In this document: piece after piece, positions 1 through 64,000 of the stretch
How the letters are laid out: the number at the start of each line of letters is the position of its first letter
Position numbering within the stretch: the first letter of the stretch is position 1
Program-made: the position numbers and the translations under genes
Notes under the pieces: model-generated
Told to the model about the DNA's origin: nothing
The model's database searches: none
What the model saw: the letters and a program-made list of their open reading frames with translations, nothing else
From: Sipunculus nudus
Taxonomy: Eukaryota > Annelida > Sipuncula > Golfingiida > Sipunculidae
DNA: 64,000 bases
Assembly (NCBI GenBank): GCA_026874595.1
Contig: CM049306.1
Location: 10,997,019-11,061,018, forward strand
Direction of reading: 5' to 3'

Positions 1-1715
1 AGCTGTAATAAATTCATTTTGGACTAATTTCACATTAATGTACACACTAGACACAGTAGGAATCTAGATTAATATTATCAACTGCATCTTTGTCTATCAT
101 TAATTTCCATCATATGATCCCTAATGATTAGTAATGAATGATATGATTTACTTCTTTATCATTAAAATTGAACTGAAATATACCATAGGTGACAGCATGG
201 TGTTATTTGGAATACGTGACATTCTATCCATCGATACAAGATTCTTATATCATCAGTAACTGCAAGTTAATTTCCTGTTATTATAAACTAACAAATTCCT
301 TTTCTATTTTTCTTTAATTTTTTATTAAACACCAATAAAAATTGATTAATTTATTGTTTATTGTTATGTAGTTGGTTAAAACTACTAGATGAGTTGGGTT
401 GGACACCTGGATCAACTGTGGCTGGCCATAAGCTGCCTGGATTCCTGTGTATGCCTCGCCTCAAGCATGCATAATTTGCTGAAAGTTCAACAAGGTCAAC
501 ATACAGGTGACTCAAGAGGGGCTGGAGAGAGCCAAAGTCTGACAGGGCCTCATAAAAACATTAATAAAAGCTACAATTTTTGGCCAATTTCTTTCAGCTT
601 TCTAAACTTAAAAGCTGAAATCCTTATGTGTGCATGATATGAAAATTATATCAACAGTGCTCACAGGAAACAAACGTGCCATGGTCACAGTTGGGCAAAA
701 TTTAAGGTACTAATTTTATATTTATACTAATAACTTATAAAATATGAAAAATTCAGAACTAATTTTGGGTATTCATTTGAATCTTGATTAAATAATGTTA
801 CATCCCTGACAAAAAAATCTCTAGCTTCAGCAATGTCCTTGTTAAGGGAGTAAATATATTTCTTAATTTTTTACAAAGTGCATTATGTTTGGGCCCATAA
901 CTTAAAACAATTACGCAATACTGACATCATTCAGAGAATGAAAAATATGTATATTATTTATGATTTAAGTCAGATCAGTGGTTTTGATATTAGGCATTCT
1001 TGAAGTGTAACAATGGGTTTTTAATGGAAAAATGAAGTTTTTCATTAATATCTTGAAGGTATTAAGTCCTAGTGACCCAAACTCTTGGCATGGTAGGGGA
1101 TTTTGGAGACATCTAGCTGTATGCCGAATTTAAGGAACTAAGAGCTGAAGCTGGGGAGCTGAGCTCTTGCAAACTGCATAACACTAGCTTGATGTAAACA
1201 ATATGTTACATGGTGCTTGAAAACTTGAATAAAATCTACAGTTTTTGATCAACTGGTTTCAAATTTTTGGTGGTAACAGTTGAAAAGGTAACTTAAACAT
1301 GCTGTGAAAATTAAATCCACAGTACTTACAGGAAAAAAACATGCCATGGTCAAAGTTGGGCAAAATTTAAGGTACCAATATTTTATTTTTGTTAATATTT
1401 TAAAAAATTTAAAAGATTTTCATCTATTTTTTGGGTATACAATTTAATTTTGATTAATTAAAGTTATATGACGGGAAAAAAGGTCCATAGCTTTAACATG
1501 TTTTGTGTTAAGTGATCAAATATCTTTCCTGATTTTTTACAAAATGCATTATGTTTGGGTCCATAACTTTTTTAAATTATATAATACAGACATAATTTCT
1601 TGAATGTACATAGGAACTATATAGAGGAATATTTATGGTAAATATGACGAAAAACAGATGAGTGGTTTTGATATTAGCAAGTCCTGAAGTGTGAAAATAG
1701 GTTTTTAATAAACAA
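1..1715 (+). repeat. Family B repeat, truncated copy
   Basis: Aligns collinearly with 2386-4080 at an offset of about 2385 bp, with only scattered differences. Its 3' part and hairpin are missing; at 1716 a new family B 5' end starts directly. Continues left out of the window. No coding exon of EEA1 is seen here. Confidence 0.85.
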
Positions 1716-4324
1716 GGGACCTATGGGTCACGACGCTCAGCTGTTATATATGATAAAAATATATTATTTAGAAATGAGGCACATGCTGGTTTTGTGTGGT
1801 AATAAATATAAGCTGTATTATGAGTTGTTGTTGTTTAGCTTATGTTTGATTTTGATAGTACCTTTGGAGACAGGGAAGAGGATTGATTTCATTTATTTTA
1901 TTAACAAATGGAGTACTACTGTCACACAGATTTTGACTTGGCCATATAACTTATAAGCAGAACATATAATATAAGAGTTTAACTATTTATTAAAAAAATT
2001 ACAAATATTGTCCCAAATATAATTTTTATTAAAAATAATAAGAGAATCGTATGATTTTTTAAAATGAAATATAACTGATATGATTATTAAAATAATATTA
2101 AAGAATATATTCATGAATGCATTCATGAATACATTTTGAAAGTATTTGCACGAGTATTCATATACTTTCATTTTTACCTGAATTCCCATTCTTTATGCAA
2201 GAAATTTAATGGAGTACATAATCATATTCATATTTAAATACAATTACAAAGTATTCGCACCATGTCTGGTATTTATTCAGTTTTCACCAAACAATGATGT
2301 TGAGAATCCAGAATATACAAAATTCACACATTTAAATAATGATCATAAGTACCTGGTTTTATGGCTTTTATTTATATTAAAAAATAACTGTAAAAAATTC
2401 ATTCTGGACTTATTTCACATCAATGTACACACTAGACACAGTAGGAATCTAGATTAATATTATCAACTGCATCTTTGTCTAACATTAATTTCCTTCATAT
2501 AATCCCTAATGATTAGTAATGAATAATATGATTTACTTCTTTATCATTAAAATTAAACTGAAAATGCCATAGGTGACTGCATGGTGTTATTTGGAATATG
2601 TGACATTCTACCCATCGATACAAGATTCTTATATCATCAGTAACTGCAAGTTAATTTCCTGTTATTGTAAACTAACAAATTCCTTTTCTATTTTTCTTTA
2701 ATTTGTTATTAAAAACCAATAAAAATTTATGAATTTATTGTTTATTGTTATGTTGTTGGTTAAAACTACTAAATGAGTTGGGTTGGACACCTGGATCAAC
2801 TGTGGCTGGCCATAAGCTGCCTGGATTCTCGCCTCAAGCGTGCATAATTTGATGAAAGGTCAACAAGGTCAACATACAGGTGACTCAAGAGGGGCTGGAG
2901 AGAGCCAAAGTCTGACAGGGTCTCATAAAAAACATTAATAAAAGCAACAATATTTTGCCAATTTCTTTAAGCTTTCTAAACTAAAAAGCTGAAATCCTTA
3001 TGTGTGCATGATATGAAAATTATATCAACAGTGCTCACAGGAAACAAACGTGCCATGGTCACAGTTGGGCAAAATTTAAGGTACTAATTTTATATTTATA
3101 CTAATAACTTATAAAATATGAAAAATTCAGAACTAATTTTGGGTATTCAATTGAATCTTGATTAAATAATGTTACATCCCTGACAAAAAAATCTCTAGCT
3201 TCAGCAATGTCCTTGTTAAGGGAGTAAATATATTTCTTGATTTTTTACAAAGTGCATTATGTTTGGGCCCATAACTTAAAACAATTATGCAATACTGACA
3301 TCATTCTGGCATGTGCATAGCGAATGTATAGAAAAATATGTATATTATTTATGATTAAAGTCAGATCAGTGGTTTTGATATTAGGCAGTCTTAAAGTGTA
3401 ACAATGGGTTTTTAATGGAAAAATGAAGTTTTTCATTGATATCTCGAAGGAATTAAGTCCTAGTGACCAAATTCTTGGCATGGTAGGGGATTTTGGAGAA
3501 ATCTAACTGTTTGCCAAATTTAAGGAACTTAGAGCTGAAGCTCGGGAGCTGAGCTCTAGCAAACTGCATAACACTAGCAATATGTGACATGGTGCTTGAA
3601 AACTTGAATAAAATCTACAGTTTTTGATCAACTGGTTTCAAATTTTTGGTGTTAACAGTTGAAATGCTAACAAAAACATGCTGTGAAAATCAAATCCACA
3701 GCAGTTACAGCAAAAAAACGTGCCATGGTCAAAGTTGGGCAAAATTTTAGGTACCAATTTTTTATTTTTGCTAATATTTTAAAAAATTTAAAAGATTTTG
3801 ATCTAATTTTGGGTATACAATTTAATTTTGATTAATAAAAGTAATATTACTGAATAAAAAGTGCTTAGCTTTAACAAGTTTTGTGTTAAGTGATAAAATT
3901 TCTTTCCTGATTATTTACAAAATGCATTATGTTTGGGCCCATAACTTTTTTAAATTATATAATACAGACCTAATTTCTGGCATGTACATAGGAATTATAT
4001 AGAGGATTATTTATAGGTAATATGAGGAAAAACAGATGAGTGGTTTTGATATTAGGCAGTCCTGAAGTGTGAATATAGGTTTTTAATAAAAAATTGAGGT
4101 TTTTCCTTAATTTCTCAAAGGAATGAAGTCGCAAAGACCCAGTTTTTCGGCTTGGTAGGAGATCTTGGGGACATCTAACATTATGCTTAATTTTGGATTC
4201 CTAGGTCTTACGGTTTCAAAACGTGCCACATCTACGGACGGACGGACGGACGGACAGATGGACGGACGACAGACAATGGACCACGACTATAGCTCAGATG
4301 ACTTATAGTCAGCTGAGCTAAAAA
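1716..4324 (+). mobile_element. Family B non-autonomous element, full ends
   Basis: The 5' end reads GGGACCTATGGGTCACG followed by CTCAGCTG. The 3' end has a GACG/GACA microsatellite (~4232-4270) and then the hairpin 4291-4319 (12-bp stem, loop TTATA) followed by AAAAA. GCTCAGCTG near the 5' end and CAGCTGAGC at the 3' end are subterminal inverted repeats. Architecture matches pearl/DINE-1-like Helentron derivatives; that family name is inference. Confidence 0.65.
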
Positions 4325-6497
4325 CTGAAACTATAAGTTAAAATATTAGAATTGTTGCAAAAGTTGCAATCATCATATATCCAGAGTGTAGCTCATATTG
4401 GGTCATATTATGCATACACATATATTTCATTATTTTTAAATCATAAATGTTTAAACTGAATTTAAAAGAAAATAATGCCACAACATGGCATCTACAAGAA
4501 TATTCCTTGAATCACTATTAAAAAGTTTTGCACATTGGAGTTTTCAGTACCTGCTTAATTTTATTCACCAAAATAAAATAAAAGATTCAGTAAATTTGAT
4601 AAAATAAAACATCTTTTCAAAAAAAGTATACACACTGTTGGTTGAATGAGAAACAAACAATATCATTGTGCTAATTACTATCCAAGTTTTAATTAATTAC
4701 TGAAATTAATAGTCAATTTCACACCTGGTGAAGTTTTTACTCCTCTGAAGTAAGGAATTACTTATCTCATGAACATCCACATTTTCATAGCAATACACCA
4801 CTTTGTGGACACAATTAAATGTACACTTTAATCATTGTAACCCTGGTGGTACAATACAAAATCTAAAATGTAGCATAGCCTAGAATAAGAATGAATCACA
4901 TACAGAAAATAATAACATTCATCTAGTTTATGCACCATCTGGGGGGGGGGGGGGTGGGGGGGAGGGAGTGCAGAGCAGAGGAGAAGCCTGCTAGTAGTGG
5001 CCAAGCTGGGTCAAGGCAAGCTGCCTGGGGTGGGTTACATAATGCAAGTGAAGGCTGTACTACTATGTGGGCTAGATGTAAACAACACTTGACATGGTGT
5101 ATGAAAACATGAATAAAAGCTATTCTTTCCAATCAATTTCCTTGAAATTTCAGATTTTAAAAGATTAAATCCTTATGTATATATGCTGTGAAAATTAAAT
5201 CAACAGTGCCAAAGTTGGACAAAATTTAAGGTATTGATTTTTTATTTATGCTAATAACTTGTTTGCAAAATTCAGATCTAATTTTGGGTAAACAATTGAA
5301 TCTTGATTAAATAAAGTTATATTCCTGAAAAAAAGTCTCTAGGTTCAGCAATTCTCATGTGAGTAAATATATTTCCTGATTTTTTAACAAATTGCATTAT
5401 GTTTTGGCCCATAACTTCAAAATAATACCCAATACTAACCTAATTTTTGGTATGTAAATAGAAAATGTATAAAAGAATGTGAATCCTAAATACGATCAAA
5501 AACAGATCAGTGGTTTTGATATTAGGCAGCCCTGAAGTGTAACAATGGCTTTTTTTATGGAAAACAGAGTTTTTTTTCCTTAATATCTCGAAGTACTGAA
5601 CAAAGTCCTAATGACCCAATTTTCGGTATGGTAGGAGATTTTGGGGACATCTAAAATTATGTCAACAGCCTGGGGAGCATAGAGATGTGCACTGAATGAC
5701 CTACAGTCATCAAAGTGGACTGCTTGACAATGTAAGGGAATACAACAAGAGCCTCCAAAAAAATTCAATAACTAGCCTAATTTTGCAGCTTTTATTTTCA
5801 AATTTCAGATTTTAACAGATTAAATCCTTATGTATACATGGTGTGAAAATTAAATCCACAGTACTTACAGGAAAAAAACGTGCCATGGCCAAAGTTGGGC
5901 AAAATTTAAGGTACCAATTTTATATTTTTGCCAATATTTAAAAAAATTTAACAAATTTTGATCTAATTTTTGGTATACAATTAAATTTTGATTAATATAA
6001 GTTGTATTACTGGAAAAAAGTCCCTGCCTTTAACACTTTTGGTCTTAAGTGACCAAATATCTTCCTGATTTTTTTACAAAGTCCATTATGTTTGGGCCCA
6101 TAACTTTTTTAAATTATATAATACTGACTTAATATCTGGCATGTACATAGGAACTATATAGAGGAATATTTATGGTAAATATGAAGAAAACCAGATGAGT
6201 GGTTTTGATTTTAGGCAGTCCTGAAGTGTGAAAATAGATTTTTAATAAAAAATTGAGGTTTTTCCTTAATATCTCAGGGGAACGAAGTCCTATTGACCCA
6301 ATTTTTGGCATGGTAGGAGATTATGGGGACATCTAACTGTATGCCGAAATTCAGATTCATAGGTCCAACGGTGTCGAAACGTGCCAGTCTTACGGACGGA
6401 CATCCAGACGGACGGACAGACAGACAGACGGACGGACGACAGACAATGGACCATGACTATAGCTCAGATGGTGAACTATAATTCGGCTGATTTGACC
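4325..6497 (+). repeat. Family B repeat lacking a 5' end
   Basis: Nearly the same sequence as 46672-48842, including an odd shared block at 5650-5780. The 3' microsatellite (6394-6436) is intact but the hairpin is decayed (6463-6495). It starts right after the AAAAA of the previous element without a 5' palindrome. It contains a G-run at 4940-4962. Confidence 0.75.
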
Positions 6498-6589
6498 TTG
6501 TTGATCAAGGTAAAGTTCACCAGGTTTTTGAACTCTTCAGAGAACATGGCCAAAGCAACTTGTGTGTCAAATTAGAAGAAAAAATATGC

Positions 6590-7135
6590 TGTGCATCATA
6601 AGTAACAGAGTTCATAATTATCCTAAAATTCTGCAGGTCTGAAAAAGACTGATTACAATGACAGATGATGGGAGTGAAAACAATATGTCAAAATAATAAA
6701 CACATGAGGTTTCAGACGACTAGATGGAACCGGAGCTGAGAAACTGACACCTTGCTGTAATATGGCATACTAAAAAATATATGAAAAAAATGTGTGAAAA
6801 AAAACAAAAAATTACAGACAGCACCACCAGTCTTTAGGAACTGAAAAATCTTGCCATGATAAAAAAAACATTTGAGGTTTCAGGAAGCTGGATGAAACAA
6901 CAGATGAGAAACAAACACTTTGCTGTAATAAGGCAGTCTAAAAATATATAAAAAATGTGTGAAAAATTGAAAAAATACAAAGGCATCATCAGTCTTCGGG
7001 AACAGATAAAACTAGTCATGATCAATAAACATATGAGGTTTCAGGACACTAGATAAAACCACAGATAAGAACACACTCTTGGCTGTAATTTTGCAAGCTT
7101 AAAAAATATATGAAAAAAATGCGTGATAAAATTTA
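6590..7135 (+). repeat. ~163-bp tandem repeat
   Basis: Three to four diverged units; TTGCTGTAAT-type anchors recur near 6754, 6920 and 7080, each followed by an A-rich AAAATATAT block. Distantly like the family C core unit (CAGTCTTTAGGAACTG). Confidence 0.7.
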
Positions 7136-7196
7136 GATGAAATTATAAGATTCATCTTGTTTTTTGTACAGGTCTGTCAACAGAATGGAGTGGAGG

Positions 7197-7244
7197 GAAG
7201 GGGGGGGGGAGAGAGAGAGAGAGAGAGCGAGAGAAAGAGAGAAA
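7197..7244. repeat. (G)n and (GA)n low-complexity run
   Basis: A G-run followed by GAGAGAGA and GAAAGAGAG; simple sequence in EEA1 intron 39. Confidence 0.9.
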
Positions 7245-7369
7245 GGCTCTTTGTGTTAGTTGACCCAGCTCACCTAGACAGAGCCAGCTGGCAAGGAGTG
7301 AAGTGATTACATATGGGTCTGGTGAAGTGAGTGCTAGTTGCATACCACTGTTCTTGACTGGTCTGATGT

Positions 7370-7765
7370 AAACAGTATTTGACATGGAGCTTGATAACTT
7401 GAATAAAATCTACAGTTTTTGGGCAATTGGTTTCAACTTTCAGCTTTTAACAGATGAAATGCTTAAATCTGCATGCTGTGAAAATCAAATCTAGGCAGTT
7501 ACAGGGAAAAACAAGCCATGGTCAAATTTGGACAAATTCTTGAAGCATAACAATGCAAATTGAGGTTTTTATCTCATGTGAACAGAGTCCTAGTAACCCA
7601 GTTTTCCGTATTGTAGCAGATTTTGGGAACATCTGACTGTATGCCAAATTTTTTATTCGTGGGTCAAACAGTTTAAAACTTGCCCTGTTTGCAGATGAAT
7701 GACCGGATGCCCGGACGGACCAGATTTGACCAGATGACTTAAAATCAGCTGAGCTTATAAGGATT
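7370..7765 (+). repeat. Family B fragment with degenerate 3' end
   Basis: Shares the segment TTGAATAAAATCTACAGTTT and the final CAGATGACTTAAAATCAGCT-type hairpin with other family B copies, but is much shorter and its microsatellite is reduced to a few CGGACGGAC units. Confidence 0.6.
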
Positions 7766-8143
7766 AATGAAAGCACAACTTAACTGTGGTCTATGCTGTG
7801 CCAATAAACTATGATTGATGTGAAAAATACAGTAATCACAGACAAAGGTCACCAGACAAGGGTTTCTATTGTGGGATGTTCCCAAAACCATGTTCCCAGG
7901 TTCTTTTTTGACTGTACATTTGTGAATATTCCTTTATTATGGTCCATAAGCCAGGTCATGTGCTGGATCCAAACCAAATCTATTCAATTAATTCAATTAC
8001 TAAATCCCTGAATATTTCATGGGGTTTACGTTAATGATTGTGAGTTCTGTTGTACACACACACACACACAGAAACTGGGATGAACACATACCCCCCAGGA
8101 ACAGGCAACAAACAAAGAAGCGCACAAATGAACAGATACAGAC

Positions 8144-8242
8144 CTTTCTGATTGTGACAGAGAAGACTCTGCTACAGTTCATACAGTTGTGGACTTCTGA
8201 ATCACTCGCCCACTTTCTGTTCTGATTCTTATTGGTGATGAT
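8144..8242 (-). CDS. EEA1: EEA1 exon 39: start of FYVE domain (residues 1547-1579)
   Basis: Contains NRKWASDSEVHNCMNCSRVF then SVTIRK; human has NRKWAEDNEVQNCMACGKGF then SVTVRR (recalled). The FYVE WxxD motif (W-A-S-D) and the first zinc CxxC (C-M-N-C) are present. The exon ends just before the expected R(R/K)HHCRxCG signature, which binds PI3P and is not found in 1-8143, so the last exon lies beyond the window. Acceptor TTTCATCAG, donor GTCTGTATC, phase 0-0. Confidence 0.94.
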
Positions 8243-11200
8243 CTGATGAAAGAAGAGTAATTTTATGACACCTTGATCAAAACCAAACTGAAAAAGATTA
8301 TCCCAAGGATGAATAACTGAATTACTGTTGATATTGAAGAACTTCATATGAACTGCTTGTATGAAAACCCTTCCAACTCCAAATGCAATAAAATAAACAT
8401 AGCATATTTGAAACTGAATAAAATATTATATTACAATACTATATTATATTAGAATATTATATAGAATACAGTAAGTTCCTTTGTTTTGACATACATTTTC
8501 TAATATTCATAACAAGAGAGGGCAGCTCCCCCCAAATAAGTTCAATAACAAACAATTTGAGGGTGAAGCCATCTACAGCAACCACATTCAAGTCAATTAA
8601 CACTAGTTAATGAACAATCTTCTACAGGCTAATGTAATTGTATCCGCCAAAACAGAGTTTTGCGGATACTATGTTTTCAGCTGGCCGCCGCCGCCGCCGC
8701 CGCCGCGTAGGTGTCCGGAGAACTCCTCCGTAACCGCTGGGCGGAATTTTCCGAAACCCGGGATTATGTTTGGGTCACATGTGAACTGCTGCGCCCCGAT
8801 TTTGTTTTGACCTCTGACCTTTTCTTTGCCCTCTGCGTCTGTTTGTGCGTCTGTTTCCACACATAAACCCACATATCTCGGGAACCGTTTGACCGATCAG
8901 GAAAATTTTTTTGCACAAATGTAGCCCTCGGAGAGCTTTATAACATACACCCAAAATGGTGGCGCCACCTGCAACCATGTTTGCACAGTGTCCATCTGTT
9001 CGTCTGCCTTGGGTTAAAATCACTCATATCTCTGCAGTGACTTGACTAATTCACCTGAAATTGGGCATGCGTAAACATCCTGGATAGCTTTTCTGATTTT
9101 ATGACAGGTGGCGCCACCTACATTCACGTTTACGCTGCAGACATCCAAGCTCATATCTCAGGAACCGTTTGACCGATCAGGAAAATTCTTTTGCACAAAT
9201 GTAGCCCTTGGAGAGCTGTATAACATACACCAAAAATGGTGGCGCCACCTGCAACCATGTTTGCAGAGTGTCCATCTGTTCGTCTGCCTTGGGTTAAAAT
9301 CACTCATATCTCTGCAGTGACTTGACTAATTCACCTGAAATTGGGCATGCATATACATCCTGGATAGCTTTTCTGATTTTATGACAGGTGGCGTCACCTA
9401 CATTCACGTTTACGCTTCGGACATCAAAGCTCATATCTCGGGAACCGTTTGACCGATCAGGAAAATTCTTTTGCACAAATGTAGCCCTTGGAGAGCTTTA
9501 TAACATACACCAAAAATGGTGGCGCTACCTGCAACCATGTTTGCACAGTGTCCATCTGTTTGTCTGCCTTGGGTTAAAATCACTCATATCTCTGCAGTGA
9601 TTTGACTAATTCACCTGAAATTTGGCATGCGTATACATCCTGGATAGCTTTTCTGATTTTATGACAGGTGGCGCCACCTACATTCACGTTTACGCTGCAG
9701 ACATCCAAGCTCATATCTCAGGAACCATTTGACCGATCAGGAAAATTTTTTTGCACAAATGTAGCCCTTGGAGAGCTTTATAACATACACCGAAAATGGT
9801 GGCACCACCTGCAACCATGTTTGCACAGTGTCCATCTGTTCGTCTGCCTTGGGTTAAAATCACTCATATTTCTGCAGTGGTTTGACTAATTCACCTGAAA
9901 TTCGGCATGCTTATACATCCTGGATAGCTTTTCTGATTTTATGACAGGTGGCGCCACCTACAATCAAGTTTACGCTGCAGACATCCAAGCTCATATCTAG
10001 GGAACCGTTTGACCGATTGGGCCAAAATTTTGCATGTGTATAAATCTCACATAGCTCTTTATCATACGCAAAACTGGTGGCGCCACCTGCAGCCATGTTT
10101 GCACAGCTCCCATCTGTTTGTCTGCCATGGTATAAAATCACTCATATCTCGGCAGTGGTTTGACATATCTGCCTAAAATTTTGCAAGTTTATACATCCCC
10201 GACAGCTCTCTTGATTTTATGACAGGTGGCGCCACCTGCATTCTAGTTTATGCAGCAGATATCCAAGCTCATATCTTGGGAACCGTTTTACCGATTGGGC
10301 CAAAGTTTTGCATGTGTATAGAGCTTTCTGGATTTTTTGGTAGGTAGCGCAACCTACATACACAATTTGGCTGCAGACATCCATGCTAATATGCAACACT
10401 TCACCCGTTCCACTCTGATTTAGGCGGATACAAGTAGTCGCTTGTCGACTACCCGTATTCTAGTTCTTCATTGTATGTTTCTCAATTCCCCAATCCTTAC
10501 AAACGCCCGGCATTCCTACCTGAAGGGACTGGTTCTCTCTGCCGAGTTCATGGAGTGCTGCCTGTGCATCATCAAGTTTACGTCTCATATCAGCTGCCAT
10601 TTCTCGTAGTTTTTCACACTCTCCTTCACTGGCCAGACATCTGGGTCATCACACAAAGCATACAATAATATTTTAAACATTCATCTCTAAAATTTAGAGA
10701 ATACATCAACAATTAGAGCCTTCAGTTTATCTATACATGCATGTTTGGTGCTATCAGTGTTATCTTTCATTTTCTCCTACACCCATCTATTTAAATGAAT
10801 CACAATAAACAAGCAGAACTGTGCCATAGATGCTTCAGTCTCTGCAGTTTGACTTTCCACATCTGACTTGTGATGGCCAGGTTTTAGTGGGCACAAAAGA
10901 TGGCAGCACATGAACACTTCTGAAATGCTTGCAAAGAATGAATCAGTAAGCTCTGACAAGGGCCTGGAAATTAAACACAAAACCCAAGGGACCACAGAGT
11001 GGAGGCTGGTAAAACACATTTGAGTGACTTTGCTGCTTATTGTGAATTAAGGTAGGATTTCATTTGGATAAACACTTCATTTTAAAAGCCTATTGTAAGT
11101 TTTAGTCACCCTTTTAACATAGGCAAGATACATATCTGTCATTTACTGTGCTTTTTCTAAATAAAATTATGAATATTTGTGCTTCCTACAACAAAGATCT

Positions 11201-14200
11201 TTCTTGTTAATGCACTCAAGTACATTCAATAAACCATAGATCTTAAACCAAATAACAGTGACAAGATGACATTATCATGCACTGACCTTTCTAAAAGTGC
11301 TCTCCGTTCATCGTTGTTTGTTGAAAGTTTTGCCTCCAGCTCTGAAATATTTTAGGATGTTATTTTTTATGTAAATACTGTAAAATAATACTGGAATTAT
11401 GTATTAACTGAAATTTTATGCTGCTGAATTCTAAACTAAACACAATGTGAAGCTGAAAAGCATGCAGTTCAATGACACACTTAGATTTATACATTAATAT
11501 GTTCAGTATCAAATACAAGCTCCTACTGAGCATCAATGAAAGAGAGCTAACTGTCAATAAATTAGATCAGACTTGTGTGTAAAATTATGTACAGTCTAAT
11601 CACTTGTCTAGTGTATCCACATAACTATAAGTTAATAATCATAAAAAATTACAATGACTCAAACACTTTTTATCCTGAAACCTGGAAATTCTTAAAAGAT
11701 TCACACTGAATAATATACAGCCTAAGATAAAGTTAGGACACTTACATCAGTCTCTTTGATTTGAGATAAAGAGTGATATAAATGTTAAAAGGCTGAAAAC
11801 TATCTAAAAACTAAACTATGAATCTAATAAATAACTTACTTCATGCACTCAAGTGTGGTCTTCAGAGAGTTCCTTGACAATGGAAAGGACGCAAAGACGT
11901 CATCTCCTGTCGCCATAATTTACATTATTGCCTTCTACTTAAATAAGCTAACATATCAGCTTTTTTTACTTTGAGCTTCACAGCCTGGAGATTTGCTTAG
12001 AACATGACCCGGTTGTTCTTCTTAAGTTTCCATCAGACACTTACCCGGCTTCTATCCTAACAGTTCTTCAATAGTTTACTCAGACACTTACCTAGCTTCT
12101 GTCCCTGTAGTTCTTCACTAGATTTAGTTAGTTCCTGCATCTTGACTTGCATGGTAGTCAGATCCCCCCTCAGTGTAGTCAGATTCTCACTCAGCGCTGA
12201 CAGCTGCATCTCATGCCGAGCATCATTCTCCTCCTTATCATGTTGTATCTTTGTACGTGCATCTGTCTCCGAAGTCTACAAAATTGAAATAAACTGTTAT
12301 AATTTGTTATACCTCAGATCTGTGAAACAATATTTTGCCTGATTTATATTACAGAAATAACCCAGGCCTGTTGACTGCACAGTAAAACAAGTGACCCATG
12401 GGTCATGACGCTCAGCTGACTGGGAAGAGATTTGCCAAAGGAAATTTTATCATCTGAATGGTAGTATACACCCATTCAACTGAAGCATCAAACAGATTAA
12501 CCAACAGGCCAAGATTGTGACTGTATTTATATATCTCAAAAATAGAGAAAAAATGCATAAACTTTAAAAAAAATACAGGTGGTTCCACCAGTCTGCAGAA
12601 ACTGATGAAACACTCCATGATCAATATCCATACAAACAATTATGGTGATCTCTGCATTAGTTGTTCAGATACTTCAGCTTTTGTATCAAATTTTCCATTA
12701 TTCTGAGGGATACTTCGGAGTCCTATAGCTTGAAGAATATGGGTAACAGAGACCTAATTTCAGGTTTCCACAGATACTTTTCATGGGCCTCCTTGCATGA
12801 CAAGAATGAAGATTCTAGGTCCTGTTGTTACAATTTGTGCCACGTTAACAGATGACAGCATCCTTAAAGGTCTCAAAAATAGAGAAAAAAATTCGTAAAA
12901 AAACCCGAACAAATAAAGGTGGTGCCACCAGTCTGCAGAAACTGATGAAACACTCCATGATCAATATCCATAAACCAATTATGGTGATCTCTGCATTAGT
13001 TGTTCAGATACTTCAGCTTTTGTATCAATTTTTCCATTATTCTGAGCTGTACTTTGGAGTGCCATAGCTCAAAGGATATGGGTAACAGAGACCTAATTTC
13101 AGGTTTCCATGGAGACTTTTCATGGGTCTCCCTGTATATCAAGAATGAAAATTCCAGGTCCAGTTGTTACGATTTGTACCCTGTTGACAGATAACTACAT
13201 CCTTAAAGGTCTCAAAATAGAGAGAAAAAAATTGTAAAAATTTGAAAAAATACAGGTGGTACCACCAAAAAATCATGACCATCAGTTAGTTATTGAGATG
13301 TTGCAGTTTGTTTTTATCAAATTTTCCATTATTCTGGGGGGTAATTGGGAGCCCCACAGCTCAAAGGATATGGTTAACAGAGACCTTATTTCAGGTTTCC
13401 ATGGAGACTTTTCATAGGTCTCTCACTATGTGAGGAATGAAGATTCTAGGTCCAGTCTTTACAATTTGTGCCCTGTTGACAGATGTTAACATTTTTGAAG
13501 GTCTCAAAAATAGAGAAAACAAATCGAAAAAAATCGAAAAATACAGGTGGCGCCACCAGTCTGTAGGAACTGATGAAACTTCTCATGATCAAAATGTGTG
13601 CAAAAAATCATGACCACCAAAGATGTAGTTAATGAGACATTGAAGTTTTTGTATGAAATTTTTTAATATTCTGGGGGGTACTTTGGGGCCCCAAAGCTCG
13701 AAGGATATTGGTAACAGAGACCTAATTTCTGGTTTCCAAGGAGATTTTTCATGGACCTCTCAGAATGTAAAGTTACAAGATTCTAGGTCCAGTGGTTACG
13801 ATTTATGCTAGGTTAATGGACAGACAGACTGACAGACGGACGGCACGACAGACAGACGAAGGACAAAGAGTGATCGCTATAGCTCAGATGACTTACAGTC
13901 AGCTGAGCTAAAAAGTCCATCACTGCTGATACATTGATTTTCAGGCTATTACATCACAACATTGGGACAGTACACTGTTAAGAGGTATACTTATGCACCT
14001 CCTGAAGACAAACTAGACTTGACTCGTGAGCAGTATACAAATAACAACCTACCAGTTTATCCTGAAGCTGTAGATTTTCTTCTTTCAAGATGGCCTGTGA
14101 CTGAATTGCAGTGTTCTGGTTCTCCTCCAGATGGCGCTGAAGCTGTTCAGAAAACAAGGAATCTAGGTAAAATCATAACAACAGAACAATTGTGCCAAAG

Positions 14201-17200
14201 CATGTTAACAGACAGAAAGGCAAATGGTCAACATAGATGGCTCTAACCAGACAGCCTCTCTGATATAATATCACGGTGAAATGTAAGGATCATAAAATAA
14301 TCAAGTACAGGTTTAATTGAAGTGTTATATATGCATACTTGTACAATGTATTGAACTAATTATTACCATTTTTTCTTTATTTACACCAGTGTCACACATT
14401 AATATTTGTGATGCAACAAGCAGGGCTTAGGTCAGTAGAATGAAACCTATTCTCTCATTAGGCTATACTCATATTCTTGTATTATGCACTGACATTGTAT
14501 TTCTGACAAGTCAGAATAGTCCTATTACAACAACAACAATCACTATTGAAACAAAGGCTAGAAAACATACAGGCATTCTTACCTGTTCTGTCTCTTTTTC
14601 TAGAGATTCCATTTTGGATTGCATTTCTAACTTCTGACTGATTAGCATTTCCTTCGTTTCATTTATACTTTCTATCTCCTGAAGATAAAAGTTTTTCAAA
14701 GCAGTGATTGACTAAGGAATAATAATAAGCAGAATACAAACATGTACTTTTATATATTCTTGAAATAAATGTGAATTATATTCCTAATATGTATCATTCT
14801 TTGCTGTACCAATTATTTTAAATAATTCTCAAAATTACTCATACCTTTCTGGATATAGCATGTCTTTGCATCAAATGGAGTTGTTTTATTTTGAAATATT
14901 GCAATTACCTATAAAATTGACAGAAGTGTTAACAAAATATGCCTGAACTGGAGATATTTTTTTATGAGATTTCATAACAGGGTAAATTATATTTTTACAT
15001 AATAACATTTTTAGCTTTCAGATACAGCTGCTTTGAAAATGCACTTCAAAATCAAGGTTTTATTTAAAAGTTGGTGAAATCACTAACAAAAATTTTCCTG
15101 CACACCAATGAAATTTCAGTCTATATTGGGCATTTACAACACACAAACTGGGATAAACATGACATCAAAGGTTACATGGATACATACCTTCTGCCTTTCC
15201 TGTTTCTCTGTTTCAATTATTTTTTTGAGCGACTGGTTGTCCATCTCCACGGCTTCCTTACTCTCCTGTAGCTCTTTGTGGTTACTCTGTAGCCTCCTGT
15301 GCTCATCTTCTAAGGCTGTCTGTTTGGACATACAAATTACTAGTCACAAAAACAGTCTTAAATTAGAATGAGGTTGTTTTAGCAGTGCAAAAACAGATAT
15401 ATTTCTCCCCTTCCTATGGGCCTCCCATCCCCAAATTTGAGAAAAAATATGGAGTACTTCAAATGTCACAGCATTCACAAACATTTTTTAATACATTTGA
15501 TTTTACCTTGAAGATGAAGGTGAAGGTCACCTCGTTTTGAACATTCTGAGATTTTGGTATATTGACTTGTTCAAAAGTTATAGCATTCACAAAAAAATTT
15601 CTATTTCATCTGATTCGACCTTGAAAATCAAAGTCAAGGTCACCAGTTTCTGAACATTTCAAAGAACTTTGTTGAAACAATAAGTGTTTCAAATTTGTGG
15701 AAAAATATGCTATATTTAAAAATTTATGGGGTTCACAACAAATTTCCACCTATTTGACCTTGATGATGACTTTCAATGGTTTTTAAACTCATCTGAACAA
15801 TTTGTAGTAACAATTTAAATTTCATGAAAGATGTTGACTTGTTCAAAAGTTGTCGTGGTCACAAGAAATGACACAGACAACCATAAACTATGCTGACAAC
15901 GACAGACCAAACACTATATTCCCCCCCCCCCCCCCAATCAAAGGGGAGATATAACAAGCAGAACTGAAATGATTAAACCATTTTTCAAGCATCAATGAAT
16001 TAAACTGCTGCCTTTATAATGTTGATACCTTATCAGGTTCAGCTGCCATGTTGTGTATAACAGATATCCTTTTAAACATATATAGTATGGCTCTGCCAAA
16101 AGACCTATTTCAACCACAACCAAAGGGGTGGTGGTGGTAATAACAAATTCCTTAAAGCAAAGATTATTTCCTCTTGTTATCATGTGGTTACATAAGGAAT
16201 AAAAGAAATACCTTTTCTTCATTTACATCTGTAATTTGTATGTCAAGTTCTGATATCTTCCCCTCCAGGGAGGTCTTGAGCTGATAGTAAAAAAAAACAT
16301 ATTAAAATTATTATTAAATATTCATAATAAACTGAACAAAAACAGTCCTACTATTTCCAACAAGTCAGCACAATACAAAACAAGTGACCCAGGGGTCATG
16401 ACGCTCAGCTGACCAGGAAGACTTTGACAAAAGTAATTTTATCATCTGAATGTCAAATTTGAATGAAATACTTTTTCCAAACTTGACCTTTTGTATAAAA
16501 TCATCCAATATTCATTGGGGTACTATGGAGCTCTGTAGCATGAAGGATATGGGTAACAGACACCTATTTTCAAGGTTTACAAGATGACTTTTCAGGGGTC
16601 TCCCAGCATGTCAAAAAATAAAATTCTAGGTCCAGTTATTATGATTTGTGCCCTGTTAACAAATCCAAATGTTTATTCTGGGGGGTATTTCAAAGCCACA
16701 TAGGATGAAGGATATGGGTAACAGAGATGTAATTTCAGGTGCACAAGGAGACTTTTCAGGGGCCTCCCAGCATATCAAGAAAGGAGATTCTAGGTCAAGT
16801 CATTATAATTTGTGCTCTGTTAACAGATGACCAAATCTTTATTCTGGGGAGTACTTCGGAGCCCCAGATCATGAAGGATATGGGTAACAGGGACCTTATT
16901 TCGGGTTTCCATGTAGACCTTTTATGGGCTTCCCTGGAGGTGAGGACAGAAGATTCTAGGTCCAGTCATTATGATTTGTGCCCTGTTAATATATGACCAA
17001 ATCTTTATTCTGGGGGGTACTTCAGAGCCCCATAGCTCACAGAATATGGGTAAAAGGGACCTTATTTCGGGTTTCCATGTAGACCTTTTATGGGCTTCCC
17101 TGGAGGTGAGGACAGAAGATTCTAGGTCCAGTCATTATGATTTGTGCCCTGTTTACAGATGACCAAATGTTTAAAGATCACAAAAGTAGAGAAAAAAAAA

Positions 17201-20200
17201 CGTAAAAAATAAAAAAAAATATAGGTGGCGCCACCAATCTCCAGAAATTGATGAAACACTCCATGATCAATATCCATGCAAAGAATCATGGTGATTAATG
17301 CATTAGTTGTTCAGATACTTGAGCTTTTGTATTAAATTTTGCATTATTCTGGGGGGTACTTCAGAACCCCATAGCTCGAAGAATATAGGTCACAGTGACC
17401 TAATTTCAGGTTTACAAGGAGAATTTCCATAGTCCTCCCAGGATTTCAAGTAAGAAGATTCCCGGTCTAGCGGTTACAATTTGTGCCCTGTTAACAGACA
17501 GACGCCTGGATGGCCGGACGGACGACGGACAAAAGGTGATCCCTACAGCTCAGATGACTTTCAGTCAGCTGAGCTAAAAATTGAAAAAATACAGGTGGCG
17601 CCACCAGAATGCAGAAACCGATGAAACATTTCATGATCAATATCCATGCAAAGAATCATGGTGAACAATATAATAATTGTTCAGATACTTGAGCTTTTGT
17701 ATCAAATTTTCCATTATTCTGGGGGGTACTTCGGAGCCCCATAGCTCAGAGGTTATGGGTAACAGAGACCTAATTTTCAAGGAAACTTTTCAAGGGCCTC
17801 TCAGCATGTCAAGAGAGAAGATTCTAGGTCCAGTTGTTACGATTTGTGCCATGTTAACAGATGACCGCATCTTATGAGGTCTCAAAAATAGAGAAAAAAA
17901 TTCGTAAAAATAAAAAAAATACAGGTGGCGCCACCATACTGCAGAAACTGATGACACATTCCATGATCAATATCCATACAAAGAATCATGGTGATCACTG
18001 CAATAGTTGTTTAGATACTTGAGCTTTTGTATCAAATTGTCCATTATTCTGAGGGATACTTCAGATGACTTACAGTCAGCTGAGCTAAAAACACTTAATG
18101 GTCAATATCCATGCAAAGAATCATGATGATCTCCGTATTAGTTGTTCAGATACTTCAGCTTTTGTATCAAATTGTCCATTATTCTGAGGGATACTTCAGA
18201 GTCCTATAGCTTGAAGGATATGGGTAACAGAGACCTAATTTCAAGTTTCCACAGGCACTCTTCATGGGCCTCCTTGCATGACAAGAATGAAGTTTCTAGG
18301 TCCAGTTGTTGCAATTTGTACCCTCTTGATAGATAACATAGGTGGCGCCACCAGTCTGCAGGAACTGATGGAACATCTCATAATCAATATGTATGCCAAA
18401 AATCATGACCATCAGTGATGTAGTTATTGAGATATTGAAGATTTTGTATGAAATTTTTGACTACTCTGGGGGGGGGGTACTTTGGGGCCCCATAGCTCGA
18501 AGGATATGGGTAACAGAGACCTAATTTCTGGTTTCCATGGAGACTTTTCATAGGTCTTCTAGTGTGTTGAGAATGAAGATTCTAGGTCCAGTCGTTACTA
18601 TTTGTGCCATGCTAACAGATGACATCATCCTTAAAGGTCTCAAAAATAGAGGAAAAAATCGTAAAAAATCGAACGATACAGGTGGGGCCACCAGTCTGCA
18701 GGAACAGATGACACATCTCATGATCAATAGTTATGCCTCAAATCATGACCATCATTCAAGTAGTTAATGAGATATTGAAGTTTTTGTATGAAATTTTTTA
18801 CTTTTCTTGGGGGTACTTTAGGGCTCCATAGCTTGAAGAATATGGGTAACAGAGACCTAATTTTGGTTTCCATGGAGACTTTTCATAGGTCTCTCAGTGT
18901 GTCGAGAATGAAGATTCTAGGTCCAGTCGTTATGATTTGTGCCACGTTAACAGATGACAGCATCCTTAAAGGTCTCAAAAATAGAGGAAAAAATCGTAAA
19001 AAATCAAACAATACAGGTGGCGCCACAAGTCTGCAGGAACTGATTGAACATTTCATAATCAATATGTATGCCAAAAATCATGACCATCAGTGATGTAGTT
19101 ATTGAGATATTGAAGTTTTTGTATGAAATTTTTGACTACTGGGGGGGGGGGGGGGGGGGTACTTTGGGGCCCCATAGCTAGAAGGATATTGTTAACAGAG
19201 ACCTAATTTCTGGTTTCCAAGGATATTTTTCATGGACCTCTCAGTGTGTCAAGAATGAAGATTCTAGGTCCAGTCGTTACGATTTGTGCCATGCTAACAG
19301 ATGACAGCATCCTTAAAGGTCTCAAAAATAGAGGAAAAAATCGTAAAAAATTGAACAATAAAGGTGGCACCACCAGTCTGCAGGAAGTGATGACACATCT
19401 CATGATCAATAGTTATGCCACAAATCATGACCATCAGTCAAGTAGTTAATGAGATATTGAAGTTTTTGTATGAAATTTTTTACTTTTCTTGGGGGTACTT
19501 TGGGGCTCCATAGCTCGAAGAATATGGGTAACAGAGACATAATTTTGGTTTCCATGGAGACTTTTCATAGGTTTCTCAGTGTGTCAAGAATGAAGATTCT
19601 AGGGCCAGTCTTTACGATTTGTGCCTTGTTAACAGATGTTTACATTTTGAAAGGTCTCAAAAATAGAGAAAAAAATTCGTAAAAAATTGAACGATACAGG
19701 TGGCGCCATCAGTCTGCAGGAAGTGATGAAACATCTCATGATCAATATGTATGACAAAAATCATGACCATCAGTCAAGTATTTAATGAGAAATTGAAGTT
19801 TTTGTTTGAAATTTTTTACTTTTCTGGGGGGTAGTTTGGGGCCCCATAGCTCAAAGGATATGGGTAACAGAGACCTAATTTCTGGTTTCCATGGAGACTT
19901 TTCATAGGTCTCTCAGTGTTTCGAGAATGAAGATTCTAAGTCCAGTCATTACGATTTGTGCCTTGTTAACAGATGTTCACATTTTTAAAGGTCTCAAAAA
20001 TAGAGAAAAAAATTTGTAAAAAATCGAAAAATACAGGTGGCGCCACCAGTCTTCAGGAACTGATGGAACCTCTCATGATCAATATGTTTGCCAAAATTCA
20101 TGACCATCAGTCAAGTAGCTAATGAGATATCGAAGTTTTTGTATGAAATTTTGGACTTTTTTGGGGGGTACTTTGGGGCCCCATAGCTCGAAGGATATGG

Positions 20201-23200
20201 GTAACAGAGACCTAATTTCTGGTTTCCAAGGAGATTTTTCATGGACCTCCCAGGATGTCAAGTAAGAAGATTCCAGTTCTAGCGGTTACGATTTGTGCCT
20301 GGTTAACGGACAGACAGACGGACAGAGAGACGGACAGACAGACAGACGGACGACGGACAAAGAGTGATCGCTATTGCTCAGATGACTTTCAGTCAGCTGA
20401 GCTAAAAACAAATCAATGTTAATATTTTGATGTTTTGTGTTAAAGAACCTTCAAGTACTAAAGCTAGACAAATTCTACAAAAAGTAAAATTTGTTATGGT
20501 TATGTTCCAATTCTTAATGACTTACATAGTTTCTGCTCAGAACATTAAAACTTCCATGTATTTTTCTTACTAAAATAATTACTCTTTCATTAGAATTAAA
20601 CAAAACATATACTATTTGTTAAAATCCTTCATTTTTTTTTCAAATTGAACAATTTTGAATTTCATCAAAATGTTCTATAAAGTGCATGAGCCTTATACAA
20701 TTTCAACATTTATTAATTTGTTTTATATTGTTTTTCAGTAGATAGTTTGTCCATTGGGATTGATTACCACAGAAGCAGTGCCATGACATCATTCCCCCCT
20801 GTATAATTGTTGTAATTTTCAAAATATCTACAGCCTAACTTAATATGACAGTTTTTGACAGTTTATATATCTTTTGTTGACCTTACCACACTGAGTTCCT
20901 GAACAGTTGATTCCAGGTCTGAACTTTGACCTCTGACCAGGGTCAGCTGTCCTTGCAGAGAGTCCAGTTCATTTTGCTTCTCTTCAATTCTTGTTTGAGC
21001 TCCCTGCAAATCCTCCTTGATCTTTGTTTCTCTATTCAGTGATTGCTATAAATTATAAATAGAAAATGTACAAGTGTATGTTCTCACGATTTTAGTTTCA
21101 CTTTTCACATACAGTTAATCAGATGGTCTAATATTATATGATAAAAGGAAATATATTTAACATATTTAATCTCTGTAGGCTGTCACAATTTATGTAGAAT
21201 ATAATATTGAAGGCTATGATAACTAAAAATGATATTAAAAAAACAGCTATTCATGTCATCCAGCTTTATCAGTGTATGTGGTGCCACCTTCAGGGAAATA
21301 TGTGAACTGTTCTGTCTAAGAAGACAGAACAGTTCACATATTTCCCTGAAGGTGGCACCACATACACTGATAAAGCTGGATGACATGAATAGCTGTTTTT
21401 TTAATATCATTTTTAGTTATCATAGCCTTCAATATTATAGGCTCACAGTGTTTTACGAATATTCATTAAAGGTCACAAAACTTATGGACAAGGTAGAGCA
21501 ACCAATGGGTTTGACTAGCTCTGACCATGCTGGGGGTTATACCCTCAGCTGCCATTCTCTCCATGGTTACTGGTACCTTTTTTTTTTAAACTTACCTGTA
21601 GCTGTTCCTGAGAAGTGACCAGCTGCCGTTCATAGTTTTTACATTGTCCCTTGATGTTCTGGAATTCAGTTTTCAAACCCTGCAGGAAAAAAAAACACAT
21701 CCTTAAGGGAATCCTTGGAAATCTGCAAAGCATCTGTTAGAAGTTGTGCATATTTTTATATGCTATGGAAGGCTAATGATAATTTTAAAAAAAATAGCAT
21801 ATGCTTGTATATTTTGTCAAACTGGATTATCAGTCCTGATCCTCTTGATCCAACTGCTATACCATTTTTTTATCTAGTAAAAATTTTGCAAAGAACTGAA
21901 TGATAAAGTAATAAACTTATTTGAACAACAAAAATTAAAATTACTGAAAAACTGGTTTGACAAGCCAAAAAACACTCTCATTTTGATTTTTCTTGATATC
22001 ATTTTTACATTTTAAATGTTAAGTAAGTGTGAAAAGTACATGGACATAACATGACCATTGTCCCCTAACATCTAGTTTGTAGAGTCTATTTCTTAATTAA
22101 TACTGGTTATGTATCTTATTAAAGTGACTTTGACCACAAAACCAAGCCCTCTATTTTCTCAGTTGAAACTATCCAAATGACTTAAATTCACGTTGTTTGT
22201 TTTAATCGGCTCGTATTACCTGGAGCTGGTTTTGAAGTTCCTGCTGTTCTGTCTGCCTCTGTCTTAATTTCTCATTCAGTTCTTTTTCCTTTTCAACAGA
22301 TGCCTTCCTCTGGATGAACAAAAAAAAAACAAGAAGCTGACATATACATACCATATAGTCTCTGCCATACCCTTAACCATAAGGGAGTTGTTTAATCATG
22401 AATTCTGAACATTTATTTAAGAAATTATGAAAAACAAAAGCAGATCAATTTCTGTTGTTGTTATGACAAATCATACTTTAGGTAAATTACATAAAACATT
22501 CACATGTATTTGCTTACTTGTGGCAAAATTTAGGAAATCAGAAATGTGGAAGGAAATTGCTGCTTATTTTAATTCTGAGTCCTTCAAATAGCAATTAGTG
22601 TGACCCACCATATTTTATTTATTTTCCATGTAAAAAGCTGTTAATGATCTCGGGGAACTAATCCCAATGCAAGCATATTAAAAAGTACACACCATCTGAC
22701 AAAATGAATCAATCATAGTAACTTTCACCATAAATACAGGGTGAATTTTATAATGTAAATTTATATAATGGTTATTATATCTTATAATAACGAAACAAAT
22801 GTTTGTAAACATGTAATAAAATATAGAGAACTGATTAACTACCTGACTTTCACTGTCTGCCTGGTGTTGTTTTAGCTGAATATCAAGTTTACTCAGAGAT
22901 TTCTTCAGATCCTCCCTCTCAGTCTCCAGTTCAGACTTGACCTTTTCTAGCTCTGTACATTTACTTTCCAGTGTTGAAACCTGTTATTAAAGTGTAAGGA
23001 TATCAAAGATTGTGTGTGTTATAACAGCATTAATAAATTGTTATTTCAAAGGAACATGATCAGCTGTGACATATTGGTCATGTGACCATAATTGCACATC
23101 TGATTATTAGAGGAAGACTGATGCCCTGGTCAAGGCCAGTTCAAGTAGTTATTTTTGGATCAATATTGCCTCTTGTATTTTATTTGCTCCCAGTTTGTTC

Positions 23201-26200
23201 ATCTTTTCCTATGATTTTTCACATAATCTTCTTTTTTATGAAGTAAATCTTTTAATGTTTGTTACATAAAGGCTACAAACATTTTCACCAGGATGTTCTG
23301 GCTACACTTTTACACAGAGCACCATGATTTTGCTACTGTGATGCCACTCTAAACACCTGATATACTACAAAATAGGCAAAGTAATTAAAATATGGTGACC
23401 AAGGTTTACATCTGCTTGCTTGCTGCTAGAAACATGTTTGGCCTCAGAGCATGACCTAGTTCTGTACTCAAGTGTTCCCCTGGTCAAAAAGTGTCATTAT
23501 CATAAAGAATATATTACCTTTAGTCCATGTGATCACATACAGTACCAAATTATCTCATTCCTAATAATATAATAATAAAAGTTCTATGTATGTTTTATCC
23601 ATATATGGTCATATTTTGATTTTAATTGCCTCTTTGACATGTAGACTGTTTGATAATTCCAATGTCTTACATATACAGGCAGTCTTACCTGGCTCCTTAG
23701 ATTTGATTCTTTATGTTCCAGTGATGTATATTTATCCTACAAATATAAATTACTTTGAATACATACACTATCAGGTATAAGGAAAATATAACAAAGCATA
23801 TTACCTTGAATAGCTAGAATTCAAATTTCATTCAATATAAAATGCATTTATAATACATCTGATACATGATTTAACTTCAAATCACAAATGCTAATTACAA
23901 TGGATCATATCACACGATGAAAATCACTATGTACATCCTACATGTAAAACAGAATGAAATCTGTCCATGACATAAATGTAAACACACACATTATCATGGT
24001 TTTCATATATGTGAATTTTCTGTAACATTAATTCTATAAGTTATACTAAAACCAAAAATGTTTAACATCAGTAACAAAACATGTCTTGTAACCATTTGAC
24101 ATAATCTCATCTCATGTGCTGCTATCGGTGTTTTGATTTAAAATCATGTGACCATACCATGTGACCTGACTGTATGTGCCGGTATTTTTGTTTTAAGTAT
24201 TAATCACATGACCACATCATGTGACCTGACCTTTTGGACTGCCATTTCTGTTTTTAATTTCTCATGTTGGGCACTAAGTTCCACCTTCTCTGTTTCCAGC
24301 ACCAACAGCTGATTGTTCAACATAGATTTGTCACCAAGTAAAGATGCCTGTGACTTCTCAAGATCTTGAACCTGATGAAATAATATAAAAACAGATGAAA
24401 AATAGAAAAGTGCTCAGAGAGCGCAGACCTCCACCAAGGCATGTTTATTAAACCTTTGTTATTCCTGAGAACTTTTTAATTGAAATAATTGAAAAACGCC
24501 CTTGGACATCATGGTATTGCTGCACTTGACTATAAACACAACAAACAACAACCATGGCCCCGATGCTGTACGTTGATTTACAGACACCTTTCAGGGAAAT
24601 GGCACTTACACGTGAAGTAATGTCATTGTCCTTTGTGACATCACGCCATCACTCGAAAGATGGCCATACCGTCACATGCTATGTTCCCATGTTAACAAAT
24701 GTGCTATTAAACGCTGTAAAACACTCATTCCAGGGTTACATACACATGGATCAACCCCAAATTTTAATCAATTTTTCCTGTATCATTGCCAAGTTATCCT
24801 GAAAATTTCAACAATATCTGTTAAAAACTTTTTGAGTAATGTTGCTAACAGACAAACCAATGCGACCAAAAACATAACCCCCGCCACATGGCACAGGTAA
24901 TAATAAAATTTCTGGGAATATATCATCATAATTTTTAAAGAATAATGTCACCTCATTTAATTCTTATTTGGGAAATGGGCTTCAGCCAAATCATGTAACA
25001 CATTATGTTTTTATCTACATTGATGACATTTGTTTTACAGTTTAGTATCACCTCTGACCCAAATTAGACATAATGATATTGCTCATCAAGATTTCCTGAA
25101 CTGCTGACCACCTAACATCAAATGTGAAGAAACAGCTATATATCAAAATGGCAGAGCTTCATCAACAATCATAAATATATATGGCAGATCTTAAAAGACA
25201 CTACTGGTTCCTGCGGTGACTATCAGGTTGTCAGTCCCTGAACTGATCAATCAACGATTCAAATTAATCAGACTAAAAGATATCTGTATGCAAAGTTACA
25301 AGTCTGTAACCCCAGCAACCTAAAAGTGAAAGTACAGCCAACAGACACAAGATAGTGGACACAAGGTAATCACAATAACTGAAACTGATCTAAATTCAGC
25401 TGGGCTGAAAATCAGATAAGATAATCAGATATTATTTCTGACATGGTCTGACCTGTTTTTTGAGAGCAGCCTCTGTTTTTGACAGATTCTCCTTGGTGGA
25501 GTCCAGCTCCTGCCGGAGTTTCTGCTCTGTGCTGCTGCTGCTGGACCGCATGTCCTCTAACTCCTGCTTCATCCTCTCCTCAGCTTCCTGGGACTTGCTC
25601 TTCAACATCTCCATCTCTTTCTTCAGCTCATCTTGTGTTTCTCTGGATGCCTGCTTCGTCTTGTCCAGGTCACTTCTAACATTCTGAAGCTCTGTTTTGA
25701 CCTGTATGAGAGTTCACATAGAGAAGGTATATACATAAAATCACAAGTAAACTTCAGTAAGTAAGCAAGTTCTCAAGCATGATTTACACATGATGATGAA
25801 AGATGTTGTAATGAATTAGGGAATCATGGTTTTTTATGTTTAATTTTGGGAAAATCTTAAAGGAAAAATTAAAAGCATCCTAACAGTAACTGGGAGTGGT
25901 CCTGAGGTTTCAAGAGCAAAATCTGGTGCACTTACAACAGCATATCACATTGTCACATGAATGGCACAAAAATATTTCTGCTGTTTCTATCACAAATGTA
26001 ATGAGTGGACATATGAGTCTAATCAGCAGTTAATCAGTCACTCAAATACTGCATAACTAAAACAGGCCATTTAGCAGTCTATTAGTCACTCCAAAACTTC
26101 AAAAACTATAACATGTTATTCAGTATTTTATTAGTCACTCAAAAACTGCATAACTCTGGTAGAGTTAACATCATCTGGTGTGAACACCCACATTGTGTCT

Positions 26201-29200
26201 GTCCCTGACTATATATTTTGTGTACCTGATTCAACTGTTCTTCTGTTTGATGTAGAGTATCAGATGTGGTCTTCAACTTGTTCTCTACATCTTTCTTGGA
26301 TCTGATGGTCTGTTCCAAAGTCTGAGTCTACAATGACACTGCTCACATTAATGTCAAGGTAACACCATGCATTTTTTTAATCACATTCTACAATAAAATA
26401 CTCCTTCTGATATGATATTTTAACAAACATATAAACAAACTGTAGATCCCTCATCAGAATTATAACATTATCATGAAAAGGAAATTTGTAGCACACACTG
26501 GAACTACCGAAGTCATAAAAATTCATCATGTATACAGATATTTTCCAAATTTCATAATTCTGTTGAATATTAAAACACACACAGAAACCTCTATAACATA
26601 AAGCACTGATGCCATATGTCACATTACCTTCTCTGCAAACGAGCTTTCCAGCGTTGAACATTTACTGGTCAGGGAACTGTTGGTAGCTGTCAGGTCCTTC
26701 ACAGAACTTTCAAGGTCAGAGCATTTCTTTTTGGATCCTTTCAGTTCACTCTTTACCTGAAATTAAATTTGAAATGTAGAATTGAGTCAGTAAGTGACAT
26801 GCTTATATTATTAATGTAACTCTGACTATTAGTAATATCAAAACATTCACTGTAGCTCTGCATTTTTCACAAAGAGTAATTCTAATTCAGATACACTTTG
26901 TAAACAGTACCAGTTGTGACCACCATATCTGATAACATGTTTTGAGTACTAGTCTGGGAACTGCGATTTCAAAGGGTTTCTGAGTATATTTAGAGAGTGA
27001 TCTTTAAACCTTTAAACTACCTTGTGGGTGTGTGCTTTGGAGGCATCAGACAAAGACTGACTGTCACCATGTAAAGAGCATATATTACCAAAAAATAATT
27101 CCATTATGGCTTTTGCTTGAAATTACAACTTGCCAGAGATATCTGACAGAGGGATCATGCACACTGATAACTACTTCTATGAAATCTGACTAAAATTCCT
27201 CTTTAATACCTATAACACAGTTTGTTCTGAAGGATTTTACGCATGGGTTATCCTGATGTTGAGGTATGGCACTTCCATTACAAGTGCATTATTTTCGTTA
27301 AATTTTGCAAAATGAAGCAGCACACAATTTTTGGCTGAATTTACTCTGATGACAACCCCCCATTCCCCTCCCCGTGAATGGTGGTTTTGTTAGTAAACGG
27401 ATGTGAGCTTTTCTGTATTAATGAGAATATTCTCTGTTAGCATTCACACGCCAGAAGCTCTACTTACAAAATTTTCCCTGAGTAGGCCTATCATCGCCCA
27501 CTTCCGCCTCATTCTCGGTATCTAGGTCATGCCTCGCTTTGGTAGAGCCACATTATTCGAGGGCGAAGTAGGAAGTATCGGGGGAGGGACAGATGATTGT
27601 AATACAGAAAAGCTCACATCCGTTTACTAACAAAACCACCATTCACGGGGAGGGGAATGGGGGGTTTTATTATGTAAACATCGATGTGAGCGTTTTCTGT
27701 ATTAATGAGAAGAAACAGATAAACCATAGGGAGGGAGATACTGACCAGGAACGACGAGGATGAAGAAAATACAGTCAGCAAGTAGAAGAAACCACATCAG
27801 AAGACGACGTCTGCAGGCAGGTAGCGGGCCGAACGTGAGTAGAGGTCGAGGAAGATGTGCGGGAGACGTTGACGATAGTGCCTGCGGCAACCACGGGACC
27901 CATGGCATAAAGGCCGGAGTCTTGCAGGCGTACGTCCTTGAGGTAAAATTGAATAAACGTGGAAGGGGACTTCCAGATACCCATTTTGACCAGCGTGGCA
28001 GGAGACACGCCCAACAGGTGAGCGAAGGAAGAGGCGATAGCCCTTACCTCATAAGCCGTGACATGGAAGGACTGTAGTTCAGCCGGACGTAAAGAGACAT
28101 GTGCGGCGATGATAGCAGCCTTTATCCAGTTACTAATAGTAATAGGACTTATTTCTTTATCGGCTGCACCCAATTTTGAAGAAATAAAAAGTTTCTTACG
28201 GCCCCCCCGGAGAGATTTTGTAGCCTTAAGATAGTATCGGCCGTTAGGCAGGGCAGGAACCTGCCATGAAAATGTGGGTCATCGTAAGACTGCGATTTAC
28301 GATAAAAGTCCAGAGGAAAGTGAAAGTCCGCGGATTAACCGTCAGCGGCAATTTGAGAAAATGTAGGATCGGCCATGAGAGCATGAAGCCCAGCTCAACG
28401 GCCAGCAGTGGCGAGCGACAGGAGGAACGCCGTCTTATGCGACAGATGGAGCAGGTGCGCGGAGCGGAGCGGCACATAAGGAGCGTCGCGGAGGAGTCGG
28501 AGTACCACGTCAAGGCGCCAAGAAGGAACTACGTTCCGCGGGCGGGACGAACGAGCGCAGACCCCCTGAAGAAAATCTGAAACGACGGGATGACGGAGAA
28601 CCGAATCCCTACGGAGGGGGCGAAGCACGGAAAGAAGAGCTGCCCGATAGCCGCGAATAGTGGGGAAGGATAAATGTTTATCCTGTAATAAATGCAGGAG
28701 GAAATCAAGGAGCGTCTGGACCGGCGGATCCAGTGGATCTATATGACGCTCCCTGGCCAATCGAGAGAAGAATAGCCAGCGGGAGTCATACAAACGGTCG
28801 GAAGAACGTCGACGGGGAGCCACTGCAAGAGCCGCAACCAGCATTGAAAACCCATGATCTTTGAGCAATCGGACGACAGTAAGAAAGCGCTACGAGGGTA
28901 CGACCGAGCAGTGCGACCGACAGCGGCAGTAGAATGGGTGGACAGACGAGAAACGAACGACATTGAGGAAACCATGGAGCCGCTGGATGAATTGGGATGA
29001 TCAGGATGAGGTCCGTGAGAGGTGCCACCGAGAGACGCAGGAGTAACCGCGGGATCAGGGCCGGGGCCGGGAACCCGTACAAGAACCGGCTGGTCCAGGC
29101 GGACGGGGGCGTGTCCGGGAGAAGGACACGAGGGCGACGTAGCCGTGGACCGGACGGAACAACGGGCGGAGGGTTCGGGAATTCGAACAGGTCGAAATCC

Positions 29201-32200
29201 GGAGTCCCCCAAGCGCCGAAGATCCCCTGGAGAACCGGCGGAGGGACGTTCACGGCGCCGCGGACATGACGAGCCTGAAGGGTAAAACCGAGAGGGATAC
29301 ACAGATCGAACAGGCGATAAGTTTCCCGCAGAGGCGAGGGTGACCCGATGCCGCCCTGCCTGCAAGAACCGTCGTGTTGTCTGTCATGACGAGAACATGA
29401 CTGTCGAGGAAGTGCGGAGACCGGCGTGCGAGCGCACAACGGACTGCTCTGAGCTCCAAAATATTTATGTGGAGCAGAAACCCCCGAGGAGACCAGAGGC
29501 CGGAAATACGAAGATCGGCCAGGTGGGCACCCCAGCCCATCCGAGACGCGTCATTAAAGATCGTAAAGGCGACGGTTTGCATGAACGGAATACCGTGAAG
29601 GAGAAAAGACAGCCAGAGCCAGGGGCGGAGGAATTGTGAACGAGCCAGTTGTCCAAGTACGGGAGGACTGATACCCCGACTGACCGGATGTAAGTGGTTA
29701 CAGCATGAACAAGGATCGTAAAGATCCAGGGTGCAATATTGATCCCAAACGGGAGGGCTCTGAATTGAAACACGCGAGTGCCGAAGGCGAACCGAATGTA
29801 CGGCTGAGACACAGGGTGGATCGGTACATGGAAATAGGCGTCTGTAAAATCGATCTTGAACGCCCAGTTGCCAGGGCGGACGGTGCGGAGCACGGCAGGA
29901 ATATTGAACATTCGAAAATGGGGTGGTTGAATAAAGGCATTGAGGCGCTTCAGATCTATAATCGGGTGCCCCTGGCCGTGAGGCTTGGGGACAAGAAAAA
30001 TGCGGGAATAAAACCCGGGAGTTCCGGGATCGACCGGGACAATGGCGCCCTTCAGGAGAAGGGACCGAATGGCATTTTCGAGCGTGAGACGCTTGGCCAG
30101 ACCCCAGGGTGGGGGAGTAACGAAAGGAAACACCGTGCGGGGCGGAGAGGTGAAAAACGAATCTTCGGAAACTGAAACGAACCGTGGGGATGCGAGGTGA
30201 CACGCCTCCAGGCCGGATAACAGGTCTGAAGACTGCCCCCTACCGGACCAGGAGTGTCACTTACGGCTGCGACCCCTCCGAGCGGACCTACCGTGAAGGG
30301 AGCCTGTCAAGGCAGGTCGCCCGATACGCCTTAGGGGACCACAAGGTACCGATCTGCCAAGGGCGCCACGCGCCAGGCGGCACTGGCGACCCAGACGATG
30401 AGGATATAGCGCCGGTGACAGCGGCATGATGATTGTAAAGCAGCCGAGCCGTCTCATCGGTAAATTCCATGCAGACCTGAGGTCCGGATGTCGGCGCCGA
30501 GAGCGTGGAAGGGTTCAGGTAGAACCCTGCCGACACAGCAGAGGTGGGCGGTGGAAGGTCGGCCCGTCCGGACGAGACGCCTGCATGGTGCGGGCCACCT
30601 GATCAAGTAGGTCAGACTTGATGGAGGGCCACGCCTGCCTCTGCGTGTTTAGAGTAGTCCACTGATCCGTACCGGCCGGAGGTGCCTGATCTGTAAATAC
30701 AAGCGGAGAACGGACAGACGGAGAATCAAGAGCGGACGAGGCCGCAGGAGCGGCCGGGGCACAGACGGGGTCTGTAACAGGAACCGCAGGGCGGGCGTCT
30801 GGAGACCCGGACGGGAGGTGAACCGCATCAGCGGAAGGACGGTCCCTAAGGGGACATAGGGACAGACGGCTAGGAAGGGGCGGATCAAGCAGGGGGGGAG
30901 CACTTACCTGCGCTGGAGCCGGTCGGGAACGGGTGACCTCCATCCGAGCGGGACGCAGCGGGGACAACACAGGAGGATCGGTCAAAGACACCTGCCCCGG
31001 AGCCATGGCCTGGGGCGCGGACTCCAACTCAAGGTCGAAAACCACCCTTAAGGATTCACAAAAACTGGAGAGATGGTGAATGAGGGAAAAGGCAAGAGCC
31101 TTCTCGGGGGGCTCGGGCGGGGCAGGGGTCGGACGCTTCCTGGAGGGGGCGGCTAGAGCTCTAGCCGGAGCCCCAACAGGGGTCTGGAAGACAGAGCCCG
31201 GGGAGGGAGGGACAGGATCGGGAACGAGAAGGGGATCCGCAGAGGGGGAGCGTAAGGCCACCCGACTAAACACAGAAGGAGTGGCGCCCCCCCTGCTCCC
31301 AGCCACCGGAGCCGAAGACAGTGCAGGGGAGGGCTCAATGGGATCAAGGGCAGTCGACCATGCATGAAGCCGAGCCCATTGAGAGGGCGGCCATGTGTGA
31401 CAATAATAACATGGGTCCGCCTCACCAAGGCACGTGCCCTCACTGGAGCGACAGCTGAGACAAGAGGGGTGTGTAGCCCAGGAAGGGAGAGACGCTCCAC
31501 AAGAGGAACAAGTCCGAGAGACTTCCACAGTGGCCAAGGGAAAATGAAAGCGTACTTACAGTAAGTGAAGCAACGAGCATGGGAAAACCAACAGCGGACG
31601 GACGGGAGTAGCCCGTCGACACGTCCGTCTAGCACAAACGCCAGAAGAATAATGTGGCTCTACCAAAGCGAGGCATGACCTAGATACCGAGAATGAGGCG
31701 GAAGTGGGCGATGATACGCCTACTCAGGGAAAATTTTGTAAGTGGAGCTTCTGGCGTGTGAATGCTAACAGAGAATATTCTCATTAATACAGAAAACGCT
31801 CACATTGATGTTTACGTAATAAAACCATGGTTTTGGGAGAGCAGCTAAAGATTTAGATGACACATAACTGTTTATAGACAAATGCTGTTGGTCATTCTGT
31901 CTTTTCACTAAAGGGAGAGAAGCAGGGCAGAATCAGTGCTTAATGATGAGCAGACAGTTGAATTAGCAACCATAACATGTTCATGATTGCCACTTACTTT
32001 ATCAAGTTGTTCATCTCGACTTTTAACTGTGGCTCTTGTCTGATCTAGCTGACCTTGAAGGTCATCTTGGATTGCAACTTTAGCAGCCTCCAATTTCTGA
32101 AGTGCAGATACCTGAAATAAAGTATTTGAGTGCTGTACCTTGTAAGTTATTAATTATATTCATATTACCAGTAAGTGACAGAATTCTGAGTGCAGGGTAT

Positions 32201-35200
32201 TCCTTTTGCTTGTATTTTTAGAAGTTGGTTGTAAAATATATTCGATGATGAAAAGATAAACATAACCGATGATTGATTATGAATTTATTATTTTGTGTAC
32301 TGTGTACATTACTGTGAAATCTGCAATAGATTAAATATATAAATATTTGGAGTAATCTTAGTTTGTCTTCTACATCATACTGAAAAGTCAAGGTAATACC
32401 CAGGTTGTTGACACTTATTCGTTCCACACAGTTCAGTTTTAATGATGTTCACTATTTTGTGTTCCGTCTTTCTTATATCTCTGACAAAACTGGAATATTT
32501 TATCTGGATAATAAGACTTCTTTGGATGTGCAGACATAATCATTTTTCATTGATTATGTGAAAATGCAACCAATTTTATTTTTTATAAAAGAAAACGAAC
32601 AAGCATCAACTAAACCAATTAACTGGCATTCCAATAAAAATTTATTATCAAGATTAATAATAATATACATATTTATTCATAAAAAAATATTTCATGAATC
32701 AAATAAGCTGCTGTATCTAGATAACTGTTTAAGTTATGATCTGCACATGAGGCTTGATATTTACTAGAATCAAGTACTTACCTTTTCATTTATATCACTC
32801 TCAAGTGACACACATTTTTGTTGCAGGTTGTTATATTTTTCTTGTTGTTGTTTCAAGTTGATCTGAAGGGCATTCAGCTTCTCCGTCTTCTCTTGACCTT
32901 CTTTAATTAACTACAAAAACAAATCAATTTATACAACTTGGTAGCTCCAGGCTTTCTACAGGCTCTTGCCCCATATTTATCCCCATTTAACTGCTCAGTT
33001 TCTCAGATTTCCTAAACTGTAATTTTCAGTTCTGAAAAGAACACTCAGACCATAAATATCTCTATAGGGAATATTCTGACATAAGACTGTGTACACATGC
33101 ATAATTCACTCAAAATATATCACCGATTTACATGTTACATCAGAGGCTATTTACCTGAAAAAAAGATGCTAATATTTAAATCCTGTGATAAACATGAGAG
33201 CCAATCCCCCATAGGGTAAATTAGATATTAAGATATAATCAACGTTTCATTGAATTTGTAAACTAAAGGATATTATCAAATGAATACATTCTGCTGGCAT
33301 TATATTGCAGTCATGATGTACCTGTTCTATGTTAGACTTGGCTTTACTCAGCTCATTGGTTTTCTCCTCCAGTGCATTCTGTGCAGTCTTAATGTGGTTC
33401 TCCAGGTCTGCTCTCTGCGTGTTCTTGGCTGCTTCAGAGGTCAGCAGCAGCTCAGCCTGTTAACAACAGCATCACAGGTTTGTTTAAATACAGTATTGTG
33501 TGACATCTCAGACTGAGGGTTGTAGGTCATCTGCATGATATCGTAATATCTGATGTGTATAGAGGATTGCTATAATTTTGTGTTGTGTATATTGCATGTA
33601 TATTACACATATAAGTTTACATTACATATGAACAAATATAGACACTGTAACAGCAGTATTTGACAATGACAATGTGAGCATAATATATATATATGCATCT
33701 CTCATTACCTGTGCCCTTGATACAACCTCATCATAATTTGCCCTTTACAAAACTTTTCATTGAAAACATTTTTATACATCATGAAACTCTGACATGACCT
33801 CACAACATCCTCTGTGACCTTGACATTATCTCACTATATGACCTTACTAAATCCTCTGTGACCTTGACACTATCTCATTACATGACCTTACTACATCTTC
33901 TGTGACCTTGACACCATCTCACTTCAAGACCTTACTACATTCTCTGTGTCCTTGAAACTCTCTCACTACATGACCTCACTACATTGTCTATGAACTTGAC
34001 ACTTTCTCATCCAATGACCTCGCATTACCTTTGTTTTCAGCTCCGTCTCAAGCTGGGCAGCCTTCTGCAGTGCTGATGTCATTTTCTCTTCCTTCTCCTT
34101 CAGGCTGGTTTCCAGTCGACCACAGTGATCGTTTGACTCTTCAAGCCTTGTCCGTGCTTCCTGTAACTGGCTGTGCAGAGCTTCAGCCTTCTTGGCTTGG
34201 TCCTCAGCTTGAGTTTTAAGATTTTCCTCAGACTGTTTCAGCTTCTGCTGTAAGGCACCCTGAGAACATCACAGACAAACTGTTATAAGGCCTTTGACTT
34301 GGATCTTCAATTTTACTAAACAGAAATTTAAACCAAAAGGTACACTAAACACTGTGGCAAGGAAATAATCTTGGCTCACAAGCCAACATGTATAAAAGAA
34401 GTAGGGCCTAATAACTGATAGTCTGCAAATAGTAAACATTTTATGTTTTAGATTTTATGGTAAATAAATGCAAAGAAATGTGACAGCAAAATATCCAATT
34501 ACTCCAAAAATGTAATTCCATGTTTTCTTAAACTTTTCATTAAAAAGTATTTCTTTTTTTGCAACATTGCCACAAAAAATGACTACACATATGTCTTAAG
34601 GATCTGAAGCATAAACATTTACAAACAAATTTATGTTACAACAATGAATGGATAAATAGAAAATTTAATAATGTAATAAGTGTGTTAATTAGAAGTAACT
34701 TGAGAAGAAAATAATGGATTTTTTTTATAAAGATAAATGGGTGTGCCATGGTGTATACATATTATTACATTATACATGTGAATCATATTTTTTTTCATGT
34801 GTCTTACATGTGTTTGCTATGTTAATTATTAATTTTGGACCAGCCTATTAGTAAAAAAATCTCTATACTGTCTGTAAAGGTTAAAAACAATTAACATATT
34901 ACTGCTTGTAGTACAGACAAAGACAATCTTGCAATATGCTATGACCTGCCATAAATTCTTCAGGACACACTTCATTTCAAATCAAGATTCAAGCTTACAC
35001 AGTTATTTTGAAGCCAACACTGATCAAACCTGACTCACATTTTCCTGTTTCAGCTGATTAATTGCTGTCTCCACTCCTTCTCCGGCCTCAATCTGTAAGA
35101 GACATATGTTGATAGATATAATTCACTTTTTTATTATTGCTGAATATTTGAATGGGTAAAGAAAAATTTGGGGGAACTTTCTACAAATGTGTAATAGTTT

Positions 35201-38200
35201 TCTATCAGATCATGTGTGTCAGTCAGAATGGTTCAAAATCAAGAGCAGAACCTCATATGGGATACGGAAGTCGACAAGGGACTACATGTATCTGCCAAAA
35301 TTAGGGTAGGACAGGTGAAGTGAGGCATAGATTGAGTGACAAGGGGAAATAGAGTTAGATGTGTTATGTATTAGCATGGATGTCTGCCACATAAACATGA
35401 CTGTAGGTGGCGCCACCTGTTATTTGAGCAAGAAACTATCAAAGATGTAAACACATGCAAAATTTCAGGTGGATAAATCAAACCACTGCTGAGATATGAG
35501 TGATTTTATCCCACAGCAGACAAACAGATGGAGGCTGTGCAAAAATGGTTGCAGGTGGTGCCACGAGTTTTGTGTATGATAAAGAGATAGGTGAGATCTT
35601 AACACATGCAAAATTTCAGAAAGGTACTTCAAACCACTCTGGAGATATTAGCATGGATGATGGAGCATGAATGTGAATCTAGGTGGCATCACCTGTCATA
35701 AAATCAAGAAAGCTTTCAAGGATGTATACGCATGCAAAATTTCAGGTGAATTAGTCAAACCACTGCAGAGATATGTGTGATTTTAACCCAAGGCAGGTGA
35801 ACAGATGGACCCTGTGCAAAAATGGCTGCAGGTGGTGCCACAGTTTTTGTGTATGTTATAAAGCTATCAAAGGGCTACACTTGTGCAAAATGTTTTTTCT
35901 GATTGGTCAAACGAGTCCAAAGATATGTTGGTTAATGTATCAAAACAGATGCACAGATGGACACACTGGAGAGAGGATAGGTCAATGCCAAATGGTTAGG
36001 CACCAGTTCACATGAGACCCAATAATTGGGTTAAGTTTCGGAAAAATTGGTCTAGTAGTCTCAGAGGAGTTCTCCAGAAATGAATACGGTGGCGGCGGAA
36101 CACGGCCATAAACATAGTATCCACAAAACTTTGTTTTGTCGGATACAATTAAAGAAACAACAATATATAAAAAAACTGAAGTATATGTGGATAAATAAAT
36201 CTACTTGAACAGGAGTATAAATTTGTCTTTCACATAAATGGAAACACATTTTTCACTGTTTTTGATTGAAAGTCAAACACTTTCAAGACCTTTATGATCT
36301 CCCATTAAGTGATAATCTGTAGGCAACCTGTTCCTGCCTCTTATCTTCAATTTTATGGATGGACAAGCAGTATCATAATATAATGGAGAATCCGGTTTTT
36401 GTACTGACTGACCTTTGCTATGAGGTCCTCCCTCTCCTTCTCTAACTGATTGATGTGGCTTCTTGAACCCTCTAGTTGCTGCTCCAGGTTCTGTATCCTG
36501 GTCTCACTGAAATTATACAAAGGAAATGTTTTATATACTTATAAATAGTTTAAATGCTGGGTCTTGTTACACCTTAAGTAGAGCTTTGTGATATTGGCCT
36601 ATCTTAAGTATCCAGGCTGTGTTCTCTGAACTCAATGAAATTATACATGGTTTTATTGTATATAGGCATTCCATTGGTCCATACCTTTAAATATATTAAA
36701 CCTTGCACACTAGCTGAACTAATTTTGGACTTCTGCCAGGCATGACTGGTTTATCCTGTTGACAAGTTTAAAAAAAATCATGATATAAACAGGGTTTATC
36801 CAGTTATGAAACATTATGAACTGAAATGTGAAAAATCACAACAGTATTCAACCAATTAAAAAAACAGCCTGCATATTCCATGTGAAAAAGTTAATACAGA
36901 TCTATTTATTTATAGACCAATGAAACACAGTTTCTCCACATTCCTGCTACCTGAGTGTATTAACTACTTGAGGTGTTGATGTACCCACCTTGCCGCTCTC
37001 TTCCTCTGCTGCTCCTCCAGTGAGTTCTCCTTTTCTCTGATGGAACTCTTCAGGTTCTCCACGACTGAGCTCTGAAGGGCAGAGTATTACATAAACTCTT
37101 TGAATTTGGTACAACTAGGTTTTACTCTATATACACACACATATCTATCTATTTATCTACAGATCTTCATTTGAATAAATTATATGGAATTAAAACCAGG
37201 GAGATCATTAACTGTCAGATAATCAACACCTGGGGCAAAATGGTAAGCTTAAGTAAATTTTATCAAATTTATCACGACAATCAGGTAGACAAGAGTAGCA
37301 GAATTGAGCATCTATATGTGTACAGTAGAATGGAGTATCTATAGTTGTACAGTAGAATGGAGTATCTATAGGTGTACAGTAGAATGGAGTATCTATATGT
37401 GTACATAGATTTTGCACACATGTGAGTATATTTGGTTTGTGGAATTAACAACCTGTTTGTCATACTGGGCTTGTACTTCCTTGACCTGAGTGCTGAGGTC
37501 TGTGATGGCGGATTCTTTTTCTTTCATCACGTTCTGACTCTGTAACAGATTAAAATGAAACATTTACAAACTAGTTTGTATGATTATAATACATCAGCTT
37601 GTCCTATAATGTTTTTATGATAATATTTTTCTCATAATTCCAATAAGTCCATGGTTAAACCGTAGGAAGATAACAATGTTATTCCATAATGCCTAATAAT
37701 GATCCCAGGGAGGTGCATCTTTGAATATACGATCAACAAGAAAAAACATGACTGAAACTGTAATACATGTAAGAAACCAGAAATGAAGGACAAATTGCTA
37801 TAGACATTACCATTCAGAATAAACACATCAAAGAACACTGGCCTAATATATTTGATCATTAGCATCAAGTATATTTAAAGAATTTTACTTTTGTTTGTTC
37901 TTCATGTTAGGCATCCTTACTAAAAATGCAATCAAATAAACATTTTGCAAGCAATTCAATCATAGAAACTCTTCACTGATCAAATTACTCAATGAAAACT
38001 AGGGTTTTTTATCAAATTAAAGTGGTTCACCTTTTCTATTTGCATGTTCAAATTGGCTATCTGCTGGTCCCTTTCAAACAGCGCCCCCTGGGAGGTTTGC
38101 TTGGAATCACCAAGCAGTTTCTCCAGGGATTCCACCTGTTTCTCTTTCTCAGTTAAGCGGGCCTCATGCTTAAATGGTATAGTAAACAAATGCTGAAGAC

Positions 38201-41200
38201 ACTAGTTTTAAACAAAATTAAATCTGCTTGTATATTATCCAATATAAACTAATGTGTTACTGACCATTAAGCACAGCCGAATCATGGTTACTTTCAAGAA
38301 CATGGTGTCAAGATTTTCCACTAGGTGTCAGTTCAAGCTGACAAAAATTCACTTTTATCATGTGGGCAAATCTGAGAAACCCCTTTACTGAGTGGGAATT
38401 ACCATAAATGCTGGTTAAAAAAAATTTCTGTATCATAAACCCACATTAGAGTTACAGACTATCAACAAACAGAGACACATACATACACACATTTCATTTA
38501 AAAAAATGTCACAGTTTGCCTTGATCATCGTGTTTTTTTATAATAAGTTGAAAATAAAGCTATTGTATAAAATTTATGGAAACATTTTTAATACACCATC
38601 TTGACTCACCTTTTCTAGCTCTTTTTGCATATTATTGATTGAGGTTTCTAGGGTGTTACATTTCGTCTCAGCCTGATCTAGTGCTAGCTTCTTACTCTCC
38701 AGCTCCTTGATTGTGCTATTCTTGATTTCTTCAACTGACGTCAAGTCTGCTTGTAGCTTGTCTACTTGACCTTTGACCTTGACTAGCTCCATCCCTTGGT
38801 TGCTTGACTCACTTGTTATCTGATCAGCCTGGCTCTGGATCTGAAAACATACAACCAAAGTGGTTAAAATGGTATCAATGCAATCTTTTAGCCCTCAACA
38901 TTACAAATCATGATTCATTTGATCAGACATTCAGAGTATATGTTGATGATATATGTAGATAAAAGGTGCACAACAGAGTTGATGTTTAGTGGCAATTAAG
39001 TATCAGCTCAGACCAGGGGGCTGGGAGGGCTTGACACAGTTCCAACTCTTTTCCATATAACCTGTATGCAAGAGGTTTACTTGTGACAGCTATTCTTGTA
39101 GACTTCTGATTCATCTAAACATAACCTGCCCCTGAAGGTAAGTGGTTACCTGTGACAGCTGTTCTTGTAGACTTGTGATTTCATCTAAACATAACCTGCC
39201 CCTGAAGGTAGGATGTTTACCTGTGACAGCTGTTCTTGTAGACTTCTGATTCATCTAAACATAACCTGCCCCTGAAGGTAAGTGGTTACCTGTGACAGCT
39301 GTTCTTGTAGACTTGTGATTTCATCTAAACATAACCTGCCCCTGAAGGTAGGATGTTTACCTGTGACAGCTGTTCTTGTAGACTTGTGATTTCATCTTCT
39401 TTAGCCTTCAGCTCCTGTTGTTTGATTTTGAGAGTGTCTGTCTGCTCTGCCAGGGCCTGATTCTTCTCTTCCAGTGCCTGTTTGTTTTCTCCTACCAGCC
39501 TGGTCTGCTCCTCTAACTCCTGGCTGACACTGACAAGACTAATCTCTTTCTCCTTCAGTGCTGCCACCTGGTGTTCTTTTTCTGAAGCCATCTGTTTGAC
39601 CTTGTCGGTGAGTTCAAGGATACTCCTGTCCTTTTCAGCTAGGAGCTCATGGAGTTTGTCAGATCCTGCTGATTTGTCACTCAGTGCTGCCTGCAAGCTG
39701 AAAATAGATGATATTAATCCTAATCAATTCCCTGTACTAACTAATTATTACTAAATTATGGATCATTAGGGGTTGAAGCATGGGGAAGAAATTAGTAGAG
39801 TGAGGTACCTTTATCACCCAGTTTAAGATATTTACTTGTGTCCTTCAAATACAATATGTGAAAGTTCCAAACCCATTATCAAATGATTATTACCAGTTTT
39901 ATTACTATTATTGAACTAGGTATACTAATCATTCTTAACCATTACCTTTATGTTATGGAGCGCAATAAAATGGTATTTTCTAAGAGGATAACACTGCTCA
40001 AACAATCCATGTTACACTATACTTCTGATGTATATGTCGAGGGAAGAATGAGAATCTGGCAAGATCCAGAATCCTCCAGGGAAAAATTACAATTGTGATT
40101 TTTCCCAGGAGGATTCCGGATCTTGCCAGATTCTCATTCTTCCCTTGACATATACATCTTGTAAATCAAGAAACATGATCAAATCTGTCAATTACCTGTC
40201 CAACTGAACATATTTAGTGATTTCTCAGTGGGTGCTAAATGGTAGAATGGTCTATATTTTGCATTTTATGAGAGACTACACACTGACCTCAGAACTTCCT
40301 CTTTCTTTGGAGCTTCATTCAACCTTCTTTCAAGATCCTTAATTTTCTCTTCATTTCTGTTGAAACATGAGCAGACATTACACTAAATTACAAGCTTTAG
40401 TCACCCATTGTTTGTGTCCACTTTGCTTCTCTTAACAAGAAGAGTGAGCTTTAGCAAACTGACAAATACTTTAATTTATCTATTTAAAAGGAACAGAAAA
40501 TTTTCTTCTTCTACTTTTGTTCTTTATTACTAAAAAAATAAATGTTAATGTTCAATATTATAATTAAATAAACATTTTATTTATTAATATATTTAAAGAT
40601 ATATAGCTTACTGATGATAACTGTTTATTTCAAAGATATAAAAATACAGCACATTTTTATATATATAATTTTAATAAATAACATATGTATAAGTAGAAAT
40701 GAGCGATAACTTCTTCCTAAATTGATGGTTAAGAAAATATATATTTAAGCTTTATCAAAACTATTTGGACCATGAAAGATAAAATTAATTTAATTGATAT
40801 TATGATTTTTATAGTGTATGTACTTGTGACTATTATATGCAAAAATTAAATTAAAAAGAGATGGGAGTATTTGTACAACATACTGAGAGCTGTTATTACT
40901 AAGGGCTGAGTGTTTCTCAGTGAGGGCTTTGTGCTGTTCAGTCAGGGCAGTATTGGAATCTTTTAGACTTGAGTATGTATTGTTAAGGGCTGAATGTTTG
41001 TCGTTCAGCTCAGTGTACTGGTCCCTCAGTCTGGCCAGCTCCTGCTCCAGCCTGTCCGTCTCTTTCTCCTGCTCTCTTGTAAGTCTGTCCATCAGCGTCT
41101 GAGCATTCACCAGCTCCTGTTTCAGCACCAGCACGTCATCAGCTCCTGGTCTAGATAAATAAACACATAAGTCAGACATTAAGGTTATTTTAGCCATGCA

Positions 41201-44200
41201 AATAAATTTACTATTCTACAGATTTGCTGCCTCTTTTTTATTAAAAAAAATAGTAGGCTCAGGATAAAATATCATCTAGATCTTACCAACAATGTACAAT
41301 CATTGAAGCTGGTCAACAAAACATCCACTTCAATCCTCAAGTCATAATCCAAATTAATAATAAGGCAATATCAGGTGATATACTACTGAATAAATGAAAA
41401 GTTAAAAATAATATTACATAAATCTTATACATATTCAAATAATGAAAGATGCACATTCAAGTACACCATATCAATTATACTGTTATTACCTCTGATGAAG
41501 CTGTGACTCTAGGCTTTGTGCATAGCGGACCTTTTCATTAAGCTGACCCTTAAGAGTCTGGATGTGGTCCTCTAGCGCCACACGTTGTCCCTCACACTCA
41601 TCAGCTCGAGCCTTTGAGGATACAACTTCTCCAGCCTGTCAAAATCACAACAGTCTTCAAACTGTCTCAGCTTATTTATAAGTAACAATTGCAATGTTAA
41701 CATTATGTTGCATTGGTTACTGCTACAGTAGAGTGTTATTTATCTGAATGCTGTTCATCCATAACGTTGTTTATCTAAAATTGAAAACTTGACAACCAAA
41801 ATTTGACTGTCTATCTGAAATCCAAACAATGAAATATTTTCAACAATGAATTAAATTATGATTTTCCAGGGCCAATTAACAATAAGTTCAATGTATTTTA
41901 CATGATAAACTGATTAAATTGATGGAAAATTGAACAAAAAATGTGGTTGCCAATATTTATTTTGGACTAGCTTCATTTACTTGTGTCTGTCAATCTCTGG
42001 TAAACTTGGGTGCTTGGTAGCAGGTTAGTGAATCATGTGGATTTATTTATACTAGGAGCCATTTATTCAAACAAAACCTCTATCCTGGAGCTGTTTGGAT
42101 AATGCTCCACAGTTATATGATTAACTAAACTGATAACCTCACCTGGACATGTACTTTGACACAGGGTCCTGTATGTAAACATAACATAAACTGATTTGTC
42201 CATGTTAATATAATGTTAATCCAAAGTGATTGAAGGTAGGGGTCATCCTCATTGTTTTTCATTAAGGATATGTCCCCTGCACTGTCTATGGAATGAGTAT
42301 TTGGTAATTAAAAGATAAGAATTGTATGTTATTATTTAGCCTTCAGAATTTCAGGTTCTAAATGCATGGTGCTGTGAATAATCTAGAATTCATAACCTGT
42401 AAAAAAGACATTAGACTATAACCTAGGTAGACTTGATGATCTGGATAAATATCATCCAGGTACAAATGAACTCAGAGTGGATCTGTGAGGTTCTATCCAC
42501 TGTGGCACTAACGGGGCCTGGACCAGGGATGTTCCACTCTGTAACCCTGAACGCCCAGGTTACATCCTACACCTCAGCCTTCAATTCTTAACGGATACAA
42601 AGTTCCACCAGAGGACATCGAAGAAACCAAACTACTGATTAAACACAAACTAACCAGTTCAGCCGCCTTCTTTTCTAGTGTCTGCTTCTCCTGAGAGATT
42701 ATTCTTAGATCCTCCTTTGCATCATCAAGGTCACTTCGTAAGTGGAAAACTTCAGAGGACACTGGTAAAATACAATCATGATTAATTAATAACTTCACAT
42801 AAAATAAAAGGAAAAATGTTTTTGTTTTACAAAGTTCCTCAGTAAAATGAGTGTATCCTTACCAATAAATTGTACATGATTGTTTATGTGATGACAGTAC
42901 AATAAAATACAGTACAACATAAAAACTTTCCCTTTGATACACATTATATTATCAAATGAACTTAGTGCCATTTTCAGTATGATCTACAAATTAACAGGTT
43001 GAACATAAGGACCATTTACTAAATAATTATAATTTATAATTGGTATTTAAAGCATAATATTAATTTTTCAGTAACTGTCAAGATGACTTGTTTCCTGTGC
43101 AAGAAAAGAAAAAGAGATCAATTCACTAATTTGGCCATGGAATATAAAGATTTCTAATTTTTAGATTTCATTTAAGCCTCTTATTAATTAACATATGATA
43201 TACTGAGAGAAAGAGTGTAACTGATCATCCTTACTTCAATGCTTATGAAAATGAACGGTCCTCTGATAGTGATTTACTTACAAAGAGTTCGGCTCTCCTC
43301 AGATGCTCGAAGCTGTTCCTTAAACATTTCAAGCTCCCCTGGGTCCTGTAAAACAAAAACAATCTCTCCAGCACTGTCAAATATCACAGGCTAAGTACAA
43401 AAATTCAAGATATACACCTAATGATACAAAGCTTGATCAAACTACAACACTTATTCACTGAGAGAATCACAGGACCATGAGAACGTTGACAATCCTAAAC
43501 AATAAAGAGTCAGCAGTGATCAGAGAACCATGGTTATGACATTGCTTTGCGAAGATGACCTTGATGATAAAATTTTTGTAGATGACCTAGAGAAGACTTG
43601 TCAGGTTAATCCGGGCAAGGAAGAACCTCCCACATGCTGGTAACATGTGACTTATTATTTGATTTATGATCCCCTCCCCATGCATGAGTGAACCACACAC
43701 ATGTGGATTGTGATGGAATTCAATTAATCATGTTTTTATCTTTACCAGACAATACCAGCTCACTCAGAAGTGCTAACGGTGTAGTATCAGTGTAAAACAG
43801 CTTTCACCAGTGGCAAATCGCCCCCAAATCGCCCCGAGTTTCTATGCACATCAGTACGGTTTTTAAATACACATATAATAAGGCTTTATGTAGTAGGTTA
43901 TACTGTGAGTTAAAATGCTTAATGAATAAAATATTTGATATTTGAAGTTTTTGCCAGTAAAAACTTTGGGGGAGGGGGGGGGGGGACAGTTTATGCCATT
44001 GCTCTGGCAAAAACTCAATCATTTGCAGTAAAACCCTGCTGCCACAATGATATAAATAATGGTTCTGTAGATTTCAAAGCAAAGATGATACTCCAAACTT
44101 CTATAATTTGAGTTGCACCATTTGACAAGTTATAAAACCAATGAGGCAATTATGGCAGCATTATTCTTGTTTGGTAACCACCAAAGGCTGTGCCTCAAGA

Positions 44201-47200
44201 CAGAATTCAGAAGTACCAATCTGGATAGAATTCAACTATAACATATTAATATATGCAAGAACTAATACACATATGTAGTTTCACTAAGAAACATCAAATT
44301 AATTAAGCACAGTGTGAAGAATCTAAAGAATTACAAGGCCACTGTGTGAAATAACACAGCTTGAAATAACATCAAGAGATACTGCAGGTTATTTCCAGCT
44401 AATAATATAGATACAATAGGCAGTTATATTTACAGCTGAATTTGTACACAAAAACATGTTTAATTTCTTACATCAGACTTGCTCCTGGCTTGGGATGCAG
44501 TGATATCACTGAAAAATCAAATCAAATATAATGCATTAATGGTCCTATATTACTGGCACAGTGAATTTTAGCAACTAAGTGCAAAATCTGAAAAATCCTG
44601 GTACAAAGTTCTGGTGTTTAAAAGATAACATTAAAAAGGTGGCCCACCAGGCAAGCTGGGCTAAAAACATCATATCAGTAATATGTTTGAAAATTAAAAA
44701 CATACTTGAAACTATACTACTTTTATAAACCCTGTGGTGATACTACAGCAATAATACATCTCCAGCCACCTGTTACTAGGATTCTGATCTGTTATTATGT
44801 AACACATTTATATTAACAAACAGAAACCACTGGAACACAAAGGTCCTCAATACAATTTCTTCCAAATGGCAGCAATATGGCCATAATGGATGTGAGAATG
44901 GTTGAATAATCTAATAAAAAGAACCAGTCTTTAAAAACATCACGGCAATATCTAAAAGATTTACTGAGATAATACATGCAACAGGAATAACAAGATGGCT
45001 GACTGGCAGCCATATTGTACAGGTTAGAGGGACGTATTTCCAAGCCCTATATATTATCATATAAGGTGCACATGTTGGGTGCACTAGAAAAGTTTTTTCT
45101 ATCAAGTGTTTGGCATCATGTTATACATCAAACTCAAGATCAACACCTGAAATTTTATTTTATTCCAGAAAAACAGGGGGTTCCGTATCTTGTTTTTCCG
45201 CTAGAGACCAGCTTCTGAAGTTTACTATAGTGCACCACAGATGTCGCCACCTGCCGAGCCATGCCCACACCACCAGCACTGACACATTCAATCTCCTCAA
45301 ACAGCACAAAAAATTTTGACTACCTCTGAGAAAAAAAAATTATTTAAAGTCTCCTGTCTCCTCCATCTTGAACCAATATATTTTCCCTCATACATTTAAT
45401 GCCTAACATTCTCTGCTGCACTACAATATTTAATGCCTGCTCACTCTTGACGCCACAAAATGGGCTGACCTTGACTGGACCTGGAAATAGGTCCCTCTAA
45501 CCTATAATGGTTGGGTCTGAAATTCAATAGGAAACCTCCTCTCCTGGGGTGATCTGTACTTTGTAGGGTTAGAGCACTAATGGGAGCAAATCATGATTCT
45601 GAAATTGAGAAAGACATTATGCACCTTGAATGGCGCTCATAAAAACTGTGTACAAAACAAGGGACCCATGGGTCACGGCGCTCAGCTGATCGTGATTGGA
45701 CTATAAATGTTTCTCCACTGTGATACTATATCGAGTCGATAAAGCTTATGAATATCATGTACATGTTGGGCTATTATAAAGGAATGTAATGTAATATGTG
45801 AGTAAATGATAAATGAAATTACCTGACTGATGGATTAATAGAGTCAAATAAAGTGGTTCATTTTTTATTTATTTAGGAGGGGTTGAAAATTGTGATATAT
45901 TTGAGCAAATATGAATGCAATGACAGCAGTAATAAGCAGTAGTAGAATGATGATAAGGCTATTTGTTGAAGGATCTAAAGTGTATGGTAGTCTGCAAGCA
46001 TTCAATTTGACAGATATGATGTTATGATTAACTATGCTGATGAAGTGATTTATGAATATGTGACTGTATGACACAATATCTCTTTAGTCTTGACAAGGTA
46101 CATTATTGTGATGCCCACTATGTCTACATATTACACAATATTGAAATTATTTCTGGCATGTACATAGGTACCTATGGACGAATAGTTATACAAAATATTA
46201 AAGTATGAATATATCTGATTCATCTTGTTCTTGCTTACTGAGGCTGACTTTGGGATGGGGTTCGGAGAAGGGAAAAGTGAGGGCAGCACAAAGGTGGATG
46301 TAGAAATATTCTATTGTAATGTTTTTCATTTATATAAGAATATGAAAAGCTAAGAGGAAAGGGGCCCTCCTACTTGGTTATAGTAAAGTTCTAAATATAT
46401 GATTGCAAACTAATACTCTGACAAGACTGTCATGAAGAAAAACAGTAAAAGTTTTGAGATACTGTGTTGCATACGAAAATTTACAGATGGACAGGCAAGT
46501 GGACAGTATGGACTAATACCTTTATTTCACTTTCAAGAGAATAATGCATTTAAGTTTATATATAATCCTATTTTTTTAAGCAGATCCACTTTTTCCATTA
46601 AGAAGTTTTTATCTGAATCATTTTTTTATTTACAGGTTTATAAATTTTTAATTAAAAAACTGAAAATATAAGTTAAAATATTAGAATTGTTGCAAAAGTT
46701 GCAGTCATTATATATACAGAGTAAAAAACATTGGGTCATATTATGCATACACATATATTTTATTATTTTTAAATCATAAATGTTTAAACTGATTTTAAAA
46801 GAAAATAATGCCACAACATGGTATCCACAAGAATATTACTTGAATCACTATTAAAAAGTTTTGCACATTGGAGTTTTCAGGACATGCTTAATTTTATTCA
46901 CCAAAATAAAATAAAAGTAAATTTGATAAAATAAAACATCTTTTCAAATAAAGTATACACACTGTTGGTTGAATGAGGGACAAACAATATCATTGTGCTA
47001 ATTACTATCCCAGTTTTAATTAATTACTGGAATTAATAGTCAATTTCACACCTGGTGAAGTTTTTACTCTTCTGAAGTAAGGAATTACTTATCTCATGAA
47101 CATCCACACTTTCACAGCAATACACCACTTTGTGGACACAATTAAATGTACACTTTAATCATTGTAACCCTGGTGGTTCAATACAAACTCTAAAATGTAG

Positions 47201-50200
47201 CATGTCCAAGAATAAAATAAAATACAGAAAAATTATAACATTCATCTAGTTTATGCACCAGCTGGGGGGGGGGGGATTGAGTGCAGGGCAGAGGGGAAGC
47301 CTGCTAGTAGTGGTCAAGCTGGGCCAAGATAAGCTGCCTGGGGTGGGTTACATAATGAAAGTGAAGGCTGTACTACTAGGTGGGCTAGATGTAAACAACA
47401 CTTGACATGGTGTATGAAAACATGAATAAAAGCTATTCATTCCAATCAATTTCTTTTGAAAGTTCAGATTTTAAAAGATTAAATCCTTATGCATATATGC
47501 TGGGAAAATTAAATCAACAGTGCCAAAGTTGGACAAAATTTAAGGTATTGATTTTTTATTTATGCTAATAACTTGAAAAATTTGCAAAATTCAGTTCTAA
47601 TTTTGGGTAAACAATTGAATCTTGATTAAATAAAGTTATATTCCTGAAAAAAAGTCTCTAGGTTCAGCCATTCTCATGTTAGGTGAGTAAATATATTTCC
47701 TGATTTTTAAAAAAATCTCATTATGTTTTGGCCCATAACTTCAAAATAATACCCAATACTGACCTAATTTTTAGTATGTTCATAGAAAATGTATAAAAGA
47801 ATGTGAATACTAAATACGATCAAAAACAGATCAGTGGTTTTGATATTAGGCAGCCTTGAAGTGTAACAATGGCTTTTTTTATGGAAAACAGAGTTTTTTT
47901 TCCTTAATATCTCAAAGGAACAAAGTCCTAATGACCCAATTTTTGGTATGGTAGGAGATTTTTGGGACATCTAAAAATATGTCAACAGCCTGGGGAGCAT
48001 AGAGATGTGCACTGAATGACCTACAGTCATCAAAGCGGACAGCTTGACAATGTAAGGGAATACAACAAGAGCCTCCAAAAAAATTCAATAACTAGCCTAA
48101 TTTTGCAGCTTTTATTTTCAAATTTCAGATTTTAACAGATTAAATCCTTATGTATACATGGTGTGAAAATTAAATCCACAGTACTTACAGGAAAAAAACG
48201 TGCCATGGCCAAAGTTGGGCAAAATTTAAGGTACCAATTTTATATTTTTGCCAATATTTAAAAAAATTTAACAAATTTTGATCTAATTTTTGGTATACAA
48301 TTAAATTTTGATTAATTAAAGTTGTATTACTGGAAAAAAGTCCCTACCTTTAACACTTTTGGTCTTAAGTGACCAAATATATTCCTGATTTTTTTACAAA
48401 GTCCATTATGTTTGGGCCCATAACTTTTTTAAATTATATAATACTGACTTAATATCTGGCATGTACATAGGAACTATATAGAGAAATATTTATGGTAAAT
48501 ATGAAGAAAACCAGATGAGTGGTTTTGATATTAGGCAGTCCTGAAGTGTGAAAATAGATTTCTAATAAAAAATTGAGGTTTTTCCTTAATATCTCAAAGG
48601 AACGAAGTCCTATTGACCAAATTTTTGGCATGGAAGGAGATTATGGGGACATCTAACTTTATGCCGAAATTCAGATTCGTAGGTCCAACTTTGTCGAAAC
48701 GTGCCAGTCTTACGGACGGACATCCAGACGGACAGACAGACAGACGGACGGACGGACGGACGGACAGACAGACAGACAGACAGACGACGGACAATGGACC
48801 ATGATTATAGCTCAGATGACTTATAGTCAGCTGAGCTAAAAATTCACAGACCATGTTATGGAGGCCATATTGCACATGGGGAAGGTCTTTTATTCAACAG
48901 GGCTAGAGCCTTCAAGATCATAGGCACCAATCATCCCTGTGAATTTGACAAATCAAAAGAAAATCAACAGTTGTGCTGTGATAGCCATATTGGGTTTTGG
49001 ATTGGTCTGTAATTTGATAGGGCTGGAGTATTCATAGACACCTATCATCTCTGTGAATTTGAAATATTCACTGTTTTACTGACAGATGGAAATGGACAGG
49101 GCGATCATTGTAGGGCACCACTTTTCTAGTTACAAAATACAGACCCACCTGTTTTGTGCAGCGCTGGGTGCTTCGTGAACTTCTGCATAATGTTTCTGAA
49201 GCTCGTCAGGTCCAGGGAGTGCAGCTCGACAGAGAGGGCACAAGAAACCCTGAAAACAGTCAGCAACTAACGATAATAAGATTAACCAACTGACCCCATT
49301 TCATATATAAACTCTGTATTCTCTGTTATCATTTCATTTACCTTTTACATAATTACACAATTCTATATGCCTCATTACTGCTATTTTAAAAAGAAACAGT
49401 TCAATAATAATGATATTATAAAACATATTTTTTTCTTTTTGTAAATTTAATTGATGTTTTACCATGTACAAACTGATATGCAGGGGTAACTGAATTTGTT
49501 TAAATAAGAAATATTTAATTTATTTTTATGTAAGAAATACTGAAAAATCATGAACCTTGACAAAAGGGACCAATTAAACAAATTTATTGGAGACTTGTTT
49601 AAATATTTAGTATTTAACACACACATTTGGAAACATGGGCTGATACAGAGAGGCAAAACAGAGAGATAGTGGCATGTAAAAACATCTTAACTTTTCAAAG
49701 GAAAGACAGAAAGTCCGGGAGACAGATCAGGGGTTAGTGACAGTGTTAAGAGTAGGACAGAAGAATACAAAGCTGTACTGTTGGTGTGTGAGGATATTAT
49801 GATATAATAAAGAAAATACCACAGATCAGGAGAGATTTAAAAGGTGATCAAAAACAATAAGATGACAGTGCAGAATGAAAGAGAAAGAATAAGACATCAG
49901 TTGAAAGGTCAATAGGTCATCAGAAAGGTCAAAAGGTCAAAAGAAAGAAAGGTTGATAAGGGCAAAAGGTCAAAAGATAGAAAGGTCAAAAGAAAGAAAG
50001 CTCAAAAAAAAAGAAAGAAAGAGGATATGAGTGTGTTGTAAATAAAGCACAAACATCTACTTTAACCTTTATACAAAAGACATTTTCTGTATATTAAATA
50101 TTGACTTCACAAACTACACAATGTGGGTCCATAAACAAAACACTGAAATGAAACAAAGTAAAGCACAAAAATTAGCCCTGGTTAGGCAGAGATTAGTCTG

Positions 50201-53200
50201 AGATCAAGAAACTATGTTAGTCACAATTATACAGCTTTGATACAAATTAAATGAGGCACCACACCATGCTGTACACATGTGACACCATCATTCCTATATA
50301 AGCTCATACTGTATGATGTTAAAACTACCACCTACACACTGTATCACTCACACACTGTATAGTTATATACACCATAATTCAGATAATGTGTAGACTTATT
50401 TTTTGGGGCAAACCCCACTGAGTGATAAATATGAAGTAACAGAATGTTTATAAGTGTTATATATTATGTATGATACGTGATATATGTACTTCTTTCATGC
50501 TGACCTAATGTTTATATTAAACCAATTTATATTTATATTAAACAAACAAAAACTAAAATTTCGGAGCAATTTCTCTCTTCCTTTTAAGCTGTACAATGTG
50601 AATGCTTAAGTTTCATTGAAGTTTAAACCATGAAGCCATCTTGATATTCCATTCATATGTGTACCACATATACACAAAGTCATTCAGTTAGTGAAGGTTA
50701 ATCTATTGTTTCACCATTCAGACTCTACTGTTACTGTTAGTGATTCAGCTTTCCGCATTACACTCAGTTTGTTTACAAGATTTTGTCTCTTTTTATCATT
50801 AATTAATGTATGCATTCTATTAAATTACTTAGAAAACAACATATTTACTAATATATATACAAGTTACAAACAACAAAAGGGACAAATTTTTTCTATAAAA
50901 CTAAAAAGAAAAAGTAGCATCCACAAAACTAGAAATGAAAACTATTCACCAAACAGAATATACTATGAATATACAAGATAACAAGATGAAAGAGCACAAT
51001 ACACAAAGAAATAAAGTATCAATCAAAGAGCAACGCAACAACATGTAGACCAAGCCGTGTCAGAACTATGGTCCCAGTTAACCCAAGCACAGCATGCAGG
51101 CGCTGTAAAGCAACAAACCTTCGCCTCCGCAGAGGCATGTTGGGAAGGTGAAGTTTCTTCATGAGCGGCGTCAAAATGGATGGTCAGGGACTCGGGAGTG
51201 GCAAAGTTTTGCATACAGATTGGACAGAGGAACCCCTGAGAGACACAAACATTGGGAGTCACAATAACTCTTTGTATTTAAGGATTTAAGATAACACAGG
51301 AAGTCACAAACCTGTTTAAAAAATGAATTTAAGATACAAACAGTGGGCATTTTGTTAATTGTTTGTTCTCACTCGGTAACAAACATTGGGAATCTTTATG
51401 CCAGTTTCTCTTACAGAATCGACTTTCATATATCAATTATGAGTTACATGTATATTACATGTATTTCTTTGTATTAAATACAAGATATATATATATATAT
51501 TTATATATATTAATATGTGTGTGTGGGCTGTATATGTATAGTTTGCATATTATGCTGATATTTCCACACCATGTATTTATAGGTTATCTGCAAATCTTAA
51601 ACACATCAAACACAGGCATGTGAGCCCATTATGATCAGTTCTGTATCCCATAAAATCATAAACCATAATAGTCAGATCAATAAATCAATATCTCATTCAC
51701 ATTAATCTGATCTTGCACTCAGAATTATGTGACATTAAAACATAAATGATCTATGCACTGTGATCCCTCAGGAATCAGACCTTTAAATGAAAACTTTGTG
51801 ATAAAAATTTCTATGTACTACTGCAATTTTATTTATGGTTTAAATCCTGATATAACTGAGTCAAATAATTCAAAGATACAATAATCTTTAATTACAAATA
51901 TTACAGACAAACTGACTTAACCATGAATAAATATGACATTTTAATAAGGGGATTAATCATAATTATTTAAATAACTGTTGTTAAATCTTATTGTTTGTGG
52001 TTTTTTAACATGGGATGAAATTAGTCAAATTTAAATATTTAGCCAGAAGGGTCTAAATATAAATGATTTCTGAATTCCATGCAAGAAAATCTCAAGCCGT
52101 CATCATTGTTCACGGTACATCATAGTAATATTTAATATTCTGTGTATTTTAAAACATACCTAAGCAGTTAATATACTGTTATTAACTATTATTACGTCTT
52201 GATATTTTTCACTGAAGAATCACCATGTTATAACAGAGCAGATGACCTTCAAACCTATATGGTCTGTGCAATAAAAAAACATGTGTCCAAGCTGTCTGTA
52301 CAATATAGTTCTTGTCTTTGAGAATGCCTGACAAAGGAAAAACAATGTAAAAGCAAATCTTATCTTTATATGTCAATGAAAATTTACCACAAAAGAAGCA
52401 CTGGATGGACATATTTCATTCATTCTTACAGAAATTGAGTAGTTTATCTTAATTTGCAGGTAATTCATTACTAATCATGACTGTTCATGTAAGGCCAGGC
52501 TATAATCAGGAGAATATGTAAAACTTCTGATACAGAAACATAAACTTGTAAATATTAACAATTATACATTGCAGTATGGAATCCCTTAAATTCTCCCCTC
52601 TGTCTCCTTTCAACTTTAATTGTCAGATGTTCAAAGTAAACTTTTCAAGCAATTTATTGAATCACCACTCTCCAAGGCTAAGACTGAATCTGTGTGACGA
52701 CATGTTGAGGCCGAGACTTAGTTGAAGTCATTACCCTCCATGTCAGGTTCCAGATCACTCTCCTCACACAGCGGTTATACACAACAGTCATCCCAAATCT
52801 CCTGTTTTAACTGCTGTTTTGTATTTCAAAGTTCTCTGGGTTACACCACCAGGGCTAGCACAGAACAAAGAACTGTAATCTGACCAACGGGAATGTGGTA
52901 GCACATTGTGCGTCCAGCTCAAAAGTTTAAACATGAACACCCCCTGGCCCTGTACCAGAACTGGTGTAGTCACACCAATAAGAACAGGTGATGTAGGAGT
53001 AAACTTTTGTCTGATTTCAATTCTTTGCACTTGAGATCTGGGATGACTGCAGTGTTAACCATGGCATGAGGAGCGTAGGGTCCACACAGCCTTTGGATCT
53101 GATGTCTGAATTCTGGTCTGAGTGAACAATGAGTGCATTTACATTACATTCCAGGTAGGCTAAGGCTAGATTAGAGAACTGTGGGAAAATGATTTGTTAC

Positions 53201-56200
53201 AAGTGACCCATGGGTCAAGATGCTCAGCTGACAAGGAAGACATTCACAAAAGGTGTACGTGGTATCCCCATTTAACTGTAGCAATTAAAGTTCTCCAATT
53301 TTGACAGGGAGAAAAAGTTTCATGATAATATGTCCAGCCATTCCCATGAAATCAAGCCTTTTTGTATGCAGTCAGCTGAGCTAAAAATGCTCATGCATAA
53401 CTTTTTAAGGATATCCCTGGATATCAAGACAGAAGATTCTAGGTCCAACAGTAATTTCTGTACCCTGTCTGACTTTCTGGGTGCTAAAAATGATTTTGGC
53501 CAGTAATATAGATCACCATTACCTAATTTCAGGTTTCCATGGAGACTGCCTTAGATATTTGGTCTGCAGCATGCAAAATATCGGTCAGCATGATCTAATT
53601 TCAGGTTTCCATGGAGACTGCCTTAGATATTTGGTCTGCAGCATGCAAAATATCGGTCAGCATGATCTAATTTCAGGTTTCCATGGTGATTGCCCAAGAC
53701 ATCCCTGTATTTTACATTGGAACATTCTAGGGCAAGCAGATACAATTTGTGCCCATCTGATTTTCAGGTACGCTCTGAACACAGCACATGACCTCCCACT
53801 CACATGCTGTGAGAAATGGAAGGATTCTTCAGGTTTGGCAAGCTGCCAAACACCCAGTCAATTTGCGCTGGGAAAGGATATCAGGCCACACCAGCAAGTT
53901 AGTATAGAGACTGTATAGGTGACAATGGCATCTTGTGTTTTCCATCGAGGGTTGGAAAAAGTCTGTGCTACCAGGCACTTTCGACAGCAGTGCAAATCAA
54001 CTGGCACCTAAAAGAACAGATCTGATTGTGCTGATGATACCTGCAATGTGATTGGTTAAATACTACATAGGGGATTTCTACAGAGACATCACCACCTGGT
54101 GGCAAATCCTGACAGGGAACCTAATTTCAGGTTTCCAAAGAGATTTGCCTAGGACCTTCCTGGATGTACAGCTAGAAGTTTCTAGGTCTAACAGTTACAA
54201 TTTAGGTCCTGTTAAAAGACATACTGCTTCCCCTGAAGGTCTCAAAAATGGAGAAAGAAATGCTTAAAAATTGGGAAAATACAGGTGGTTTCACCACTCT
54301 TATGGAAATGATGAAACACTCAATGGTTAATCTGCATCAAAAGAATCATGGCATTCAATGCATTAGTTATTCAGACATCGAAGCTTTTGTATCAAATTTT
54401 TAATTATTCTAGGGGAGGTGCTTTAGAGCCCCATTGCACTGAGGATATAGGTCACAGTGACCTAATTTCAGGTTTCCAATGAGATTTTTTTGGGGGGCTC
54501 CATGGGAGTAACATTGAGAAGATTCTAAGCCTAGTGGATACACTTTGTGCCCAATCTGACTGACTTGGTACTTGAAATCATGTTTTCAGCCTGTAGTTCA
54601 CAAAATATAGGCCACCATGACCTTAATTTCTGGTTTCTAGGAGATTGGCCAAGGACTTCCCTGGATTTAGTAAGAAGTCTCTTGGTCTAATGGTTATGAT
54701 TTGTGCCCTGTTAACAGAGGGACTGCTTCATCTGAAGGTTTAAAAAATAGAGAAAAAAATGCGTAAAAATTAGGAAAAACACAGATGGAATGATGAAACA
54801 CTCCATGCTCAATATGCATGCAAAGAATCATGGCAATCAATGCATTAGTTATTCAAATACTGAAGCTCTTATATAAAATTTTTGATTATTCTGGGGGGTA
54901 CTTTGGAGCCCCATAGCTAGAATATAGGTCACAGTGACCTTATTTTAGGTTTCCAATGAAATTATTATGGACCTCCATGGGTGCTACATAAAAAAGATTC
55001 TAGGCTTAGCTGATACAATTTGTGCTCCATCTGACACAAAATATTATGTTTTCAGCCTGTAGTTTGCAATAGATAGGTCATCATGACCTTATTTCAGGTT
55101 TCCAAAAAGATTGGCCGAGGACCTCCCTAGATGTACAGTAAGAAATTTCTAGGTGTAACGGTCATGTTTTGTGCCCTGTTAATAATTGACCTGCTTTATC
55201 TGAAGGTCTCAAAAACAGAGAAAGGAATGCGTTGAAATTAGAAAAAATACAGGTGGCGCACTAGTCTTCGGGAGAGGATGAAACACTCCATGAACAATAT
55301 GAATGGAAAAAATCATGACAATCAATACATAAGATTTTCAGATATTGGAGCTTTTGTATCAAATTTTTAATTATTCTAGGGGGGGGGGGGGACTTTCAAG
55401 CCCCTAGCTTGGAGATATAAGTCACGGTGACTGAATTTCAGGTTTCCATGGAGATTTTGTATGGACCTCACTGTATGTGGAATTAGAAGATTCCAAGGCA
55501 AGCAGTTATGATCTGTGTCCTGTTAACAGACGGATGGACAGACAAGTCAGATGGACAACGGACAAAGAGTGATTGCTAGAGCTCAGATGACTAAAAGTCA
55601 TCTGAGCTTAAAGTTGTGATCAAATAAAAAAAAATATAAGATAAACAGGAAAACGTTCATTGCCATGAGCCAGCCTTCTGAGTGCTACAGACTGAATCTT
55701 ATTTATTGCCATGAGAGACCAGCCTCTAGGCACAGAGCGGCCTTGAAATCTCTAACACAGATACTCATGCCTGTGATCTGCCATTTAACTGGGTGGCTGA
55801 GGTACAACTAGTTTGCAAAATTTAAACTAGATGTGTCGGAACGACATGAATGCCCCCGCCTGGGGCAAATTAGAAACATTTGTTAAATTTTGTAAAAATT
55901 TTTAAGTTCAGGAAGTGTTGTATGGTCAAAAGTAGGTCAACAAGGGCCAAATGCAAACTCGATCTGTAAAGGGCCATTATCAAGCAACACACCAAAAATC
56001 AGGCCAGTATCTGCAGGCATTGTGAAAAAAAGTCCATATATGTGCATTTTTCATGAAAATTTCTGTCTTTCATGAAATTTTATGTTCAGGATCTGTCATA
56101 TGATGAAAAATAGGTCAACTGGGACGAAACGCGAACTCGATCTGTAAGTGGTCATTATGCGCCCACAGACCAAACAGGCCAGTATCTGTAAGCATTGCAT

Positions 56201-59200
56201 TGCGAAACTAGAATATTAGCAAAAGTTGATAATCATTTATAAATTTAAATTGGAGAGGTATATACCATGTTTCATAACAATCCACCAAATGCTTCCTGAG
56301 AAATAAGCTCCTAAGTTTTATTCTATACTAAGCTCTGTGACCTTGAAAAGTAGGTCAAGATCACCCATCTTTGAACTTGACCAAGATTTTGTAAATATAA
56401 TGCAATAGCACTGAATAAATGAAGTTCCTGTGTTGAATACCTTTGGAGATATCCTACACAAAAGGCCAAAATTGAAAAAATCCGATAAAATTTCATTAAA
56501 AAATCAGAAATTGCAGGTGGCGCCACCAAAATTGTGCAGCACATACAGACCATCAGTCCCAATGATCATAGTAAGTTTTGTGAAAATCCACACAATGGTT
56601 CCTGAGATATAAACTTCTGAGTGTTTTTCTATAATCAGCTCTAAAATGTAGAAAAATGGGTCAAGGTCACCCATCTTCGAACTTGACCGAGATTTTATTG
56701 ATATACATCTTCACTGATGAAATAAAATTCCAATGGTGAATCCTTTTAGAGATATCCCGCTCACAAGGTAAAAGTTAACAGACGCGGAACGAACGGACGG
56801 ACGGACGGATAGACACCGGACAGACAGATGGACAGCTTGAGTGACGACAATAGCTCATCAGCCTATGAGCTGAGGATTAGGCTGTACATGTATATTTGTC
56901 ATGAAAATTTATATTTTTCATGAATTTTTCTAAGTTTAGGAGCCGTAAAACGGTCAAAAGTAGGTCAACCGGGACTAAATGCGAACTCTATCTGTAACTG
57001 GTCATTATCTGCCCACACACCGAAAATCAGGCCAATATCTGCAGGCATTGCGAAAAAAAAGTCTGTACATGTGTATTTGTCATGAAAATTTCTATTTTTC
57101 GTGAAATTTTCAAAGTTTAGGAGCTGTAAAACAGTCAAAAGTAGGTCAACCGGGACAAAACGCGAACTCGATCTGTAACTGGTCAATATCTGCCCACACA
57201 CCAAAAATCAGGCCAATATCTGCAGGCATTGCGAAAAAAAAGTCCGTACATGTGTATTTGTCATGAAAATTTCTATTTTTCGTGAAATTTTAAAAGTTTA
57301 GGAGCCGTAAAACAGTCAAAAGTAGGTCAACCGGGACAAAACGCGAACTCGATCTGTAACTGGTCAATATCTGCCCACACACCAAAAATCAGGCCAATAT
57401 CTGCAGGCACTGCGAAAAAAAGTCTGTACATGTGTATTTGTCATGAAAATTTCTATTTTTCATGAAATTTTCTAAGTTTAGGAGCCGTAAAACAGTCAAA
57501 AATTGGTCAACCGGGACGAAACGCGAACTCGATCTGTAACTTGTCATTATCTGCCCACACACCAAAATTCAGGCCAATACCTGCAGGCATTGAGAAAAAA
57601 AGTCTGTACATGTGTATTTGTCATTAAAATTTCTATTTTTCATGAAATTTTCTAAGTTTAGGAGCCGTAAAACGGTCAAAAGAAGGTCAACCGTGACGAA
57701 ACGCGAACTCCATCTGTAACTGGTCATTATCTGCCAACACACCAAAAATCAGGCCAATATCTGCAGGCATTGCGAAAAAAAGTCCGTACAACTGTTTGAT
57801 TTCGGAATGACGGAATGACGGACATGGGTAAAACTATATGCCCCGGCCACTTTGTGGCGGGGGCATAAAAAAATCATGAAAATGTTACTATCCTCACAGT
57901 GACATCACTGACATATGGAGTGTAAGCAAGCTTCCATTCGTGTTCTACACTTCTCTTTTTGGCTCATCTAGTATCCACTTGTTTTAACCACAAATACCTG
58001 AGGGTAAAATTTCCTGCATATGATTTTTTATGGCCTTGTCCATTCTACAAAAACACAAAATCAGGGTTGGGGAGCAACAATACTGTCAATGTGTTGTCTG
58101 TCAGCGGTTTATGATAACAAACATTACCCTAATGATATCTCAAGTTAGCAAAACAGCTCCAAAAGACAAAAACTGACAAATACAATATAAAAAACTGAAT
58201 AATGATTTTATTCTTATATTAATTAAAAAGTTAGCAAATAAAATACTGAATACATAAAGCCCAACACTCCCAAAATAAAACGATTTTTTGCATTTTCTTT
58301 CCTGTTATATTTTTTTTAATGTATATAACTTTGTTCTGCAGATTGGCCAACGGTAAATGTGCTTCATTAAAAGTCTCTGACCAGTGATTTTTTTTCAATA
58401 TATAGCCATAAATGTTTAAAACAATGGTAATGCAACAGTTTGGATAATTTTAATTTTACAAACAAAAAATATTTTTAGTACTGTATGTCAACAGCATCCT
58501 ACTTAATGGAAGCTTTCATTTATTATTGAACCTTTCTTTTAATAATCAGAAACCAGAAATTAACATTCATAACAAATATGGCATGATCATATTTTGCAAA
58601 AAAAAATACTTTTCTTGAGTTTAAACAAATTAATTAATTTCATAGTACAAACAAAAGCTTATACAGCTCCATATCTGCAAGTTTGTCTAATATTTGATGA
58701 AAGACAGAAACAATTGTTGTTAATAAATCAGTGAATGAAAATTCATACCATGATTAATCACACACAGGGTCAACCATCATTGATGCAATCAATAAATTAA
58801 TAAATAATTCATAAAATAATTGTAATATCCTATATTTAAAATTATCTTTGAAACTATGATAATCACATAGAAGTATAATTGCTAATTACGTAACAAGAAA
58901 GCCTGATACACAATTACCATATACAGCCATTTAATTATCCAAAGAAAAGTAAGATGCATACCACATACATTTGATTGGCTTCCTTCATGCCATTCCAACA
59001 ACAGCACTGATATAACAGGGCAAATAAAGACCATCCATGTCACCAGCGTAAAACACAGCGGACAAGGTAGAACAAAACATGAGGATCACTAGTACATGAC
59101 CTTGAAGAAGAAAAAGGTCCAACCTCACTAGCCTTCTGGCTGTGAACACACTCAAAGTGCTTCTCCAGAAGTGAGAGAGTCACAAAGGTCTTCATACACA

Positions 59201-62037
59201 CAGGGCACAACAAGGCCTGCCAACACAGCACAGGTTTGTAAAACATCTCAGCACCTTATTGTTCCTGCAGATGTTACTTATACATAAGAAGAAATAGAGA
59301 CATTGGTGTAAGAAGTGGGGTCTATACAAGTTATCTATCCAGACTTGTAAAGGTGGAACAACATAACCCCTGTTTAAATATAAAATAGTTAGCAGGGCTC
59401 TATAAGTTGACTAAATTACTCTGAGCCATTCAGATCCAACTCCATTTTTTTTTATTACAAGATTTAAATTTTTTCTTCATATGAAAAATCTTCATCAGAC
59501 CATGACAACAATTCAGCACCGTTTCACCAACAACTCTCAAACAACTAAGTAAGAGACCTATCCTGTACAAAGAACCTCTCTAATAGAAGCTTATATCATT
59601 AATCCCTAAATATTACCTAAGTGTAATTGTATACAAGATGTTTTATCACTTTTCAAACTACCACAGCTATGACATGTTGCACTAACTTACAGTACGCAAG
59701 AAAAATTATTACAACTCTTAATAATTGGCAAATAAGTTGGCAATAAAAGAATGCTGGAAGGAGAGAGATAGACAGATGATGTGCACAATAACAGCCATGT
59801 ACTATATTGCAAGACATCCCTTCTTGATCAACAGTTCTGTTCACTTGACCTTCCTCAAGTTATCACAAGATGTAAGAAGAGAATGCTAATACATGGTCTA
59901 TAATTATTATGACCATGTTCAGCTCTTATATTTCAGCCTTAAAAATTTTTCAGTACCAATAACTTATTTAGCGTATATTCACAGTACTTACCATATTTTT
60001 TATGTGTACAAACATGCATGTTAATGGCTCAAAAGACTTTACCTTCATATAAATATAAACTTTATGTGTCCTGATAACTTTACACTAGTGTAGTATTACA
60101 CTTGCAACAATATGGACAGTTAGGGCACACCACATTTCACACCTTTGTTATGTCATCAGAGTGATATATGGCTGGCACTTCCTGCTGTTGTAATGACATC
60201 ATCTGCTAATTAGCTGATGGTCACAAGGACAAAAGAGAAAGATGATGGGGTTTGATATGAGAATTGCCTCCTGTACAGTGCTCATGAGGTTCATGTATAC
60301 AGAACGAGGGAACAAACAGCAGACCCCATTGTATACCAGTTATTATTATTTAATATTATTATTATTATTAGTTACTCATTATTAACTTTAATTTTAACAA
60401 TATTATTTATTACATATTCTGCCAGAATAAGGGAAATATGAACTGTGAGGGAATAATTTTAATATGGTCAACATGGTCATGTGTGATATATGATTGCAAG
60501 AAACTGTTGTCATTAAGAGCCCTGTGTTTAAGCCCAACACAATCACCACAGCTTCAATCCCAAAGATGAACAATCACTGAAACAAGTTAAGAGGATTTTC
60601 ATTTACAAATGAGTGTAATTCTTGCCTTGTTTATGTTGCTGGTACAGCACTTTATTTAATTACCTATCTGACCTTTATAAAACTAAAAGTAAACCTTTCG
60701 AGCTTTTACAAAAACAGGCCAAAATACATGGATATCACCACACACAGGCTGCTTGTTTTGTTTATAATATGTGTAGGCCCGCCAAAATAACCAAAACAAA
60801 TTAAACAAGGGCATCTGGCAGCAAATCAGATAAGCAAGAGCTTTGCAAAAGGCATTTTGCAACAAGTGATCTTTCTACCTCTACATAAATGCAACCTACC
60901 ACCTTGGGTTACATGTTTTTTTCCTGTTTGTCAACATTGCTGTGTTTACAAAATGTTGTTGATAAACAAGTTCATACATCCTTCAAGAAAGTATTATAAG
61001 AACTTTTCTCATCCAAAATTACCCTTAGATAATTAATATATAGCCAGAAGTCACATAAATTCTTTTTTAAAAAGTAGGTGAATGGGCACCTTTATGTATA
61101 GATTTATTAAACAGGGTGGAACCTTAATGATGTTGCTTCATGTGTACAATGCATGCTTCTTCTATTATGCAGTATGAGTAAGTAATAATACAGTTCACAG
61201 CTGCAATATAAGCCTAAATTATAATAGGCTATAAAAAATAAGCATTTCTTCTATATATTATTTACCCATTCACAGTTCTTCCTGTAGTTTTTTAATCCAG
61301 TATCTATCTGTTTCCTCCCCTCCCTCCTCCTTTTTTCCCAATGTTGGGGAAATAAAAGTTTATCCGAAGAAAAAGTACAAACTTGGAGCAAACAGTGTGA
61401 AAATTTGGTTTAAAGATTAAACAGCTTTGTGTATTTTAAAGAATCACTCCTTTAATAGTTTGGATCTGAATTTCATGACATTATACAGAAGCATAACATG
61501 GGGATCACATGACAGTTAAACTTTTCATGCTTTATGCAGTCAATATTACTTGAAGCTTTAATACAAAAAAAGTTATTGGATTATAATTTTGTTATACTAA
61601 CTTATAGAAACCAGTTAGAGCATATATAAATACTGTATGTTTTAACTGTGTCATAAGAAACACAATATAAAAATGACATTATATGAATAAAGTCTTCTTA
61701 ATTCACATTTAATATGATGAATACCTAGCATATCAAAGCGAAAAAGAAGCACTAGTTTGATGAGGTGAATAAAATAAACTACTTTAACACACATATGCTA
61801 AGAATAGAAAGATGATTATACCTGATTTTCCGTGGTTCCCCCCATGCCACTCCCACCATCCGATGACCGGCCCCCATCACGACTTGGAGGTGGTTGCTGC
61901 TGCTGTAAAAGATAAGCAGAAATACGGGTGATTGGATGTTAATTATGGACGATCAAATGTTTTGGTGAACAAACGTAAACTGTGATGGTAAAGGTAATTA
62001 CCTTGTCAGAGTCCTTCTTTCTAAACCTCTTCAGCAT
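8144..62037 (-). CDS. EEA1: Early endosome antigen 1 orthologue, 39 exons, 3' end missing
   Basis: EEA1 is a long dimeric tether on early endosomes. Its N-terminal zinc finger binds Rab5-GTP, a long coiled coil spans between membranes, and its C-terminal FYVE domain binds PI3P. I assembled 39 minus-strand exons, each listed separately, with GT-AG boundaries and matching phases; they sum to 4737 nt with no internal stop. Residues 40-134 carry three C2H2 fingers, residues ~170-1546 are heptad-rich and mostly charged, and residues 1547-1579 start a FYVE domain. Blocks close to human EEA1 (from memory) include RPGADDV (res ~261), ERRALLER (~1498) and ELGRENQSLQ (~1537). Human EEA1 is 1411 aa, so this one is longer. 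The remaining FYVE residues and stop lie left of position 1. Identity is very likely; individual exon ends are predicted, not confirmed by transcript. Confidence 0.95.
8686..8706. repeat. (CCG)n trinucleotide run
   Basis: Seven or so CCG/GCC units just inside the left end of the Helitron. The relative at 35260-36143 has a shorter GGCGGCGG run at the equivalent place, so the run belongs to the element. Confidence 0.85.
8828..10390 (+). repeat. 280-bp tandem repeat core of the Helitron
   Basis: Units are spaced exactly 280 bp (equivalent positions 9108, 9388, 9668), with a diverged fifth unit after ~9948. Each unit carries two copies or near-copies of the palindrome GGTGGCGCCACC. Neighbouring units differ at only a few positions, so the expansion is recent. 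Confidence 0.92.
10520..10640 (-). CDS. EEA1: EEA1 exon 38 (residues 1506-1546)
   Basis: Encodes RCLASEGECEKLREMAADM then RRKLDDAQAALHELGRENQ and SLQ; human has RCLKGEGEIEKL and ELGRENQSLQ (recalled). This region before FYVE is where the C-terminal Rab5/calmodulin contacts map in vertebrates. Acceptor GACCCAG, donor GTAGGAATGC, phase 2-0. The donor is only 57 bp from the end of a Helitron. Confidence 0.94.
10641..12091 (-). other. Introns 36-37 of EEA1, nothing else seen
   Basis: 10641-11286 and 11342-12091 are AT-rich intron sequence either side of exon 37, without repeats or coding signal that I can recognise. Confidence 0.7.
11287..11341 (-). CDS. EEA1: EEA1 exon 37 (residues 1488-1505)
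   Basis: Encodes ELEAKLSTNNDERRALLER, matching human VLEATVQNNQDERRALLER (recalled) nearly residue for residue. Acceptor TATTTCAG, donor GTCAGTGC, phase 1-2. Confidence 0.94.
12092..12275 (-). CDS. EEA1: EEA1 exon 36 (residues 1427-1487)
   Basis: Coiled coil, 61 codons plus 1 nt, phase 0-1; HEMQLSALSENLTTLRGDL matches the human 'LTMQITALNENLGTVKKE' region (recalled). Acceptor TTTTGTAG, donor GTAAGTGTC. Confidence 0.88.
12391..13914 (+). mobile_element. Family C non-autonomous element, single insertion
   Basis: Starts GTGACCCATGGGTCATGACG, containing the 12-bp palindrome GACCCATGGGTC, then CTCAGCTGAC. It ends with an RGAC microsatellite (~13815-13862), hairpin 13881-13909 and AAAA. Four internal units of 300-340 bp. 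Sits in EEA1 intron 35. Same architecture as family B, with a different core. Pearl/Helentron-derived (HINE) is the best guess. Confidence 0.7.
14053..14142 (-). CDS. EEA1: EEA1 exon 35 (residues 1397-1426)
   Basis: Coiled coil, LQRHLEENQNTAIQSQAILK then EENLQLQDKL, phase 0-0. Acceptor CTGAACAG, donor GTAGGTTG. It ends about 140 nt from the family C element at 12391-13914. Confidence 0.82.
14143..15187 (-). other. Introns 33-34 of EEA1, plain
   Basis: 14143-14582 and 14679-15187 flank exon 34. AT-rich, no repeat signature or coding seen. Confidence 0.7.
14583..14678 (-). CDS. EEA1: EEA1 exon 34 (residues 1365-1396)
   Basis: Encodes EIESINETKEMLISQKLEMQ and onward, similar to human '...LKDAKQLLIQQKLELQGK' (recalled). 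Acceptor TATCTTCAG, donor GTAAGAATGC, phase 0-0. Confidence 0.9.
15188..15319 (-). CDS. EEA1: EEA1 exon 33 (residues 1321-1364)
   Basis: Coiled coil, 44 codons, phase 0-0; ALEDEHRRLQSNHKELQESK then EAVEMDNQSLKKIIE. Acceptor TCCAAACAG, donor GTATGTATCC. Confidence 0.86.
15397..15955. repeat. Repeat element bounded by TATTTCTCCCC-type inverted ends
   Basis: ATATTTCTCCCCTTCC at the left is mirrored by AAAGGGGAGATATAA at the right. The interior has three diverged ~115-bp units with 'ACCTTGAAAATCAAAGTCAA'-like text, and a C-run (15920-15934). In EEA1 intron 32. Confidence 0.45.
16212..16280 (-). CDS. EEA1: EEA1 exon 32 (residues 1298-1320)
   Basis: Encodes LKTSLEGKISELDIQITDV plus NEEK, phase 0-0. 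Acceptor TACTATCAG after a T-run, donor GTATTTC. It lies 4.6 kb from exon 31 because of a family C repeat array. Confidence 0.82.
16384..20409 (+). mobile_element. Family C array: one 5' end, three 3' ends
   Basis: One 5' end (GTGACCCAGGGGTC at 16384) is followed by a 3' hairpin at 17547-17575, a truncated one at 18062-18086 and a final one at 20375-20403, the first and last preceded by RGAC microsatellites. Between them are many ~340-bp units with the signature GATATGGGTAACAGAGACCT. The successive 3' ends without matching 5' ends suggest head-to-tail joining or end bypass. The G-run at 19141-19159 and one at 18471-18478 sit inside units. Occupies EEA1 intron 31. Confidence 0.7.
20887..21045 (-). 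CDS. EEA1: EEA1 exon 31 (residues 1245-1297)
   Basis: Coiled coil, 53 codons, phase 0-0; QSLNRETKIKEDLQGAQTR then LDSLQGQLTLVRGQSSDLES. Acceptor AATTTATAG, donor GTAAGGTC. Confidence 0.87.
21200..21439. repeat. Perfect palindrome, 118-bp arms, 4-nt loop
   Basis: Left arm 21200-21317 and right arm 21322-21439 are exact reverse complements around AAGA (21318-21321). Both strands therefore open with the same short reading frame, which is not a gene. Lies in EEA1 intron 30, 156 bp from exon 30. Confidence 0.95.
21596..21679 (-). CDS. EEA1: EEA1 exon 30 (residues 1217-1244)
   Basis: Coiled coil, 28 codons, phase 0-0; GLKTEFQNIKGQCKNYERQL then VTSQEQLQ. Acceptor TCCTGCAG, donor GTAAGTTTAA. The next intron holds the perfect palindrome at 21200-21439. 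Confidence 0.85.
22220..22309 (-). CDS. EEA1: EEA1 exon 29 (residues 1187-1216)
   Basis: Gln/Glu-rich coiled coil, 30 codons, phase 0-0; KASVEKEKELNEKLRQRQ. Acceptor TTCATCCAG, donor GTAATACG. Confidence 0.83.
22843..22980 (-). CDS. EEA1: EEA1 exon 28 (residues 1141-1186)
   Basis: Coiled coil, 46 codons, phase 0-0; VSTLESKCTELEKVKSELET then EREDLKKSLSKLDIQLKQ. Acceptor AATAACAG, donor GTAGTTAATC. Confidence 0.86.
23689..23736 (-). CDS. EEA1: EEA1 exon 27 (residues 1125-1140)
   Basis: A 48-nt exon, DKYTSLEHKESNLRSQ, phase 0-0. Acceptor ATTTGTAG, donor GTAAGACTG. Small, but heptad-compatible and with good splice sites. Confidence 0.72.
24231..24371 (-). CDS. EEA1: EEA1 exon 26 (residues 1078-1124)
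   Basis: Coiled coil, 47 codons, phase 0-0; VQDLEKSQASLLGDKSMLNN then QLLVLETEKVELSAQHEKLK. Acceptor TTTCATCAG, donor GTCAGGTC. Confidence 0.84.
24413..24905 (+). repeat. Dispersed-repeat-like block with GACCTCCACCAAGGC start
   Basis: Starts near GCGCAGACCTCCACCAAGGC and ends ATAACCCCCGCCACATGGCA. The tail 'TCCTGAAAATTTCAACAATA ... CTTTTTGAGTAATGTTGCTA ... ACAGACAAACCAATG' has the style of repeats common in marine invertebrates. Copy number cannot be judged from one window. Confidence 0.5.
25453..25701 (-). CDS. EEA1: EEA1 exon 25 (residues 995-1077)
   Basis: Coiled coil, 83 codons, phase 0-0, starting VKTELQNVRSDLDKTKQ. A five-Ser run interrupts the heptads near the middle, a likely hinge. 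Acceptor CTCATACAG, donor GTCAGACC. Confidence 0.87.
26226..26327 (-). CDS. EEA1: EEA1 exon 24 (residues 961-994)
   Basis: Coiled coil, 34 codons, phase 0-0; contains TLEQTIRSKKDVENKLKTT. Acceptor CATTGTAG, donor GTACACAAAA. Confidence 0.84.
26628..26756 (-). CDS. EEA1: EEA1 exon 23 (residues 918-960)
   Basis: Coiled coil rich in Ser/Lys: VKSELKGSKKKCSDLESSVK then DLTATNSSLTSKCSTLESS. Acceptor AATTTCAG, donor GTAATGTGAC, phase 0-0. Confidence 0.85.
27401..27558 (-). repeat. DIRS right inverted terminal repeat
   Basis: Pairs with 31647-31806. Beyond it, the outer tip (27354-27400) is unique to this end and includes a G/C-rich stretch starting AACCCCCC. Confidence 0.92.
27600..27711 (-). repeat. 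DIRS internal complementary region
   Basis: 27600-27666 is the reverse complement of the right element edge (27354 to ~27420), and 27664-27711 is the reverse complement of the left edge (~31778 to 31825). The two halves overlap at GTT (27664-27666), the same trinucleotide (AAC on the other strand) found at both genomic edges. This is the template used to join the ends during circle formation. Confidence 0.9.
27775..28173 (-). pseudogene. DIRS tyrosine recombinase, C-terminal catalytic part
   Basis: Contains ISNWIKAAI, AYEVRAIASSFAH (catalytic Arg at ~28044-28042) and WKSPSTFIQFYLKDV with the nucleophilic Tyr at ~27945-27943. DIRS recombinases usually read AHDVR or AHEVR, so the usual His of the HxxR box is Tyr here. 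The segment is separated from the N-terminal part by a frameshift and a stop codon. Arg and nucleophile Tyr are kept, the rest is degenerate. Confidence 0.82.
28395..28868 (-). pseudogene. DIRS tyrosine recombinase, N-terminal part
   Basis: A 157-codon open frame with the helical core-binding region of a DIRS recombinase: FLLHLLQDKHLSFPTIRGYR and AALLSVLRPL, then HKTAFLLSLATAGR near its end, where the first catalytic Arg box should lie. The frame ends exactly inside this box; recognisable coding goes on in another frame and then meets a stop near 28338. Upstream coding (29439-28786) is low-complexity Pro/Ser-rich and in another frame. Confidence 0.8.
29358..29582 (-). pseudogene. DIRS RNase H fragment
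   Basis: Read in the frame that runs 30203-29250. It shows FNDASRMGWGAHL (first Asp), INILELRAV (Glu) and MTDNTTVLA (Asp), the spaced acidic residues of the RNase H fold found after DIRS reverse transcriptase. The same frame upstream is not RT coding, so the domain is frame-separated from RT. Just past MTDNTTVL the continuation appears in a third frame (ETYRLFDLC, near 29330), a further frameshift. Confidence 0.82.
29465..30133 (-). pseudogene. DIRS reverse transcriptase fragment
   Basis: An open frame of 222 codons. Residues ~20-165 are a reverse transcriptase palm/finger region: KGAIVPV, SRIFLVPKP, DLKRLN, IDFTDAYFHVPI (catalytic Asp), FRALPFGI and PYLDNW near residue 159. The usual YxDD box reads YLDN, so the second catalytic Asp has become Asn (codon ~29650-29648). 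The thumb and connection segments are missing: within about 40 nt the sequence passes into RNase H in another frame, indicating an internal deletion. The frame after residue ~170 is out of register. Confidence 0.85.
30515..31537 (-). CDS. DIRS gag-like ORF1, Cys-rich N-terminus
   Basis: An open frame of 340 codons at the 5' end of the element. The first 50 residues carry CxxC pairs at C10/C13, C26/C29 and C43/C46, a pattern common at the start of DIRS ORF1 proteins and probably zinc-binding. The rest is Pro/Ser/Ala-rich with no enzyme motif. The function is presumed structural (nucleic-acid packaging), by analogy. The frame stops at 30515; similar-looking sequence continues in another frame to ~30290, so the end may be frameshifted. 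Confidence 0.75.
   Translation of the reverse strand: MATVEVSRTCSSCGASLPSWATHPSCLSCRSSEGTCLGEADPCYYCHTWPPSQWARLHAWSTALDPIEPSPALSSAPVAGSRGGATPSVFSRVALRSPSADPLLVPDPVPPSPGSVFQTPVGAPARALAAPSRKRPTPAPPEPPEKALAFSLIHHLSSFCESLRVVFDLELESAPQAMAPGQVSLTDPPVLSPLRPARMEVTRSRPAPAQVSAPPLLDPPLPSRLSLCPLRDRPSADAVHLPSGSPDARPAVPVTDPVCAPAAPAASSALDSPSVRSPLVFTDQAPPAGTDQWTTLNTQRQAWPSIKSDLLDQVARTMQASRPDGPTFHRPPLLCRQGST
31647..31806 (-). repeat. DIRS left inverted terminal repeat
   Basis: Reverse complement of 27401-27558 with two visible mismatches and one single-base indel in about 158 bp. The outermost ~19 bp (31807-31825) differ from the other end, as in DIRS elements, whose two ends have unlike tips that are both copied in the internal complementary region. 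Confidence 0.92.
31998..32111 (-). CDS. EEA1: EEA1 exon 22 (residues 880-917)
   Basis: Coiled coil, 38 codons, phase 0-0. Acceptor TATTTCAG, donor GTAAGTGGC. The next intron (26757-31997) contains the DIRS-like retrotransposon. Confidence 0.86.
32112..33321 (-). other. Introns 20-21 of EEA1, plain
   Basis: 32112-32781 and 32911-33321: AT-rich, no recognisable feature. Confidence 0.7.
32782..32910 (-). CDS. EEA1: EEA1 exon 21 (residues 837-879)
   Basis: Coiled coil with a Gln-rich stretch, then YNNLQQKCVSLESDINEK, similar in layout to human 'YLSLEQKTEELEGQIKKLE'. Acceptor TTTTTGTAG, donor GTAAGTACTT, phase 0-0. Confidence 0.86.
33322..33456 (-). CDS. EEA1: EEA1 exon 20 (residues 792-836)
   Basis: Contains AELLLTSEAAKNTQRADLEN and later AQNALEEKTNELSK, matching human TELLLSAEAAKTAQRADLQN and AQNALQDKQQELNK (recalled). 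A strong identity anchor. Acceptor TTAACAG, donor GTACATCA, phase 0-0. Confidence 0.94.
33800..34022. repeat. 44-bp minisatellite
   Basis: CTGTGACCTTGACA-type units recur with anchors at 33814, 33858, 33902, 33946 and ~33990, exactly 44 bp apart; later units are diverged. The array ends within ten bases of the exon 19 splice donor. Confidence 0.92.
34029..34259 (-). CDS. EEA1: EEA1 exon 19 (residues 715-791)
   Basis: Coiled coil, 77 codons, phase 0-0. Acceptor GTTCTCAG, donor GTAATGCG. The donor directly abuts a 44-bp minisatellite in the intron. Confidence 0.88.
34260..35038 (-). other. Intron 18 of EEA1, plain
   Basis: AT-rich, with T-runs near 34550 and 34720. Nothing recognised. Confidence 0.7.
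35039..35092 (-). CDS. EEA1: EEA1 exon 18 (residues 697-714)
   Basis: Encodes IEAGEGVETAINQLKQEN, directly after EREDLIAK as in human EEA1 (IQAGEGETAVLNQLQEKN, recalled). Acceptor TCTTACAG, donor GTGAGTCAGG, phase 0-0. Confidence 0.92.
35260..36143 (-). mobile_element. Second, shorter Helitron copy, opposite orientation
   Basis: Read on the minus strand it begins TCCGACAAAACAAAG with the same left-end hairpin as the element at 8643 and ends near 35260 with the same GTAGTCCCTTGTCGACTT hairpin. It carries about two diverged internal units, including exact GGTGGCGCCACC at 35406-35417. It lies in EEA1 intron 17 and is older than the 8643 copy, judging by divergence. The precise 3' end is uncertain. 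Confidence 0.65.
36413..36506 (-). CDS. EEA1: EEA1 exon 17 (residues 665-696)
   Basis: Contains IQNLEQQLEGSRSHINQLEK then EREDLIAK. Human EEA1 has IQNLEALLQKSKENISLLEK then EREDLYAK (recalled), so the correspondence is clear. Acceptor AATTTCAG, donor GTCAGTCAG, phase 2-0. Confidence 0.92.
36989..37071 (-). CDS. EEA1: EEA1 exon 16 (residues 638-664)
   Basis: Coiled coil, phase 0-2; contains VENLKSSIREKENSLEEQQ. Acceptor CCCTTCAG, donor GTGGGTAC. Confidence 0.84.
37297..37406. repeat. 27-bp minisatellite, four units
   Basis: AGTAGAATGGAGTATCTATA units start at 37297 (variant), 37324, 37351 and 37378. Intron 15 of EEA1. The 27-bp period keeps a frame open on the minus strand, but this is not coding. 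Confidence 0.9.
37453..37539 (-). CDS. EEA1: EEA1 exon 15 (residues 609-637)
   Basis: Coiled coil, 29 codons, phase 0-0; contains MKEKESAITDLSTQVKEVQ. Acceptor CTGTTACAG, donor GTTGTTAAT. Confidence 0.84.
38031..38168 (-). CDS. EEA1: EEA1 exon 14 (residues 563-608)
   Basis: Coiled coil with LTEKEKQVESLEKLLGDSK, like the repeated 'EKxxQVxxLxxxL' blocks of EEA1. Acceptor CCATTTAAG, donor GTGAACCAC, phase 0-0. Confidence 0.86.
38610..38840 (-). CDS. EEA1: EEA1 exon 13 (residues 486-562)
   Basis: Coiled coil, 77 codons, phase 0-0. Acceptor TGTTTTCAG, donor GTGAGTCAAG. Contains VKGQVDKLQADLTSVEE and a Leu/Glu/Lys-rich remainder. Confidence 0.88.
39081..39360 (-). repeat. Four extra copies of the exon 12 end plus splice donor
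   Basis: Units begin at 39081, 39150, 39221 and 39290, alternating 69 and 71 bp, and the true exon end is the fifth at 39361. Each holds a copy of the last ~36 nt of exon 12 followed by GTAA. Alternating TTCTGATTC and TTGTGATTTC variants show a two-unit (140-bp) higher-order repeat. Reading through the true donor meets a stop codon at ~39325-39327. Confidence 0.93.
39361..39697 (-). CDS. EEA1: EEA1 exon 12 (residues 373-485), largest exon
   Basis: A 337-nt coiled-coil exon, phase 2-0. Repeated ALxEKxxxLAEQT-type heptads follow a block rich in Glu/Lys. Acceptor TATTTTCAG. The donor is CACAG|GTAAACATCC; the last ~36 nt of this exon plus its donor are copied four more times just downstream in the intron (see the repeat at 39081-39360). 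Confidence 0.9.
40027..40158. repeat. Near-perfect palindrome, 66-bp arms, no loop
   Basis: Arms 40027-40092 and 40093-40158 pair with only about four mismatches (for example at the GTCGAGGG/CCCTTGAC and GATCCAGA/TCCGGATC positions); the centre is ACAATTGT. In EEA1 intron 11. Confidence 0.93.
40288..40356 (-). CDS. EEA1: EEA1 exon 11 (residues 350-372)
   Basis: Short coiled-coil exon with NEEKIKDLERRLNEAPKKEE. Acceptor TTTCAACAG, donor GTCAGTGTG, phase 2-2. Confidence 0.82.
40884..41150 (-). CDS. EEA1: EEA1 exon 10 (residues 261-349)
   Basis: Starts with RPGADDVLVLKQELV followed by AQTLMD, closely matching human EEA1 (RPGIEDVAVLKKELV, QTLMD; recalled). This is one of the strongest identity anchors. 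The C-terminal half is a run of near-repeats (HSALNN, HKALTE, HSALSN). Acceptor TTATCTAG, donor GTATGTTG, phase 2-2. Confidence 0.93.
41490..41635 (-). CDS. EEA1: EEA1 exon 9 (residues 213-260)
   Basis: Coiled coil; acceptor ATTTTGACAG, donor GTAATAACAG, phase 0-2. The last codon is split and finishes as Arg, leading into the conserved RPG block in exon 10. Confidence 0.88.
42655..42761 (-). CDS. EEA1: EEA1 exon 8 (residues 177-212)
   Basis: Coiled coil; contains HLRSDLDDAKEDLRIISQEK, rich in Leu/Glu/Lys. Acceptor TTTTACCAG, donor GTTAGTTTG, phase 1-0. Confidence 0.85.
43282..43345 (-). CDS. EEA1: EEA1 exon 7 (residues 156-176)
   Basis: Encodes DPGELEMFKEQLRASEESRTL, where heptad periodicity and the coiled coil begin. 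Acceptor GTTTTACAG, donor GTAAGTAA, phase 0-1. Confidence 0.85.
44472..44508 (-). CDS. EEA1: EEA1 exon 6 (residues 143-155)
   Basis: A 37-nt exon, phase 2-0, encoding a Ser/Asp/Ala/Lys-rich link ending Arg-Ser-Lys-Ser-Asp. Acceptor TTTTTCAG, donor GTAAGAAA. It fits only if both neighbours are used, which supports the model. Confidence 0.75.
45661..48842 (+). mobile_element. Family B element, longest copy
   Basis: Begins GGGACCCATGGGTCACGG then CTCAGCTGA, preceded by ACAA as in family C. Ends with GACA/GACG microsatellite 48713-48789, hairpin 48809-48837 and AAAAA. From 46672 onward it is nearly the same as 4325-6497. Occupies EEA1 intron 5. A G-run lies at 47265-47276. Confidence 0.7.
49149..49249 (-). 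CDS. EEA1: EEA1 exon 5: third C2H2 zinc finger (residues 110-142)
   Basis: Third finger starting GFLCPLC, with C113, C116, H129 and H134. The segment around HYAEVH is very like human HYEAVH, making this the closest match to the single vertebrate finger over its second half. The equivalent of human M47 is R117. Acceptor GTTTTCAG, donor GTGGGTCTG, phase 0-2, joining the coiled-coil part through exon 6. Confidence 0.92.
49880..50025. repeat. Purine-rich AAAGGTCAAAAG low-complexity stretch
   Basis: Irregular repeats of AAAGGTCAAAAG and GAAAGAAAG in EEA1 intron 4. The rest of this intron (49250-51118) shows nothing recognisable. Confidence 0.8.
51119..51235 (-). CDS. EEA1: EEA1 exon 4: second C2H2 zinc finger (residues 71-109)
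   Basis: A second C-x2-C-x12-H-x4-H finger starting GFLCPICM, with C74, C77, H90 and H95, followed by a Ser/Ala/Glu tail. Acceptor TCTCTCAG, donor GTTTGTTG, phase 0-0, so skipping or including it keeps the frame. Rab5-contact equivalents are F72, L73, P75, M78 and F91; only the last aromatic differs in kind from human. Confidence 0.9.
51236..53202 (-). other. Part of intron 3 of EEA1, mostly plain
   Basis: AT-rich intron. 52640-53150 is less AT-rich and holds an 80-codon minus-strand frame without recognisable domain or splice context; I do not call it a gene. Confidence 0.55.
51490..51530. repeat. (AT)n and (TG)n microsatellite
   Basis: ATATATATATAT, TATATATATTAA, then TGTGTGTGTG in EEA1 intron 3. 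Confidence 0.9.
53203..55613 (+). mobile_element. Family C element in intron 3
   Basis: The 5' end is GTGACCCATGGGTCAAG then CTCAGCTGAC; an internal 3'-end remnant CAGTCAGCTGAGCTAAAAA lies at ~53371-53389. The 3' hairpin 55580-55608 has a perfect 12-bp stem. Units are more diverged than in the 16384 array, and 53525-53700 holds three near-identical ~90-bp subunits. Confidence 0.65.
56212..56873 (+). mobile_element. Family E insertion nested in family D
   Basis: Interrupts the 180-bp periodicity. It has its own CGGACGGACGGACGG and GACA-type microsatellite (~56786-56832) and 3' hairpin AGCTCAT-CAGCCT-ATGAGCT (56853-56872), and one exact GGTGGCGCCACC at 56516-56527. The left edge is approximate. 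Confidence 0.5.
56880..57790 (+). repeat. 180-bp tandem repeat, five units
   Basis: Anchors AGTC(T/C)GTACA recur at 57061, 57241, 57421, 57601 and 57781, exactly 180 bp apart. Units are highly similar, indicating recent expansion or homogenisation. Confidence 0.93.
59124..59216 (-). CDS. EEA1: EEA1 exon 3: first C2H2 zinc finger (residues 40-70)
   Basis: Encodes a C-x2-C-x12-H-x4-H finger with C43, C46, H59 and H64, at the same residue numbers as the human EEA1 finger. Acceptor TTGGCAG, donor GTTGGACC (a weak but legal GT), phase 0-0. Against the Rab5-contact residues I recall for human EEA1 (F41, I42, P44, M47, Y60) it has L41, L42, P44, M47 and F60, so its Rab5 affinity is uncertain. Confidence 0.88.
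60340..60372. repeat. (ATT)n microsatellite
   Basis: TTATTATTATTTAATATTATT followed by further ATT units in EEA1 intron 2. Confidence 0.9.
61822..61902 (-). CDS. EEA1: EEA1 exon 2 (linker, residues 13-39)
   Basis: Low-complexity linker: three Gln, three Pro, then a Gly/Ser/Arg/Asp-rich stretch ending in Glu-Asn-Gln. Acceptor TTTTACAG, donor GTATAATC, phase 0-0. Human EEA1 also has a flexible Ser/Gly-rich stretch before its zinc finger. The CAG run at the acceptor leaves possible alternative acceptors 3 nt apart (NAGNAG type). Confidence 0.8.
62002..62037 (-). CDS. EEA1: EEA1 exon 1 (start codon, residues 1-12)
   Basis: Encodes MLKRFRKKDSDK from an ATG at 62037-62035, ending in phase 0 at AAG|GTAATT. 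The basic start resembles the short basic start of vertebrate EEA1 (MLRRILQR, from memory). I chose this ATG because it gives a clean phase-0 join to exon 2 and a non-coding-looking sequence lies upstream. Confidence 0.85.
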
Positions 62038-62316
62038 GTTTCCCACCCGCTAGTACCTTGTTTACTTCATAGATGGCGATACTATCAAACGGAGTTCTAT
62101 ATAAACATGCTACAGTTTCGTAATCGTATATTTCATAAACATAGAATGTTAAACCCTAAATTGACTTTTTTAAATAAGAATATAAGTTAAAACTTTTATT
62201 TTTGCCAAATATTGTTTGAATTGTATTTTAAAGAAAATTCACTTATTCATCGTCCGTCTCCAACAGGAAGCGTCCTCTAGCGGTCACCTTGCGACTTCTC
62301 TTTAGGATCTGTCAAA
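62038..62316. promoter_or_regulatory. Candidate bidirectional promoter region of EEA1
   Basis: This 279-bp gap lies between the EEA1 start codon and the possible divergent exon, and must hold the EEA1 5' UTR and proximal promoter unless a further non-coding exon exists. It has a GC-richer segment at ~62250-62310 and ATAGATGGCGAT near 62070, a YY1-like ATGGCG core. No clear TATA box is placed. The role is inferred from position. Confidence 0.4.
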
Positions 62317-62361
62317 ATGCTGTCCTCCAGTTGGAGCCGCGTTATTCCACAGATTCGCAAG
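62317..62361 (+). CDS. Possible first coding exon of a divergent gene
   Basis: An ATG at 62317 opens 15 codons (MLSSSWSRVIPQIRK) ending at AAG|GTAATTTAAC, a good donor in phase 0. Two Arg, a Lys, several Ser and no acidic residue resemble a mitochondrial targeting leader. It sits 279 bp from the EEA1 start codon on the opposite strand, typical of a shared promoter. I could not find its next exon before 64000, so the product is unknown and the call rests on composition and splice site alone. Confidence 0.35.
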
Positions 62362-63014
62362 GTAATTTAACATATATATGCGTGATTCGTCTAATTATAA
62401 ATGCTTTATCAGCTCTAATCAACGATTGCCCGATCAAAGGATCCATTGTTATTTTCTGTCAATTTATTTAAAATCTCTCTTGACATCTGAATTATCGCTC
62501 ACCGGGGCTGCTCTGGTACTCTTCCCTTGCTCAGTTGAGCTTTTTATTTTATCAGGTATGACCCATGCCTTTTTAGCATTTAATTTATTATGTGACATCG
62601 GTTATAGGTGCATTATACTGGGATGATATTCCGGGAGCTAAAACAACAAGTGAACCCACATTTTTAATTTTATGCAGAAAAATGTTGGTTCAGTGCCTAA
62701 TAGTAATACTATAGTCCGTTTTACACCCCCTGTCCTCCTGATTTCGGAGCGAATATAGAATACCTCAGGCACCCTGGTTATCAGAACGTCCTAAAGAGGG
62801 CGATACATTTGATGGGGATAGAGAGGAAAAATGGGGTATAGTCTTTTTGGGGTTCATTTTTAATAATAGAAGAGTTGTGATGTGACTTGTAACATCTGAG
62901 TATCTGATTATTAGGTATGTCTTGTACCTATCTGACGTCCGGTACTGTTTGATCTGGAAGAGACAGAGATATATGTGATTATTATACGTGACATTCAATG
63001 AACATATCCATGAG

Positions 63015-63080
63015 CAAGACTCAAACCAGCGACCGTCTGCAGAGAAGTCCTGAGCTCTACCACTGAGCTAAGAAGACTTT
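63015..63080 (-). repeat. tRNA-like sequence, probably a SINE head or tRNA pseudogene
   Basis: On the minus strand it reads TTAGCTCAGTGGTAGAGC (a good A box) and, ~30 nt later, GGTTTGAGTC (B box). The anticodon arm and acceptor pairing are poor, so a functional tRNA is unlikely. Confidence 0.5.
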
Positions 63081-63339
63081 TTGAATGTTTTTGGAAAATG
63101 GGGGTATTTAAGTTTAGACAAAAGATGTTTATGCGTGAATGAGCATGATCACGTGAGTTGGTCTCGTTGTCAAAGTGATCGGGGGAAACCCCAGTTGTGA
63201 TGATGTCATTTATAGTGGGCGAAATCGTCCCTAGACCAAATCGTCAATTCATATGTTTGACATGGAAATGTGTAGTAGGCCTAGTAAGACGAGGTACTAA
63301 ATAGATATGAAACTGAAAATGGTAACAATGATGTAAATT

Positions 63340-63600
63340 GATGAATGATAAATAATGTGGAATAATGATGGGGGGGGGACCCCCAAACCTCCCTGTAATA
63401 GGTAGAATGATAATAATGAATGATAAATAATGTGGAATAATGATGGGGGGAGACCCCCCACTCCCCCCCTCCCTCCTGTAATAGGTAGAATGATCAGAAT
63501 GAATGATAAATAATAAGGAATAATTGGGGGGAGACCCGGCCCCAAACCCCCCCCCCCCCCTTGTGGGAGGAATAGATGAATGATAGATCAATGAATCATT
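63340..63600. repeat. ~80-bp tandem repeat with G-runs
   Basis: Three units of GAATGATAAATAATGTGGAA followed by a GGGGG/CCCCC stretch and GTAATAGGTAGAATGAT. The G and C runs are of uneven length. Confidence 0.85.
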
Positions 63601-64000
63601 AGGAAAAGATCGTAGAGAAATGGCACAGGAACGAAGTGAAGTGTAGCAAGATAGTGAATGGATGAGATTGTGTGAGATGGTGATTCCTGATGACGTAATG
63701 GAGAAATTGGGGGAAGCCTACGGCAACATGGCGGCGTTGGTTTAGGAAAGACAGAGGGGGAGGAATACAGGATACAAATGATAGAAAACTTAGAAGGAAT
63801 GGACAAATAGACAGTTATTAGTGACGGTATGTGTTACTAAATACATACATCTCTTGCAATAGGCAGGGTGGGCAAGTTATGTTGGCCGGTTCAGGTGCCT
63901 GAGGTATTCTATATTCGTACCCTGATTTCTTGCGATAATCTCTACATATGACAAACTTGCGAAACAAAATTTGCATGCCTTGCATAAGAGGCAAAAGTGT

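Follow-up and report, generated by a model that had tools for sequence, protein, structure and literature searches.

The window, by which is meant the whole stretch of 64,000 nucleotides analysed here (G000:C1:10997019-11061018, in a genome of 1.43 Gb), carries on its minus strand a gene for EEA1 in which three successive exons each encode a C2H2 zinc finger in frame. Human EEA1 has one finger, a layout from which the gene described here departs. According to the reading favoured in this work, in which we place confidence and doubt in equal measure, all three fingers are joined in the full-length EEA1 mRNA, and the dimer would present two or three Rab5-type fingers per chain, acting by avidity or on several members of the Rab5 family.

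The assignment of the gene to EEA1, already made in a sequence-only reading of the same stretch, was upheld by collinear tblastn matches, by an open model of 1612 amino acids and by a complete FYVE domain. With a human EEA1 query, tblastn returned 21 matches, all on the minus strand, and the nine with E<1e-3 run collinearly on that strand from the finger to the FYVE domain; several of the weaker coiled-coil matches are out of order. The model comprises 40 minus-strand exons joined in frame and without a stop from the ATG at 62037, where exons 1 to 5 were placed from splice signals and exon 6 and 34 further exons come from a simple gene finder. In its 5′ part, the order is MLKRFRKKDSDK, linker, finger 1, finger 2, finger 3 and then coiled coil. 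The coding part of exon 1 (62002..62037, minus strand, donor phase 0) provides the first of these elements, an N-terminus that we take to resemble the ML-R of the human protein, and exon 2 (61822..61902, minus strand, phase 0-0) encodes a low-complexity linker ending in TTENQ. Downstream of the fingers, exon 6 (44472..44508, minus strand), which was placed by the gene finder, is entered in phase 2, the same phase left by the finger frame of exon 5, and is followed by 33 coiled-coil exons (10520..43345, minus strand), some of them with uncertain borders. The long coiled coil, recognised as such from its sequence, is collinear with that of human EEA1. The first half of the FYVE domain is encoded at 8144..8242 on the minus strand and the second half just outside the window (G000:C1:10995617-10995745, minus strand), and the two pieces, once joined, match Pfam PF01363 with E=3.4e-23.

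Several repeats were observed within the gene. The coiled-coil exon at 39150-39254 has a doubtful border and sits in a tandem repeat of 70/140 bases (39075-39397), which copies the end of the exon together with its donor site (DEITSLQEQLSQ) and gives a possible candidate for a repeated mini-exon. Tandem arrays were also found in EEA1 introns at 8872-10295 (unit of about 280 bases), 18340-20307 (about 337) and 56882-57790 (about 180). Additionally, an EEA1 intron contains, at 27702-31659, a cluster of long open frames that overlap one another, the longest of them being on the minus strand; we take it to be retroelement-like, with stretches presumably akin to gag, reverse transcriptase and recombinase.

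The claim that exons 3, 4 and 5 encode C-x2-C-x12-H-x4-H fingers was confirmed by a six-frame scan, in-frame joins and splice sites. When the window was scanned in all six frames, the pattern C-x2-C-x12-H-x3..5-[HC] matched three times, each time on the minus strand (59142-59207, 51161-51226 and 49175-49240), and a scan that allowed overlaps, restricted to the form with a final H, likewise gave three. In 60 simulated Markov windows of 64 kb, which keep the dinucleotide make-up of the real one, the bare pattern arose by chance 0.25 times per window, compared with the three observed, and the pattern with [GA][FL]LCPxC was absent from all 60, again compared with three. No further four-ligand match that could represent a fourth finger or its remnant was returned when five fingers were compared with the window by tblastn at E up to 5. 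The linkers between successive fingers, counted from His to Cys, measure 9 and 17 residues and hold no TGEKP. Each finger alone scored below every Pfam cut-off, and the three joined rose above the cut-offs of zf-C2H2_4 and zf-C2H2. Single-sequence AlphaFold2, which had no alignment to draw on, predicted no finger for exon 4 (pLDDT 57.6) and one long helix in place of a finger for exon 3 (pLDDT 84.7).

The splice signals of the three exons differ in strength. Exon 3 (59124..59216, minus strand, phase 0-0) encodes finger 1 (ALLCPVCMKTFVTLSLLEKHFECVH) and ends in the weak donor GAG/gttgga; exon 4 (51119..51235, minus strand, phase 0-0) encodes finger 2 (GFLCPICMQNFATPESLTIHFDAAH) and ends in AAG/gtttgt; and exon 5 (49149..49249, minus strand, phase 0-2) encodes finger 3 (GFLCPLCRAALPGPDELQKHYAEVH) and ends in the strong donor CAG/gtgggt. 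Of the three reading frames in each of exons 3 and 4, only the one that encodes the finger is free of stops. Their AG acceptors, in the order of exons 3, 4 and 5, stand at the 96.1, 99.7 and 98.9 percentile of the 3755 AG in the region, and their GT donors at the 91.7, 92.8 and 99.7 percentile of the 3893 GT. The donor scores were 0.30, 0.58 and 4.89, respectively, and only 3 of the 35 later donors in the model fall below those of exons 3 and 4, a comparison biased by the gene model itself, which favours strong donors. Because exons 3 and 4 are of phase 0-0, in-frame skipping is feasible, and phases and donors taken together mean that chains with one, two or three fingers are all compatible with the genome sequence by itself. 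It is possible, if unlikely, that exons 3 and 4 are alternatively spliced and that finger number tunes the hold on Rab5 vesicles by tissue. Both exons could be dropped without a change of frame while exon 5 feeds exon 6, their donors are weak beside that of exon 5, and an alternative phase-2 donor of exon 3 at 59100 (score 0.01) permits, on paper, a direct jump from exon 3 to exon 6. However, phase 0-0 is also common in the coiled-coil exons of the gene, so symmetry alone shows little, and weak donors can be used constitutively.

All three fingers had also been labelled Rab5-type, a label that stands firmly for exons 4 and 5 and only weakly for exon 3. The best scores against Rab5-type and ordinary C2H2 fingers were 79 versus 47 for exon 5, 79 versus 65 for exon 4 and 68 versus 73 for exon 3, the ordinary set being biased towards exons 3-5 because its loci were fetched by similarity to them. 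Exon 5 had EEA1 (3MJH_B) as the best of 30 PDB matches (E=4e-6), is identical to chain B of 3MJH in 14 of 25 residues and, judged by sequence, is the counterpart of the single human Rab5-binding finger. Exon 4, with GFLCP...HF, bears the hydrophobic pair, the Pro and the H[YF], shares 14 of 25 residues with the finger of a rabenosyn-5-like gene in the same genome (C1:110338701-110338784) and is clearly of Rab5 type. Exon 3 has 12 of 25 residues in common with the rabenosyn-5-like finger and 11 of 25 with each of exon 4 and human EEA1; it keeps the marks as LL-C-P...HF and, with LLCP in place of FxCP, is the one of the three that departs most from the Rab5 type. It is a sound finger that lies, by score, slightly nearer to ordinary C2H2 fingers. 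Four marks, made up of the hydrophobic pair before the first Cys, the Pro after it and H[YF], were found in all five fingers of the set and in none of 27 other C2H2 stretches, these marks having been picked post hoc with the sequences in view. The 27 stretches, 21 of them of matching length, derive from ten loci with matches among 12 inspected, the loci of EEA1, the rabenosyn-like finger, L021 and the archaeal L022 being left out.

When the 1.43-Gb genome was queried with exon 4, seven matches were listed, and its own was followed by three weak ones, to the rabenosyn-5-like finger (E 0.02), to exon 3 (0.109) and to exon 5 (0.114). With exon 3 as the query, ordinary C2H2 exons came first after its own match, the rabenosyn-like finger sixth and exon 4 seventh, and exon 5 was absent among the 21 matches; with exon 5, exon 4 was fourth of five (E 2.9) and exon 3 was absent among these five. 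In the PDB, EEA1 ranked 16th for exon 4 and 15th for exon 3, behind ordinary multi-finger chains, in a ranking by whole-chain score that sums several fingers. The single EEA1 finger reached 22.0 bits with exon 4 and 21.1 bits with exon 3, unmatched by any single stretch of the higher-ranked chains among the four alignments listed for each. Elsewhere in the genome, two regions of G000:C7, near 3.09-3.14 Mb and near 35.8-38.9 Mb, hold exons that encode two C2H2-like fingers apiece (L012, L014-L017 and L020), and we presume that these exons are akin to the alternative 3′ exons of BTB-ZF genes. In a separate observation, G000:C16 was seen to carry 14 of the 18 listed genome matches to the tyrosinase domain, a possible tyrosinase expansion.

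These comparisons bear on whether finger 1 works as the other two are proposed to do. Three fingers could be made while exon 3 binds another Rab, the ubiquitin machinery or a SNARE partner, or only stabilises the N-terminus, which we hold to be improbable. Where human EEA1 has F41, exon 3 indeed lacks a Phe, and both its scores and its genome search place it closer to ordinary C2H2 fingers; however, it retains the hydrophobic pair, the Pro, the Met and the H-F marks of EEA1 or rabenosyn fingers, and the ordinary fingers compared had been fetched by exons 3-5, above all by exon 3, which favours them.

A further question is whether exons 3 and 4 belong to the gene product at all. When left unforced, the gene finder omitted both exons and took exon 5 in another frame under both penalties, and a version with stricter splice thresholds gave the same outcome for the three exons. 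The codon model of this gene finder was derived from coiled-coil exons, and exons rich in Cys and His obtain scores close to zero in it: in the finger frame, the codon scores were -0.18 for exon 3, -1.42 for exon 4 and 3.01 for exon 5, which scored 9.77 in another open frame. The divergence between the fingers was considered by a neutral-decay simulation that drifts two copies as far apart as exons 3 and 4, on the assumption of independent substitutions and a common ancestor of the copies; both copies kept the frame and the four ligands in only 2, 10 and 1 of 20000 cases when started from exons 3, 4 and 5, respectively. The gene finder, the codon scoring and this simulation used assumed splice frequencies and an assumed average amino-acid composition. 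Since neutral decay very seldom leaves an open frame with its ligands at such divergence, the finger exons are taken to be old and kept, and the simulated windows together with the decay simulation rule out chance pattern matches as the source of the three fingers. It is very unlikely that most mRNA uses exon 5 alone, with exons 3 and 4 as relics or rare inclusions and a protein working like human EEA1: the unforced model and the weak donors of the two exons speak for it, but both exons retain their four zinc ligands, open frames and splice signals even though the finger cores have only 35 to 42 of 75 bases in common.

Exon duplication had been put forward as the simplest origin of the three exons; an old duplication is possible, and a recent one was judged unlikely. 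The three finger cores are 36-44% identical in protein, their 75-base coding cores share 35, 36 and 42 bases in pairwise comparison, and the approximately 1200 bases around each finger exon gave only short scattered blastn matches, the best of which (E 0.015, 24 bases) lies in an intron. An origin by duplication within the gene is plausible, most of all for exons 3 and 4, whose phases are equal; the donor phase of exon 5 differs, so a copy of exon 5 would have needed a new donor. A transposon origin was considered and rejected: two genome matches of exon 4 (L005 and L006) are open frames with one GFVC-type finger, which we take to be retroelement-protein-like, but they lack the Pro and H[YF] marks. 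Beyond this genome, the pattern had four matches in viral contigs, with no relative among them, and 36 in genome contigs, with one archaeal contig carrying a C2H2 match. That archaeal metagenome contig (L022:1484-1573, from a Thaumarchaeota MAG) encodes a stretch 41% identical to part of the finger region, perhaps an unrelated finger.

EEA1 is the standard example of a Rab5 tether, and the mammalian protein grips with one weak N-terminal finger per chain. If all three fingers are indeed joined in the mRNA, two extra C2H2 finger exons would precede the conserved Rab5-binding finger at the N-terminus, and the homodimer could display up to six fingers at the tip of its coiled-coil arm. Each finger would form a separate small domain on a flexible linker, and linker lengths of 9 and 17 residues are in keeping with domains that act independently rather than with a stacked DNA-binding array. 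PMC12162657 describes human EEA1 with an N-terminal zinc finger and names Rab21 as a further interactor. According to PMC10397212, Rab5 binding by the human finger is impaired by the F41A/I42A change, and when EEA1-knockout HeLa cells were given the mutant, no maturation events were rescued. The Rab5 contacts are located in the switch regions according to PMC6010109, and PMC5624781 gives a Kd of 2.4-5.8 uM for the human finger with Rab5. The pair at these critical positions is F-L in fingers 2 and 3 and L-L in finger 1. Fingers 2 and 3 could each grip the switch region of Rab5-GTP through these two hydrophobic residues, which precede the first Cys, in the manner of human F41/I42, and finger 1, with LL for FI, may have a weaker grip or a preference for another Rab5-family member or partner. 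As the affinity of a single finger for Rab5 is only micromolar, higher capture and a longer dwell time would be expected, by avidity, from two or three in series. What we infer from the gene as read here comprises the joint splicing of the three exons and, for the protein, zinc binding, dimerisation, Rab binding and increased avidity. A broader proposal, in which three Rab5-family fingers per chain, two of them splice-optional and the first retuned towards another Rab5-family member, make up in the lineage of this animal a graded multivalent tether whose strength and vesicle choice are set by splicing, seems to us rather unlikely.

The sequence-only reading knew of no description of a multi-finger EEA1, and the literature searched, which covered few subscription journals, yielded none either; predicted proteins of the three-finger form may already be present, unremarked, in public databases. 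With an EEA1 that naturally has two or three grips, the influence of tether valency on vesicle capture, on dwell time and on the collapse of the arm triggered by Rab5 could be tested directly. If true, a multi-grip EEA1 would also indicate that the architecture derived from vertebrates is not universal.

When compared with known systems, the three fingers share an identical spacing of zinc ligands with the poly-C2H2 transcription factors, represented here by the BTB-ZF-like exons on C7, and exon 3 aligns with these as well as it does with Rab5-type fingers. However, the gene context and the residues before the first Cys differ, and the EEA1 linkers are long, uneven and not of the TGEKP type. 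Short TGEKP-like linkers are typical of DNA-binding poly-C2H2 arrays, and the linkers of this gene, with their 9 and 17 residues, depart from that design. With regard to rabenosyn-5 (ZFYVE20), the likeness is closest in finger 2, through the residues it shares with the rabenosyn-5-like finger. The latter comes from another gene, in which the exon inspected encodes a single finger of this kind and a FYVE exon lies on the same strand some 7 kb further along; from these two features we infer that the second gene is rabenosyn-5. Vertebrate EEA1, as represented by the complex with Rab5A (3MJH), is alike in collinearity, FYVE domain, coiled coil and the finger of exon 5, in which the position of human M47, numbered from F41/I42, is occupied by Arg, whereas fingers 1 and 2 have Met there. 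The two differ in that three finger exons are found here, whereas human EEA1 has one N-terminal finger.
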